A model generated the notes under the pieces. That model did no database searches and was not told the DNA's origin. It saw nothing but the letters and a program-made list of their open reading frames with translations. Shown here in pieces: positions 1 to 64,000 of a DNA stretch of 64,000 nt. The stretch's first letter is position 1. Every line of letters starts with the position of its first letter. The stretch spans positions 3,663,001-3,727,000 of the forward strand of contig OX419756.1 in NCBI GenBank assembly GCA_948567375.1, read 5' to 3'. A program made the position numbers and the translations under genes. This stretch comes from Lunularia cruciata (lineage: Eukaryota > Streptophyta > Marchantiopsida > Lunulariales > Lunulariaceae).

Positions 1-1440
1 CTCAGTAGTATTGGTGCGCTACACGTAACCTTACATCCCAGTCATTGTCCGAAAAGAAAATTCATATCAAATTCCTGATTCTCTTCATCTTCGTTTACTT
101 TATTCCCTTCACTCCACCGGACAAAGTTACAAGGACAAGTTTGTCTAGGATTGGAAGACAAAGATAATGATGGAAAGAGTCGCTTATAATATTCTCAACG
201 ACTTCCCAGGGATTTATACTGACTTAATCTGATAGTAGGAGTGATAGTACTGGCTTGATCGGATCTGTTTTCTGCGATCAGAGCTACTTAAGACCCCAAT
301 CTTGCACGCTCTTCGAATTCTTTACGGATCACTGTTCGACCAGGTCACTTTTGTCGAAGATATTCTTTTACGAAAAGGTCATCAACCACTGTATAGTCGA
401 TGCTTTTAAAGCTTAGTTAGCGATGAAAATGTAATTGAGCCCATGTCTCTCTACGTGAGCTTTAAAGCAACTGTATTACATCCACAAAGGAGCAAATACT
501 GTACGTCAGAAAAGGCTTTATATTACTTCTGAGCAAAAAAGAAAGGACTCCATACATCCCAACGACATCCAATGCTATCCCAAAACTTTAACCTTCTATG
601 TTGTGGCGTTTCGATCTGATAGGATACGATAGATGCCTGCAATAGTTTTGGCAGGACTTGAGAATGAAACTATAGTTCTGGCGTGGAGAAAAGTTAGGAC
701 CTCGGATTAAACACTATCCCACAAGAAGATAAATGAGAAGCTATGGTCCTTTCGCTTTCACTTCCGAATTTGACTCTAGTGCTTAAAGTAGATGATTGAG
801 ATACTTACTATGAGCTGATTAGCGCCGTATATTAACAGCAATTGCGAGCGAACAAGGATAGCCTGAAGGAGCGAGAATAGGGGAATTGGCGCTAGTGTGA
901 GAGAAAGAAAAATCGCGAATTACAGTTGGTGAAGTAGCGAATGTGGAGAGCAGAACATGAACAGGAGAATGCGAACTGGCGAGAATGGGGAATGTGACTT
1001 CATTGTCGGAGCAAGGACATCGCGAACAGGAAGGTGGGGACATCGGCAGCAGAACCCGGAAAGAGCCGCCGCCGCTGCGAGAGAGACAAGAGAGACGGCT
1101 TCACCTCTCTTTCCGCTGCTGTGGTCGTGGCGTAGCGAGAGTCTTCTTCTCTCTCAATTCCTTGCCGCTCGCAATCTGAGTACCATATAAATGTTCTTCG
1201 TTTTGATCATGCTGTCCAACACTTCTCTTGCTTTCAGTCTCGTGGATCTCGGTTCCTGTTTTTGCCCGTGCAAATTACACTGCTGGAACTGAGTCTGCGC
1301 TTGATCAGCTGCAACTGGAACAAGCGTTGGTGCAGTACCAAGCATCAGTGAATGCGAATTTTCCTCTCTTTGATACATCGTTCCATCGTCTGTGAGAATC
1401 AGCGTCTTTGAAGTGATTGTTAAAGTTGGTATCAATCACG
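1..1440. other. Region upstream of the PR-10-like gene
   Basis: I see no convincing coding exon here. Short open frames between 800 and 1200 overlap on both strands and match nothing I recognise. The stretch from about 950 to 1150 is richer in G and C than the flanks and probably belongs to the promoter or 5' leader of the gene that starts at 1441. Positions 1-800 hold no repeat or motif I can support. Confidence 0.4.
1182..1194 (+). promoter_or_regulatory. Candidate TATA box of the PR-10-like gene
   Basis: The sequence ACCATATAAATGT resembles a plant TATA box and lies about 250 bases before the ATG at 1441. This would leave a leader of roughly 220 bases. Only the motif and its position support it. 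Confidence 0.3.
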
Positions 1441-2892
1441 ATGACTATCATGAAGCAAGGAATGCAGGTCGAAGTCGAATTGCGCCTTCCCATACACAAG
1501 CTGTGGGAAGCACTGAAGAATCTGAACTTGCTTGCATCGAGAATTGCACCAGACTTGAGTCATCAGATTCTGGAGGGTGATGGTGGCGTCGGAAGTGTAA
1601 ATCTCATGCAATTTGGCGATGGTACTTTCTACTCTCCTCTCAGAACTTTGCCCCGGTGTGTACTCTGCGAGCAGCAGGCCGTCATAGGTTCTCGTTTTGC
1701 TTTCATCTCCATAAACTACGTTTCATGGGGCATTGGACTTCTTTCTTCTATCTGTTGATAAATCTTGTTTCTGTATGATAATCAACAGGACTGAGGAGTT
1801 TGACATCTTTTTGTGCCGCAAGAGAAATGTTTTATGGTTCATGATTCTGTCAATCAGCATTTAGTGGACTATAACAAAATCCAAGATATCTGCTTGACGA
1901 TTACTGACCGTCCTAGTGAACAGAACGGAGATCGAAATTAGTACTGTTATTGAAGCAGGTGTATGAAAGATAGTGGTCTTTTACATGGCGAGGCTCGCTT
2001 CAACATGGTACAACCAAACTCAAATTGTTCCTACGAGCCCATTTCACTGATGTCCGAGGGCAAATTGATTATGCAGTGGTAGCGACATGCCGTATTGCAC
2101 GGTTTCTCTCAATCGTATCGTATACATAGCCAAGTCATCGATTAACTTGGCTCGACAGTTGTTACTAAACAAGTGCCTCACATCTTTTTTCTTCAATCAA
2201 GTCTATGCGGGGACAAGTCTTCTCGTTCGGGGGAGTGCTTTCAAACGTCAGCATTCTGTACACAAGTTGAAGTCTCTATATCAGTATATAACACTTGTAT
2301 TCTGTCGTTCGGACATGGACTATACTTCACCCATTTTATAGGTATTAAGTATTTGTGGAAACTAAATTTCAGAACTGTATAACTCTACAAAGAGTCGGGA
2401 AGAGCAGGCGATGTAGCTCAGTTTGTAGAGCGTCCGCTTAACGTGCGAGAGGCACAGGGTTCCAGACGGATTCGTAGGAATTTGTGCAATGTGGTAGACT
2501 CTGCTGCAATCGTGCAAGTGGTGTGGATGTGCCGTAGCTTTTGCTTACAAGTTTGAACAAAATGATAACCGAGAGAGTGGACAATCATGAGGCGTTTCGT
2601 TGTGCTTGTGGTAGGGAGGTACGAGAAGGAACGGGTGGACATGATCGATGACAGAACGCACACGCTGGTGTCCACAGTGATTGCCGGAGGTATGGACGTC
2701 AGATACAATCAGTACACGAAAACAGTGGCTCTCTCTTCGGCTCGCAATGGTACCACCACCATCGCATGCTGGCGTGCAGAGTATGCCCCGGTTGCAGAGG
2801 CCACGCCTTCTGGTCTGGCACGAGACACTGCTCTTGCTTTCTTCAAAGATCTTGAAACTTATCTCAATGCAAACAAGAACCCTTACGCATAG
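1441..2892 (+). CDS. Bet v 1 / PR-10 / major-latex-protein-like protein, two exons
   Basis: Exons are 1441-1621 and 2615-2892, giving 152 residues, the usual size of the Bet v 1 fold. Exon 1 reads VEVELRLPIHKLWEALKNLN and then a glycine-rich EGDGGVGSVNL loop, matching the family's first strand, helix and ligand-side loop. Exon 2 reads KERVDMIDDRTHTL, then GTTTIACWRAEYAPV, and ends in the long C-terminal helix (ALAFFKDLETYLNANK). The donor after 1621 and the acceptor before 2615 join in phase 1, and the single intron sits at the position conserved in PR-10 genes. The family binds small hydrophobic ligands in the cytosol and is often stress-inducible; the ligand here is unknown. The start at 1441 gives MTIMKQGMQVEVEL, but the ATGs at 1450 and 1462 remain possible. 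The intron is long (993 bases) and contains a tRNA-like relic. The splice pair is inferred from sequence only. Confidence 0.8.
2407..2478 (+). pseudogene. Decayed tRNA-Ala-like sequence in the PR-10-like intron
   Basis: The first 45 bases follow a plant tRNA-Ala closely: acceptor strand GGCGATG, a D-arm with GTAGCTCAGTTTGTAGAGCG, and an anticodon arm CGCTTAACGTGCGAG. The anticodon position reads AAC instead of the AGC of tRNA-Ala. The T-arm and the 3' acceptor strand are not complementary to their partners, so the gene should not fold into a working tRNA. It could also be the tRNA-derived head of a SINE. Confidence 0.55.
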
Positions 2893-4100
2893 TCTATCCA
2901 ACACTTCCATCTTGATGGATTGAACCAATTGTGAGGGGCATAATCAGAGATGTCGATTCGGACTAGGTGAGATACACAACCTAGTTTTAAGGCGTTTAAG
3001 GGCCCAAGCTCAGTGTTTTTTGTCCTCGGAACTAACCGGATTGTAACATATCTTTTCCATAAGTCGTCAATATTGATGCACAATTTTTCCCTATCGAGGT
3101 TCAGATCCACTGAAGTTTGAGTGTAAGCTAACCCACATAGATGGTTAACCTGTCTTATCTGTGCCGCCTTATAGTCATGCCGAAAAGTATATTGAGACGA
3201 TGGAAACAAATCACGCCATGGTGAAAATCCCAATTCGGTCTTTGATTGCCACACAATGCACTCGAAGGAAAACTATCTCTTCCCGACTATAACCTTCAAG
3301 GATATGGATCGCCACAATTTTCAAACATGGTTACAAATTACCTCTTAAACCTTACCTTGTCCATAGAGGGCCTATGAGGTCTACCCTTCCCAGCCTTTAT
3401 TTTAACAGATTTCTGTAAGTCTTGCAGTCATGTGAAAGTGCTTTATTCATTTCCAGGTTCACTCCTGCTATCAGATTCTTTGACAGCCTGAGGCAGGAAT
3501 ACACATGACAAGCCTCTGGGAATTATGACAACCTTGTGTAGTTGGAAGTGAAGGAAACGGTAGCCATCAAAAGCAATAACCGATTCTCAACAAACACGGT
3601 TCAGTGACCCACTCCAAGCATCTACTCTGCATCCCGAGTTTCGTCGTGTTGGTACTTGCACATGAGAAATTTACTGGCAAGATCTGTTCATATCAAGTAG
3701 TCAACATACACGATGCAGTCAAGCCACCACGAAAGGCAGTTCCACGTGAAGGTAGTGAAGAACTACTTGTCAAAACCTGCTCATTCAACAGGGTAGGAAG
3801 GAAACTGCAGTACACCCCAACTGTAGCCAGCGGTGAAACTCTACGGTGACTATGGTAACTACGGTGAGTTCGGGTTGTGGGGTGGGGAATTGCGAGGGGT
3901 TACCTAAAATTAACGGAATTGCTGTGGGAACGGGGAAGATTGCAATAAAGTTAACGGCACATCCTGGTGAGACTATAAAATTGGTTTGGAATACTTTTTA
4001 CAATAGTGAAAAAATAAAACTGATGATAGGGGTTTTGTGTTATATTCGGAATAATCCCCCTTCAGGGAAGAAAGGATACCTTGGGAGCTTCTTGTGTAGT
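2893..4100. other. Intergenic DNA with no recognised gene
   Basis: Short open frames occur at 3604-3849 and 3846-4121 on the plus strand, but neither shows family features and the composition shifts sharply to G-rich at about 3850. I see no repeat or RNA gene. Confidence 0.4.
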
Positions 4101-4133
4101 TCGGAATTGACTTTATACTAAAGTCAATTCCGA
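4101..4133. repeat. Perfect 15-bp hairpin
   Basis: TCGGAATTGACTTTA at 4101-4115 is followed by the 3-base loop TAC and by the exact reverse complement at 4119-4133. It marks the junction between G-rich DNA on its left and AT-rich DNA on its right, so it may be a transposon terminus or a fold-back relic. Confidence 0.75.
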
Positions 4134-7100
4134 TTATAGATAAATACATTTAGATTTTATCATGATATGATGCAATCTTTCTTGTGATCAATCGTAACGC
4201 GTGAAGTCTATCTCAAAAGAAGTACATTAACAAATGATTCATTTTATTAATATATGACTTGAATTGACCAAATAGAATAGATAGATATTTAAGAATAGAT
4301 ATGTTTAAATAAGAGTTATCTCTCATTAATCTATAAGCTATATAGGGAATTGGAGTTCTCAAAATAGGCCATTAGAAATTTTAAATGGGAGTATCTGCTC
4401 ATTTTTGGCTGAATTTTAAAAAGATATTCCATATAATTTTTACTAAATACGGATGAGATAAAAAAAATTTCAATGGTTCTTGCATTCATGAACTTGGTAA
4501 ACTCCTTTTCTAATAAGAAAATTATATATTAAAATTTTCATTTAACTTATTATAGTCTTTTATTATAGTTCATATAAGTGCTTGCACTACATGACCTTTT
4601 TTCAGACAATCTGAACCAAAAAGAAGGTACAGAGGGAACAGAAGAAAAGAGATGGACCAATAACGGAATAGAATGTAGACCAAGTGCAAAAGATAGCCCT
4701 ATTTTTATTACTTATATTGGAGGAAGATATACAATTTTTTTCTTGTTAACATTAGCCGAGAATGTTTTAGTCAAGTAAATAGAAAATTTAAGTGATAAAT
4801 TATGTATAAACCTAGGAAGGTTCCATTATACCTTCTAGTTCAAGTCTACAGGAAGAGTTATGAGTACATTATCAGCCTATTTAATCCTCTAAGTATCCTA
4901 AATATCTTCTAGATATTTCTTGGACATCCTTGCCATCTTATCACCTGCTCTAGTTTTGAACTCTTGAATGGTGTCTTGAGTATTATGAAGATGGTAAAGT
5001 ATGTTTTATGTAGCATCGTGAAGTAGGTAATCCTTCCTTTGTACTCCATATGGTGGTTACTTCAGATGTTGTTATGGCTACAAGTAATCATATGCTTAAT
5101 AAGGATTTGATCAATTTAGTAGTAGTCATCATACTCAATAATGATTGTAAATTCGTGAAATTCGATTTGGTCAAGAAAAGAGGATGAGCTGGAAATAAAA
5201 GATTTTAGGAAAAAATTTAAAAGTGGGATAAATGTGGAAAATTAAGTTGATAAGCAATAAGGAAGATAACTTTCAGAATGAGAAAGAGACCCATTGGAGT
5301 AAGTTTGAATGATTATGAAAAAGTAAAGGAAGGATATGACTAAAGAGCAAAAATTATACACTACCTGTTCAAACTATCTTTGGTTGATCAAACTAATGTT
5401 GAAGCTCTATCAAGGATATTGGCTATGAAAGAAGTCCAAGAAAACTTGTGTGTGAAACTAAGCTTAGACTTCTAGAGAAGTCAAAAGTAACTTGTGAGTG
5501 GAGACTTAAGTAAAGTCAAATTTAAAATTAGCTTTTAAGTGAAGCTAAGCTTTAATCTATCAAGACTTGCAAGTGAAGTCCTTTACTAGTATGTTAGGTG
5601 GGTTTCTCTTATTATGCTACATTATCAATGTGTATGAGAGATGATGGTTTTTCTTGTGGTATCATTTCAATATATTGAGAATGGAGAGTGACCTCAGGGG
5701 TATAGTTCATTTTGGATGTGCATCCAAGTTATAAAATATCGACGCTAAGTTCCTTTTCTACGAACAATGAATCATCCGTCTTAGAAGAGTGATGAAGAGA
5801 TATAGTACAAAGTGTTGAAGAAATTGGAAAGACTTGCTATTGCTATAGGGGTGGGGAAACTATCATTAAGCTACAAGTGAAGTAATGTGGAGGAGTATGT
5901 CATAGAATAAGTATGAACTAGGTGAAATTTCAACTTTGGTCTTTGACACTTAAAAAGGAGATACAAGGGAATGAAATAAAATAGATGATCAAGGAGTGTT
6001 TTATATTCTCAACTTTCAGTTTTTTAAATATTTTAAATTTTTAAATTTTTAAATTAAATTTATTTTTAAAATATTTAAATATTCTTTACATCTTATAGGG
6101 ATGTCGTGAGATAATATTTGGTGCACATATTTAGCATGAACTTCATGGCCTAAGTGATGGTATCTTCCAACTTGGGGTATTTCCAGTGGTTATTTATGTT
6201 GATAGATGAGATTGTACCATTTACTTTATTTTATGATAGTGAATCCAAATAAAGAGTCATTGTAAATTTTAATACACAAGTTTATATTCAATATTATTGC
6301 ATCTCAAAAGTAGTAGGTATGGAAGTGTATCCAATACTATTGCCTGGAAGTATTAGATTTTTATAAAGTAAGCTGAAGTGAAGTACTTCACATTTTGTAA
6401 TTTCTATTTACCTTTGCTAGTGTTTGTTATTCGATATAGAGGTGTAATAGTTCAAATCTCCATGTTCTATCACCTCAAACCAAAAGAAAGGAAATGAAGG
6501 AGTTGAAATTAGCTTTAGAAGATATAGACTTAACACAATTAACACAAGAACTATTAAGCATCAAGGTTCAAGAAGTCTATATAATGGAAGGAGTTTCTTC
6601 ACCACCAAATGTTCAGCAAGTTCAAGAGATGGACAATACGACACATAGGAAGGCTTAAGTGGTGTAGGATGTTTGATGAGAACGTTCGCAAAATAAAGAT
6701 GGCGAATGACTGCAAATTTGAACCATTGCAACCAAGGGAGCTCTTACCTGCCAGTACTAGAATGGATAATAGAAGTAGGAAAGTTGTTACTAAACAGACC
6801 ACACAAATAGAGATAATCTAGGCATGGTCAATCTAGGGCTAGAGAGGTAAAGTACTAGAGGATGACTCTATTGTGTGGAGACCATACTCACGTCATGCTT
6901 TTGAGCATGAAGTGAGTATGTTTATTTTGATCATTATTGCTTGATGTTGCTCTAGTGTACCTAAGAAATCTTTTTAGCTTCTCAAGATCAATAGATTTCC
7001 TAAAGTCCACTTAAACAAGGTCTGATTAGTAAGTTGAACGCAGTGGATTCACTTGAAATGACCTGTATGATGTATGAAGTTATGAAACTTAGTTCGAGAA

Positions 7101-7700
7101 AGGAAAATCCGTGAGAATATTGAAGAATTTTGTAATCAGCACATTTTAATTATAAATACGAATCAAGTATAGGCTCTCATTATTTTCAAGATCGGATGGA
7201 AAAAGAAAAAAGAACCAATGATAGATACTTAACCTATAAGAGAACTTAGCCTATCAATGAGAGCATTATATCAACCCAAAGACATTCTAACTCTTCGTTT
7301 GGATTAAGCGTTCTATTGAATATCTCTATCTTAACAATAGATTTAATCATAGTGTCAAGGAAATAAGTAACATCAAGATGCAACTAACAAATCATAACGC
7401 CTAAGAAGGATGAACCAACTACATAAAGGTATAAAACCTACCATTAATGGAAATTAAGAGATTTTACGCACCGAAGCTTAAGTTTGCTTCTTTGCCAGTT
7501 ATTTTTTAATTCTGTTTAGTAATTTTTATAAGTCTTTAGAGTTAAAATAGAAAGCTAGAATAGAAAGCTTTGATTTGTTTCACTTACCCACCTAAGATAA
7601 TAATCCTATGGTTTGAATGGTACACAAAAGCATTAACATATGCAAAGTGCAAATAGTTACATATGACTAAAATTCGACAAATCAAAAAGTAAACTTTTGT
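4134..7700. other. AT-rich, CpG-poor DNA without recognised genes
   Basis: The stretch is AT-rich with very few CG dinucleotides, as expected for old methylated transposon DNA. Open frames are short and unrecognised. A frame around 6494-6660 (KLALEDIDLTQLTQELLSI and onwards) has the charged look of a retrotransposon gag or linker, but I cannot assign it. Confidence 0.4.
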
Positions 7701-7705
7701 TTTGG

Positions 7706-8010
7706 ACCTCAACATTGTATTGCTCATGGTGTTTGGAAATACTATTGAAAATTAATGGAGAACGGTGAAATGCATGGAACCTCATAGACTATGTCAAAGT
7801 AAAATTTGATCAATTAGAAGGCATCTATTGCTCAAGGTGTTTACAACTAGTATTGGAAATGAAACAAGAAGTGGTCGGACCTCAATACCTTATTGCGTGT
7901 GGTGTTTACAAGTAGTATTGGAAATGAACAGAGAGATGGTAGAATGCATGGACATTCATTTTGGGACTATATCAAAGTAAAGCTTGACCAGTTAAAAAGG
8001 CATCCATAGT
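7706..8010 (+). repeat. Imperfect direct repeat, period about 175 bp
   Basis: Two diverged units share blocks such as GGACCTCAA, ATGGTGTTT, TATTGGAAAT, GCATGGA and TATGTCAAAGTAAA/TATATCAAAGTAAA in the same order. The second unit begins near 7882. No coding potential is visible. Confidence 0.55.
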
Positions 8011-8082
8011 GTGGGCAAATGTTGCACGTAACACAATAAAAGATTTCATAACTGTCAATTATTTTGCCTACACAATAAGACA

Positions 8083-9480
8083 TATATATGTATATGAGTA
8101 GTTTTTCCCATAAGCTTGAATACCATACTGTTCATGTTCAAGCCTACCAGTAGTTTTTTCCCCATAAGCTTGTATACCATACTATTATACATGAGTCCCA
8201 CTTGACTCTTGAACTTATACATAATTGCTTATCACTATTTTGGTTTTTCTGCTATATGGATTTTGATTGGTTTGTTTCTAGACATGTTGTGCCTTTGCTT
8301 ATGGACATATGGGCCTACTTTGTCCCTTACTTAATTTGAGGCACATTTTGCCTCCTTTTCTTGCCCTTTTGGGTTGCCATAAACTTTTTAAAAGTTTTTC
8401 CTTACTTCTTTGTTCTTTTGTTCTTTCACTTTGCCTTTGTTCTTCCTGTTTGAGTTCACTCAGTCCCTTCCCGTGAAGCGCTGATGTTTCTTGCTCCTCA
8501 CTTGTAGAAGTAACAACATCTGCTTGATTATTTCTCATTGCGGTGTCTTGGATTTTCTCTCTACTAATGTATGTATGTGATTTCAAGGATTCATCAAGTA
8601 TGTATTGATTCCTCCACTCCTCTTACTCATGTTGATTCTTTCTTGCATGGTCCTCATCATATGGCAACGATTCCTACGTCTATTTATGTGCCTGCACTTC
8701 TGCGTGCTCTTTCTTTCCACACTTCCACTCTTGTTCTTTGGTTTTTCAACATTCCCACTACTTATGAGCAACCAAGTTTGCCTTGGTACTGATGAGTTTT
8801 TTAGCAGGAACTTGGTACAAGGGGTACTAACAATTGCTCAACCACTTTGGCACTACGTGAGGCATTGATGAAGTTGCATGTGTTTTTGTGGAGGTTTATT
8901 ATGGCCGCCTTCTGCTTCCCTTTGATGTTTAGTGTCTTGAGTCCATAAAGCTTGGTGTGATATACTTTATATCATGTTCTCTTACAATTTTCTCTCGTCA
9001 CCCTATTATACTTTAACCCGTTTTTATAGCCACACCATCAAATAACTCTTGTATTGTTTCACTCCTCCATTCCCTAGTTTATTCCCTCCCTAGTATTTTT
9101 GCTTCACTCTTGACTGATTCTTGGTTTGACCACTCATGTCTACAATGTTCCTACCTAACTCCAGCCCGCATTCTTAATCTTTATTGTTCATGCATTGCTT
9201 ATTGGCGGGCTCTTAAATAACATTTCCTATTTCTTGTAATCGTTTGCATAGATGCTCTTGATTTCAAGTTGTCTACTCATCTGTTGGCCATCTATTATTC
9301 TCAATTTGTTTCAATTGTGCCTTTGTTGCAAGTTACATTTGATGCATTCTACCTTAGGGCTTTACCATTACTCTAGCATTGTGAATCATGTACATATTGC
9401 TTATCAATCATTTGCATTTCATGAGTTTTGGATAACACATTCCTAGAATAGCTTTGTCTCTCATATACCCATATAAATCT
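8083..9480 (+). repeat. Dispersed repeat family R1, near full-length plus copy
   Basis: This pyrimidine-rich block of about 1.4 kb matches, in reverse orientation, 13613-15050, and in part 11498-12640, 12672-13405 and 16838-17410. It ends in a conserved core of about 75 bases (CATTTCATGAGTTTTGGAT, then CTCATATACC). In better-preserved copies this core carries the small stem CCGTTC/GAACGG. Copies differ at their left (5') ends and share the same right end, as in 5'-truncated non-LTR retroposons. I found no reverse transcriptase, so it is probably non-autonomous or only a 3' region. Confidence 0.65.
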
Positions 9481-9544
9481 TGTTGGCACTATGAGATTGC
9501 AATGGGGGTTCATGTTCAACCACCTCTATGCTTTATCTTGAAGT

Positions 9545-10490
9545 AGATTCTTCTGCTTCTTTATACATTATTCATATCCCACCACAATAGATGGATTAGG
9601 GAAGGTAAGTTCAAATTCATTCATCATCTATTCATGTACTTTGTTGATAAGCACATTTTCTAGTTACATGAATGATTTTGAGTTCTCACAATGATATTTC
9701 TCTTCACCTTACTTTATAGTTTCAATCTCATTACATGTAGATTGAAAATTTCTCATTTTAGTTGATTTAGTTAATTCTTACACTAGAGAGCAAGCCCATT
9801 TCCTTATTCTTGGTTGGATTTCCCGTTGTCTCATTTAGAGATAATTTTACAAACCATGTGTAATCTATGCTTTGACTTGGCTTTTGTTATTTCTTCTCTT
9901 TTGTTGTCTACTACTCTAATTCTTTTTTGGATCCATTTTTGTCACCCTTCCTTGTGACACTCGTCGTCAAGTCCTCAAAACAAATTCTTCTGCTTCTTTA
10001 CACAACATTCATGCCCCACCACAATAGACGGATTAGAATAAGTAAGCTTCGGTTCATTCATCAGAGATTCATGTACTTGATTGATACATAAATTTCCTAA
10101 CTACATAAATGATTTAGAGTTCTAATAATGGTATTTGTCTTCCTCTCCTTACTTCATAGTTTCAATTTCATTGAATATAATCTGGAGGATTCCATTTTAG
10201 TTGGTTCTTGCAATAGAGAACATACACATTTCCTTGTTGAATTTCTGGTTATCTCATTCACTTGGTTGTATGATAATTTTCTGGACCATGTAGAATTTGT
10301 ACTTCGACTTGGCTTTTGTTACTTTTCTTCTATTGTATATTCTTCTAATTCTTTTCTAAATCCACCTTCGTCACCCTTCATGTGACACTTCGTTGTCACG
10401 CACTCAAGTCTCATTCACTTGGTTTTGTGAGAATCTTACATACCACATGTAATCTATGCTTCAACGTGCCTTTTGCTACTTCTTCTCTCG
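9545..10490 (+). repeat. R2 tandem units, left arm (period about 436 bp)
   Basis: Units start with TTCTTCTGCTTCTTTA near 9548 and near 9985 and continue in parallel through TTTCAATCTCATT, TTCTAATTCTTTT and GTCACCCTTC. A partial third unit occupies about 10406-10490. The same units appear inverted at 10515-11470. No coding is visible; the open frame at 10128-10385 is not conserved between the units. Confidence 0.65.
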
Positions 10491-10514
10491 GAAGAGAATT
10501 GGAGGAGTTAGCAA

Positions 10515-11470
10515 CCGAAGAGAAGAAGTTACGATAGGCAAACCGAAGCACAAATTACACATGCCCTATAAGCCTGTCACAAAACAAAGTGAATGAAACT
10601 TGAGGGCCACAAAGAAAGGTGACAAAGGAGATTCGAAAAAGAATTGGAGGAGTAGACAATGGAAAGGAAAAAATGACAAAGTCAAATCGAAACACAGATT
10701 ACACATGGGATGTAAAGTTATCATAAAACCAAGTGAATGAAATAATGAGAAATCCAACAAAGAGACATGCATGCTCTCTAGTGCAAAAATCAACTAAAAT
10801 GAGAATATTTCAAATTGCATACAATGAGATTGAAACTATAAAATAAAGAGCCAAAAATGCAATTGTTAGAACTCGAAATTGTTTGTCTAACTAGAAAATA
10901 TGTATATCAACCAAGTACATGAATTGATGATGAATGAACCAGAATTTATGTATTCTAATCTATCTATTGTAATAGGGCAATAATGTTGTATAAAGAAACA
11001 ATAGATGTATCAAGGCTTGACGACTAGTGCCACAACTCATGGTGACAAAAATGGATCTGGAAAAGAATTGGAGGAGTAGAAAACAAAAGAGAAGAATTAG
11101 CAAAAGTCAAATCAAAGCACAAATTACACATAGCTTCTATAACTATCATAGAACCAAGTGAATGAAACAATGAGAAATCCAACAAAAAATAAAAAAATTA
11201 GCTTGCTCTCTAGTGCGAGAATTAACTAAATCAACTAAAATGGAAATCTTTCAAACTACATACAATGAAATTACTAACTATAAAGTAAGAAATTGAAGAT
11301 AAATATTAGTGTGAGTAACTAGAATATGTATATATCAACCAAGTACATGAATCAATGATGAATGAACAAAACTTCCCTATCCTAGTCCATTTATTATGGT
11401 GGGGCGTGAATGTTATATAAAGAGCAAAAAATTCTGTTTCAAGATAAAACACAAAGGTGGTTGAACACGA
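10515..11470 (-). repeat. R2 tandem units, right arm, inverted
   Basis: This is the reverse complement of the left-arm R2 block: a partial unit from 10515 to about 10600, then two units meeting near 11030. Shared marks include GAAAAGAATTGGAGGAGTAG, CAAATTACACAT and ACCAAGTACATGAAT. Confidence 0.65.
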
Positions 11471-11497
11471 ACCTTGCCATTGCAATCTCATATTGCC

Positions 11498-12640
11498 AAC
11501 AATCTATATATTGGTCTACGAGAACAGAAGCTGTTCTAGGAACGGGTTATCCCGAACTCATGAAGTGCCAACAATCAATATATATATAAACAAGAACAGA
11601 AGCAATTCTGGAAATGGGTTATCCAGAACTCGTGCAAATGCTCGGTAAACAAGATGTACAAGATTCACAATGCTAGAATAGTGAAAAATCCATAAGGTAG
11701 AATGCATCGAATGTAACTTGAAGCAAAGGTATAATTGAAACAAATTGAAAATAGCATATGGCCAACAGACTAGTAAACCACAATGAAATTGAGAATGGTA
11801 TGCAAACACTTGCAAGAAATAGGTAATGCTATGTAAAAGACTGCCAGTTAACAATGCATGAACAATAAAAATAAAAAGCATGTGATGGAGTCGGGTAGGA
11901 ACATTGTATACACAAGAGGTCCCATGAATCAAGCAAAGAGCGAAAGGAAAAATAATAGAGAAGGAATTAGATGGGGAATGGAAGAGTGGAACAATCCGAG
12001 AGCTATAGGATGGTGGGGCTGCAAAAACCTATCAAAGTGTAACAAGGTAATGAGAGCAAAGCAAACAAGGACAGGATATAAAGTATATCGCAACAAGTGC
12101 TATGAACGCTTAAGTCATGAGACACTAGACAACAAAGGGAAGCAGAAGGTGGCCATAGTAAACCTCCACGAAAACACCTAAAAATTCATCGATGCCTTAC
12201 ACAATACTAAAGTAGTGGAGCAATTGTCAGTACCCCTCATACCAAGTATATGCTCAAAAACTCATTAGTGTCAAGGCAAACTTGGTTGCTCCCCTAAAGT
12301 GCTGCTCAAAAGTAGTGGGAATGTCATAAAGAACAGAAGTGGAAGTGTGGAAAGCAAGGGCAAGCACATATGTAAGCATTGAAGTCTTAGGTGCATAATG
12401 AGGATCAATCCAAAAAGAAAAGAATCCACGTGAGTAAGATGAAGGAAGAAATAGAGACACACATGATGGATCCTTGAAATCACGAATATTGATTAGTAGA
12501 GAGAAAGTCCAAGGCACAACAATGAGAAAAGAGTCAATCAGAGGTTCGATAGTGATTCGAGAGGGGAGCAAGAAAACTTCAGCGCTGCACGGGAAGGGGA
12601 CAAGTCAACTGAAACAGGCAAAGCAGAGGTGACCTGAATT
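11498..12640 (-). repeat. R1 copy, right arm of the inverted duplication
   Basis: This is the inverted counterpart of 8440-9480. The terminal core appears twice, at about 11515-11560 and 11590-11635. The first has CTGTTCTAGGAACGG and the second CAATTCTGGAAATGG, so the second has lost its CG bases. The open frames here are repeat DNA, not genes. Confidence 0.6.
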
Positions 12641-12671
12641 AAGGTGAAGGTGAAGTATATGATATATATAT

Positions 12672-13405
12672 ATTGGTATACGAGAACAGAAGCCGTTTTG
12701 GGAACGGGTTATCCAGAACTCATGAAGTGTAAATGATCGATAAGCAAGATGTACATGATTCACAATGCTAGAATGAGAAATCCACAATGTAGAATGCATC
12801 GAATGTAACTTGAAGCAAATGCATAATTGAAACAAATTGACAATAACATATGGCTAATAGACTAGTAAAAAATGCATAATTGAAACAAATTGACAATAAC
12901 ATATGGCTAATAGACTAGTAAACCAACGGGAAATAGAGAACTCTATGCAAACGACTGGGAGAAATAGGTAACACTATGTAAAAGACTGCCAGTAAGCAAT
13001 GCATGAACGAAAAAAATAAAAAACGTGGGTTGGAGTCTGGTAGGAACAGTGTATACACCAGAGATCCTATGAAACAGGCAAAGAGCAAAGGATAAATATT
13101 AGGGAGGGAATTAGTTGGGGAATGGAGGAGTTAGAGGAATGAGTGGAACAATGCAAGAGCTATAGGGTGGTGTGGTTGCAAAAACCTGTCAAAGTGTAAT
13201 AGGGTAACGAGAGCAAAGCAAAAGAGTACAAGATATAAAGTATATCACAACAAACGTTATGGACGCTTGAGTCCTGAGACGCTAAATAGCAAAGGGAAGC
13301 AGAAGATGGCCATAGTGAACCTTCATTAAAACACTTATGATTTCATAAGCGCCAAAGTAGCTGTGCAATTGTACCCCACCTACCAAGTTTCTGCTCGAAA
13401 ACTCA
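12672..13405 (-). repeat. R1 copy, 5'-truncated, with internal duplication
   Basis: The terminal core is at 12672-12730 (GCCGTTTTGGGAACGG) beside a short AT microsatellite. A block of about 50 bases ending in ATGGCTAATAGACTAGTAAA is repeated in tandem near 12820-12920. The copy ends near 13405, well short of the longest copies. Confidence 0.6.
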
Positions 13406-13612
13406 TGATATATATATATTTATATTTATCAAGTAGGATTCCGTAACAAAAATATGGTATACAGGTGTCCAAGAAAAGCTACCGGTGGGCTCGAACCGGA
13501 GCTCCACGCCTGGCAGAAAGCAAGGATGTTCTTTAGTCTCTATAGATACTAAACCCATGATAAGCATGGAAATTTTTTCATTTGTGTGGTATAAAGGCCT
13601 CCGTGCCAACAG
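13406..13612. other. Insert between R1 copies with a tRNA B-box-like motif
   Basis: On the minus strand near 13485-13497 the sequence GGTTCGAGCCC fits the RNA polymerase III B-box consensus exactly. No A-box at the right distance and no cloverleaf is visible, so this is at most a tRNA or SINE fragment. Confidence 0.3.
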
Positions 13613-15050
13613 GATATATATAGGTATATGAGAGAAGAAGCTGTTGTGTGAATGGGTTATCCAGAACTCATGAAATGCAAATGATCGATAAGCAAAATGT
13701 ACATGATTCACAATGCTAGAGTAGTGGTTAAGCCCTAAGGTAAAATTCATCGAATGTAACCTGCAGCAAAAGCATAATTGAAACAAATTGAGAATAACAT
13801 ATGGCCAACGGACTAGTAAACAGCGTGAATTCAAGAGCAACGGACTAGTAAACAACGTGAATTCAAGAGCACCTGTGCAAAAGACTATGAGAAATAGGAA
13901 ACAGTATGTAAGAGCCTGCCAACAAGCAATGCATGAACGATAAAGATTAAGAACGTGGGCTGGAGTCGGGTAGGAACGCTGTAGACACGAGAGGTCGAGC
14001 AGGAATCAGTCAAAGAGCAAAGGAGAATACTAGGGAGGAAATTAGTTTGGGAATGGAGGAGTGGAACAATACAGAGTTATCGGATGGTGTGGCTGTAGAA
14101 ACGGGTCAAAGTATAATAGGGTAACGAGAGCAAAGTGTAAGAGGACATGATTTAAAATATATCACAACAAGCGTTATGGACTCAAGACACTAAACAGCAA
14201 AGGGAAGCAGAAGGCAGCCATAATAAACCTCCACGAAAACACATGCAATTTCATCAATGCCTCTCGTAGTGCCAAAGTGACTGAGCAATTGTCAGTATCC
14301 CTCATACTGAGTTCCTACTCGAAAACTCATCAATGCCAAGGCAAACTCGGTTGCTCCCCTAAAGTGTCACTCATAATGTAGTGGGAATGATGAAAAACTG
14401 AAGAACAGAAGTGGAAGTTAGGAAAGAAAGAGCAAGCAGAAGTGCAGGCACATAAATAAACGCAAGAGTCTTAGCCACATGATGAGGATCAGGCAAGAAA
14501 GAAATGAATCAACATGAGTAAGAGGAGTGGAGGAACCGAGACATACCTGATGAATCCCTGAAATCACATACATACATTAGTAGAGAGAAAATCCAAGACA
14601 CAACAATGAGGAGTAATCAAGCAGAGGTTATTACTTCTACAAATGGGGAGCAAGAAACATCAGCACCCCACGGTAAAGGACTGAGTGAACTCAAACAGGA
14701 AGAACAAAGGCGAAGTGCAAGAAAGAAAGAATAGAGAAGCAAGGAAAAACTTTAAAAAAGTTATGGCAACACAAAAGCACATAGAAAGGAGGCAAAATCT
14801 GCCTGGGTTTAACTGAGGGACAAAGAAAACCCATGTGTCCATAAGCAAAGGCCCAACATGTCCAGAAACAAACCAATAGAAATCCATATGGCAGAAAAAC
14901 CAAAACACTGGTAAACATTTATATGTAAGTTCAAGAGTCAAGTAGGACTCATGTATAACTGTAAGGTACGCGAGCTTATGGGGAAACACTACTGGTAGAC
15001 TCGAACATGAACAGTACGGTATTCAAGCCTATGGGAAAAACAGTAAGACA
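13613..15050 (-). repeat. R1 copy, longest example
   Basis: This reverse-strand copy parallels 8083-9480 over about 1.4 kb. On its sense strand it runs from CTTACTGTTTTTCCCATAGG to the core and CTCATATACCTATATATAT. A 25-base piece around 13822-13860 is duplicated in tandem (CGTGAATTCAAGAGCA). Open frames on the minus strand at 14660-14989 are leucine- and phenylalanine-rich by composition only. Confidence 0.65.
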
Positions 15051-16394
15051 AATAGTACCATGATGTCGCGGACGGTTATTTCCGGTGTGATTCATATGTA
15101 GCTGATATAGAGTGAGTCCGATCATGTTCAACCTTGATAGAATTGCATAGCGTTCTCCACTCATCATAGTATTGGTGCATTGGACACAAGTATCACATCT
15201 ATCACAACTATCAAGAATCACTAATAAGGGCTGGGATAAACCCTTAATGCTCTCTACCAGCATGAGCCCGTCATGATCAGTATTTCACACGGGAAGTAAG
15301 TGTCTTCATAGAAAGCCTGCAGTACAACACTGAACATTTCGTCAGTGCCGAGAGAGCGGGATGCGAATGCCAGTAACCATCGTCCCCACTTTGGACATTA
15401 CGTGTATATATCACTATCACATAGAAAGGTCTTACTATGTGCCAACCGTATCTGTATTGCTCGCATACCTCTTCCCATGTCTGTCCAATTTGTGAGTTAT
15501 TGCAAATGGATCCTTATGTTCATCAAAACTGCTTCATCAATATTCTCATCTGCCGGAACCTATCCACATCAGCTCAGTTCTGTTACATAAATTCGAGATT
15601 AATAGATCAAAAATTACCCAATAAACATCAACCGTCTATTCTCCAGAAAGTCCAATCCTTACCAATCTAGAACGTGAAGGCAAGTTTCTTCTTGAGCCAA
15701 ATGTGAATGGAACTATATTATTAGTTCGTATGAGGGAAATATTTTCCGAAGTTTCAACTTCACATAGCGTTCTTTGCGTCGGCACCACCAAGCTTGAAAT
15801 AGTGATCAATGGACGACAATACAAAAGTGCTTTGTACCTCCTTGGCTCTTGAGGATTACATATCAATGCCACCAGTATGACTAAATTTCTGAATTTCTAC
15901 GAGGTTGAGGTTGAAATCGCACTTCATTCCAAATAGGATTCCGTTGAATGCTGTCCTCTAGGCTGATCGTAACGCAAATATGTCGTACTTTTGACGGTAT
16001 CTTGGCCAATCTCTTGAAAGAACCCCTTATCATTCCTCAACCTGCACTTGCCAGCATCTGGATACGAATTAAATCCAGATTCGGAACATCAGCTGGATGA
16101 TGCTTGTTGAGAACAGTGCTCTCGACGATCTTTGCAGTATCACCACAAACGCTCGACTTCAACAAGCTTGAATGCAGTAATTCCTAGGCCAGTAGACAGT
16201 TGATTAGCGAAGAACGTGGGATACCGATGTCTACAGCGGGGAAACGGTCTTGTCCGTATCGAGGAACTAACAATTGGCTAAATCCACTGAGAAGCATACC
16301 ACGTACAACCAACTGGGACAACCGTCGCCACTGGAAGCAACCCAGTATTATCCGCCACGGCACCATCATGTTGAAGTAGAAGCTGAGGTTTACG
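15051..16394. other. Region downstream of COQ2, no recognised gene
   Basis: The base composition is near that of the gene regions, with normal CG content. Open frames on both strands are below 100 codons and unrecognised. The part next to 16394 should hold the COQ2 3' UTR. Confidence 0.4.
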
Positions 16395-19300
16395 CTACGT
16401 GACCAGCTTTCCTGCAACTATAGCACCACAAACAATTGCTCCAAACCATTTGTTCGACACGAATCTGTTCAAATGCGGCTGAGGTTAGCTTGCAACTGAA
16501 TCGCAAAGTGTATATCGTGTGCAAGCGAGGACAAGACCTCACAAATCTAAAATCTTCTAAGCGACACTTGATTTGAGCACACCTACTAAACTGATTCTCA
16601 GGACATTAGACCCTGCTGACGCACAAATGCGTAATTGGAGAATATGAAAGCTGAATAAGTGTAAAGCTTACTTGGAACTGCAGTCAGCCCGATTGTGGAT
16701 GTCCACGGTAGAAATCTGCCACGCTAAATGGCCTGCTGATGCAATCACACCTGCGTAAAATGGCCATCCTGCCATGTGGAAGATGACCAAACGAATCAGT
16801 TTCTGGATAGATTTACATGACTGCAGGTCTAAAATATAGGTATATGAGGGCAGAAGCAATTCTGGGAACGGGTGATCCACAACTCATGAAATGTAAATGA
16901 TCGGTAACCAAGATGTACTTTATGCACAATGCTAGAATAGTAATAAATCCACAAAGTAGGTTGCATCGAATGTAACCTGAAGAAAAGGCATAATTGCAAC
17001 AAATTGAGAATAACATATATCTAAAGGACTAGTAAACAACTTGAAATCGATAACAGCTATGCCAACGAATGCGAGAAATATAAAACGTTATGTAATTGAC
17101 CACCAGTAAGCAGTGCGTGAACAATGAAAATTAAACCGTAGGCTGGAGTCGGGTAGGAACACTGTAGACACGGGAGGTCGAACCATGAATTAGGCAAAGA
17201 GTGAAGGAAAAATAATGAGGGAATTAGCTGGGGAATGGAGTGGAACAATGCGAGAGCCTATGGATGGTGTTGCTGCAGAGACATATCGAAGTGTAACAGG
17301 GTAACGAGTGCAAAGCGAAAGAGGACATGATATAAAGTATATCGCAACAAGCGCTATGGACGCTCCAGTCCTGAGACACTAAACAGCAAAGGGAAGCAGA
17401 AGGCGGCCATACATGACTGCAGGTCTAAGATATACACATTGAGGAAAATGCTATCACGAATATCGATTAGGAGGAGACTCTTTGAATGCTTCTCAAAATT
17501 GATCTTTCACAATAGATTGCTAACCTACACACTAATGGAACCTAGAGTAGGAACGGTCCATAGGGTCCTTCAGGACACTACCAAACAAAAACAAGATACA
17601 AATCGTAGTATGTTACAGAACTGTTTTATATACAATCGTTCGTGGACCTTGGAAAGATTTACAGAAAGCAACAGAATTGCTAATTTATTTGCAAGACTAT
17701 CAGTTCATTCGCTTACCAGCATAAAACTGGATCAGGACTTCAAGTTTCACCCTTTGGTTGTATAAATATTACTCACCAAGTTCCGCGTTGTAACCGGCTA
17801 GAGATAATCCAGCGACACAGGCAGCACTAAAACCAGCCAGCCAGGTTTTAGTCTCGTTACCAAATCGCAGAGCAGTTGACTTTACACCAACCTTCAAATC
17901 ATCGTCCTTATCCTGAAATTATGACAGAAAACGGCCTCAGATACTCGTGAACAAAATTCCGGTCCGGTCCACCATTCTATGTCGTGACGTTCTTTGCTGT
18001 ACCACATCACCACACTACTAGTTTCCTGGATGATTCAAATCAACGGTACTCATCCTATTTAATGCACATTGGACAAACGTATCCACATACGTCTTGGCCA
18101 ACCCAGCGTGTTTAGAACTCAGAAGATCATACCTTTGCAAATGCAATCTGTTAGTTTAGAAAATGCAAAGTACCTGATGAGCGTAGATAGTATCGTAAAC
18201 AAGGGTCCAGCTAACGCCAGAAGCATAAAGTGGAAGAACTACAGAAAGATCAAGGCCATCATGTACAGCTGCCCAGCCAAGCAGGGCACCCCAGTTGAAG
18301 GTCAAACCTAGAAAAGCCTGTGGCTGAGGTATAGAAACAAGAAAAGAAGAACCACTGTGTTAGTGTTTGATTCCATTCATGACTACCATGTACGCACCGT
18401 CTTCTTTACATTTCCTGGTGTGAGGTTGTTTGTTGTGGTCATATCCTCTTCAGCAAAAATGAGAATAAGATACTAGAAAACCTGTCCCAGCACATGTAAG
18501 AAGGAAGTGATGTCTATGAAGAACGATGAGAATCACACAATTTTATCACCATGTTATTTAGGAGTGATACTCACCCAGTAGGTCCACCTTTTCATTAGTG
18601 GATACGTGCCGACTAACAAAAGCGAGGATGCCCCTAATATTCGGCTGCACGATGACGGTCAAAACGCATGTCCATTGGTCTCTAATGTATGAAGGAAGAA
18701 AATTAAATCTCATTCTTCCCTCACTTGCCTTCTTACATCTACCTTTGGATTTCATGACCTTTCATTCCAAGTTCTAAATTCCAGCCGAAGAGAATTCACT
18801 GTGCTTCCAGTATGGTAATTCAACCCACGCGATCACAGTGACAAGTATACAGTAAGAGAAAGGAGCAACACATTTGTTCCCTTCATCGCGGGAAGGTAAG
18901 AGAAACAATGACACGAGAGCAGACTCACATTTAGAAAGTCATGGAAATTAAAAAGAACTGGTAACTAACCTGAAGTCATTAAGCTGGAGAAGAACCCCGA
19001 GCCCAAGCAAAAGCTGACATCCCAGAAAGGTAACTCCTTGAAAAGTTGTCAAAGTTCCTGAAGCGATGGGTCGTTCTCGAGTCCGTTCAACCTACGCGAT
19101 AATACGTACTGTAACAAGAAGTTGATACTCGAGTTCTCGACATCCAGCATTTTATTCAAGTAGACGTCCCAGAGGCCTTCCATACAATCATATGAAGAAA
19201 CGTTTCAAAAATCCAACACCGGGGAGTTCCCAGCTGCCTTGCATAGATGATGTACGCGTGTCCGGTAGTTTTGTACTAGTTGTTATCTCTATCAACCTTG

Positions 19301-20440
19301 TTCAAATCGGAATAAAAGCATCTAGAAGCTGAAACTAGTTCGACGAATGAGACACGGTTGCTCTGCTACTTCTACGGATGCTCACCTTTCCGTCAATATC
19401 ACTGTCCCATAAGTCATTCACCGTGCAACCCGCACCTCTCAGAAGAACGGCGCCTAAGCCAAACAAACTCAGCATCTTTAAGTCTGGGAAACAGCCTGAA
19501 GGTGCTGCTAAGCAGATGGACCTAGAAGACCAAAATACACGGAGGGTTATGGAAAGAACAGTAAAGATTACGTTCGTATCATCATCAGGGAAGTTCATAT
19601 AGAATGGGATGAACTCACACAACTGAATTCCCCAAGCAAGAGATAAGACTTCGGATTGAAGTCTGAAATAACTTCGACAAATTACTGCAATCCATAAGGT
19701 CTCTTACCAAAAGCAAGGCCAGGCAAGTAACCAAGTGCCAATAGGTCTGTCTACTCGTGCTAACTCAGCAAATGGTTGTAGACTTCTAGGTAAAAACTTC
19801 TTTGGCCATAACTCTTGCTTAAGACTGTCTCGCACTGGTGCTGTCTTCTCCTCCTGCTCATCAAGGTCACTACCTTCCCCTGAATCTGCAGTAACTTTTT
19901 TGCTGGTTGTGGAAAACGGGCGACCTTCGACGACGAATAGTGCAACAGATTTAGTCCTTGACTTTGCGACATGGACAATTTCATTAGGACAGATCGGGTC
20001 GAGTAAAAGAGACTCTTTGAAGTAGAGCTGCTTCTCAACTTTGGCCGACGACGCACATCTAATGTGGGGCAAATCCTTGTGGACTTCACGTTTGGCGTCC
20101 TCACTTTGAGCTCCTGAGAATGCTCCTTGTCTGGATGTTGTCTGTTTAAAAGAGAAAATATCAAACCGCGGTACCACCCGGACGTCCGACTGTACAAGAG
20201 CAAATCTCCTGGAAATCGTGTAAGATGGTCCCAGATCTCTCACTACAGGTTCATCAAGTAACGCCTGCAAATCTGAGGAGCATGTTCTCCATTCCTGACG
20301 TCGCTGCATGAAGCCCACCAGAACGAAGTCAGATCTAGTCCGCTAATTTCTCCACAAACTCACGAATACCCTTAAGCCCAGTGTCTAGAACTACTTACAA
20401 GATTCCTGGTGGTGCGGCGAAGAATTGCGCGCAGCGCCAT
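16395..20440 (-). CDS. COQ2: 4-hydroxybenzoate polyprenyltransferase, mitochondrial (ubiquinone synthesis)
   Basis: Nine exons join in frame without a stop: 20440-20399, 20303-19708, 19521-19386, 19091-18970, 18644-18575, 18323-18174, 17912-17777, 16768-16672 and 16464-16395, giving 472 residues. The enzyme attaches the polyprenyl chain to 4-hydroxybenzoate in the inner mitochondrial membrane, the first membrane-bound step to ubiquinone. Both aspartate-rich prenyl-diphosphate motifs of the UbiA family are present: NDLWDSDID in exon 3 and [13 protein letters not shown] across exons 6 and 7. Hydrophobic helices such as [14 protein letters not shown] and [15 protein letters not shown] segments surround them. 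The N-terminus ([14 protein letters not shown]) is basic and suits a mitochondrial transit peptide. Residues of about 15 to 165 form a long, poorly conserved presequence, which makes the protein longer than typical plant homologues of about 400. The intron at 16769-17776 carries an R1 retroposon. Exon limits are read from GT/AG and phase, not from transcripts. Confidence 0.93.
16838..17410 (-). mobile_element. 5'-truncated R1 retroposon inside a COQ2 intron
   Basis: This R1 copy has the terminal core at its left end (GGGCAGAAGCAATTCTGGGAA) and stops abruptly at 17410, in the middle of the longer copies. It is flanked by matching direct repeats: ACATGACTGCAGGTCTAA at about 16815-16832, continuing AATAT, and the same at about 17411-17428, continuing GATAT. 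A direct repeat of about 22 bases is long for a DNA transposon but fits target-primed retroposition. Insertion is in the same orientation as COQ2 and does not disturb the splice sites. Confidence 0.7.
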
Positions 20441-21548
20441 GGGGTGAGACAGTGGTCAGACACATATATCTCAAAGACCTGTTTGTGTAGATTAGGGGTG
20501 TACTTCCATTTTGGTTGCAGGTGGAAAAGCCTCAAATTCAGGTGAGACAGTGGGATTCGTTCTTCATTAACCGTGTTGTTGTGCTCTTCTCTGCTCCTTC
20601 CAAGCAGACTCGCACAGAAATTAAAGGGATCTGATGTGTCCGGTTCCTCACCAGAATAATAGCATGTCGACACTCAACAAAAGTTGTTGTTCCTTCAGAG
20701 TTGCAATGCACCGATGGTCTAACTCAATCTACTGCTACGTTCGTGGTTCGAATGCGCTGCATGAGAAAACCGGATGATTTCTGAAACCAGAAGAGTACCA
20801 AGTGTTTTGCTGAGGAATGTGGGGCAGATACCAGACCTCGAGTTATCGAACTCGAGTTAAATGTTCGTAGTTCGCGTGTGAAGCGAACTCCACACGAAAT
20901 TCCAGTGTGACATGCAGAAGGACATATATGTATTCAGTTTTCTCGGTGATTGTGAGCAGAGCGTGGAGTATGGAAATTAATCATTTTGTAAACGCCACGA
21001 CCTTTTCGTAGGAGATGATAATTTTAGACGGATCATAAGACATTTGTATAGTACCATTTATCTTGGGAAGATCCTTGATACTAAGGAGAATATGTCGTAA
21101 TTTAAGTTGTAGTTGATAGACAACCTATTCCAACATTTACTTATAAAGTCATTTCCTCATTTATTCGATGCATATTACCCATGTTCTCTCATTTACCATA
21201 GGCACTACCTCCCTTCTTCTTTACTAAAGGACCAACCTTATTTTCTTTAGTGTATTGTCCCCTACGGGAGGAAAGTATACTAAATTCATGGTACACTTCT
21301 CTTCCTCCAAAGAAGAGCACTATAGTGTTAATCGCAATTCATAAAAGGCTAAAAATACAAGGTCATGAATGTTCAACTTGATGAAAAAGATATTTTATAA
21401 TCAAGCCAATCTAGACCATGGTGTTTATTTCTTATCTATTTGCTAAATTCCTCAAAAACAAGTAGGTTCTGTTGCCAAAACATTTATTGAAGACCATCCA
21501 ATCCAACTCCAAGGAAGGTATGTTAGCTTTGGAATTACATCACTAGAG
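20441..21548. other. COQ2 upstream region and AT-rich intergenic DNA
   Basis: The part next to 20440 should include the COQ2 promoter and leader. No clear TATA box is seen. From about 21000 the composition becomes AT-rich. No gene is recognised. Confidence 0.35.
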
Positions 21549-21932
21549 CATAATGGAGAGAAACCAACTAGGAAACTTAGATAGACTTCACTATTTTAGA
21601 AATCAAACTAGAAGGATAATGAAAATAGGTGATATTGTGGACTGAAGGAGAAAATTGATGAACAAATTCAAAGATCATAATGGAAAGAAACCAACTAGGA
21701 AACTTAGATAGACTTCACTATTTTAGAAATCAAACTAGAAGGATAATGAAAATAGGTGATATTGTGGACTGAAGGAGAAAATTGATGAACAAATTCAAAG
21801 ATCATAATGGAAAGAAACCAACTAGGAAACTTAGATAGACTTCACTATTTTAGAAATCAAACTAGAAGGATAATGAAAATAGGTGATATTGGGGACTGAA
21901 GGAGAAAATTGATGAACAAATTCAAAGATCAT
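21549..21932 (+). repeat. Tandem array, 3 units of 127 bp
   Basis: Units begin with CATAATGG at 21549, 21676 and 21803, exactly 127 bases apart, and are almost identical (for example TGTGGACTG against TGGGGACTG in the third). The near identity in otherwise decayed DNA implies recent expansion. No open frame is maintained through the array. Confidence 0.9.
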
Positions 21933-22189
21933 CGGATGAAAAATGATGAATTTTGCATAAAAATACCAAGAATGAAAAAAATATAAAAATATCAAGAAAA
22001 GAAATAGAAAATATAATATCACATTGGAGATCTCAAATGAGGAAACTTTGGATGCTTATCATGAATTTAGTTTTTAGCTTCGGTGTTTATAGAGGAAGTT
22101 AAGTAAAAGATTCTTGAGACTGCTCTTCTAAAAGCTATCTATCTTGGAATTGTAATACCATTCACTAGACATATTCTTTTTGGCCAAAC

Positions 22190-22445
22190 TTGTTTGACCA
22201 GCCAAATAGTACAAGGGTTGACATGTCACCAATCTATACAATGAACTAAGAGTGGAACTAGTTGACATATCACCAATCCATGTATTTGATCCAAAGGTGT
22301 AATTCTCTTTGAAGGTACCTTTTTTGTTTTATAATAAAGACAAAGTGCTCTATTGGTGAATCGGAGTATTGAGAATGAAACTTTGTGTTTCTCTTGGGGT
22401 TTCTCTTGTCTTTGAAACATTGCATGAGTGCAAGCCAAGCAAAAT
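22190..22445 (+). repeat. LTR-like fragment, family L1 (copy 1)
   Basis: The block TTGACCAGCCAAATAG through CACCAATCCATGTAT and TTATAATAAAGACAAAGTGCTC is shared with 54866-55110 and, inverted, with 50330-50560. The TATA-like TTATAATAAAG followed by a short stretch ending near an ACATTG motif resembles the promoter half of an LTR. No internal retrotransposon coding sequence adjoins it, so it may be a solo LTR. Confidence 0.5.
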
Positions 22446-24300
22446 GTCTATTTGGCATACTAGTAAGCTAATCGTTTATTTAACTTAAAGAGAAATAAAT
22501 TAAATAAAAAAATAAAATTGTATATTTTCTATCTATAAAGGCATAACAATACTGATACTTGGAATATAGTTAACAACCAAAAACCAATCAAATTTTTAGT
22601 CATAATTTTGCAATTTTTTGTTGGAATTTAGCAACCCATCATTGTATATCAAAATTCAATTTATCTATTCTAGGTTTGTAAATCACATGCAACTAAATGG
22701 ACAGCTTAGCATCAAGTCAAATTGATGATCAATCTTCAATCCAAATTTCACCACATCTCTATCAAAGCTTGTATGTTTACGCCTAAGTTTTGCTGTTTAG
22801 AGATTTCCTTAATTTTGGAGTAATGAATTTCCTTAAAGATTTTCTTATTTTGGTATACAAATTCTTTCCTCATCTCTATAGGTAATAGAAAGTACAAATC
22901 AAAGAATATGTCAATATTTACCGCGCAATCACCGTATACTCAACTCTCATTTTTGCCTCTTTTTCAACTTGATATAATTTCTCCCAACTATAACATAATA
23001 ATGGTACAACTTCTCATTGGCTAAATCCTATTATTCAAAATTTTTATTCATTTAATTCTCCACCTAAAGCATAGGTATTAGACAATATTCATGGTATCAG
23101 CATAAAATCTAGAACACCTCTATCAACTTCTAGAACACCAAATAGGAGTAGTTTGTTTGGGTGTTAAATAAGGATTTCAAATGAGGAATTAGGATTTTCA
23201 TGCAAAGGTCTCAAAGTCTTAGTGTTGCTTAAGTGTGAGTTCCAATCCTCAATACAATAGGGTGATATACTCTTGATAAGCATTAAAGAGAGAATATATA
23301 TATATAAAAATAAGGGGTAGACTAGGATAGCTCTGTTTATATGTCTCAAGAATATCGATGATGTTTAAGTATCATTAAGAAAGACCATCATAGTATCGCT
23401 AAATATTTTCTTGAAGTGTCATTTCAAATGTATTTATAATATAGAGGTTTTTGATCTTCTTGCAATTTTACTACGAAGGAGATGCATGAATATCACAGAA
23501 CTAACATTGGTGGCAAATATCCCCTAGCAGTTCTCCAATTTAGCAGATTTTATAAATTAGGCGGTCAGATTTTGCAATTATCAAGATTCTACATAAAGCT
23601 TAATTTACTTGGTAGAGCGAAAAGCCATTCAAAAGAGTATGTGTTATCTTCACTATAGAAAGGATATATAGTATCTATACTGGATATTATTAAAATTAAT
23701 AAATCACCTAGTAAGTCTAAGAAAGAGAAACTTCAGACCGGATTAAAATAAAATAAAGCTGGATAAAATTCAACCATATATAGTCAATCCAATTCTTCCC
23801 CTTTTAATATTAATGTAATTTTAATATATGTTAGGATGTCTTATTAGAATAAATATAGCCCAATGATCTTCAAAGATCTATATTCAATAACGGTTAATAA
23901 TTATGTCCCTAGAATTACTCATCTAAATGATTTTCAGCATTCATAAGACACAGTACATAGCACGAGCAAACAACTATTAACAATGAAATCGAATTTACGT
24001 CCCCCAATGATTTATCTTACCAATTTGTTCCTCTACTTTATATGAAAAGATTTCATTAATTTATACCTTCGCTAAATTAGACGAGATTTAAATGTATCTA
24101 AATGATGTATTTTGCCTCTGATTGTAGTCGAGATTACTGTATTTATTGGAGCAAAAGTATCTCGTCAGTTCTTCACAATTCAGAAGACATTCAAGCTGAT
24201 GCATAATAGCGTGCGCACCCATCTAGAGATACTTTACATGACATGCTAATTTCGGAACGGTGTAGAGAAGACTCGGATGTCTTATGGGAAGACTGAGATG
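22446..24300. other. AT-rich, CpG-poor DNA without recognised genes
   Basis: There are no open frames of note, and a short TA repeat lies near 23295. From about 24120 the composition returns to that of the gene regions. Confidence 0.4.
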
Positions 24301-24334
24301 GGGTAAGGGTTACCGTCGAGTGCTTCCCACACAC

Positions 24335-24350
24335 AGGGTTTAGGGTTTTG
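24335..24350. promoter_or_regulatory. Telo-box upstream of the glutaminyl-tRNA synthetase gene
   Basis: AGGGTTTAGGGTTTTG contains the plant telo-box (AAACCCTAA on the minus strand) in an interrupted double form. It lies about 655 bases before the ATG. Telo-boxes are known from promoters of plant ribosomal protein and translation genes, which fits the gene downstream. Confidence 0.55.
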
Positions 24351-25005
24351 GGCGTTCGCTACGAATGCGTGCGTTGAACTACGACTGCATCACGTCCACT
24401 GCGTTCCAGTTTGATGTACAGTACTGTAGTAAGTTTAACTTCCCATGAAACTAACAATGTGCCGACCTGAGTAAATTAGTCAACAGACCACGAAGGATAT
24501 GCCGCACTCCGCCAAGTAAATTGGAAGCAGGGGGTGTGACTGTGTTAGCACATCGATAATCAACGCATTCCGCAGCATTTTATGAAGAAGTTTTGGTGCG
24601 TATTTACAATTCATGTTATGACCTATGACAGTCGTCCGACGAGTAGTTGTTTGTTGCACGCAGAAACTACATGAATGTATAATTGAGAGAATTTGAGTAG
24701 CGTATACTGGAGGGTGAATTTCGATTTTTTTCCCCATGTAATAATTTAAACCAAGCTCGCTAGCTCTCGTCTGCCCGACTTCTGAAGCTCCTGATAACTA
24801 CGTAGTGTTACAGAAGATGCTCTGGTAAGGCAATCGTATTTACGAGCTGCAGGATCTGTTATCGGGAAGCTCTCTCTGATTGCAGTGCCCTTGAGAACTA
24901 ATAGCCTCTTCGTTGGTGGTTGGAATAGTTGACAGAGGTCTCATAATCGCTGCTGGTAGTTGAAACACAGAAGGAAGATTTTGAAGACGAAGCTGGAAGT
25001 ATAAA

Positions 25006-28000
25006 ATGCCAGCTCCAATGGATAAAGATGTTAAGGAGCAGAAGAATCTGGAAGCGAAAGAGCTCTTTCTGAGAATTGGACTGGAGGATAAAACAGCTCA
25101 AAACGCAGTGGCCAATTCAAAAGTTACAGCTAATCTTATTGGCGTGATCACAGAGGTATGACCTTAGGAAACATTGCTAGTCAATACTCGACTCAATTGA
25201 GGTGCCTCCATATTTTAATATTTGGTTTATTTCTTTTACTCTGTAGGCGGGGCTGCAAGGGGGCTGTGAAAGGGCGACGGGAAATCTCCTTTATTCGGTA
25301 AGCTACCCTAAAATCCGAGCCTTCTAGTCGCCTTTACTATCATCTGTTCAAAAATCCCGATGCTAAGAACCGACCGAAGCGAGCGGACTGTTGTTTACAT
25401 CCAACAAGATCTACCGCTGACAATGGGAAGAAGACTGAACATCGCCCAAAATGATTCGGGGAGAATGAGTCAAGAATTACAGCTAATGCTTTCAACGTGG
25501 TACAACAGTTTGTAGACTTAACAATCTGTATTGGCGCTCGCAGATAGCTACCAAGTATCCCACCAATGCTTTGAATCATCGCCCGACGTTGCTGCAGTAT
25601 GTTACGGCAGGGACGGTAGGAGCGTTCATCGTTTTATTCAAGATTAGCAGCATGCCTTTATATTGGAAATTATGCGCATCTTCTCTTGTCTCATGTTACT
25701 CGAATTGAGCGTGCCGGAAATTCTTCTTTTCTTGCAGATCAAGACCATACCACAGGCTGAGGCGGCCTTCAGTTTTCTCTCCAAAGTTGGACCAGAACCT
25801 TTCGATAGCGCTGATTTCGAGTCAGCCTGTGGTGTCGGTAAGTCAAGAACTAAACTCCCAAGGGCTTTCAATAGAGAGCTAGCACTAGGTTGTTAGATTT
25901 TAGATTTGACGCTGAAGTTAACCCGATATCGTGTAGTTCTTCCACTGACCTTACTGATCTATCGCTCTTGCAGGGGTTGAAGTATCACGTGATGAAATTC
26001 ATGCTGCTGTGAAGGCTGTTGTTGAGAAACACAAGGATATGTTGTTAGAACAACGGTACCGCGTGAATGGTAACCAATCATGAATTCGGGATCCGCTGAA
26101 GCTCTTGGTTTTCTCTTTCTTTCTGTGCATGAGAGCGTCGCCTCTAGTTGCTAGTAGAAGACTTGTTGTAGGTTCGAAAAGAATCGGTCTACCAGACCAC
26201 AAGTCTTATACTATTGCTTATCTCACTGTCTTGCTCGAGTACAAATAATATACGAAGTGGACCACTAGCTCAACAAGAAGTTACTAAATGGTGTAATTCC
26301 CTCCTGGAGTCTGATATCTTTCCTTCGCAAGGTCAGTTAACATTTTTTGCTCTCTATGTTTTGTAGTTGGCCTTCTTCTTGGGCACGTCCGCGCAACGCA
26401 GCCTTGGGCAGATGGTAAAATAGTCAAGGTAAGCTGATTTTTTGTCATTGCATGAGGAAGGCTTGTGAGTATATGTTTACTGTTTAATTGGAAAGGAAGA
26501 CAGGACGAGCTGCGGTTAACGGACCTAGGTAAGTGTTTGCTTTGCAGGAGGAAATGGATGCACAAATTAAGGAGCTTTTGGGTGAGAAAACCGCAGAAGA
26601 TGAGAAGCCCCTCGTTAAGAAGAAAGAGAAAAAGCCCAGAGCGGAGCCCAAGAAAGAGGTATGCTCTCCAAGATGAGTTAAACCAAAGAGCTTCATCTTC
26701 CAAACTTACTCTACTGAAACACCAAGTTGACCTTCTCTTGCTTTTCGCAGGAAGCGACCGTGTTGGCTGGAGATGCCACATTAACAGCAGAGGAGAATGA
26801 TCCGTTTGCGATCTTCCCAAAACCGCAAGAGAACATCATGGTATGTGCCCCTAACTGTTGAGACTCGGGCAGTTCATTACCGATGTACTAATATCCTGCA
26901 AAGCAGACGGTACACAACTTTGCTTTGGGAAAATATGGCATTCAAAGTTGTGAAGCTGACCGTATTTCATATCAAGCAATTGAAGCAGTGCGTCGATGCT
27001 GTCATCACGTCATGTTTCCCTCTCAAGGTTACACTGGGTCGCACTCACAAGTACTGCATCACAAACATCATACTAACTCCTGTATGCAGACATGTGCATT
27101 CTCACCTCTCTAGGTAGCTGATAGTTATGACGATCTTTATGAGAGTCAGTCCTGTCAGACGTGGGTATGGAACCGGGTTGTTTACAACGGGTTCTGTATT
27201 TCATTACGTAATATGTGCCCAGACGTAGGTCCGATGTCCAATCCTGATTCACACGGCCAGAAGCTTAAGTCATGGATGCTGAACTAAGAATCGTTGAGGC
27301 TCAAAACTCACCGTCAGTAAAAGCGTTTCGGAATTGTTGCTGCCAAGGATCACGTAGACATTACGAACCCAAGGGTCAGTGTAGAAGGGTCCCGCACAAA
27401 CACACTTTCTTTGGCCGTCTTTCACCATGTGTGTTCAGTGTTGGGCTTCGCATGATGAATACGTGATACGTTGCATGCTGCTCCACTTGGTGGTGGACTG
27501 TATGGATTTCTTCTCTGCTGTTTCTATGATTAACAGTAGGCTATGAAAGTGTTGAATTATCTGTTTGGAGGTCCAGATTCTGCTTTTCATTTTGTAAATG
27601 GAGACTGCGTCTGAAATTTCGTAATATCAAATCTCTTCTGTCGGTTGACCAATTTCGCGCAATGAATGGTGCACATGTTGATTGACCACTTGTGATGTCT
27701 AAAATGAACTGAGTATCTAATAGTCATTCTCTTCATTAGTACAACTTGGGGTTCATTCCAGTCTTGATCTTGTGTCAAGATCAAGACTATCTGCCTTTGA
27801 AGCTGTCGCACGTATCGCGACACTTCCAACCCACTCCAAAACTTTCCTATGTTAACATTTTCTTGTCACTGGGAGATTAAGAGCTCTCGTAAAATTTTAT
27901 TAACCGTGTAGCAGGTTCTGAATCGAACAGGTACACACGGAAATATTCTTCAGCGATGGGTCAATATGGAGACCTCACAACTCTAAGGAGCGATTGGAGA

Positions 28001-31000
28001 AGCATCTGAAGGTTACCGGAGGAAAGGTCTTCACACGGTTTCCGCCAGAACCGAATGGTTATCTTCATATTGGACACGCGAAGGTATGGCTCATGGACTT
28101 GCTAGCCTTTGGGCACAAATCATTCCTGGAAAACAATATTCTCGACTGTTGTTCTAGTTCAGGTGTGTTATAAACAAGTAATTGCAAGATTCCGCATGCC
28201 ATGTCTTAGGTGCCGTAGTGGACGTTTGTAGTGGAGAACAGAAGGTGCTCTACAGCTTACACTACAGCCTTAAGGACGTGGCATGCGAAATCTAGACAGT
28301 GACTAGTTTATCTAGGGGTGACGTCCCTACGCACTATGCCGAACTTTCTCAAATCCCGCTTTCAACTGTTGTTTCGCTGTTGTAGGCCATGTACGTCGAC
28401 TTTGGTCTTGCCAAAGACACTGGTGGAAATTGCTACTTGAGGTGACCTGCCTAAGTCGTATTTGAAATTGCTGTAAAAAGTTCCACACCTGTATGTTATT
28501 GCACACACAACAATATTTATCTTATTCATCCTTGTAGTACTTGCCTACCGTGAGTTTGAAGTAAATGCTTAACATCAAAGCAGACTCCCATAGTATAGGA
28601 ATGTCCAAGGACTTGAGAGAATATCGGGAAGTATTAGAAACGTCTCTGAAGCTAATTGCACTGGACTTGTCGTCAGATTCGACGACACCAACCCTGAGGC
28701 TGAGAAGCAAGAATACATCGATCACATCCAAGAGATTATCAACTGGATCGGTTGGGAACCTTTCAAGGTTTGTTCTTTGCGTTTAATCGCATGTTCCCAG
28801 ATTATATGTACGTGAGCATGGACTAACATTAAACCTTAAAGTTGTACGCATTACCCGTCTCTCTCCCCAGGTATGAAATCAATCCTTGTCTCGTAACCGC
28901 CGTGCTTAATGCAAATCTGTGCTGGTGTAGATTCACCACACCGCTTGTAGTTGGTACTCCTGCTGAAGTAGTGAACCAAGCCGACTATGTAGGAACGATT
29001 GTGGAATCGTGGCCAAAATTTAAAACCATTCTTGTTGAGTGAGCGCAGATAACACACAGTAGCGATTACTTTCAGGAGCTCTATGATCTCGCTGTTGAGT
29101 TGATCAAGCGCGGCCGTGCTTATGTCGATCACCAGGTAATATTTTTCTGGAACTCTAGGCAAGGGATTTTAATCTGCATCACAATACATGTTTGTTAGCT
29201 TGTCACAGTAGAGAGAGAATGGCTGCAAGAATCTAGCGAGATGTTGTCATATAATTCCTAGTGTATATAGGCAAGTGCCCAACCAAGATGTCAGCTTACG
29301 TGAGATCTGTAATTTTAACTGTCATATCCCAGACAGCAGATGAAATCAAAATGTTCAGAGAGAAGAAAATGGACAGTCCATGGAGAGATCGCCCGATTTC
29401 AGAGTCTTTGAAGCTTTTTGATGACATGAGGCGTGGCCTTATTGATGAGGGGAAAGCCACCCTTAGGATGAAACAGGACATGAAGAACGACAATTTCAAC
29501 ATGTATGATCTTATCGCATATAGGATCAAGGTAACTTCTAGAACTTGCCAGTATTTTGATTGACTGCCAGAAAACACCTGTAGTAGTGTTTATTTATGTT
29601 TTTCAGTGGAGTGCTGATACCAGAATTGTAGATGAATACGAAGAATTTCCGCAAAGCTGAAGCCAAAGCCTTAAACGTAAAGATGTATGCGAAAGATGGG
29701 AGATCCTACTCAGTTTCCCCCACCTGCAGCTTTTCAGAATAGATGTACTTATTTTGCTCTCTAGCTTTTCCGCTTGAAGTTGAGAAAGAAGCGGCTTGGT
29801 TTTCAGTTTACTCCACATCCTCATGTCGGTGACAAGTGGTGTATCTACCCAAGCTACGATTACACTCACTGCATAGTCGATTCTTTGGAGAATATTACTC
29901 ATTCTGTAAGTAATCCTGCTACAAGTGGTGTAAGCCTCCCCCTCTCGATTGGATCAATTCACGGAGATAACCAAGATCTTGCATAAGCATTTGCATGTTG
30001 GCTACAACAACGTTTATGAAGAAAATCGTGGACGAGATTAGAATCTACACGGTACTGTGACTTCTCCTCTCTCTGTAAGGCAACTAACATTCTTCGTTGC
30101 GCAGCTTTGCACCTTAGAGTTTGAATCTCGCAGAGCTTCTTACTATTGGCTTCTGGAAGCTTTGGATCTTTACTTGCCGTACGTTTGGGAATATTCACGC
30201 CTTAATATTACCCACAACGTGATGTCAAAACGGAAGGTATGGGACAAGATCGAATTTGACTGATTGAAGTTTTCATCAATGTGGAGTGATGTAGACAAAA
30301 GATAGCAAAATACCTCTTGTGCACACGAATAGGATAGTCTCTCTTTCGGTCAATCGCGTCTTTCATCAGTAGGCGACATGTAATCACAGAGCGCTTTTGG
30401 CAGTTCTAATAGTCAATTTGTTGAATGAAAACGCTTTGCAGTAATAGGAAGTGATTATCCTCAACAGTAGACAAAAGTGCTTCGTTTGATGCCTTTGAGT
30501 TGCTGGTTCTTTATTGTTACTTCTACCTTTCGATGGAACCTTTCTTTTACTTTAATTTACTCTTCCTCTTAAATCAACTGAGTTCTGTCCGTCGACTCTC
30601 CATCCAACCCTTGGGTGGTTGGTTGAAGTTGGAGTTCATTTCACATATCCCATCGTATCCTATCTCACGCTTCGCTTCGACTCAGCCAAGACACCATCCA
30701 CTCCTCTCCCACTTCGCTCCACTCCACCCATCCTCATCTAATGCTTTGTATATTACTCTTAGCTCGATGAATGTCTTTTTCATGGTTCCTAGCCGACCTT
30801 CTATTTCAGATGCTTAAGCGGTCAAGTCTTGCTTATGGTTACACGAGGTATACTAGTTCTCTGCATTTGTTGCTCATGACATGTTTCAATTATGTCTTTA
30901 CTTTGGCATGTACATTCATGTGCATTTATATGCACTTAATGGGTTCTGGATCCCCCGTTCTCCGAACGGCTTCTGCTCTCATTTCCTCATATCCCATCGT

Positions 31001-33342
31001 TTTCTTGGAATTTTGGGAAATACCTATGGAGCAGCTAAATGTGCTAGTCACAGACAAGCACGTTAGCGCGTGGGACGATCCTCGTCTTATAACGCTGGCT
31101 GGACTGAGAAGGAGGGGTGCCTCACCTGAAGCAATCCAAGCGTTTTGTAGAGGAGTCGGCATCACTCGAAGGTACAGATGAATGACTTCTAACGCATAAG
31201 CTTTGCATAACTTTTTGAAGAATGCTGGATAGAAATCCTTGGCCAGGTTGATCGCTTATCAGGAAAATATACAGGACCCGAAGTTGCTATAGATGGGCAG
31301 CTATCAATTCAAAGGCTTGAAGTTGATATGTTAAAGCCGTACAGCGGATGAAGTTAGGTAGGCAGTACCTGGGTATCAGCATGCGTCTGACTGTTTTTTC
31401 TATGATTCTCGCTCCAGCGACAATTTGATAAGAACAGAGCTTCTTGAACACTTCATGAGAGATGACTTGAACAGAAACGCACCCCGCTACATGGTAGTGC
31501 TTAGACCTTTGAAGGTGAGCTAGATCATGCCTGCCTGAGTTGGGTATATTTGATGCTAAAAAGCCCATGCATTCAAGTCCTGTTTAGATTCTCGTGCCTG
31601 TATGCTCGAATTTCACGCTGAGATTCTCAGGTATCCTCTTCATATTCAAGATCTTAGATTTGAGCAGTGTTAGTGATGTTCTCACCACCCACCCTTGATG
31701 ATGGACCTTTGTGCTCTTTGTAAGGTGGTGATAACAAACTTGGAGGAAAACGTTGTGGAAGAGTTAGAAGCAAAGCCTTGGCCTGAGGCGAAAGAAGGCG
31801 AACGAGCCGCAGAAACATACAAGGTTAGATTTCATGTGCCGTGTCTATGTGGACCTTTCTCTCATGGATTCCGTCGAGATCAATTGTACGATTTGGACTG
31901 TCTCCCATGCGTGCTGCCTGCGTCGGTTCTGAGTTGTGTACTCTACACCTGGACAGATACCATTTTCTCGAGTGCTCTATATTGAACAATCTGATTTCCG
32001 CCTGAAAGATTCCAAAGACTATTACGGTCTTGCTCCAAACAAGAGTGTTATGCTCAGGTATGTTCTAGTTTTAGTAAATTTACTTACGGTTGCCAATATC
32101 TATATACGTTAATTCTTTAATGACTGGTTCTGTATGCCTTTGCTGGATATGGTTTCTTTTAGTAACTTGCTTGGGAGAGGTGTTGAGATTTGGAAAGTGA
32201 TTGGAAAATTAGACTTAATACGTTCCCACATAGAGAAGATAAGAACCAGATGCTTTCTAAGGGAATCCATTCAGCAACTGGATGTAAAGGTCATGCCACA
32301 TCTATCCTGTGCTCCTAATCTTTAACGTTCCTTATTCCAGATACGCGTATCCTATCAAATGTACTGAAGTGATCTTCGGAGAAGACAAAGACCAGATTCT
32401 TGAAATTCGTGCCGAGTATGATCGTGCAAAGAGTACCAAGCCTAAGGTTGTCTTTTCACCTCAAAATCACTGCTTTAATTGTAGTGGAGTTCATGGGTAC
32501 AAGTCTTTGTATGGAAACTTACTTCGATTTGTTGATGTGACTATGCAGGTTATTCACTGGGTTGCGGAACCTGCTAGTGGAGTAGACCCTATGAAGGTTG
32601 AAGTTCGATTGTTTGACAAGCTTTTCAAATCGGAGGTAATTTCTGCTTCTGGCCTTCTACATTGCTCGTCTCTATGTGCTGTATTCGTTTTGTGGACTTG
32701 GACTCTCGGTAAAACTTCCTCTTGGAGTCTCGAGTAAGTGGAGGAATTCATGTAACTTGAATCTCGAGTTGGACCCCGCGTGCTACCGAAATTAACCGAA
32801 ACACTAGCTGTATAATCATGGAGATCGTCCTACGCCAAGGATTCAGGCTTAATTTTGCTTACTCGACTCCCAAAACCTCTTCATTCTGCATTAGCTCCTT
32901 CGTCCTTTGGTTAGCAAGGACCTTTTGAAGGTTTCGTGCCAAAACGAAATACAATTATGGATTTTGGACTTGTGTCCGCAGAACCCTGCTGAGCTTGAGG
33001 ATTGGCTCGGCGATTTGAACCCCAACTCCCTTGAGGTTATCACTACTGCGCTGGCCGTCCCAGCTTTAAGAGGTGCTGTAGTGGGCAGCAAGTTCCAGTT
33101 TGAACGGCTTGGTAAGAAACTTTCCTTTATACACGTCAATGGAGTTGATCATGGATGCGAATTGCTTGTTTTTCAACAAGTTTTGTTGGTGATTGTGCTT
33201 GTGAAATTAGATGCTGAAATTTGCTTTCGTTTCCCTGTGGTCAGGTTATTTCTGTGTTGATTCAGATACAACCCCGGAGAAGGCTGTCTTCAATAGAACT
33301 GTTACTCTTCGTGACTCGTATACTAAAGCTTCCGGCAAATGA
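25006..33342 (+). CDS. Glutaminyl-tRNA synthetase, cytosolic (class I)
   Basis: The gene has 23 exons and 800 residues, close to plant homologues of about 795. Exons: 25006-25155, 25247-25297, 25544-25615, 25738-25837, 25974-26069, 26367-26428, 26548-26658, 26751-26840, 27931-28083, 28386-28441, 28677-28767, 29049-29135, 29333-29530, 29807-29905, 30105-30236, 31035-31171, 31418-31514, 31725-31823, 31957-32057, 32341-32446, 32549-32635, 32982-33111 and 33245-33342. All join in frame with GT/AG ends. It charges tRNA-Gln with glutamine in the cytosol. Exons 1-6 encode the eukaryotic N-terminal tRNA-binding domain, and exon 7 a lysine-rich linker. The class I signature [14 protein letters not shown] ends exon 9. 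The KMSKS-type loop reads VMSKRK at the end of exon 15. The C-terminal anticodon-binding beta-barrels follow (exons 17-23), ending DSYTKASGK. The intron at 30237-31034 holds a repeat. I assign the enzyme firmly; individual splice sites rest on sequence and phase. Confidence 0.96.
27151..27210 (+). repeat. Short intronic repeat shared with the CinA-like gene
   Basis: CGTGGGTATGGAACCGGGTT, then ACGGGTTCTGTATT, recurs at about 43970-44015 as GGTGGGTATGGCACAGGGTT, then ACGGGTTCTGTATT. Both copies lie in introns of plus-strand genes. It is probably a small retroposon fragment. Confidence 0.5.
30560..31015 (+). repeat. Dispersed repeat R3 in a synthetase intron, ending in the shared core
   Basis: Blocks such as CACGCTTCGCTTCGACTCAG, CCAAGACACCATCCACTCC, TAATGCTTTGTATATTACTC and TTTCATGGTTCCTA are shared in order with 42960-43190. 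The right end is the core GGGTTCTGGATCCCCCGTTC, CGAACGGCTTCTGCTCTCA, which R1 copies also carry. The repeat ends only about 25 bases before the acceptor of exon 16, so the core may now form part of the branch-point region. Confidence 0.65.
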
Positions 33343-36300
33343 AAATTTAGTTTAATGTCGTTTAAGCAGAAGGTTGTTCTCGACCGCATGTGTCCACGAT
33401 CTTTTCTATCCTATTAAGGTGGGAGCCTCCAGTGTTTTTAAGTCCAAATCCTGACTTTTATACTGATCCTTCTCAATTTGCACTAGCTGTGTGGATCGTT
33501 GCTGCCTCTCATGGGAAAGTTCTAGAGATTTAAAGGTTCGTGGGCGATGACAGTCAAAGCTTAAACCGATAGCTACTACAGTCTCAAAAATATGTGGGGA
33601 CGTTTTAGAATCGTAAGCTTGCCCTCGAATAGAATGTTTCAATTTTAATTATGTGTAAGTCATCTTCCTGTAGATGCGTTCTCTAGTGTATATTTTTGCC
33701 CGGCTCCCCCTATTTCAGATACGCTTTAGTTCCCAAGTGGTATATTTACTGCGGGGATCATATTAGAAACACAGGACCCCAATGACCGTCAATAGTAAGG
33801 GTCTTGGTGTCCCGTGACTTGATAGTATGGCACATCCTCACTCGTGAGGAACTCATGGATGTAGGAAACTAACATAATTTCAGACACATATCGGTTATGG
33901 ACTTTCTTCTTACACACCATTCACTTTATCATGTTCCGTCTTACGTGGGTATAGAACAGAGCTGTAAGGAACCATGTTCATACCTCAGTATATCGGTGCA
34001 ATCAGATCTTTTTACAGTTTGAGTGTTCAACGAAAATGAAAGGTCCCGAACCTATGGTTCCCTATGAGTAGAGGACCCACCAAACTAATGAATATTCGTA
34101 AAATCTATTCCTACCTTATGATCTGGTTGTTATTGTAATGTAATTTCTTACTCCATCAAATCGTTTATACCGCTACCTGATCCAGATCAAACTAACTGCG
34201 TAGTTTGATCTAGTTAAGCTGAAATAAGCTTCAGCTAGATTAGGACAATTCATTTCATTTTGGGGCTTTAGAAAAGTTCTACGGTTTTATAATACCTTGA
34301 GGAATTCGCTTCTTATACAGTTATGCACTACAAAGTAGTGCAATTCAACTTCAATTTCAATTTCCTATTTTAACATGAGACGCAGGATAATATGCCCTTA
34401 ATTAAGACTAAATTATTATATGTGCCTTACGACTGTTCATCATATTAAATTTCCAAGATATGGGAGCCCACCTGCTTCAGTTTTCTTGTTTACAAAACAC
34501 TTGATAACTACGATGGAAGATAGATGAAAATTTGTTACACTTCTAATACTACAAGTTGGCTAGCACATTAAATTTTTAATTTGTATCACAACTACCGATA
34601 ATATCTGACATCATGTCAAGTATGAAAGTACAGAAAATATTTTTTTTGTATATACACTTTTATAGATAAAACACCTTATGGCTTGGTATAGAGGACATTT
34701 CTACATATGTAGAAACCTCTTTATCTTCCAACAACGATTATAACCAAAATTAAGTAAGACAGTGCTAGTCCTTGTGAAATAGGTGGTACATTTAGAATTG
34801 CAAAAGTTAGTATTCTGTAGTAATCGATATAGAATGATGAATGATACATGAGTCATTACGAATCTAGACATGTCATGAGTTATTTTATACATCAAATCTT
34901 AAAACTTAGGTTAAAAAAGAAAGATACTTGAAGTAAGTAAATAAATATCATAATATAGATATTTTCAAACAACCAAATAATTACATGGTCTAAATCATCC
35001 ATGAAAATTTATCCTCCAATAATTATTCCTTTATTTGTTGCTTATTTATGATATATGCTTAATCTATGATAAGCAACAATGAATACTTGCAATATAGAAC
35101 CAAAGATGACACATAATATTTTTTATTTCCATAGCGGTATGGTAATGGAAGAGCACAATATTTATATTTCCTAATAATTTGCAAGAATGACTATTTTGAT
35201 ATTGATCATACAAAAATAATATTATAGTAAAATTGATACCTTAAGAGCTTATTTTCACACTTCACCATAATTAAATCAAATTAAGAATTTCATCTAGAAG
35301 AGGGTTTGGGATATTGCTTGATTATGGTCAAAGTATTATTAAACCATGAAACTATCATTGCGTTAAATATCTATATTGATTGTATTGGTTATTTTATGAC
35401 ACAAGTGTATGCTTGCTAGATGCACATGCTATAAATTTATTTAAAAAATAATTTTCAAATTTGAATATCAAAATCCATACTATATTAATCTATGTGATAT
35501 ATCAATCTATAATTTCTAAGATTCAATGAATTCATAGCTTTTTACCTATGTATACTCTACTCCCTTTGTTCTTTGTAAACTTGATCCTCCCTCAATAATA
35601 TGCATTTATAAAATGATGGAAATTGGAAGTGTAAACAATCGTTATGTCCCTAAGATAAAAGATAAAATCTCTTTCCTTTTTTAATCATCCATAGAATAAA
35701 AAGACAAACACAACTTCTATTTTACAGAGATACAAGGAACAATTAAATATTAAAATAGTAACATACTGACATGTGAAAGTAATATATACTTCAGTGTTTA
35801 TAAAAATTCTACATTATCAATAATTAATCATGCATGGAATTGATATCTCACTCCTTTTCAAATTCTCAACTATTGGAAGATTTAAATAGCAAATAATAGA
35901 TAGTCACATTCTCATCAAATATGTATTGGCACTTGAAATGATGAAAAGATAATCCTTGCTCTGAATCTATATAAAATGCTAGAACATAATTCTATTTTCT
36001 CACTCAGATTTGTTAAAAAAGAAAATATAATGATTTTGATGTGTCTAAGGTACATTAACAAGGTGCAATAACCTCTTAATAGTCATTGGTCTAATAATGC
36101 ACTATTTCTGTCATTATTAGAAGTCAATTAATACCTCTATACCTTATAAGTTGATAGAATAATATTTCTTCTTGTTTTAACTATAGCCACCTAAAAACAA
36201 CGCTTATAAACTATTAGAGGAGTAATCAACTTGGAAGCAATCTCTAAGATGCTCATGAACTAACAAACTAAAACAAGTCTATGAAATCATTAAAACAAAA

Positions 36301-37100
36301 CTCAAATTAGGAATAATCTCTAAAGTACTCATCTACCATGCTTAATAAGCCACTAAGAAAGGTATTGCCTAAAACAATAAGTAGGGAAAAAATGTGATCT
36401 ATCTAGGTATAGTAGCTAATTTGATTGATACTCTAAGAATTCTAATGCTACTCACTCTTGTCTCTTGTTGGAATGTAATTGATATAAGAAAGAAATACTT
36501 ATTTTGATAGGATTAACCATAGACAAAGGGTATAATGATCACATAATTCTATTGCAATGAAGTGCAATTTGAAGTATTATATGACTAGACAATCTCTTAG
36601 TACAAATAATGCTCATCTTATATATATCCTAATTCAAAATAAAAGTGTCCAAAAACTAGCAACCAACTCCTTAATTAAAAAACAACTTGTAACTAGTGAT
36701 TTAGTGTAATCTCTTATGTGATAAGATTTAACTCTTATTCTCATCTCTTCCTTTACCTCTCATACTCTCTATCCTCAAATTAGATAATTGTAAGAAGAGA
36801 CTAAAGAAAGCTCATTCATTGGAACAATGTACTAATTAATATTTCCATTGTGCAAAAATAATGGATCAAAGTACAAGGGACTTGATGCAAACCACCAACA
36901 CACCAATTTATGCTCTTTAGTCATAGACTTCACTCGTCCTTGATACCAAAGTTTATAACTAACTTCTTTATTTTCAACTCTCAAGTTTATTCTCCTCATG
37001 CCTAGATCTCTCACCATGGTTTATCTCTTTAGTTGTCTTGTGTATTTCTAAATTATAACTTTTTTAATTCAACTTTTCTCCTTTTGTAACCAAATTTGAC
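33343..37100. other. Synthetase 3' flank, then AT-rich DNA without recognised genes
   Basis: About 33343-34100 has gene-like composition and should include the 3' UTR. From 34100 the DNA is AT-rich and CpG-poor. The short minus-strand frame at 36832-37017 is unrecognised. Confidence 0.4.
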
Positions 37101-37114
37101 CTCCTCCACTATAT

Positions 37115-37313
37115 TCCCATTGAAGACCAAGATGAGTATGAGATTGAGCAGATCCTTACAAAGAGTTTAATTAATGGTTGTCTTCACCAACATATGGAAT
37201 ATAGAATATTTTGGAAGCATGATCACTTCAGAACACTAAATGAACCCCTTCATCATCTTCATAATTCTCAAGAAACTATCCAAAGTTTTAGATTATATTG
37301 CATAAGAAAGAAG
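37115..37313 (+). pseudogene. Chromodomain relic of a Ty3/gypsy chromovirus
   Basis: One plus-strand frame reads DEYEIEQILTKSL, then EYRIFWKHDHF, then HHLHNSQETIQSF. This matches the integrase C-terminal chromodomain in order: the EYEVEKIL start, the YLVKWKGY core and the C-terminal helix. The tryptophan of the core is kept, and several aromatic-cage positions have changed. The frame ends in stops soon after. Flanking DNA is too decayed to trace integrase or LTRs with confidence. Confidence 0.6.
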
Positions 37314-38750
37314 TAATCTTTAATAGAAGAGGAATCTATAATAATACCATAATACAAATATTCTTATTTATTTTATATATTTTAATAAAAAAACTTCTAG
37401 AAAATACCAAACAGCTCTAATAAAGTTTCATAAAGGAATATCTAGAACATATTTTAGAATCTTTTTTAGGACCATGAAATCTAGATAGGTATTTGAGAAC
37501 ATTCTTGCAAACTTTAAAAAATAACATTTTTAGGAACTTTCCCTTGAGGATAAGTAAATGGGCTCTAAACTTGCACCTTTATTAAGTATAAATAACAATG
37601 CCTTAGCTATCTTTTACATTTGGAATACATTCCGTTCAATTTGTTTATGATCCTCTCTTTCCTTTTATCCTCCCTACTTAATCTATCTTTGATTTTGGTC
37701 TTCTACTCATGATATATGATATACTTGAATCAGTCACTTTATGGTTGAACTAAGAGATCAATCACCTTACGTTAACTCTTTGACATCTTACTTGATCTTG
37801 TGATTTAATTGAAATTATTCCACTCGAGACATAGACATATTACATGTAAATCCGTCAAAGTTAGTATTATCTAAGATGATGATGGTTTATATCCTTGGAA
37901 GGCTTTATGGTCTTTCCATCTTCTTGTTAGCCTATGTGTTCATAAGAAATGCAAAGTTAGTACGTTATTCTTATCTCAGCTGATGAGATAAAATTATTCC
38001 ATGATAGACATCCTAATAATAGTTTATATATATTGGAAGCTCATGTATTATATTACGCTTCATTAGATTGTTATATATTCACATACTTTGCTAATACTAG
38101 GAAGACATTTATGATTATAGTGGCATGAAAGGGACAACAATACGAAACGTCTTAATTTTTTCTGTTCCTCCCGGATTGATGAGCATAATTAGTGCTATTG
38201 ACTACAACTGGAGAGTCTTAAGATTTGTTGGTAACTGATGTGTAATTTGTGAGTATACAGAAGCTGATAGTCAGATCATATTGCACTTCGTTGGCTTAAA
38301 GTGCTTGCCTTATCTCAAAGGAAAGGAGAAGGTAGACCTTCCTTACCAAAGGATAAGTCCAGGAAATGATCTAAGTAAAGGACATGTATTCATACCGTGT
38401 ATGTGTATGTGAGTTGTATTTGATGATGCAGGTTGTCTCCTCTCCCTCAAGATGGCTCTGTCATACTTCTCACTGTTCTCCAACTGTACAGTGGAGGACC
38501 CTCAAACCTTCCCAGGAATAAGGGGCAGAAATTGTTTAGGGCCATGGTCAGAAACAATTGATTTGGTTCACTAACTGATGAATTGAAATCAAATCCCTTA
38601 TGTTCAGTCTCGTTGCCCGCAGATCATGAGAATTTGCTGATGATGAGAAACAATTACATCGCGGTTATTCTCGAGGAAATAGACGTTGATCCAAATTGCA
38701 GCTAGGTGAGATTACAGGACCAATAGCATATAGACAAAGTGCAGAAACAA
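37314..38750. other. AT-rich relic DNA, then leader of the CinA-like gene
   Basis: No gene is recognised to about 38150. From 38150 to 38750 the composition rises to that of the genes and should hold the promoter and 5' leader. An ATG at 38452 opens a short frame that I take to be upstream or untranslated. Confidence 0.35.
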
Positions 38751-41700
38751 ATGGATACGGTTGTAAAGGCGGTTGTGGAGGCAATTCATGCATCGCCTAC
38801 CCAAGCAGTGCTTTGTCTCTCGGGTGGAGCTTCTCAGGTAATGCTCTTATTGCTGGCTCATCCAACTGGTAAAGTTTCCCGAATGGCTTATCTGAATTTG
38901 ACGTTTCCGTCTGTCCAGGTGTGGCTAGATATTGTAGGACATGAAAATTTCTTCTTATGGATTGCGTCCTCAATAAAAAATTTCTTCTGTACGAAAAGAC
39001 TTCATAGGTTCAATTCCCGTCTCAAAGGGAGTTGTCAAATTTTGTGCATTAGAATGGCAGCCATTATGTTACACTTTGGCATCTCATCCATGCAACTGTT
39101 GGGTTTGTTTTACCCTTATGGAAACTGCGCGTTAGTCCAATCGACATCGATCAGTAAATTATGTCCTGCAGTTTGCATTCAAGATGACGTTCAAGCCGAT
39201 GATGCGAGGTTTAAACTAGCCCCTTTAGCCGCATTGCCTCTCTTCCATTAGTCCCGGCCCGTCGTCGAGATCATAAAACCTTACCTGATGATAATCTTGC
39301 ACTGCATCATCTAATCAATCGAAGGATTTAGTCGTATATAATCATCTTAATCACTTATTTATAATCTCATACAGGCACTTGGTTGGCTTCTCTCGGTTCC
39401 TCGAGCTTCAAGCACAGTTCTGGAAGCGACTGTTCCTTATTCACGAATTTCTATGCTCCAATTTCTGGGCAAGGTACCCTAACTCTTCAAGTCTCCACTA
39501 TTCTGGTTGTGACGGACACGCTTTTTCATGGGAGTAATACTTTGCACAGTTTCTGAGAATGATACTTTATTGGTTTTGACAGAACCCATCACAATTTACC
39601 AGTAGAGAAACGGCTGAAGATATTGCGCTTACGGCTTACAACAGAGCTCTTCGACTGGCTCTGCCTGGTGCGTATCTCAATTGAACCTCTCTCCTTGCAA
39701 ATAAGCGGATCGGTTTCCGGTCTACAAGGACCGTAGCTATCGTGGTTTCGGACTTACACATGATTCAAGGATTCTCACCAATCTGTTGATGTAAGTTAAC
39801 TGAAATCACTCCACTTTTTTAGCACAGGTGTACCTGTAGCGGGGATAGGGTTTACAGGTGCATTGGTGTCCGCTTCGCCCAAACGTGGAGATCATCGGTA
39901 CGAACTTCTTCCAAGTACCTCAAATAGATGTGAATTCTCACAAGGACGTAAATTTTCGCCAGATGGTACTTGACTTCTATGGTTTTCCTGTACAATTTAG
40001 CTAGACAGATTGGAACTATGGTTAATGGGCCAGGATATTGAACTTATGCCTTTAGTAATGGACTACCGCAGGTGTTATGTCGCAGCTCGCACAAAGACAG
40101 GTCTTTGGGAGTATAATCTCACTCTCTCGAAGGTATATAGTTTTTTCTCGGTGATGAGTTTTGCAAGATCAAGTTTTATTGTTGTCTTGATGGTTGTTCT
40201 ATTTATCGGTCTGTATATATATAACCATTGATGCAGTATCGGTTCAGATGCATATTGGGTTTACCACACCGCTTGTAGTTGGTTCTTGTACTGACCTATG
40301 CCAAATTACGTATACAGTTAAATTTGTGTCTTATGATTCCAGGGCAAGAGAGATCGGTTAGGAGAAGACGAAGTTACGAGCCGAGTTTTGATCAAGGCAG
40401 GTGATTTTTGAGTGAAAAGGTGAATTGCCATGCGTTAAACTTATTGCTGAACGTTCATAGGATTAGTTGACTCGCAAACGTCTACAAAATTACAGAATGT
40501 AAGCCTTGTGAATTTGAAGTACGAAGGCCGTACACGACTATACTTGTTCCTGCTTCCGATAAGACATTACCTGTTGAGTTGCAGACCCTTGCTGATGTGT
40601 GTGGAGTGTCGCTCGAACTTCCACTCGGACTAGATGATTTATCTGAGAAGTTGAACATATCAAACACAATATACACTGAAGATGAGCAGTTAGAACAGCT
40701 CATCAACGGCACAACGTCCATGGTCACTTTTGCACAGTCTGAAGGTGATTATTTGCACATTCACTTTTCGTCTTGCTACCGTCGTTTCGATCGGACTTTT
40801 TGCGCTTCGGGAACTGATCATCGGGTGCCTAGAGCTTCTGTCGAGCTCTAATGGCTGTACTTACTTTGTAAGTCAATCACAATATGCAAGCGTCATTCTG
40901 TCTATTCCTTTCAGGTCTTGTAACTGGAGGAAGGAAGGTGGTGCTGTCAGGTTCATTTAATCCTCTTCATGAAGGCCATGCAAAGCTCCTAGACGTTGCT
41001 TGCAGGTGATCGTAGTCTCAGTCCCGCTCTTGTACATATTTTCTATGTTTAGGTCGTCACGAACTCCAAAATTGGGTAATAGATAAATCAAAACGTAGAC
41101 GACTCCATATTTTCACAATGTTAACCTTAAGATTGTGACCAATTTATGATATCAAATGCTATGTCTATGCCAGTCTCTTGGACTAGTAAAGATCAAGATA
41201 GAAGCATCTACCGAGGTTGGTTGCTATTCATTTTTTCTTCTGTCCTCAGTATTGACCTTTCTCTAGGGGAGGCCTTAACTGAGTGAAAGCCTTGAACTAC
41301 GTGCGACTATATACATAGTTGGAAAATGTTCGTTTGGCGTACGAATGTTCGTACCCTAACTTCCGCAGCATCTTGATGCTTATATCTTGAGTCGCTTGAC
41401 GGTCAGTTTATGCGAGGGGAGCATTCCCTGCTACGAGATATCTGCAATTAACGCAGACAAACCTCCACTTTCTCATGGCGACATCAAGAAGCGTGTCCAG
41501 CAGTTTCAAGAGAGAGGTATGTAAGAGGATATTTCTCTTTCTGTGCAGAACTTGTGCTGCTATTTAACAACTCCTGGAAGGGCGAAAGTGTATTTTATTT
41601 TCGTTCGAATCTTGAGGTCAGCTTCACAACTTGAGAGTTGTAATCGCTTGTTTGTTTGCAGGAAAAACTCTACTCTTGACGAATCAGCCTTATTTCTACA

Positions 41701-44276
41701 AGAAGGCCCAGTTGTTACCAGATAGCACTTTCGTTGTGGGCGTTGATACTGCTATCAGACTTATAAATGTACAGATAAACACCTTACACAACCAATACAA
41801 TACTAGCTTGCTAGCATGAAATCCTTAACTATCTGTTTGTATGCCATGCCTTTCGGGCGGCCTGTTGCGGTATGAGTGCAGGCCAAAATTTTCAGGCCAT
41901 TCTGTGCTGCATTTTTACGGCCAATGTCTCATGGCTCAGGCCTTTATTGTGCTGTTGTTTGCAGCCAAAATATTATGGTGGGAGTAGGGAGTCAATGGTG
42001 GAAGAGCTACTTGAAATCAAGCATTTGGGTTGTGATTTTCTGGTCGCTGGTCGAAAAATTGGTGACAAGTTTCAAGTAATTCAACAATCCTCTTCGGCAC
42101 TTCATATGCATTTAATGCGTTCTGGATCTCCCGTTCCTCGAACGGCTTCTGCTCTCCCATATCCTCATATTCAGTCTTATTGCTACTTGTATATAGGTTT
42201 CGCTCTTTAAATGTTTCTAGGTTGCGTTTACTTCTGCTTACATTCGATCAGTTGTTTCCATTTCGTCTCCTTTCCCAGTTTTATATTAACTGCGACTAGC
42301 ACATTTTTTGTATACATTTCATATCATGCATCTCATTTGCATTCAATGAGTCCTGGATCTCCCATTCCTCGAACGGCTTGTGTTCTCATTTCCCTATATT
42401 CAGTCCTCTACAACAACTTGGTTCCTACCCGATTTTTGCCTTCGTGGTTCCCTGCACGTCCTCCGTTCTCACGCTCCGCTTAGCCAAGACAACATCCAGT
42501 CCTCCCACTCTTCCTCCACTCCTTCACAGCTCGATGTTCGCCCGCTTCACAGATTCAAGTCATTCTCTTTCTTCTAACTCTCGGTCTGCCTGACTCATGG
42601 ATCTTCCATTACTTTCGATTTCAAGGCTTCTACACTATTCCCGACTCCAGATTAACCTGATCTTTCTCGTATGGCTCGTTAGGTCGTTGATTCCCAGTTA
42701 AGTTTATTTCTCTATATGCGTTGTTTATCTATTACCGATTATCCGATGCATGGTACTTGTGTACAGGGGTTGCTCTTTAAATCTTTCTAGGTTGCGATTA
42801 CTTCTGCTTACATTCGATCAGTTGTATCCATTTCATCTCCTTTCCCTGTTTTATAGTAATTGCGACTTGCACATTTTTTGTATACATTTCAAATCATGCA
42901 TCTCATTTGCATTCAGTGAGTTCTGGATCTCCTGTTCCTCGAACGGCTTCTGTCTCATTTCGGTATATCCAGTCCTCTCACGCTTCGCTCCGACCCAGCC
43001 AAGACAGCATCCACTCCTCTCTCACTTCTCTCCGCTCCGTCAATCCTCAACTAATGCTTTGTGTATTGCTCCTAGCTCGATGTTTCTCTGTTTCATGGTT
43101 CCTACCTGACTTTCTATTTCACATGCTTAATAGGTCGCCTCTTGCTTGTGGTTACAGGATGTACACTAGTTCTCTGCAGGTGCTACTCATGAGATGTTCA
43201 ATTGTATCTTAACTTCGGCTTAACCTCGTATTGTTAGTTTCACTTAAGTTCCATTTCCTGGGTTGCTATTCATTTCGACTTGCACACATTTATGCTTATA
43301 TTTCATCTGCTCTTCATATGCACTTAGTGGGTTCTGGATCCCCAGTTCTTCGAACGGCTTCCGCTGTCATTTTTCATATATGTCCTCTGCCACCATGTGC
43401 TACCTGCTCGGTTTCTTGATGACCGCCCCTTACACGAAGGAGCCGAGTTTACCCTGTCACGCATTGAGCAATACAGAAGCTCATTACGAGGTGTATTGGA
43501 AATTGCTTCCAGTTACCTCGGGACTGCGTGGTCACCAACGAAGTCGCTGGTGCTACAGTGCAGACCTACTATGAAAGTCTGTATACTTCCTTTGGTTTTG
43601 TTGTGTTTGACGGGGTCATGCTGACATGGAGCATGCAGGAGCTAAGCCCAGTCCTCATACACTGGCTCTGGGCCAGATTTCCTGCGGATGTTCCTCTATT
43701 TGGAGGATAATGCGCATAATGTTCCTACGACTAACACTATGATGATGCAAGTCGCACTGACTCGCCTGGAGGAACGCATGAATAACACGATTCTAGGCTT
43801 CGCTGATTTATCAAAAGTATATATGTTCTAATCCTTGTCTGCAGGCAAACATAACCACAATGCATTTTTCGCTTACATCCCTATGTAACTCAAATTATGA
43901 ACTAAATGAAGATGTAACAAACAAGAGTAATTTACTTCACTACTTTCAAATTTCAGAGTCACGTCCGGTCAGAGGTGGGTATGGCACAGGGTTAATTATA
44001 ACGGGTTCTGTATTCGACTACTCAATATCATTGCTTTTGCTTTTGGTTGAAGTGCACTATTTGTACCTGATGTGGAACAGAACAAGCTGTAAATCTGAAA
44101 GTAGCGAAGTCCTTGCAGGTGATTAATTGCAAGGTAGTAATAATGTTGGTTGAATGCAGGTTCTGGGTGATCTTGATGTTCCAGAAGCTGTACAGACATT
44201 GTTCCGCCCAGTAGCAGACGATTTATTTCGAGTTGACATCTCATCGACGGAATTGAGGGAGACAAATGGCCACTGA
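38751..44276 (+). CDS. CinA-like domain fused to a nucleotidylyltransferase domain (At2g01220-type protein)
   Basis: Thirteen exons give 397 residues: 38751-38837, 39375-39473, 39583-39667, 39828-39897, 40072-40132, 40343-40400, 40461-40498, 40585-40744, 40915-41005, 41407-41516, 41662-41768, 41965-42075 and 44160-44276. The N-terminal half resembles the CinA C-terminal (NMN amidohydrolase-like) domain: LCLSGGASQALGWLLSVPRA, then GVPVAGIGFTGALVSASPKR. The C-terminal half is a HIGH-family nucleotidylyltransferase with GSFNPLHEGHAKLL (HxGH-type motif), NQPYFYKKA, and ISSTELRE, the ISSTxxR phosphate-binding motif seen in NMN adenylyltransferases. Plants have single-copy proteins of this layout; the substrate is not established to my knowledge, and a role in pyridine-nucleotide metabolism or repair is inference. 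The frame could start at an upstream GTG, but ATG 38751 fits the homologues. Exon 7 (38 bases) is the least certain. The last intron is 2084 bases long and full of repeats. Confidence 0.88.
42090..43390 (+). repeat. Tandem R3 array in the last intron of the CinA-like gene
   Basis: The conserved core (GTTCTGGATCTCCCGTTC, CGAACGGCTTCTG) occurs four times, near 42117, 42350, 42920 and 43330. Two units of about 575 bases are directly repeated: 42197-42400 matches 42772-42965 (GCTCTTTAAAT, GGTTGCG, TTACTTCTGCTTACATTCGA, CATCTCATTTGCATTCA). The part at 42960-43190 matches the synthetase intron repeat at 30640-30880. Short open frames here are repeat-derived. Confidence 0.75.
43391..44000 (+). other. 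Unassigned GC-richer block in the last intron
   Basis: From about 43391 to 43710 the composition looks coding. One frame reads RFLDDRPLHEGAEFTLSRIE and continues to about 43530. A second, overlapping frame continues as VAGATVQTYYESLYTSFGF. The switch of frame suggests a captured or pseudogenised exon piece, but I do not recognise the protein. Confidence 0.3.
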
Positions 44277-46550
44277 ACGCTTGACCTTCCGGTCCCTGAG
44301 AAAGTGCTGGTTGGGCTGGGCTGAGCTGGTTTATTGTCAAAGAGGAAATGGTGCATAAACAACGGGCCCGGGATAATCTCCCACCTAAATTGTTCATGCA
44401 TTTTGTTCAGGTTATATCGAATTTATCAAATCATGGTTGTTAAAGACATTTATATGGCTATAACCTGCATTGAAGGTAGTCAGATCAGAGGTTGAAGTAT
44501 GCAATAAAACGACACTCGCATGAAGGTTACGCATACCTACTTTTACATAATCATTTAGTCCTCATCGTGCACATTCAGTCCGTCCATGCACGCATTTACC
44601 TTTTTATATTCATTTATGAAATTAGGATATTACTTTGAGCCAAAGTTCACGTTGTTGTTGTTGTCATGGGCTGACCATCTTTCCTAAGCTGTACCGTGTT
44701 GATAAGCTGACGGCGCTCTGAATCAATCTACTTTCTGTGCATTAAAGTTTCGAACTACTAGTTGGGTGCCCGTTCCTCGGAACGGTTTAATTAACATTAA
44801 TGTATCAGAGATATAGGTAGGTACAGTAAGAGGTGATGTTTTGGAAAGAAAGAGGAGAAAAAGGTATAAGAGCGCCATCAACACCGATACTTGCTCAAAG
44901 TCAAATGTCAAGCTTATAATTACATACTTAATCACATCACACAACAGAAGGTGTATAATCATCCTTTGAATAATATGCTCGTCGGACAACGAAAGTAGCA
45001 TGAGTAATACGAGGAAAAATGTTCGATTTTATGCCCGATTTTCATTTAACGTTGTTCATCTAACGAGGTGCAATTGTAGGAAGTTCAGCGCTCAAAGAAA
45101 CCTTGCTTCAAGCATAATGATGCTCTCAAAATTTCAGATAGGAAGGGTTCTATCCTGGGAAAATACCTCTACCAGCAGGGGAGTACATTGGTTGGAAACG
45201 ACAGTGCGTGGCAGTGTCTCCATATGCAAACTAGATAGGATTCAAATAGGATTCTAGAATCGAGAATTCGACCACATATAGTGCTGAATGAGGTTGCTAA
45301 CCTGGATGATCAATATAACTCTTAACACTCTGAACTCCACAGTTCAGGGTACAGATATGTACAAACTGGATAGGATTCAAATTGGATTCTAGAATCGGGC
45401 ATTCTACCACATACAATGATAATCTGGACGATCAATATGTAGCTCTGAAATTCCAATCTGTTGGAATGCACAGTTCAGGCCACAGATTTATACCCTGAGC
45501 TATAAGGACATCTACATAAGCCGCCTGTTGATCAACAGGAAAGAAAAGGGAATTGCTATTGCCACCCATGACAAGGCCCCCCCTCTCCACACACCTGCGC
45601 GGCTCTAGTATTGTACTGCTTTTGCCATTTGTCCGCCCTTGACATGACATGGGTGGCATTAGCCATTCCCTAAAGAAAACCTGGTCGATACGATTACCCC
45701 AAAGGGAGAAAAACGGAATCCAATGTGCAGAAGAGCGCAAGAAAACAGCTAAAGGCTCCTAGAACAAGGAGGACCAAGGCCCAAAACAAAATGTCAAAGA
45801 GATCGAAACTCTCAAGGCTCCTTGAAAAAGAGAACACGCCTCAAACCGGAAACAAATATCGAAGAGACAGAAGAAACCTGGTAACCAGACTGATATCACA
45901 AGAACTATGTGTATCACAAGGTCTCCTGTGTATAGAAAGGAGAAGGGCGGGAGTGAACTGGATGTGAAGAGTGCTTGCACTATAGCTGCGGGGGTAAACC
46001 AACGCAATACCTTGGAGCATCTCTGTGTATACAAAAGAGAAGGGTGGGAGTGTACTAGATGTCAGGAGAGCTTCCAGCTTCCACTGTTGCTGCGGCTGCA
46101 TGTAAACCAACGCAAAGCCTTGGAGCATTATAGGGTGGATCTGGACTCAAAATATGAAGGGAGAGTAGCTTCTCTCATCTACCATATTTTTTTAGTGTCT
46201 TTCAAAAAAGACTATGATATAAAGATATCCAAATATCCCTAGTGTACAAAGAGATCTAAAGCCTATCATGTGCCTAATGGTATTCCTTTGGTGGTAATGG
46301 TCACCACTATTCCACTTGTATAGCCGCTTATACTAAGGAATGCACGTATATAGGGGTGATAAACCACATGAAGTATAGACTATTTGTAACAGGTACAATC
46401 GTAGCAATTACTATTACGAGGATGGACCTAGAATGTCTAATTAATGCTCGATCCACACTAAGAACCTATATATAATCTAATGTATCCTTAAAATTCTAAT
46501 CTACTCTAGTGATCTCTCCATCTCAAGCGTAATACAAATTTATTATACTT
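44277..46550. other. Intergenic DNA with short repeats
   Basis: Near 44770-44786 lies an isolated core fragment, CCCGTTCCTCGGAACGG. At 45224-45495 two diverged units of about 135 bases share GGATAGGATTCAAAT, GGATTCTAGAATCG and CACAGTTCAGG. At about 45921-46125 two units of about 100 bases share CTGTGTATA, AGAAGGG, GGGAGTG and GTAAACCAACGCAA, CCTTGGAGCAT. The short frames on both strands show no family features. Confidence 0.5.
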
Positions 46551-46553
46551 GGG

Positions 46554-47130
46554 GTGTCATATGAGAATTGAAACGCTTTTTTTAATATGAATTTAAAATA
46601 GAATGTTTTAAAACGTTTTAAAATGTGTTTTAAAATAGGCCATATTAAAAAAAATGTAGCACCAATTATAGCAACAAATTTAGAACATGTATATAATTTA
46701 TATACGTCAGGACTTAGTGCTATCTATTTTGGTTTCTCCAAAAAGTAATTCATCTTCTATATCATTTGGCGCTCCATCAATTGGCATAAGGTGCATTAGC
46801 TCCTCTTGCTCCACTAACTCAAGATCAATTAATGATAAGTGGAGTTAGGGTGTCATATGAGTATTGAAACGTTTTTTTTAATATGAATTTAAAATATGAA
46901 TTTTTTAAATGTTTTAAAATACGTTTTAAAATAGTCCATATTAAAATAAAAATTTAGCACCACCTATAGCAATAAATTTATATATGGCAGGACTTAGTGC
47001 TATCTATTTTGGTTTCTCCAAAAAGTAATTCATCTACTTTATCATTTGGTGCTCCATCAATTGGCATATAGTGCATTAGCTCCTCCTGCTCCACTAACTC
47101 AAGATCAATTAATAATAACTCTATGAGGTT
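46554..47130 (-). repeat. Tandem duplication, 296-bp period, at the end of a transposase-like frame
   Basis: GTGTCATATGAG at 46554 recurs at 46850, and the two units then run in parallel through TTGAAACG, TTTAATATGAATTTAAAATA, GGACTTAGTGCTATCTATTT and TCAAGATCAATTAAT. The right unit contains the C-terminus and stop of the minus-strand frame at 46978-47571, so the left unit is a spare, mutated copy of that end plus 3' flank. Confidence 0.8.
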
Positions 47131-49280
47131 GGTATTGTGTACTTTGTTGAAATCAAGATGATGCAAATTCTCAAACGTATTTGTAGCCATGCTCAAGGCA
47201 TCTTCATGATGAATAAGATTATCTGTGATTAGGCTCCATATTGATGAAATAATTTTCTCATAGGTTTGGTATTTGTTGGGAAGAATCCACTTTGTAATTG
47301 CAGCATTGTGCATCACCAAGAATTGACACTCCACATTTCCACATCCAATACAATTACAACAAGAACTATGCATTTGCTTGCTCACTTCATATTGTCGTCC
47401 AATTCCTACATATAATTTTGGTCCACTATATACCTTAATGAGACACACTACAAGAATTGGTAACTGATCTTTAACTTGGACCCAAATCATACAATGCTGA
47501 TAATCAATGAGACAAGAAAACTTGTTAACAAGTTTATCCTCACCAACGTAGGATTTCATAAATACACTCAAAAGCTCATCGCATAAAACATGAGAATTTG
47601 GAGTTTCTTTGCTATGAGTTGTAAGACAATGGATCGCCTATCAACACTCAATCTTGATATCCCCATTTTTGAGTTCAATAGCTTTAGCTCCAATTGCCTT
47701 AGACATGTTCAACTAGATATAATGATAGAATGGATCACAAAAGAAAGCAAGAGCATGGACTAGAGATTATACTCAATTCCAACAATACAATAACTTTTGC
47801 AAAGATTTAGTGTGGATGTAACCTTCTAAAAATTTTGATGTGTAAAATTATGGAGATGAAACAAGCATAAAAGCTAGAAAGTGATTCATCAACAATTGTA
47901 AGGGAAACACCAAGAACAACATTTTCTTTCAAACCTTTTAACCAATCAATGTAACCTTTTAATGTAGCTTTTGCTAAAACTCTTGTAAGATCCTATCCTT
48001 GGGAGGAGAAAAATAGTTGGAAATGGTTGCTAATACCCATCCAAGCACTAAAAATATGATCAAACACATTGAAATGGAGACAATGCTGTGCCAAAATTCA
48101 GAATCTGAAACAATGTTGACAAATTCCAAAGGTAGATCATAGCTTTCATTGATCACTCTTTCTTCTCTCTCATTCTCAATGGTTAGTGGTAATGAGGTAA
48201 TTGACCTCTTAACATGGAGAAGATGGAAAAAACATATAGTTTACATTGGACCATTGTGATGCAAAATACAAAATCATGGCCAGCACCTTGCCAAGAATTT
48301 CTTTGCCATCATTACATAAATTTGTATAAAAAGTCATGGTTTTCTATGCTTCTGGGTACACAAATAAATTTCTTCAAAATCACTTTGAATGGATCTAATT
48401 TAATCAGGTCCTAAGATAATTAATGATTGGATGAGATCCACACCCATAAATATCATCAACATAACCATTGCAGGAAATTCTGCCGAACTACTCTCATCAC
48501 ATTGTATGAGTCTAAAATAAAAGCTATCATAATTTTCTCACCAACCAAATGATGAAGCTGGTTGATACAATTGATAACTTTAACAGAAAACTCAACCGCT
48601 TATTTTTTTCAAGTTAACTTGAAGATATCCAAAAACTAAAGTTGTGGGTCATGAGCATAATACTTGACATACTTTGTGGTGACACCTTTTATACTGACTA
48701 TTATTGTTGTGGATGTAAGAAATGCCTTGCTCATTTGCATGTGTATCTCAATGTTCTTCTTTGAAAGCATAGCAATGCTTAGTAATGTGGGTGAAGGTCT
48801 TGTCCATAATAATCACAATAACTTGAAGAAACTTTGCCATGTAGGATGATCAAAAAAATCAAAATGAGCTATAATCTTGCATATAGCATCATTTAAAGCA
48901 CAATTTAGCACTTTAGTCTCCTCCAAAGTGTAACTTGGGTACACCTTCAAATACACCTTATTGATTTGCTCTTGCTTGCACAATGATGATGAGCTTGATG
49001 ACAAATGACTCACATGCATGCTATACTTAGAACCAAAGTTTAGACTCAAACTATCTTCCATGATAGGTCAAATTGGTTCCAAGCAACCAATGTTGTGTGG
49101 TATCTTCATGCAATTTGAAATGTATGTTTTCATATTGTTTGATGTGATGGACTTGGTATTGCAATTTTTAAATTTTTCCATGAACTTTGCTTCTTCAAAC
49201 ACAAGGCCAAAATATTCCAAATGATACCCTTTCTTCCACCTCTTTTTAGACATGATTAAATAGATTATAGATGAATTCAA
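46978..49280 (-). pseudogene. Degenerate DNA-transposon-like coding region, possibly hAT
   Basis: Broken minus-strand frames follow each other: 49280-49068, 49061-48813, then interrupted pieces, then 47571-46978 (197 codons). The first contains a short Cys/His-type pattern (NNMKTYISNC) like a decayed BED-type finger. The second has AICKIIAHFDFFDHPTWQSF, similar in layout to the segment after the finger in hAT transposases. The last frame (FENLHHLDFNKVHNTNLIEL, ELVEQEELMHYMPIDGA) is unrecognised. Many stops interrupt the middle. The hAT assignment is weak, and another superfamily is possible. Confidence 0.35.
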
Positions 49281-49982
49281 ACAACAATCCTCAATAGAGT
49301 TGACACTACTGAACTTTGCACCAATTCTTGTTTACTTTATAGTTAAATCTTGTCTATTAAAAAGGATGTATTAGGAACATTGAAATAATTTTAGAATGCA
49401 AGTAAAAATTTTAAAATTTTTGCTTTTGTGCAAACTTAAAAAGAATGGTTCAATACATATGATCTAGTACACCCAAAACTGATAATTAAGTTATCCTAAA
49501 CAGATAGAGAGTGTTATTTATAAACTCTTAAAGGAAAGAAAGAAGTCTTCAATTAAAAGAGAAGCATAGAGAAAAACTTTCAAAACTTCTCTCCACAAGA
49601 AAGAATCCTAGTTATATTGAGAACATGCAATAAGAATGCTCGATAGGATGTGAGAATATCTATATACTCAATAAGATTGTTTTGAATCTTCTTAGAGTCT
49701 ACGGAAAAAAAAGTCTATGAAAGTAAGTAGTACACCTATGAACTAGGATAGATAGTAAATCTTGAGCAAAGTAGAGATATGTTGAAATTAAAAAATCCTC
49801 TATCCTTATCTATAATAGACACCAAAAGAAAGGTGCAAATTTGGTACAAGAATTTATCAACTAATTAAGGAGTTATTCAAGCAGAAGCACCTTTAAAGAA
49901 TTTTATTTTTAAATCCTCCTTGTTGCATTTCTACACTCTCTTTCATTTATTGATCCCTACATTTATAATACTATTAGCTAGT

Positions 49983-50110
49983 CAGATTAACTAGAGGTGG
50001 AAATTGACTAGGTGATATTTAGGGTTGTTATATACGATGGCCTAAGTAGATCAGATAGGGGTAGCACCAAAAAAGTACTTTCATTAATAGTGCAGAGTAA
50101 CAAAACACAA
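49983..50110 (+). repeat. Repeat F1, copy 1 (with copies at 54361-54690)
   Basis: Blocks TAACTAGAGGTGGAAATT, GTTATATACGAT, AAGTAGATCAGATAGGGGTA and CACCAAAA are shared in order with two units at 54361-54690. The copy leads directly into the fold-back hairpin at 50122. Confidence 0.5.
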
Positions 50111-50121
50111 CTTGAAAGCCA

Positions 50122-50227
50122 ATTTTGGAGACCTAGATAAAAGAATTAGGCCTAAAAAAATAGATTGTAAAGAGTGAAGTAGATTCTATTTTTTGAGGCC
50201 TAATTCTTTTATTTAGGTCTCCAAAAT
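50122..50227. repeat. Fold-back hairpin with arms of about 42 bp
   Basis: The left arm (ATTTTGGAGACCTAGATAAA, AGAATTAGGCCTAAAAAA) and the right arm (TTTTTTGAGGCCTAATTCTT, TTATTTAGGTCTCCAAAAT) are complementary apart from two or three mismatches. They are separated by about 24 bases. A decayed half-arm recurs at 54667-54710. The form is that of a MITE terminus or a small fold-back element. Confidence 0.8.
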
Positions 50228-50329
50228 ATAACTTGAATATTTTAATTGGGCTGATTGTGCCATATAAATTGGATATTTTAATGTCATAGTACAAGAGAAA
50301 CCCAAAGAAAAACACATGGTTTCATTCCT

Positions 50330-50560
50330 TAGTACTCAGATGCCCCAAAAGAGCACCTTATCTTTATTATATAGCAAAGAAGATCCACTCAAAGGGCTAC
50401 ATCCTTGGATAAAATAAATAGATTGGTGACATATCAATGAGCTCTACCCTTAGATTAGCTGCATGGATTGATGACGTGTTGGTCCTTGTCTATTTGGTTG
50501 GTCAAAGGAAATCTATGGAGAATCTTCCGATAAGAAGCTTAGAATATCATAAGTGAGGTA
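50330..50560 (-). repeat. LTR-like fragment, family L1 (copy 2, inverted)
   Basis: This is the reverse complement of the blocks at 22190-22445 and 54866-55110. AAGAGCACCTTATCTTTATT corresponds to the TATA-side block AATAAAGANAAGGTGCTC, and TGGTTGGTCAAA to TTTGACCAGCCA. Confidence 0.5.
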
Positions 50561-50974
50561 CCATTGGAGAGATTTTAATGAGACAAACAAAGGGGAGAAT
50601 TCATTGCCTTTCCCTTCACCAATTTATATGCAAAGGCTTGCTTTTTTTATATAAGGAGAACTTAGAATTACATTTTGCTTACAAATACTACTAACACTGG
50701 TACATTTAGCACCCAATAATGCCAATTGTATCAAAATCGATACCCAAGCCATCTGTAAAGCTCAACAAATTCATCTTTATAGGTAAATCTATTTGAACAA
50801 CTTGCAAATCATGTAAGCGAAGACTCTCTTAATTATCCAATATCCTTATATGGTAAGATTCTTCCTTATGGCACAACTATCCATGGAGTCCATGGGATTT
50901 ATGAGTTGCACTTCATCTCCTTTCCACCTATAATTTTTATTTAGTTTTGCTATATTGTTGCCATTCCATCTGTG

Positions 50975-51050
50975 CTTTGTATGCACTTACTAAGTTTGGA
51001 TCTCTTGTTCCTTGAATGGCTTATGCTCTCATCTACTCATATCCATGGAG
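50975..51050 (+). repeat. Isolated R1/R3 core with decayed CG sites
   Basis: TATGCACTTACTAAGTTTGGATCTCTTGTTCCTTGAATGG and the following CTTATGCTCTCATC match the core, but every CG of the intact form (CCCGTTCCTCGAACGG) has become TG or CA. It shows how this repeat ages. Confidence 0.6.
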
Positions 51051-51414
51051 TCCATTTGGAGCAGAATAATTTTCCAAAATGGTATTGGTATCCAAAAATT
51101 TAGCATTAAATCTAGATCAAAGTGTGTGCCTAAAATTATTCTAATTAGTCTAAGTTATGAGCTTATTTAACCATTTACCACAATTTTTTTCTTAGATCTA
51201 CCCCATACTCGTAAATCATCTCAAAGAGTTGCTAAGCTAAGGTTAAAATTCTAAGCCACCTTAGGCACCGTCTACTTCATATATAATTCTGTACATTTAA
51301 TCCTCTTTTCCTTCTTTGCTAATCAAATTATATACCAAACGAACTTAATTTTAGAGTGGTTTCCCTAGGGAGATTGGACCAAAAAGAAGTTTCTTGTAAA
51401 GCTCTCAATAAGAT

Positions 51415-51505
51415 CTTAAGATCAAACAACAAGAAGAAAAGATATGAGCATCGTCGTATAAGATTAAAATATTTTCTAGTAAGATTAATCTTGTTTGATC
51501 TTAAG
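51415..51505. repeat. Perfect 15-bp inverted repeat, 61-base spacer
   Basis: CTTAAGATCAAACAA at 51415-51429 is matched by its exact reverse complement TTGTTTGATCTTAAG at 51491-51505, with a few additional pairings outside. It may be the ends of a very small MITE or a fold-back relic. Confidence 0.6.
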
Positions 51506-52228
51506 ATTAAGTTTGGCTTTCTTTATCCAAATAGGAACTTTTATCTTTTCACCTCTTAGATAAAAGAATGACCCTTTTTTACAAAGAAAGTAGGAGTTTC
51601 ACTAAAATATATGAGGGATGAGGATGTGGTCAAATTCTTTAAATTATTTTGATAGTATTTGTAGGCAGATAAAATCAAAATAAGTACATAGAGTTATTCT
51701 TAAGAAGTTTTTGGAATGTTAGACTTGAGTAATTACAATGCAATTCTACAAGTTACAACTATGAACAAAGATCTCATTAAATTGTACAAATAATATGATG
51801 TTACTGATGAAATGTTAACAAGCTACTTCTAAAATTCTGTACAATTAAACCTATCTAAGTTATTATGGGATAAGTTAATAACCTCTCTATCTTAATGGAA
51901 AATGGATGGTCTCAACTTGGAACCAAAGGCTAAGTTAATAACCTCTACAACTTATATTTAATAAAATCTACTTGGTCCAATTTTTTTTTAAAATTTCTGA
52001 ATAGATATACATATACCATAATAATTTACCAATATCTAAGGTGTTCTTAACCAATCCCTTGGCTACCTATAGTAACTTAACCAAATTTTTTTGATGTAAC
52101 GTACTTTAAACCAATCCTTTATTTACTTGGCTTGAAACTTCCTTCATTAATCCCTTTACATTATAGGCTCTATTGCAAAATGGTAGAGCCTATAACCATC
52201 TCTTGCTCCAAACTATCATTAGCATCTT

Positions 52229-53260
52229 CTACATCTCCATCATTATCCTTTTCTCTAGCAATATTTGCCAAAATTTCCTCCTCGGCTTGACTGTAGGTGA
52301 TTTGTTGTTTTTTGGATAGTTTAAGAGGTTACCAACATCCATTGGGTCCTTATAAGAACAATGATCTAATTGTTCTTGAATCTCCATAAGAACCTCAACC
52401 TCTTCAGTCATCTCAAGAATGATAGTCTCTTCTTGAGTATCATCAAATGTCTTGATACCATAATGCCTAAAGCAATTAGCAATAGCTTTTGACATTGTTG
52501 TTCCAAGCATCAACCAACATTTGAATTTCCTTGAGAACATCAATTGTTTTGATGTTGAACTCCTTGGCCAATAGCATGTCAAGGATTTGCTTGTTCAACT
52601 TTTTGCTAGCATGTGCCTTTAATAAACGGAATACCTGCATCATATGGTTTGAAATCATATTTGGAGGTAGAAAATAAACTTGGATGGTACAAAGAGGAAT
52701 AAAAGCTTTTGGATGAGCTGAATAATTATCAACTACCAAAAGTACTTTATTAAAACCTAAACTTTATGACCCTTCATGCACTTATCAAACCAACTCCAAA
52801 AAGATAAAAAGAAGAAATCCAAGCTTTGCCATTGTATTAATAAACATAACCAATATTTCCTTGGTTAATGCTCTTAAAGCATCAAAGATTATTATAGTCA
52901 CCAATAATCTTGAAAGCTATTTTATCACTTCCATCACCATTTATGCATACTATAACAATGAGTCATTCTTTGGACTGCTTCTTCCCTTCAAGCTGCTTTG
53001 TGGCAAGGGAGTTGTCGGCTTGAATATGGTATAATGAGAAAATCTCATCCATATTGTAAATATCTTTCCATTCATATTGTCCAAGGATTTGGTGAAGAGG
53101 AGGAATCTCATTTTGAAATAGCAACTATCGTCAAATTGGTGGTACGACCAAATCTAATGTTGCAATTTGAATCCTTTGAGCAAACCATTTGAGAATTTGA
53201 AAGGTTCAGTATTGAGGTAAAGTTCTCTAAGAAAATTGATGCCTTTCCCTGAAGGAGATC
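52229..53260 (-). pseudogene. pogo/Tigger-type (Tc1/mariner) transposase relic
   Basis: Reading leftwards on the minus strand, fragments follow the order of a pogo-class transposase. First comes a CENP-B-like helix-turn-helix end (LLKGFKLQH with a stop). Next is EWKDIYNMDEIFSHY, the first DDE aspartate region. In another frame follow ADNSLATKQLEGKKQSKE and VCINGDGSDKIAFKIIG. Then comes VVDNYSAHPKAF, the second aspartate in the DN(C/Y)SAHP motif. It ends with YFLPPNMISNHMMQVFRLLKA and VDAWNNNVKSYCFRHYGI. The longest intact frames are 52739-52476 and 52582-52229. At least one frameshift and several stops break it. Terminal inverted repeats were not found by eye. Confidence 0.8.
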
Positions 53261-54360
53261 ACCAAATATATTTACATTCCTTTGGTACTCAAAGAATCAT
53301 TGATAGAGTGCTTCTTCAACAAAAGGATACTTGATAGTTTGATGGGGCTTTATATTCTTGTTTTTGTTATCAAAATCCTTTTCAAGGCAGTAGGATGACC
53401 TTTTCAAGGTGTTGAATATATTGTTCCTTGAGTTACTATGATACTATATTTTTTCGTGATCCATTGGACCAAATCTATTTGAGTTAGAAAGGAGTTATCT
53501 CATTTTCTCTTGCACAAAGCCATATGCATTGCATCCATCAGGGTTGTTCACTTGAGAGAAGACATGGTAATAATGATAAAGTAAAGGTAAGGATCAAAGG
53601 AGGAAAATGGATGGTCCTTTGGCCAAAACAATACAATATTGGTTCTCTACCTAACATTATATATCATTGAGGCAATTTGAGCTATCTCTTGTTGATAATA
53701 TTTAGTAAAGAAACTCTCCTATTTTGACACCTACAACAAGTTAAGGATCAATTGGCAATAGGGACCTTCTGGAACTGACTTGTTGCAAGATTTCTTAAGT
53801 GCTTAATGCTAAGGATTGATTGACTTCTAACCTTAACATTGACGTTTGATCTACGGCAAAGAGGTCTTTTTAGAACTCATCCACTCAAGGATTTTAAGTG
53901 ACTTCTATAACTAATACACCCACAAGATTTGTAAGGGTTGAATGCAGAGAACTTTTTGGCAAAGAGCACTTCTATAGCAAACCAATAGATTGAAATTGAA
54001 AGTCATCTCTACATTAAACTTCATCTAAACTTCTAGTCTAACTATGAACTGAAAGGTATGTCTATTATAAAAAACCAAAATTTATTTTTGTTATGAAATC
54101 CCTTGAATTCATACCCAAAAAATTTATTACAACCATGAAGACTCCATGCTTTCAAATGCCTTTCTTCTTGTCTCTCACCTGCTTGTTATCTATCACTTGC
54201 TTGTTATTGTCACTTGTTGTTGCAATCATATAATGATATTGTATATAGTAGTATATATATTGTATATAGTATCATCAGATGGGACCTAAAGTCAAAATTA
54301 AATGATAACCTATATAAGTTGATAACCTATCTAAGTTAATACAATTGGACTAGTGTAATA
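53261..54360. other. AT-rich DNA without recognised genes
   Basis: No open frame or repeat is supported here, beyond a short TATA-rich stretch near 54240-54270 (TATTGTATATAGTA twice). It may include the 5' flank of the pogo-like element. Confidence 0.35.
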
Positions 54361-54710
54361 CCAATAGCTAAACATATGATCTAGAGGTGAAATTTGGTTT
54401 GGTAACATCTGAAAGGATGTTATATATGATAGAATAAATAGATTAGATAAAGGTATCACTAAAAGGGTACTTGTACACATAGGGTAAAAACCAAAATATG
54501 TTTGAAAACCATAGAACCAATAGCTATATATATGATCTAGAGGTGAAATTTGATTTGGGAACATCTGGAAGGATGTTACACATACTGTACTAAGTAGATC
54601 AGATAAAAATATCACCAAAAGATTACTTCTACTAATAGGGCAGAAACCAAAATATACCTGAACTTTGGAGATAATTTTGGAGGCCTAAATAAATGAATTA
54701 TACCTAAAAA
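54361..54710 (+). repeat. Repeat F1, copies 2 and 3, and a half fold-back arm
   Basis: CCAATAGCTA at 54361 recurs at 54517, and the two units of about 156 bases run in parallel (TATGATCTAGAGGTGAAATT, AACATCTG, AAGGATGTTA, GATCAGATAAA/GATTAGATAAA). The second unit runs on into a decayed arm of the hairpin seen at 50122. Confidence 0.6.
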
Positions 54711-54865
54711 AATATGCATACTAACCCCCTCCCCCAATAGAGGAAAATTTGTTCTTCCCTCCCCTTGCTTTTCTCAACAAAAGCTTTCCAACAGTACCTC
54801 ACTTGTGTGATTCTGAGATTCCTATAAGAAGATTCTCTAAAGATTCCCTCCAATCAAAACCTATT

Positions 54866-55110
54866 TGACCAGCCAGATAGGACAAGGACTAACATCTCAC
54901 TCATCCAAAGCAACTAATCTAAGGATAGAACTTGTTGATAGCTCACCAATCCATGTATCTAATCCAAGGGTGGAGCTTCCTTGGAATGGATCCTCTTTGG
55001 TTATAAAATAAAGAGAAGGTGCTCCTTTGGTGCATCAGAGTTTTGAGTGTGAAACTTGTATTTTCTCTTCTATGTCTCTCTACTATCCTCGGGACATTAC
55101 AACTAGTCTC
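54866..55110 (+). repeat. LTR-like fragment, family L1 (copy 3)
   Basis: TTTGACCAGCCAGATAGGAC through CACCAATCCATGTATCTAAT and TTATAAAATAAAGAGAAGGT match copies 1 and 2. The TATA-like TTATAAAATAAAG is best preserved here. The segment that follows (GCATCAGAGT, TTGAGTGTGAAACTT) is also shared with copy 1. Confidence 0.5.
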
Positions 55111-57245
55111 TAAAGTATTAACTTAGATAGGTTTAACTATAGTATTGCTAAGGATAACTCTATTACACTTCCTACTGCCATTTTGAAAGGGCATGAGAAA
55201 ACTCAAACTTGGAAGGCAACAAGGAATGACAAAGAATGTCTTTATGGAGAATGATTTAAAAATATACCATATATCATTTACAAGGAAATATAATTGGGAG
55301 ATATTTTAGTAATTCTGAAATATTATGGTGATTATGAAGTGATACGTATAGGATAACAAGATAGAAGGAAGGAGCTTGTGGCAGGTTGATATAATGTTGG
55401 AGTGTGTAAGAGAACATAGGAGCAAAATCATTGCATAGCACAAAGTTAAATTTGAGGTTTATTTCAAATAGGACTCATCTTAGCATACCGTACTAGTGGC
55501 CACATTCTTTGACATTGAGGTTTCCTTAAAAGAAATTGATGGTTTATTGCAAAAGTAGTCAATATGGATCAACCTATTATTACTTCTTTGTATAAGAGAA
55601 TTTCCCTTTAGATGCTTGAATAAATCAATGATGGTTTATGTTATATAAATGAACCACAAGTTATTGTAGGACATCCTTATATAATAGCAGTGTGTTTTTA
55701 CTAATATTGTCATGGCTCTAAAAAAATTTGTGAGTTTTTTTGTAACTACCAACTACCTTGTGTTTACCAAATGGTTCTTCTCCAGCCTATGGATATTTTG
55801 TAAGTTCCCTAAACCATATATTTGTGTATATTTGGTAACAAGGAGATTATTTTTCTTCTTAGTTTTGGGAAAAAATTATTTTTATTATATATTTAAAAAG
55901 GTAAAATGGATGCATAGATTCTCTTATATCAAACAAAGAAAAGCATTGCCAAATAATTTAAGTATAAAAGAACTTATTGGAAGAAAACTCTTGCATTTGT
56001 TGACTTATATACTTGAATGAATGGATTTCTTATATACTTAATTTCTAAATATATCATATCTAATCATATATACTAAATTTCCTGACTTCTTTACTTGAAT
56101 GAGCAAATATCATCTGCCTAATACGCAATCATTTCTATTCCAATCAAACTCCTCTTTGATATTTTGTAAGATTTCATTGAGAAATATCTCAAAAAAAATA
56201 TGAAGGCATAGATTTCAATAAGATTTTTCTTTAGTTTGGATAAAAGATTTATGTTAAACCCTAAAACTACATATCCTATGCACTAAAAAATTAAACCCTT
56301 CACTAAAATATTAACAAAAACATAGAGAAAGCTTCGATAGAACTATAAGATAGGGACTTTGCAAGAGGGACTTTACAACAGAAGTTGTTGATGAACAACC
56401 ATGGAGGAAGTGTACTCCATCTAAAAAAAGCCCTTCCATGTGGGAGAAGGCAATGATAGACCTATAAGATAGATCTATAAGACAAGGTCTTTGTATGAGA
56501 AGCTACTACTACCGCTGTTGATGAATGAGTGTGGAGGAAGTGTACTACATGAATCTCAATCTCAATAGTGGAAGCGCATGTGAATTAACAAGGGAGGTAA
56601 TTTTTTGCAAAGGGTTTTTTGGGTAAAAAATTCAAGCTTGGTTCTTCAATTTTTGGTGATGTATGGTTCTAGTTTAGTAACCTTCTTTGTATATTTCACA
56701 TTTTTGGGATGTGTGTATACCATCTTGATAGATTGAAAAGATTTTCTCTTGGTGCAATACCAATGGCAATGAATATTGAAACATCATTGGATAGCTAATG
56801 GTTAGCTCTTAAGAAAGATAGCTTCATGATGATAATCATGAGACATATCTATTTTGGCTTCTATTTTCCAACAATTTTGTTCTTTATTTACTTTTGAGAT
56901 CCACTATTTGCTATTTGTCATTGTCCTCAGAAAAAAAATTCATGAGTGGAAGAAATTATGGAGTACTATACATACTATAGTTTATAATTTATGAATATAG
57001 AGTAGTAAATAATATAGTATGCTTCTTAACATTCTCTATGTGAGATGGCATAATGGCATTGTGCATGTTAACTTACAAAATAACATTATTAGTCTTGATA
57101 TGTTTGAAATGATATATTTTTTCAAGTTTAATATATTTGATTCTTTTATGATTGAAGTACAGTTTGCTTCCATTTTTTTACTAGGCAGTTCAAACCTATA
57201 TGTTAAAAGATGAACAAAGATAGAACAATCATAGGCCATTTAGTA
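55111..57245. other. AT-rich DNA; one 102-codon frame of doubtful meaning
   Basis: The plus-strand frame at 55712-56020 is rich in phenylalanine, lysine and tyrosine, as expected from AT-rich sequence, and shows no domain. Around 56330-56540 two stretches with GACCTATAAGATAG-like and GAGGAAGTGTACT(C/A)CAT blocks repeat imperfectly about 130 bases apart. No gene is supported. Confidence 0.4.
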
Positions 57246-57400
57246 TAGGTAGATTTTTAACTTCCAAAATAGAAAAACTAGTCCAACATTTTGGACTTTT
57301 AGAGTACCCTAAAGTTTTGGACTAGGTAGATTTTTAACTTCCAAAATAGAAAAACTAGTCCAACATTTTGGACTTTTAGAGTAGCCTAAATTTGTGGACT
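57246..57400 (+). repeat. Tandem duplication, 77-bp period, two units
   Basis: TAGGTAGATTTTTAACTTCC at 57246 recurs at 57323, and the units stay nearly identical through AACTAGTCCAACATTTTGGA. Differences appear only in the last 20 bases. Inside each unit, AGTCCAAcatTTTGGACTT is a small palindrome. Confidence 0.8.
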
Positions 57401-58674
57401 ATCCTACTGCATTCTTCACCTTAGACTTCTAACATTCAACACCATGCTTCTAAGACATCATTGTAATGTGAATGGACGACATGCTTTAGAAACTTATAGA
57501 AATTACTTTTTAACTGAAGTCAATACTCTTGAACAATAGCTCTTAAATGATCCTTACCACTTGCTTTCCAAGCCTACCAAATAGAAGAGAAGTTTGTAGA
57601 CAATGGATACATCATGCACCTATTGTGGAGCTTTGCATTTTGCTTTTGAGACCACAAGAGAAACTCTTGGCTTCTCCTTTGGTTGCCAAAAGGGCAAGGT
57701 TTTACTCCATCCCTATAAGATCACCATCTCTTCTTTGTGATTGTCATCTTAGAGACAACTCCAAGTCCATAAACTTCATTATCTGCCAATTTGGCCCTTG
57801 CCGGTTTCAAGGCAAATGTTAAAACTAAAGCCCATCTTCATGTATCCAATCCAACCATTAGTACTCTATGAGAGTGGCTTGTGATATGTTTGGAAGTGAA
57901 TGTTGGGAAGCGCACAAATGTGTTGGTCGTTGGACCAAAGAACACCAACAGGTATGCTCATATCCATTTCAAAAAGTCAAAATGTTGTGCATTATTGCAA
58001 GTTTCTTCTTGATTGTGTTGTCAACATATTTCTCAATTTTCCTCTTGGAATGCTGAGACCACAAGTTTGAGGTCAATCAATTTAAAATTGAAATGATTTT
58101 GGCAAGGTACATTTGTAATCCTTGTTAGTCATCAAATATGTTGGTGCAATAGACAGAAATAGCATGCCATAAGGTGTAATTCATGGCAAAGAGATACTTA
58201 TTTTCATGTTGGACCTCAATTTACTTGGTTGCCCACCATACTCGTAACTGCTCTTGGTTTCATTGGAACATGTAACATGAATCATATAGCTTGATTCAAC
58301 TCAATCCATCCAAGAAAGTTATATTTATGGCCACAAGCCTTGAAAACTTTGAAAAAGAGAACTCTTTTATTCAAAAGTACTTGCTCTAAGTATATGTCAA
58401 GATCTTGACCTTTCTTATCTAGGTTTAGATGTCTTGAGCTGTTTATGAAGCAAGGTATATTAAAAATTCAGAAAATTTATTATAAGCTTTTATTTTTGGT
58501 AGTCAGATTGAGAAGCTTGCAAGTTGTGAATGGTGTGTGATTCTATAAAAATTTTGGTTTTTTAAGCAAATAAGTTGTGGGTTCATCCAACCTCCTTATT
58601 GTATAATTTTCTTTTTTCTGCATAAAGAGTAGCAACCTTGGGTTTTTCTGTTTTTCAAGAGATCAAACAAAATG
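57401..58674. other. AT-rich flank of the retrotransposon, no recognised gene
   Basis: The plus-strand frame at 57547-57822 has fairly balanced composition (ELCILLLRPQEKLLASPLVA) but no family I recognise. It may be a relic of a transposon protein. The rest shows no coding or clear repeat structure. Confidence 0.35.
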
Positions 58675-59336
58675 AGCTGTCGTGCGTATATACATCGCTA
58701 CACAACATGCATCGCTGTCAACATCATACACTATAGAAGCACAACTCACACATAAGTCATACATAGACTCTAAAGTGCCACAATAATCAGATTGCTTAAC
58801 ATTCTCAACTCAACTCAACTCAGATCAGTACTTGATCTGTCACTCTATAAACTGCCAACAATTGGGCACTGATTACAGTCAAGCCACACCCACTCAAGCA
58901 TAGAGAATCCAGGTGACGCTTGCCGGCCTCTGTCCACCATAGCCAGGAACTCGAAGGCTCAACATAGAGAAGTGAGCTCTCTGGAGCTCACTTCGAAACT
59001 ATACCCCCTTCGAGCTAGCATTGGAACCCTAACGGTCCCACTGACGGCACACTCGATGGTGCAAACGGTGCAAAGTGACGGTGGGCCCCACCGTGAAGTC
59101 AATACCCCGAACACCAAATCAGACTGTCGGAAAGTAGTCCCTGAGAAACTACTAGAATAACTCTAACTACTATCACTGGAACTCCAGTGTCCGAGCAACT
59201 AGATGTGGAACTACAAATGGCATGACAGCTGTCGTGCGTATATACATTGCTACACAACATACATCGCTATCAACATCATACACTATAGAAGCACAACTCA
59301 CACATAAGTCATACATAGACTCTAAAGTGCCACAAT
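58675..59336 (-). mobile_element. 3' LTR of the methyltransferase retrotransposon
   Basis: On the minus strand the block begins TGTGGCACTTTAGAG just after a purine tract. A segment of 110 bases occurs at both ends, 59227-59336 and 58675-58784, exactly 552 bases apart and nearly identical. The LTR either contains an internal duplication, giving about 660 bases, or consists of two nested short terminal repeats. It contains two strong hairpins: AAGTGAGCTC/GAGCTCACTT at 58970-58993 and ACGGTGGG/CCCACCGT at 59078-59094. The inner boundary is well supported by the purine tract. The outer boundary near 58675 cannot be confirmed because the 5' LTR lies outside the window. Confidence 0.65.
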
Positions 59337-59348
59337 CGCCCCCCTAGC
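59337..59348 (-). promoter_or_regulatory. Polypurine tract (plus-strand primer)
   Basis: On the minus strand the sequence GCTAGGGGGGCG lies directly before AT and the LTR start TGTGGCAC. This is the expected position of the polypurine tract that primes second-strand synthesis in LTR retrotransposons. Confidence 0.7.
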
Positions 59349-59503
59349 TGGCGGTTAGGTCCCTCTAACTCCAGATAGCCATCTACTCTAAGTATATGGT
59401 ATACCCTCTAATGGGTAAAGATCAGGAGACCGGGTGCTATGGAGCCCCATCGTTAGTCGCCTGTCTGCAATCTATACCATATAAAGAATGAACTAGCTAT
59501 AGG
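59349..59503. other. Short stretch between pol stop and polypurine tract
   Basis: This is non-coding 3' internal DNA of the retrotransposon. I see no motif. Confidence 0.5.
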
Positions 59504-59640
59504 TCAAGTACATCTAGGACATAACCACTGTCCCTGAGGAACCACCGTGAGGGGAGGAGTCATACATGCCATATGCCATCCTCTCGAACAGCTATCACAC
59601 ACTAACATAGTAGCAGCTCCACCAGAAGAGCCACATAACA
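59504..59640 (-). pseudogene. PHD finger at the C-terminus of the integrase polyprotein
   Basis: The last 45 or so codons contain the full Cys4-His-Cys3 set in PHD spacing: CMLC, an 11-residue loop, CDSC, GWHMAC and, after GQW, CPRC. The conserved tryptophan two residues before the last pair is present. PHD fingers usually read histone H3 tails. Here it takes the place held by a chromodomain in chromoviruses, so a targeting role for integration is a reasonable inference. The finger itself has no stop or missing ligand, although the polyprotein around it is broken. Confidence 0.88.
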
Positions 59641-59649
59641 TACACCTCA

Positions 59650-60770
59650 AGCCTGCACGTACAAGTGCCAAGCTTGGGTCCATAGTACCATCAATGTTTG
59701 GGAGGTGGCATGGCGCACAATTGCGCACATGATCCTTCCAAACAACACCATCACGTCCTTCTAACACAAGGACTCCAGATAGCAAAACCTCGCGCACTCT
59801 CAAGATAGTGCGGCCTGTAGAAATATCAAGTGTCATTGGTGCTATCTGCTGTAGATATACATAGTCGCCTGGATGAAATCGACGGATCGAGGGTCTATAA
59901 CCTCCTCCTCGAATGGTAGCATAGCGTAAAGTATCTCTATGTTGAGCAATTGCCAAGTTCTCAAAGGCCATCGGCATCACTCTCTGAAAGATCTCTGCCC
60001 GTTGAGAACATGCGCTCATCCATACATCGGGGTCGTCCAAGTCCAAAACTATAGTAGCATCTCGACGAATGGCTATAGGTAAATCTGGATCTCGTCCATA
60101 GAGTAGAAAGTATGGAGAGAAAGATGCTAAGGAGGCTTGCCGGCTGAACCGATAGCCCATGGCCAACCAAGGTAATTGGAGAACCCAATCTCCCAAGTGG
60201 CCTCTCTACAAACCATACTTTCGCAATCCTCTCTTCACCGTCTGAACCACTCTCTCTGCTAAGCCATCTGCCTCAGGGTGATCTCGGGATGTAGTATGAT
60301 GATCAATCAAAGCCTTGTCACACAAGACCTGAAACTCCCCCAAGAACTCTGTACCCTGATCAGTCAAAACCTCAGCTGGTGCACCAAAATGACTAAGAAC
60401 TCAATCAAGGAACGAGTAAGCTGTCCCTTCACTAGACTTGTCAGGAAGTGCCACCAACTCAATCCACTTGGAGAAGTGCTCCACCATCACCAAAACATGC
60501 CAATGATGTCTCACAGTCAGCGATAAAGGTCCGGTGAAGTCCAAACTCCAACGGTAACCCAATCCCATGATAGGTAATGGATGATTGACGTAGGAGCGTA
60601 GGAGCATTGAATGATGCTCTAACTCGGTCACAAACCATACATCTGGCAACAAACTGCTATACCTCGGTCTGCATACCGTGCCACCAATAATGACTCTGGA
60701 GTAAGCTATATGTATGCTTTACTCCAAAATGTCCTAGCTCCACATGAGCATGACGGACCAACTGTGGTCT
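59650..60770 (-). pseudogene. Integrase domain, frameshifted
   Basis: The N-terminal HHCC zinc module is visible at about 60640-60760 (HVELGHFGVKH, then CMVCDR). The catalytic triad follows: the aspartate in LDFTGP near 60535, the aspartate in LTDQGTEF near 60350 and the glutamate in HPEADGLAERV near 60270. Then come LPWLAMGYRFSRQ, SPYFLLYGRDP and the C-terminal FHPGDYVYLQQ module near 59865. In-frame stops lie at 60771, about 60662, 60401 and about 60206. The family inserts reverse-transcribed DNA into the host genome; this copy cannot make a full protein. Confidence 0.88.
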
Positions 60771-61865
60771 CTATGATGGAAATGGTACTACTCGCACTCT
60801 ACCATCCTCCCATACACGCAAAAGGTGTCTACCCTCCAATCTGAACCGTCTGGCTTGCTGAAGAACACGGTCTCTCTCCTTGGCCCCAATTGTGCCACCC
60901 ACAACACCAGTCCGAAGATAGTCCATTACTAAGACATCATCATGAATGTCTTGCTGAACTGTACCAATATCTTCACTCTCTGGATCTGTGACTTCAATAA
61001 CTCCTCTTGTATGCGCTGAGAGGGATACCACCAAAGCCTCTACAAATATACACAGAAAGGCCGATGCATGCCAACCTGGCACCATCTCCTCATCTGTCTC
61101 ACCATGCCAACGTGCTCTGGTCTGATCCTGCTGGCTGGGACATGGGTTTCTACTCAACCCATCTGCATCACGGTTCACCACTCCAGGTCTGTGAACAACC
61201 GTGAAATCATACTCCTATAAAATCAGAGCCCATCGTGCAAGCTTCCTTGAAAGCTTGTCATACTTCATCAACCACTTCAGTGGCTGATGATCAGTGATGA
61301 GAGTGAAGGGGTTACCAAATAGGTAACATCAAAAATGTGCTACTGCCCAAACTGCAGCCAAGCACTCTCCCTCATATGAACTATACTTTGCCTCCGCTGA
61401 ATTGTTGGAGCGACTAGCATAGGCCACCACAAACTCCTTCTCCTCATCATCATGTTGGGTGAGCACCGCTCCAAGCCCCAACATACTCCAATCAGTGTGA
61501 ACCTGAAATGGTCGTCCCCTGATCGGTCTCCTCAAAATAGGAGCAGGTGTCAACCTCTCCTTGAGCTCTACAAAAGCTCTCTCATGCTCATCTCCCCAAC
61601 ACCACTCATGTGTAAGCTTGGTCAGCTTTGTCAAGGCCTTGGCAATGGCACTAAATCCTCTAACATAGTGGCGATAGAAGTTCGCCAACCCAAGGAATGC
61701 TCGCACTCTGCTCACATCCGTAGGCCGAGGAATACGTGCAATAGCCTCCACCTTGGTCTGCTGAACACCAAGTCCTCCGGGGTAGATAGTGTGACCTAAA
61801 TACTCAACCTGCTCGTGGAAGAACCTACACTTCCCAGGATGTAGTTTGAGTCCATGAGATCTCAA
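60771..61865 (-). pseudogene. RT thumb/connection and RNase H domain
   Basis: The segment starts LKLHPGKCRFFHEQVEYLGH and AFLGLANFYRHYVRGFSAIA, typical of the RT thumb and connection of Ty3/gypsy elements. RNase H begins at FQVHTDWSMLGLGAVLTQ with its first acidic residue and continues to YASRSNNSAEAKYSSYEGEC and ITDHQPLKWL. A TGA at 61329 and a TAG near 61215 interrupt it; both fit C-to-T changes of CGA and CAG. The tail to 60771 is a linker to integrase. Confidence 0.88.
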
Positions 61866-62635
61866 CCTCTCAAAAACCTCTCAAACACCTCCAACAACTG
61901 TCTCTCATGCTCCTCCACAAGAGTGCTATAGACCAAAATGTCATCAATATAACACCGAGCAAAATCCAATCCAGCTAGGATCCTATCCATGACCCTCTGG
62001 AACTCAGCAGGAGCATTCTTCAACCCAAATGGTAAGAACCTCCACTGATATAACACATCCTTGCCGTGAGGATCAATAGCCCAAAATGTTGTCTTGGACT
62101 TATCCTCCTCCTTGATCGGCAACTGATGATATCCCGCTCGAAGATCCAAAGTACTAAAGACCTTTGCATGCCCAATCGCATCAAAAATCTCCTCCTGTGT
62201 AGGCATGGCATACCGATAAGCCCTGGTCTGTCGGTTGATAGGACGGTAATCTCTACACATCCGCCTATCTATATAGTTGCCATGCATATCCTTCTTGGCT
62301 GGCATCACTGTCGCTGATGCATATTCTCCATGTGAAATCTCCACCAAACCAACCTCAAAAAGGTCACTACTCCGGCTCTGAATCAATATCCTCTCCATAT
62401 CACTATATCGATAAGGACATCGGAAAATAGGTGTGTCGCTAGTCAGCTCAATCCATATACCAGGTCCCTTCAGAGCACCCAAATCCTTCATACTAAAGGC
62501 AAAACAAATCGTGTGACTCCTCAAGAACCTCCAAACCCTCTGTCTTTCTTCTCCAGTAAGCTTGGGTCCAAGATCTGGCTCCCAAGTATCCTCTGTAACT
62601 GTAGTAGGAGTGGAAGACGTACTGACTGGCTGCTA
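61862..62635 (-). pseudogene. Reverse transcriptase domain
   Basis: The palm and fingers of a Ty3/gypsy RT are clear: CRDYRPINRQTRAYRYAMPT, then FSTLDLRAGYHQLPI with the first catalytic aspartate. Next come LPFGLKNAPAEFQRVMDRIL and CYIDDILVYS with the YIDD active site near 61940-61955. The region before RT (LGPKLTGEERQRVWRFLRSH) is the usual lead-in. A TAG in place of CAG at 62633-62635 separates this part from the methyltransferase part of the same frame. The 11-bp duplication at its downstream end breaks the frame. Confidence 0.92.
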
Positions 62636-62879
62636 CACTGGGCCCTTGGGAGCAATAGTGTCATGCTCCCGACCACTAGAGGTCCCAGCCTCTGTGTGGA
62701 AAACTCCCTCCACTCTGGCTGTAAGCTCCACACGTCCTCTAGCTGCATCCCATGTGGACCAAGGGTGTAATCCAAGTAGCCCACGCTCACCTGGATGGAC
62801 TCCAAGTAGACCACTCTCCCTAGTAGCTACTGGATGTGTCCCAAGAATACCATGTCCACTTGGTCCATTGCCCCCAGCA

Positions 62880-64000
62880 TGTGCCTGAATTGTCTCGATA
62901 GGCACAGGGCTCACAAGTGTCCGAGTGGTGATGCCTATCAAGCGCATCCTACGCTGCTCTGCCAAGCCAAGGCTCACAATCCAGGTCAAACAGTTCAGGT
63001 CCATAGCCTGACCTAACACCTGACACCTGGATACCTCTGACACTACTGGAACAGCGGTAATACCGGTGTGAAAACCCATTGCCCGCTCTCTCTCATCAGC
63101 GTTGGGCTCGACCAACTACTATAACTATGAGTCCCAAACAAGTCCAGGTCCTCCCTCTCGAAAAGCATGAGAGCCTGGGAAACTCATGAGGGTGGGAAAT
63201 GCAGCTCTAGGCTGTCCAACTAGGTTCACCACTGCCATAGGTGACCTATCAGCCACTACCACTGTCTGAGATTGACGCCCAACATCCAAGATATCATCAA
63301 CAAGAATGTGGTCTAGTCGCTGAATCCCATCATAACTACGCTGTAGAACCTCTCTGGGTAAAAGGTTCATCCACCAAAGGCGAAGACGATGAGCCCGTGA
63401 TCCCACTCTGGCTGCATCTAACAATATAGCAGGTCCCATCCAAGAATGGACCTGATGTGTACTCGCCACCACTCTAGTGCGAGAATCACCCAACAAAGGA
63501 ACGTTCTCCAAAAGGTAAGCTGGAGAAATAGACTGATGAACCTGGAGATGTCGTAGTATCCGTAACATCTCCCAAAACACACCAGAACAAGGATCCTGAA
63601 GACCCAAACCGCGGCCCACATGTGTATGTCCTTGACATGGCCATCCAGAAATCACCAAGTGAATAGGCCCATGTCTCTCTAGGTCATGCGCCCCCAGTAA
63701 GGAAATGTCTCCTGGTAAGGCCTTCTGGTAACCTCTGACTGCTGACATTGGTAATAACTCCGGTTACCGATAGGCCAAGTGTGCCACATGATGTAGAAAG
63801 ACTCACCTAGCAATCTCATCTCTCTCTACATACAAGTACCTCTGTACTCGTATACCTGCCTGTAACACCGCAGCTAGTTTGGTGCCGATCCCACCAAACA
63901 ACTCCAATAGGCATATCCCCTCTATTGGATATTGCCAAGCAATGAGTGTGGTATCCAAAGGTGTCAAAGCAATCGCCTCTGGAGGCTCATCCTCACACTC
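62880..64000 (-). pseudogene. C5-cytosine DNA methyltransferase domain in the retrotransposon (N-terminus beyond the window)
   Basis: The minus-strand frame shows the motifs of the family in order. Motif I is LLELFGGIGTKLAAVLQAGI near 63855-63905. Motif IV is ISGWPCQGHT with the catalytic cysteine near 63630-63650, and motif VI is LLENVPLLG near 63490-63515. Motif VIII is GSRAHRLRLWWMNLLP near 63360-63405. A target-recognition segment (AAFPTLMSFPGSHAFREGGP) leads to motif IX/X-like ERERAMGFHTG and LGQAMDLNCLTW near 62960-63085. The enzymes transfer a methyl group from S-adenosylmethionine to C5 of cytosine. Motif I and the segment after it resemble the DNMT3/DRM side, while PCQG is more like DNMT1/CMT enzymes, so I leave the subfamily open. 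Stops at 63803-63805 (TGA), 63764-63766 (TAA) and a TAG cluster near 63114-63127 break it. It is in frame with the reverse transcriptase. Confidence 0.87.

What the first reader, a model, noticed from the sequence alone, without database searches (positions are those of the whole stretch)
62880..64000. A retrotransposon that carries a cytosine DNA methyltransferase
The minus-strand frame contains C5-methyltransferase motifs I, IV (PCQ), VI (ENV), VIII and IX/X in the right order, and it is in frame with the reverse transcriptase that follows (both the 62633 and 62524 frames match that of 63748). Host DNA methylation normally silences retrotransposons, so an element encoding its own methyltransferase is unexpected. 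From memory, similar captures have been reported in a few algae and protists (work by de Mendoza and colleagues). I do not know of one in this arrangement in a land plant. A possible logic is methylating its own copies to limit expression or protect them.
Basis: partly seen in the sequence, partly recalled or inferred. Interest (0 to 1): 0.95.

Follow-up and report, generated by a model that had tools for sequence, protein, structure and literature searches.

The report
DNA-methylating retrotransposon in a liverwort
A decayed 'jumping gene' in a liverwort genome carries its own copy of a DNA-methylating enzyme, the kind of enzyme plants use to silence such elements, and relatives occur in other liverworts, mosses and green algae.

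Summary
The minus strand from beyond 64000 down to about 58675 is the 3' part of a decayed Ty3/Gypsy-type retrotransposon with a C5-cytosine methyltransferase domain (62921-63937) directly upstream of reverse transcriptase, RNase H, integrase and a terminal PHD finger. The enzyme is Dnmt3 class. The host is a liverwort. The methyltransferase is not a neighbouring gene or nested insert: the arrangement recurs in Marchantia, Closterium and an environmental element (L001). Relatives also occur in Calypogeia, Sphagnum and the green alga Cymbomonas; no named hit is a vascular plant. Methyltransferase and RT trees agree, so they descended together. New here: (1) in L001 the enzyme lies in the protease-bearing first reading frame, separated from RT by an in-frame UAG in a leaky context (UAG-CAR-YYA), and the window keeps that context; (2) a PHD finger ends the integrase; (3) a second architecture places the enzyme between RNase H and integrase. 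The window copy is dead; 8 of 11 premature stops fit C-to-T decay. The kind is known (KnitGypsy-Dnmt3, Klebsormidium, 2018). Presence in bryophytes limits a printed statement of absence from land plants. Self-methylation of cDNA is inferred, not shown. The 5' end was out of reach.

The parts
62921..63937 (-). Dnmt3-class C5-cytosine methyltransferase domain (C-terminal part of the first reading frame; Gag and protease would lie beyond 64000); five premature stops
   Evidence: fold of the Calypogeia relative
62636..62920 (-). C-terminal tail of the first reading frame after the methyltransferase (about 95 aa)
62633..62635 (-). In-frame UAG between methyltransferase and RT, followed by CAG CCA (UAG-CAR-YYA context)
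   Evidence: sequence; L001 has UAG CAA UCA at the same boundary
61862..62632 (-). Reverse transcriptase (PF00078)
61329..61880 (-). RNase H region (PF17919, PF17917); frame shifted relative to RT
60206..60718 (-). Two ORFs with the two halves of the integrase core (PF00665, each half below the family cut-off)
59504..60205 (-). Integrase C-terminal part with PHD finger at its end (PHD at 59510-59644)
59427..59462 (-). Non-coding box downstream of the PHD reading frame, conserved with L001
   Evidence: local score 47; best of 200 shuffles 35
59339..59347 (-). Purine tract CTAGGGGGG, also present in L001 at 6937
59227..59336 (-). Terminal repeat part B, first copy (110 nt)
58785..59226 (-). Segment A between the two B copies (442 nt); a single copy in the window
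59224..59233 (.). Palindrome GACAGCTGTC at the B/A junction, also in L001 at 7051; the second B copy ends inside it
58675..58784 (-). Terminal repeat part B, second copy, 97% identical; apparent right end of the element

Best explanation
This is the 3' part of a dead copy of a Ty3/Gypsy-type retrotransposon family of the green lineage that carries a captured Dnmt3-class methyltransferase. The intact plan, read from a related unbroken element, is Gag-like/protease/DNMT, a UAG in a leaky context, then RT-RNase H-integrase-PHD. Likely working: most translation stops at the UAG, so the methyltransferase is made in the amounts of Gag and enters the particle, while occasional readthrough adds RT and integrase. 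Inside the particle or nucleus the enzyme methylates CG sites of the new cDNA de novo; the PHD finger on integrase reads the histone H3 tail and steers insertion, so a new copy arrives already marked and in suitable chromatin. Shown: domain content, order, Dnmt3 class, recurrence, co-descent with RT, UAG context in two of two elements with DNA at hand. Inferred: readthrough, packaging, cDNA methylation, PHD-guided targeting.
For: Domains and order in the window and relatives: of 104 relatives, 29 hold DNMT and RT in one protein, DNMT before RT in 20 and after RNase H in 9; all 38 with a protease motif have it before DNMT. Unbroken L001: CCHC-PR-DNMT ends in UAG and RT-RH-IN-PHD follows in frame. 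24 of 35 CCHC/PR-DNMT proteins without RT end 40-140 aa after DNMT. Dnmt3 class: profile vs PDB 95.7 bits to DNMT3A, 45-56 to DRM, 39 to HaeIII; all 50 listed structural matches (of 176 at E up to 0.001) of the modelled Calypogeia relative are entries of DNMT3 proteins. Motif IV cysteine kept in 79 of 80, motif VI asparagine in 81 of 81. DNMT and RT distances agree over 19 elements, r 0.89, 0 of 2000 permutations. Host liverwort: glutaminyl-tRNA synthetase 82-83% to three liverworts, 73-75% to mosses. A Dnmt3 enzyme of another retrotransposon family (SymbioDIRS-Dnmt3) methylates CG de novo in yeast (PMC5890265, section 10).
Against: No activity data for this family. The nearest named kin, KnitGypsy-Dnmt3, gave no methylation in yeast, which its authors call inconclusive. 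The leaky-stop context rests on two DNA sequences; some environmental relatives run from DNMT into RT without a stop (P0198, P0199, P0201, P0203), so the arrangement is not universal. Gag, protease and the 5' end of this copy were not seen. The motif IV proline is replaced (11 Glu, 1 Asp) in 12 of 80 and one copy lost the cysteine. The PHD/integrase model is weak overall (mean pLDDT 62.6; PHD part 74-91) and the histone preference is a guess from relatives.
Confidence: 0.75

Rival explanations
1. The methyltransferase is a separate host gene or an unrelated nested insertion next to a retrotransposon.
For: In the window alone, a UAG and several premature stops break the reading between it and RT.
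Against: The same DNMT-RT adjacency recurs in Marchantia, Closterium and L001; DNMT and RT trees agree; the domain aligns without an intron and in frame with RT.
Confidence: 0.02
2. The methyltransferase serves a different purpose: protecting cDNA from deaminases or nucleases, marking rival elements or host DNA, or slowing the element itself so that the host survives.
For: De Mendoza and colleagues list several such roles and call the role unclear (PMC5890265, discussion). PMC6338049 speculates on antiviral defence by transposon-borne methylases.
Against: Position in the protease-bearing first reading frame points to a particle component acting on the element's own nucleic acid rather than a soluble genome-wide factor; this is inference only.
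Confidence: 0.3
3. Several independent captures of host Dnmt3 by Gypsy elements rather than one old capture, with the two positions (before RT, before integrase) marking two events.
For: Two architectures exist. The 2018 paper argued for an independent capture in the Klebsormidium lineage. No hit was named Klebsormidium.
Against: The DNMT domains form one family well apart from human DNMT3A, and the RT tree shows the same main splits, including the relocated group (support 0.99 for DNMT, 0.753 for RT). Host DNMT3 proteins of plants were not in the tree, so this is not decisive.
Confidence: 0.25
4. The UAG between DNMT and RT is ordinary decay, and the intact element has one continuous frame.
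For: This copy has eleven other premature stops, and several relatives do read from DNMT into RT.
Against: Unbroken L001 has a UAG at the same boundary in the same UAG-CAR-YYA context; this context makes up 7 of 7368 stop triplets in the window and 2 of 638 in L001, both strands, the boundary sites included; 24 of 35 relatives' first proteins end at the corresponding place.
Confidence: 0.1

Closest known systems
KnitGypsy-Dnmt3 (Klebsormidium nitens; de Mendoza et al. 2018, PMC5890265)
   Same: Gypsy domain set with a Dnmt3-class, non-rearranged methyltransferase inside the coding region of a retrotransposon of the green lineage; repeats described there as DIRS-like (figure legend), and the window's right end shows B-A-B repeats
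   Different: Described as lying in the Pol polyprotein ORF; in L001 it lies in the protease-bearing frame upstream of a UAG. 'PHD' does not occur in that paper's main text. Its figures and supplements were not seen; sequence relation could not be tested
SymbioDIRS-Dnmt3 and SymbioLINE-Dnmt (dinoflagellates; PMC5890265)
   Same: Retrotransposon-borne cytosine methyltransferase; SymbioDIRS also shows two domain orders
   Different: DIRS (tyrosine recombinase) and LINE elements; this one has a DDE integrase
Chromoviruses (Ty3/Gypsy with chromodomain; recalled)
   Same: A histone-reading domain after the integrase
   Different: PHD finger instead of chromodomain; carries DNMT
DNMT3A/DNMT3B and plant DNMT3
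   Same: Catalytic fold and motif order (compared with animal DNMT3 only)
   Different: No ADD or PWWP match in the relatives scanned; part of a retrotransposon polyprotein

Membership tests
Dnmt3 class of C5-methyltransferases | Closest to DNMT3 among solved C5-methyltransferases | tested here: met
   95.7 bits DNMT3A; 56.3 or less for every match not DNMT3; no match named DNMT1, CMT or DNMT5 among 56; all 50 listed matches are entries of DNMT3 proteins
Dnmt3 class of C5-methyltransferases | Motifs I to X in linear order (not permuted as in DRM) | tested here: met
Dnmt3 class of C5-methyltransferases | ADD or PWWP domain (companion domains, not needed for class) | tested here: not met
   no such Pfam match in the 22 relatives scanned or the window pieces
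Ty3/Gypsy LTR retrotransposon | Protease, RT, RNase H, then DDE integrase with H2C2 finger | tested here: met
Pfam was not run on L001
Ty3/Gypsy LTR retrotransposon | Two long terminal repeats and tRNA primer site | tested here: inconclusive
   5' end outside the window; right end shows B-A-B; L001 ends overlap exactly, so repeats are collapsed
DIRS-like retrotransposon | Tyrosine recombinase | tested here: not met
   DDE integrase follows RT instead; the part beyond 64000 was not seen
DIRS-like retrotransposon | Split direct repeats A1-ORFs-B1-A2-B2 | tested here: inconclusive
   B1-A2-B2 seen; A1 would lie beyond 64000
KnitGypsy-Dnmt3 | Gypsy coding domains with Dnmt3 domain | tested here: met
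KnitGypsy-Dnmt3 | Sequence relationship to the Klebsormidium copies | not testable with these tools

The most novel reading that the evidence does not exclude
One capture of a Dnmt3 enzyme by a Gypsy lineage before the split of green algae and land plants has been kept ever since as part of a two-part epigenetic kit: a methylation writer produced at Gag level through a leaky stop and a histone reader (PHD) on the integrase, so that each new copy is born methylated and placed in chosen chromatin.
Probability: 0.35. Interest if true: 0.85.

Novelty: new variant of a known kind. Interest (0 to 1): 0.66.

Why it matters
Retrotransposons are normally the targets of DNA methylation. A family that carries its own methyltransferase across liverworts, mosses, zygnematophytes and a chlorophyte turns a curiosity reported in one charophyte and in dinoflagellates into a widespread green-lineage strategy. 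[quoted passage not shown] Marchantia polymorpha, an experimental model, has long predicted first proteins of this kind (for example P0195, 1278 aa; its DNA was not checked), so function can be tested directly. The leaky-stop layout and PHD finger give concrete predictions on where and when the enzyme acts.

Tried and rejected
Host gene or nested insertion: rejected on recurrence in other genomes and tree agreement.

Alternative genetic code (UAG read as Gln): considered because several premature stops are UAG where relatives have Gln. Rejected because UGA and UAA stops also occur and the host is a liverwort, which uses the standard code (recalled).

Intron in the methyltransferase: a donor-like AGGTGAGT stands near 63805; rejected because the frame aligns with L001 through that place.

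TRIM insertion as the cause of the 110-nt repeat pair: no matching target-site duplication seen by eye; not pursued further.

Scans that led nowhere: viral contigs with the window piece gave no relative; with alignment A1 it gave 52 loci with short or weak matches, not examined one by one. Genome contigs gave six loci: L001 used, five weak ones left aside. ARAGORN found no tRNA in the window or L001. Rfam: no match in the window at gathering thresholds. For a PHD finger in a Gypsy integrase: searches (2 papers; 12 of 26 listed), listings only; Ginger1 DNA transposons have one (passages). For UAG readthrough in plant retrotransposons: no paper held all six terms. Most subscription papers and all preprints are outside that library.

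Not done: dN/dS (only two DNA sequences, too divergent); a tree with plant host DNMT3, CMT, DRM, MET1 and Klebsormidium copies (not obtained); search of the window's own genome (tool unreachable). Rows dropped: 25 of 106 DNMT sequences with fewer than 270 matched positions were left out of the tree; of 31 elements with both DNMT and RT (29 relatives, window, L001), 12 with short pieces were left out.

Full report
Observation. The minus strand of 62880-64000 holds a C5-cytosine methyltransferase domain in front of a reverse transcriptase. Pfam DNA_methylase matches the 212-aa ORF 63125-63763 with 30.1 bits against a cut-off of 22; RVT_1, RNase H and PHD match the ORFs that follow above their cut-offs, and rve matches in two halves below its cut-off. 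The domain proper covers 62921-63937. Motifs I, IV, VI, VIII, IX and X are in order and in one frame. The DNMT stretch has five premature stops and the stretch from RNase H to PHD six, with frame changes near 61880 and between about 60606 and 60580, so this copy is dead.

Host. Exon peptides of a glutaminyl-tRNA synthetase at 27.9-33 kb match Marchantia (83%), Riccia (82%) and Calypogeia (82%), then the mosses Ceratodon and Physcomitrium (75%, 73%) and others including vascular plants (about 69-73%) (best 120 of 8000 listed). The window is from a liverwort.

Relatives. Two protein searches gave 104 distinct relatives (60, 44 further among 56). By name: Marchantia polymorpha 20, Closterium 6, Sphagnum 3, Cymbomonas tetramitiformis 2, Calypogeia fissa 1, one 'Candidatus Obscuribacterales' bin, and 71 without an organism name. 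None is named as a vascular plant. The nearest are Calypogeia P0001 and environmental P0002 (70% identity). Both searches scored only about 8000 candidates and limited lengths, and saw predicted proteins only, so absence is weak evidence. No hit was named Klebsormidium, although the 2018 paper reports such elements there; its sequences may be too distant or outside the limits.

Architecture. Of 104 relatives, 29 hold DNMT and RT in one protein: DNMT before RT in 20, after RNase H in 9. Some of the 20 are gene models of annotated genomes and may be spliced artificially. All 38 with a protease motif have it before DNMT. A PHD finger follows the integrase in 11; of 12 proteins that extend more than 230 aa past the integrase, 11 have it. 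P0204 (1991 aa) and P0205 (1918 aa) show RT-RH-DNMT-IN-PHD; P0217 shows CCHC-PR-DNMT-RT-RH-H2C2.

An unbroken relative. L001 is a 9285-base contig filed under a cyanobacterial bin. Its two ends share an exact 127-base repeat, as in a circular assembly. It encodes a CCHC-PR-DNMT frame ending in UAG at 3489-3491 and directly in frame RT-RH-IN-PHD, 1047 aa. The stop context is UAG CAA UCA. The window has UAG CAG CCA at the same boundary. Both fit UAG-CAR-YYA, known as a leaky-stop context from tobacco mosaic virus (recalled). That pattern makes up 7 of 7368 stop triplets in the window and 2 of 638 in L001, both strands, the boundary sites included. Of 35 relatives with CCHC or PR plus DNMT and no RT, 24 end 40-140 aa after DNMT, 10 end at 0-11 aa and one at 160 aa. 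Against it, P0198, P0199, P0201 and P0203 read from DNMT into RT without a stop.

Class of the enzyme. A profile of ten family DNMTs scores 95.7 bits against DNMT3A, 45-56 against DRM, 39 or less against HaeIII, HhaI and DNMT2; none of the 56 matches at E up to 0.001 is named DNMT1, CMT or DNMT5. In the model of the Calypogeia relative the DNMT part has block pLDDT of 70-96, mostly near 90, and all 50 listed Foldseek matches (176 at E up to 0.001) are entries of DNMT3 proteins. The motif IV cysteine is kept in 79 of 80 and the motif VI asparagine in 81 of 81 aligned sequences; the motif IV proline in 68 of 80.

Descent. In a DNMT tree of 81 family sequences (window and L001 included, 25 short ones left out) with human DNMT3A as outgroup the window sits in a bryophyte-plus-environmental clade (support 1.0), and the relocated group is a clade (0.918); the root is poorly supported. 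For 19 of 31 elements with both domains (12 short ones left out), DNMT and RT trees show the same main groups; distances correlate at 0.89, not reached in 2000 permutations. Long co-descent is the simplest reading. Without plant host DNMT3s in the tree, a single capture is not proved.

Ends. Downstream of the PHD frame lie a box shared with L001 (score 47; best of 200 shuffles 35), a purine tract CTAGGGGGG present in both, then B1 (59227-59336), A (58785-59226) and B2 (58675-58784). B1 and B2 are 97% identical. The B/A junction holds the palindrome GACAGCTGTC, also at the corresponding place in L001, and B2 stops inside it. This B-A-B order fits the DIRS-like repeats stated for KnitGypsy-Dnmt3 (figure legend). 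It would also fit a two-LTR circle cut at the palindrome; that is my inference, and the left end is outside the window.

Decay. Of eleven premature stops (the boundary UAG not counted), eight sit where L001 or a nearer relative has Gln or Arg, as C-to-T change would give (and sequences, compared by eye); three do not. CpG observed/expected is 0.46 in the element, 0.60 in window 1-58000 and 0.82 in L001. This suits a copy that was itself methylated, not necessarily by its own enzyme.

PHD finger. By sequence it is nearest to CHD4, KMT2C/D, PHF12, DPF3, KAT6A, KDM5 and PHF21A fingers; by fold to PHF1, BAZ2B, DPF and UHRF1 (weak overall model). Many of these bind the unmodified H3 tail (recalled). 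Binding was not tested.

Mechanism. Inferred: the enzyme is made with Gag and packaged, methylates cDNA, and the PHD guides insertion. De novo CG activity is shown in print for SymbioDIRS-Dnmt3; for KnitGypsy-Dnmt3 the test was inconclusive. I give the identity about 0.9 and this mechanism about 0.35-0.4.

Literature. Seen: abstract, sections 9, 10 and 11 of PMC5890265 and passages; one part of PMC6338049 and passages; passages of PMC12344493, PMC6453930, PMC10952607, PMC9516144, PMC2836005. PMC12344493 says DNMT3s embedded in retrotransposons were reported in streptophytes and dinoflagellates. [quoted passage not shown] I found no paper reporting them in bryophytes (mostly listings).

Verdict. 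A real and well-supported feature; a new variant of a known kind, most interesting for its land-plant hosts, the leaky-stop layout and the PHD finger.

Noticed in passing
L001:1-9285: A eukaryotic-type, unbroken, apparently circularly assembled retrotransposon filed inside a cyanobacterial genome bin (CADCWO010000201.1); P0028 is filed under a bacterial bin in the same way. Probably contamination of the bins.
   Followed up: partly
P0204, P0205, P0206, P0213, P0216 (proteins): Sister architecture with the methyltransferase between RNase H and integrase, in proteins of 1632-1991 aa.
   Followed up: partly
P0212 (Cymbomonas tetramitiformis): Named by its source 'Methyl-CpG-binding domain-containing protein 9' but it holds DNMT, integrase and PHD of this family.
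   Followed up: no
P0220 (Cymbomonas tetramitiformis): RNase H-DNMT-integrase protein with ankyrin repeats at its N-terminus.
   Followed up: no
window 8382-17411: Cluster of related repeats, direct and inverted, 63-91% alike.
   Followed up: no
window 21545-21932: Three near-identical copies of a unit with 127-nt spacing.
   Followed up: no
window 17769-20342 (-) and 27922-33200 (+): Host genes: exons resembling a COQ2-type polyprenyltransferase (by eye) and a glutaminyl-tRNA synthetase.
   Followed up: partly
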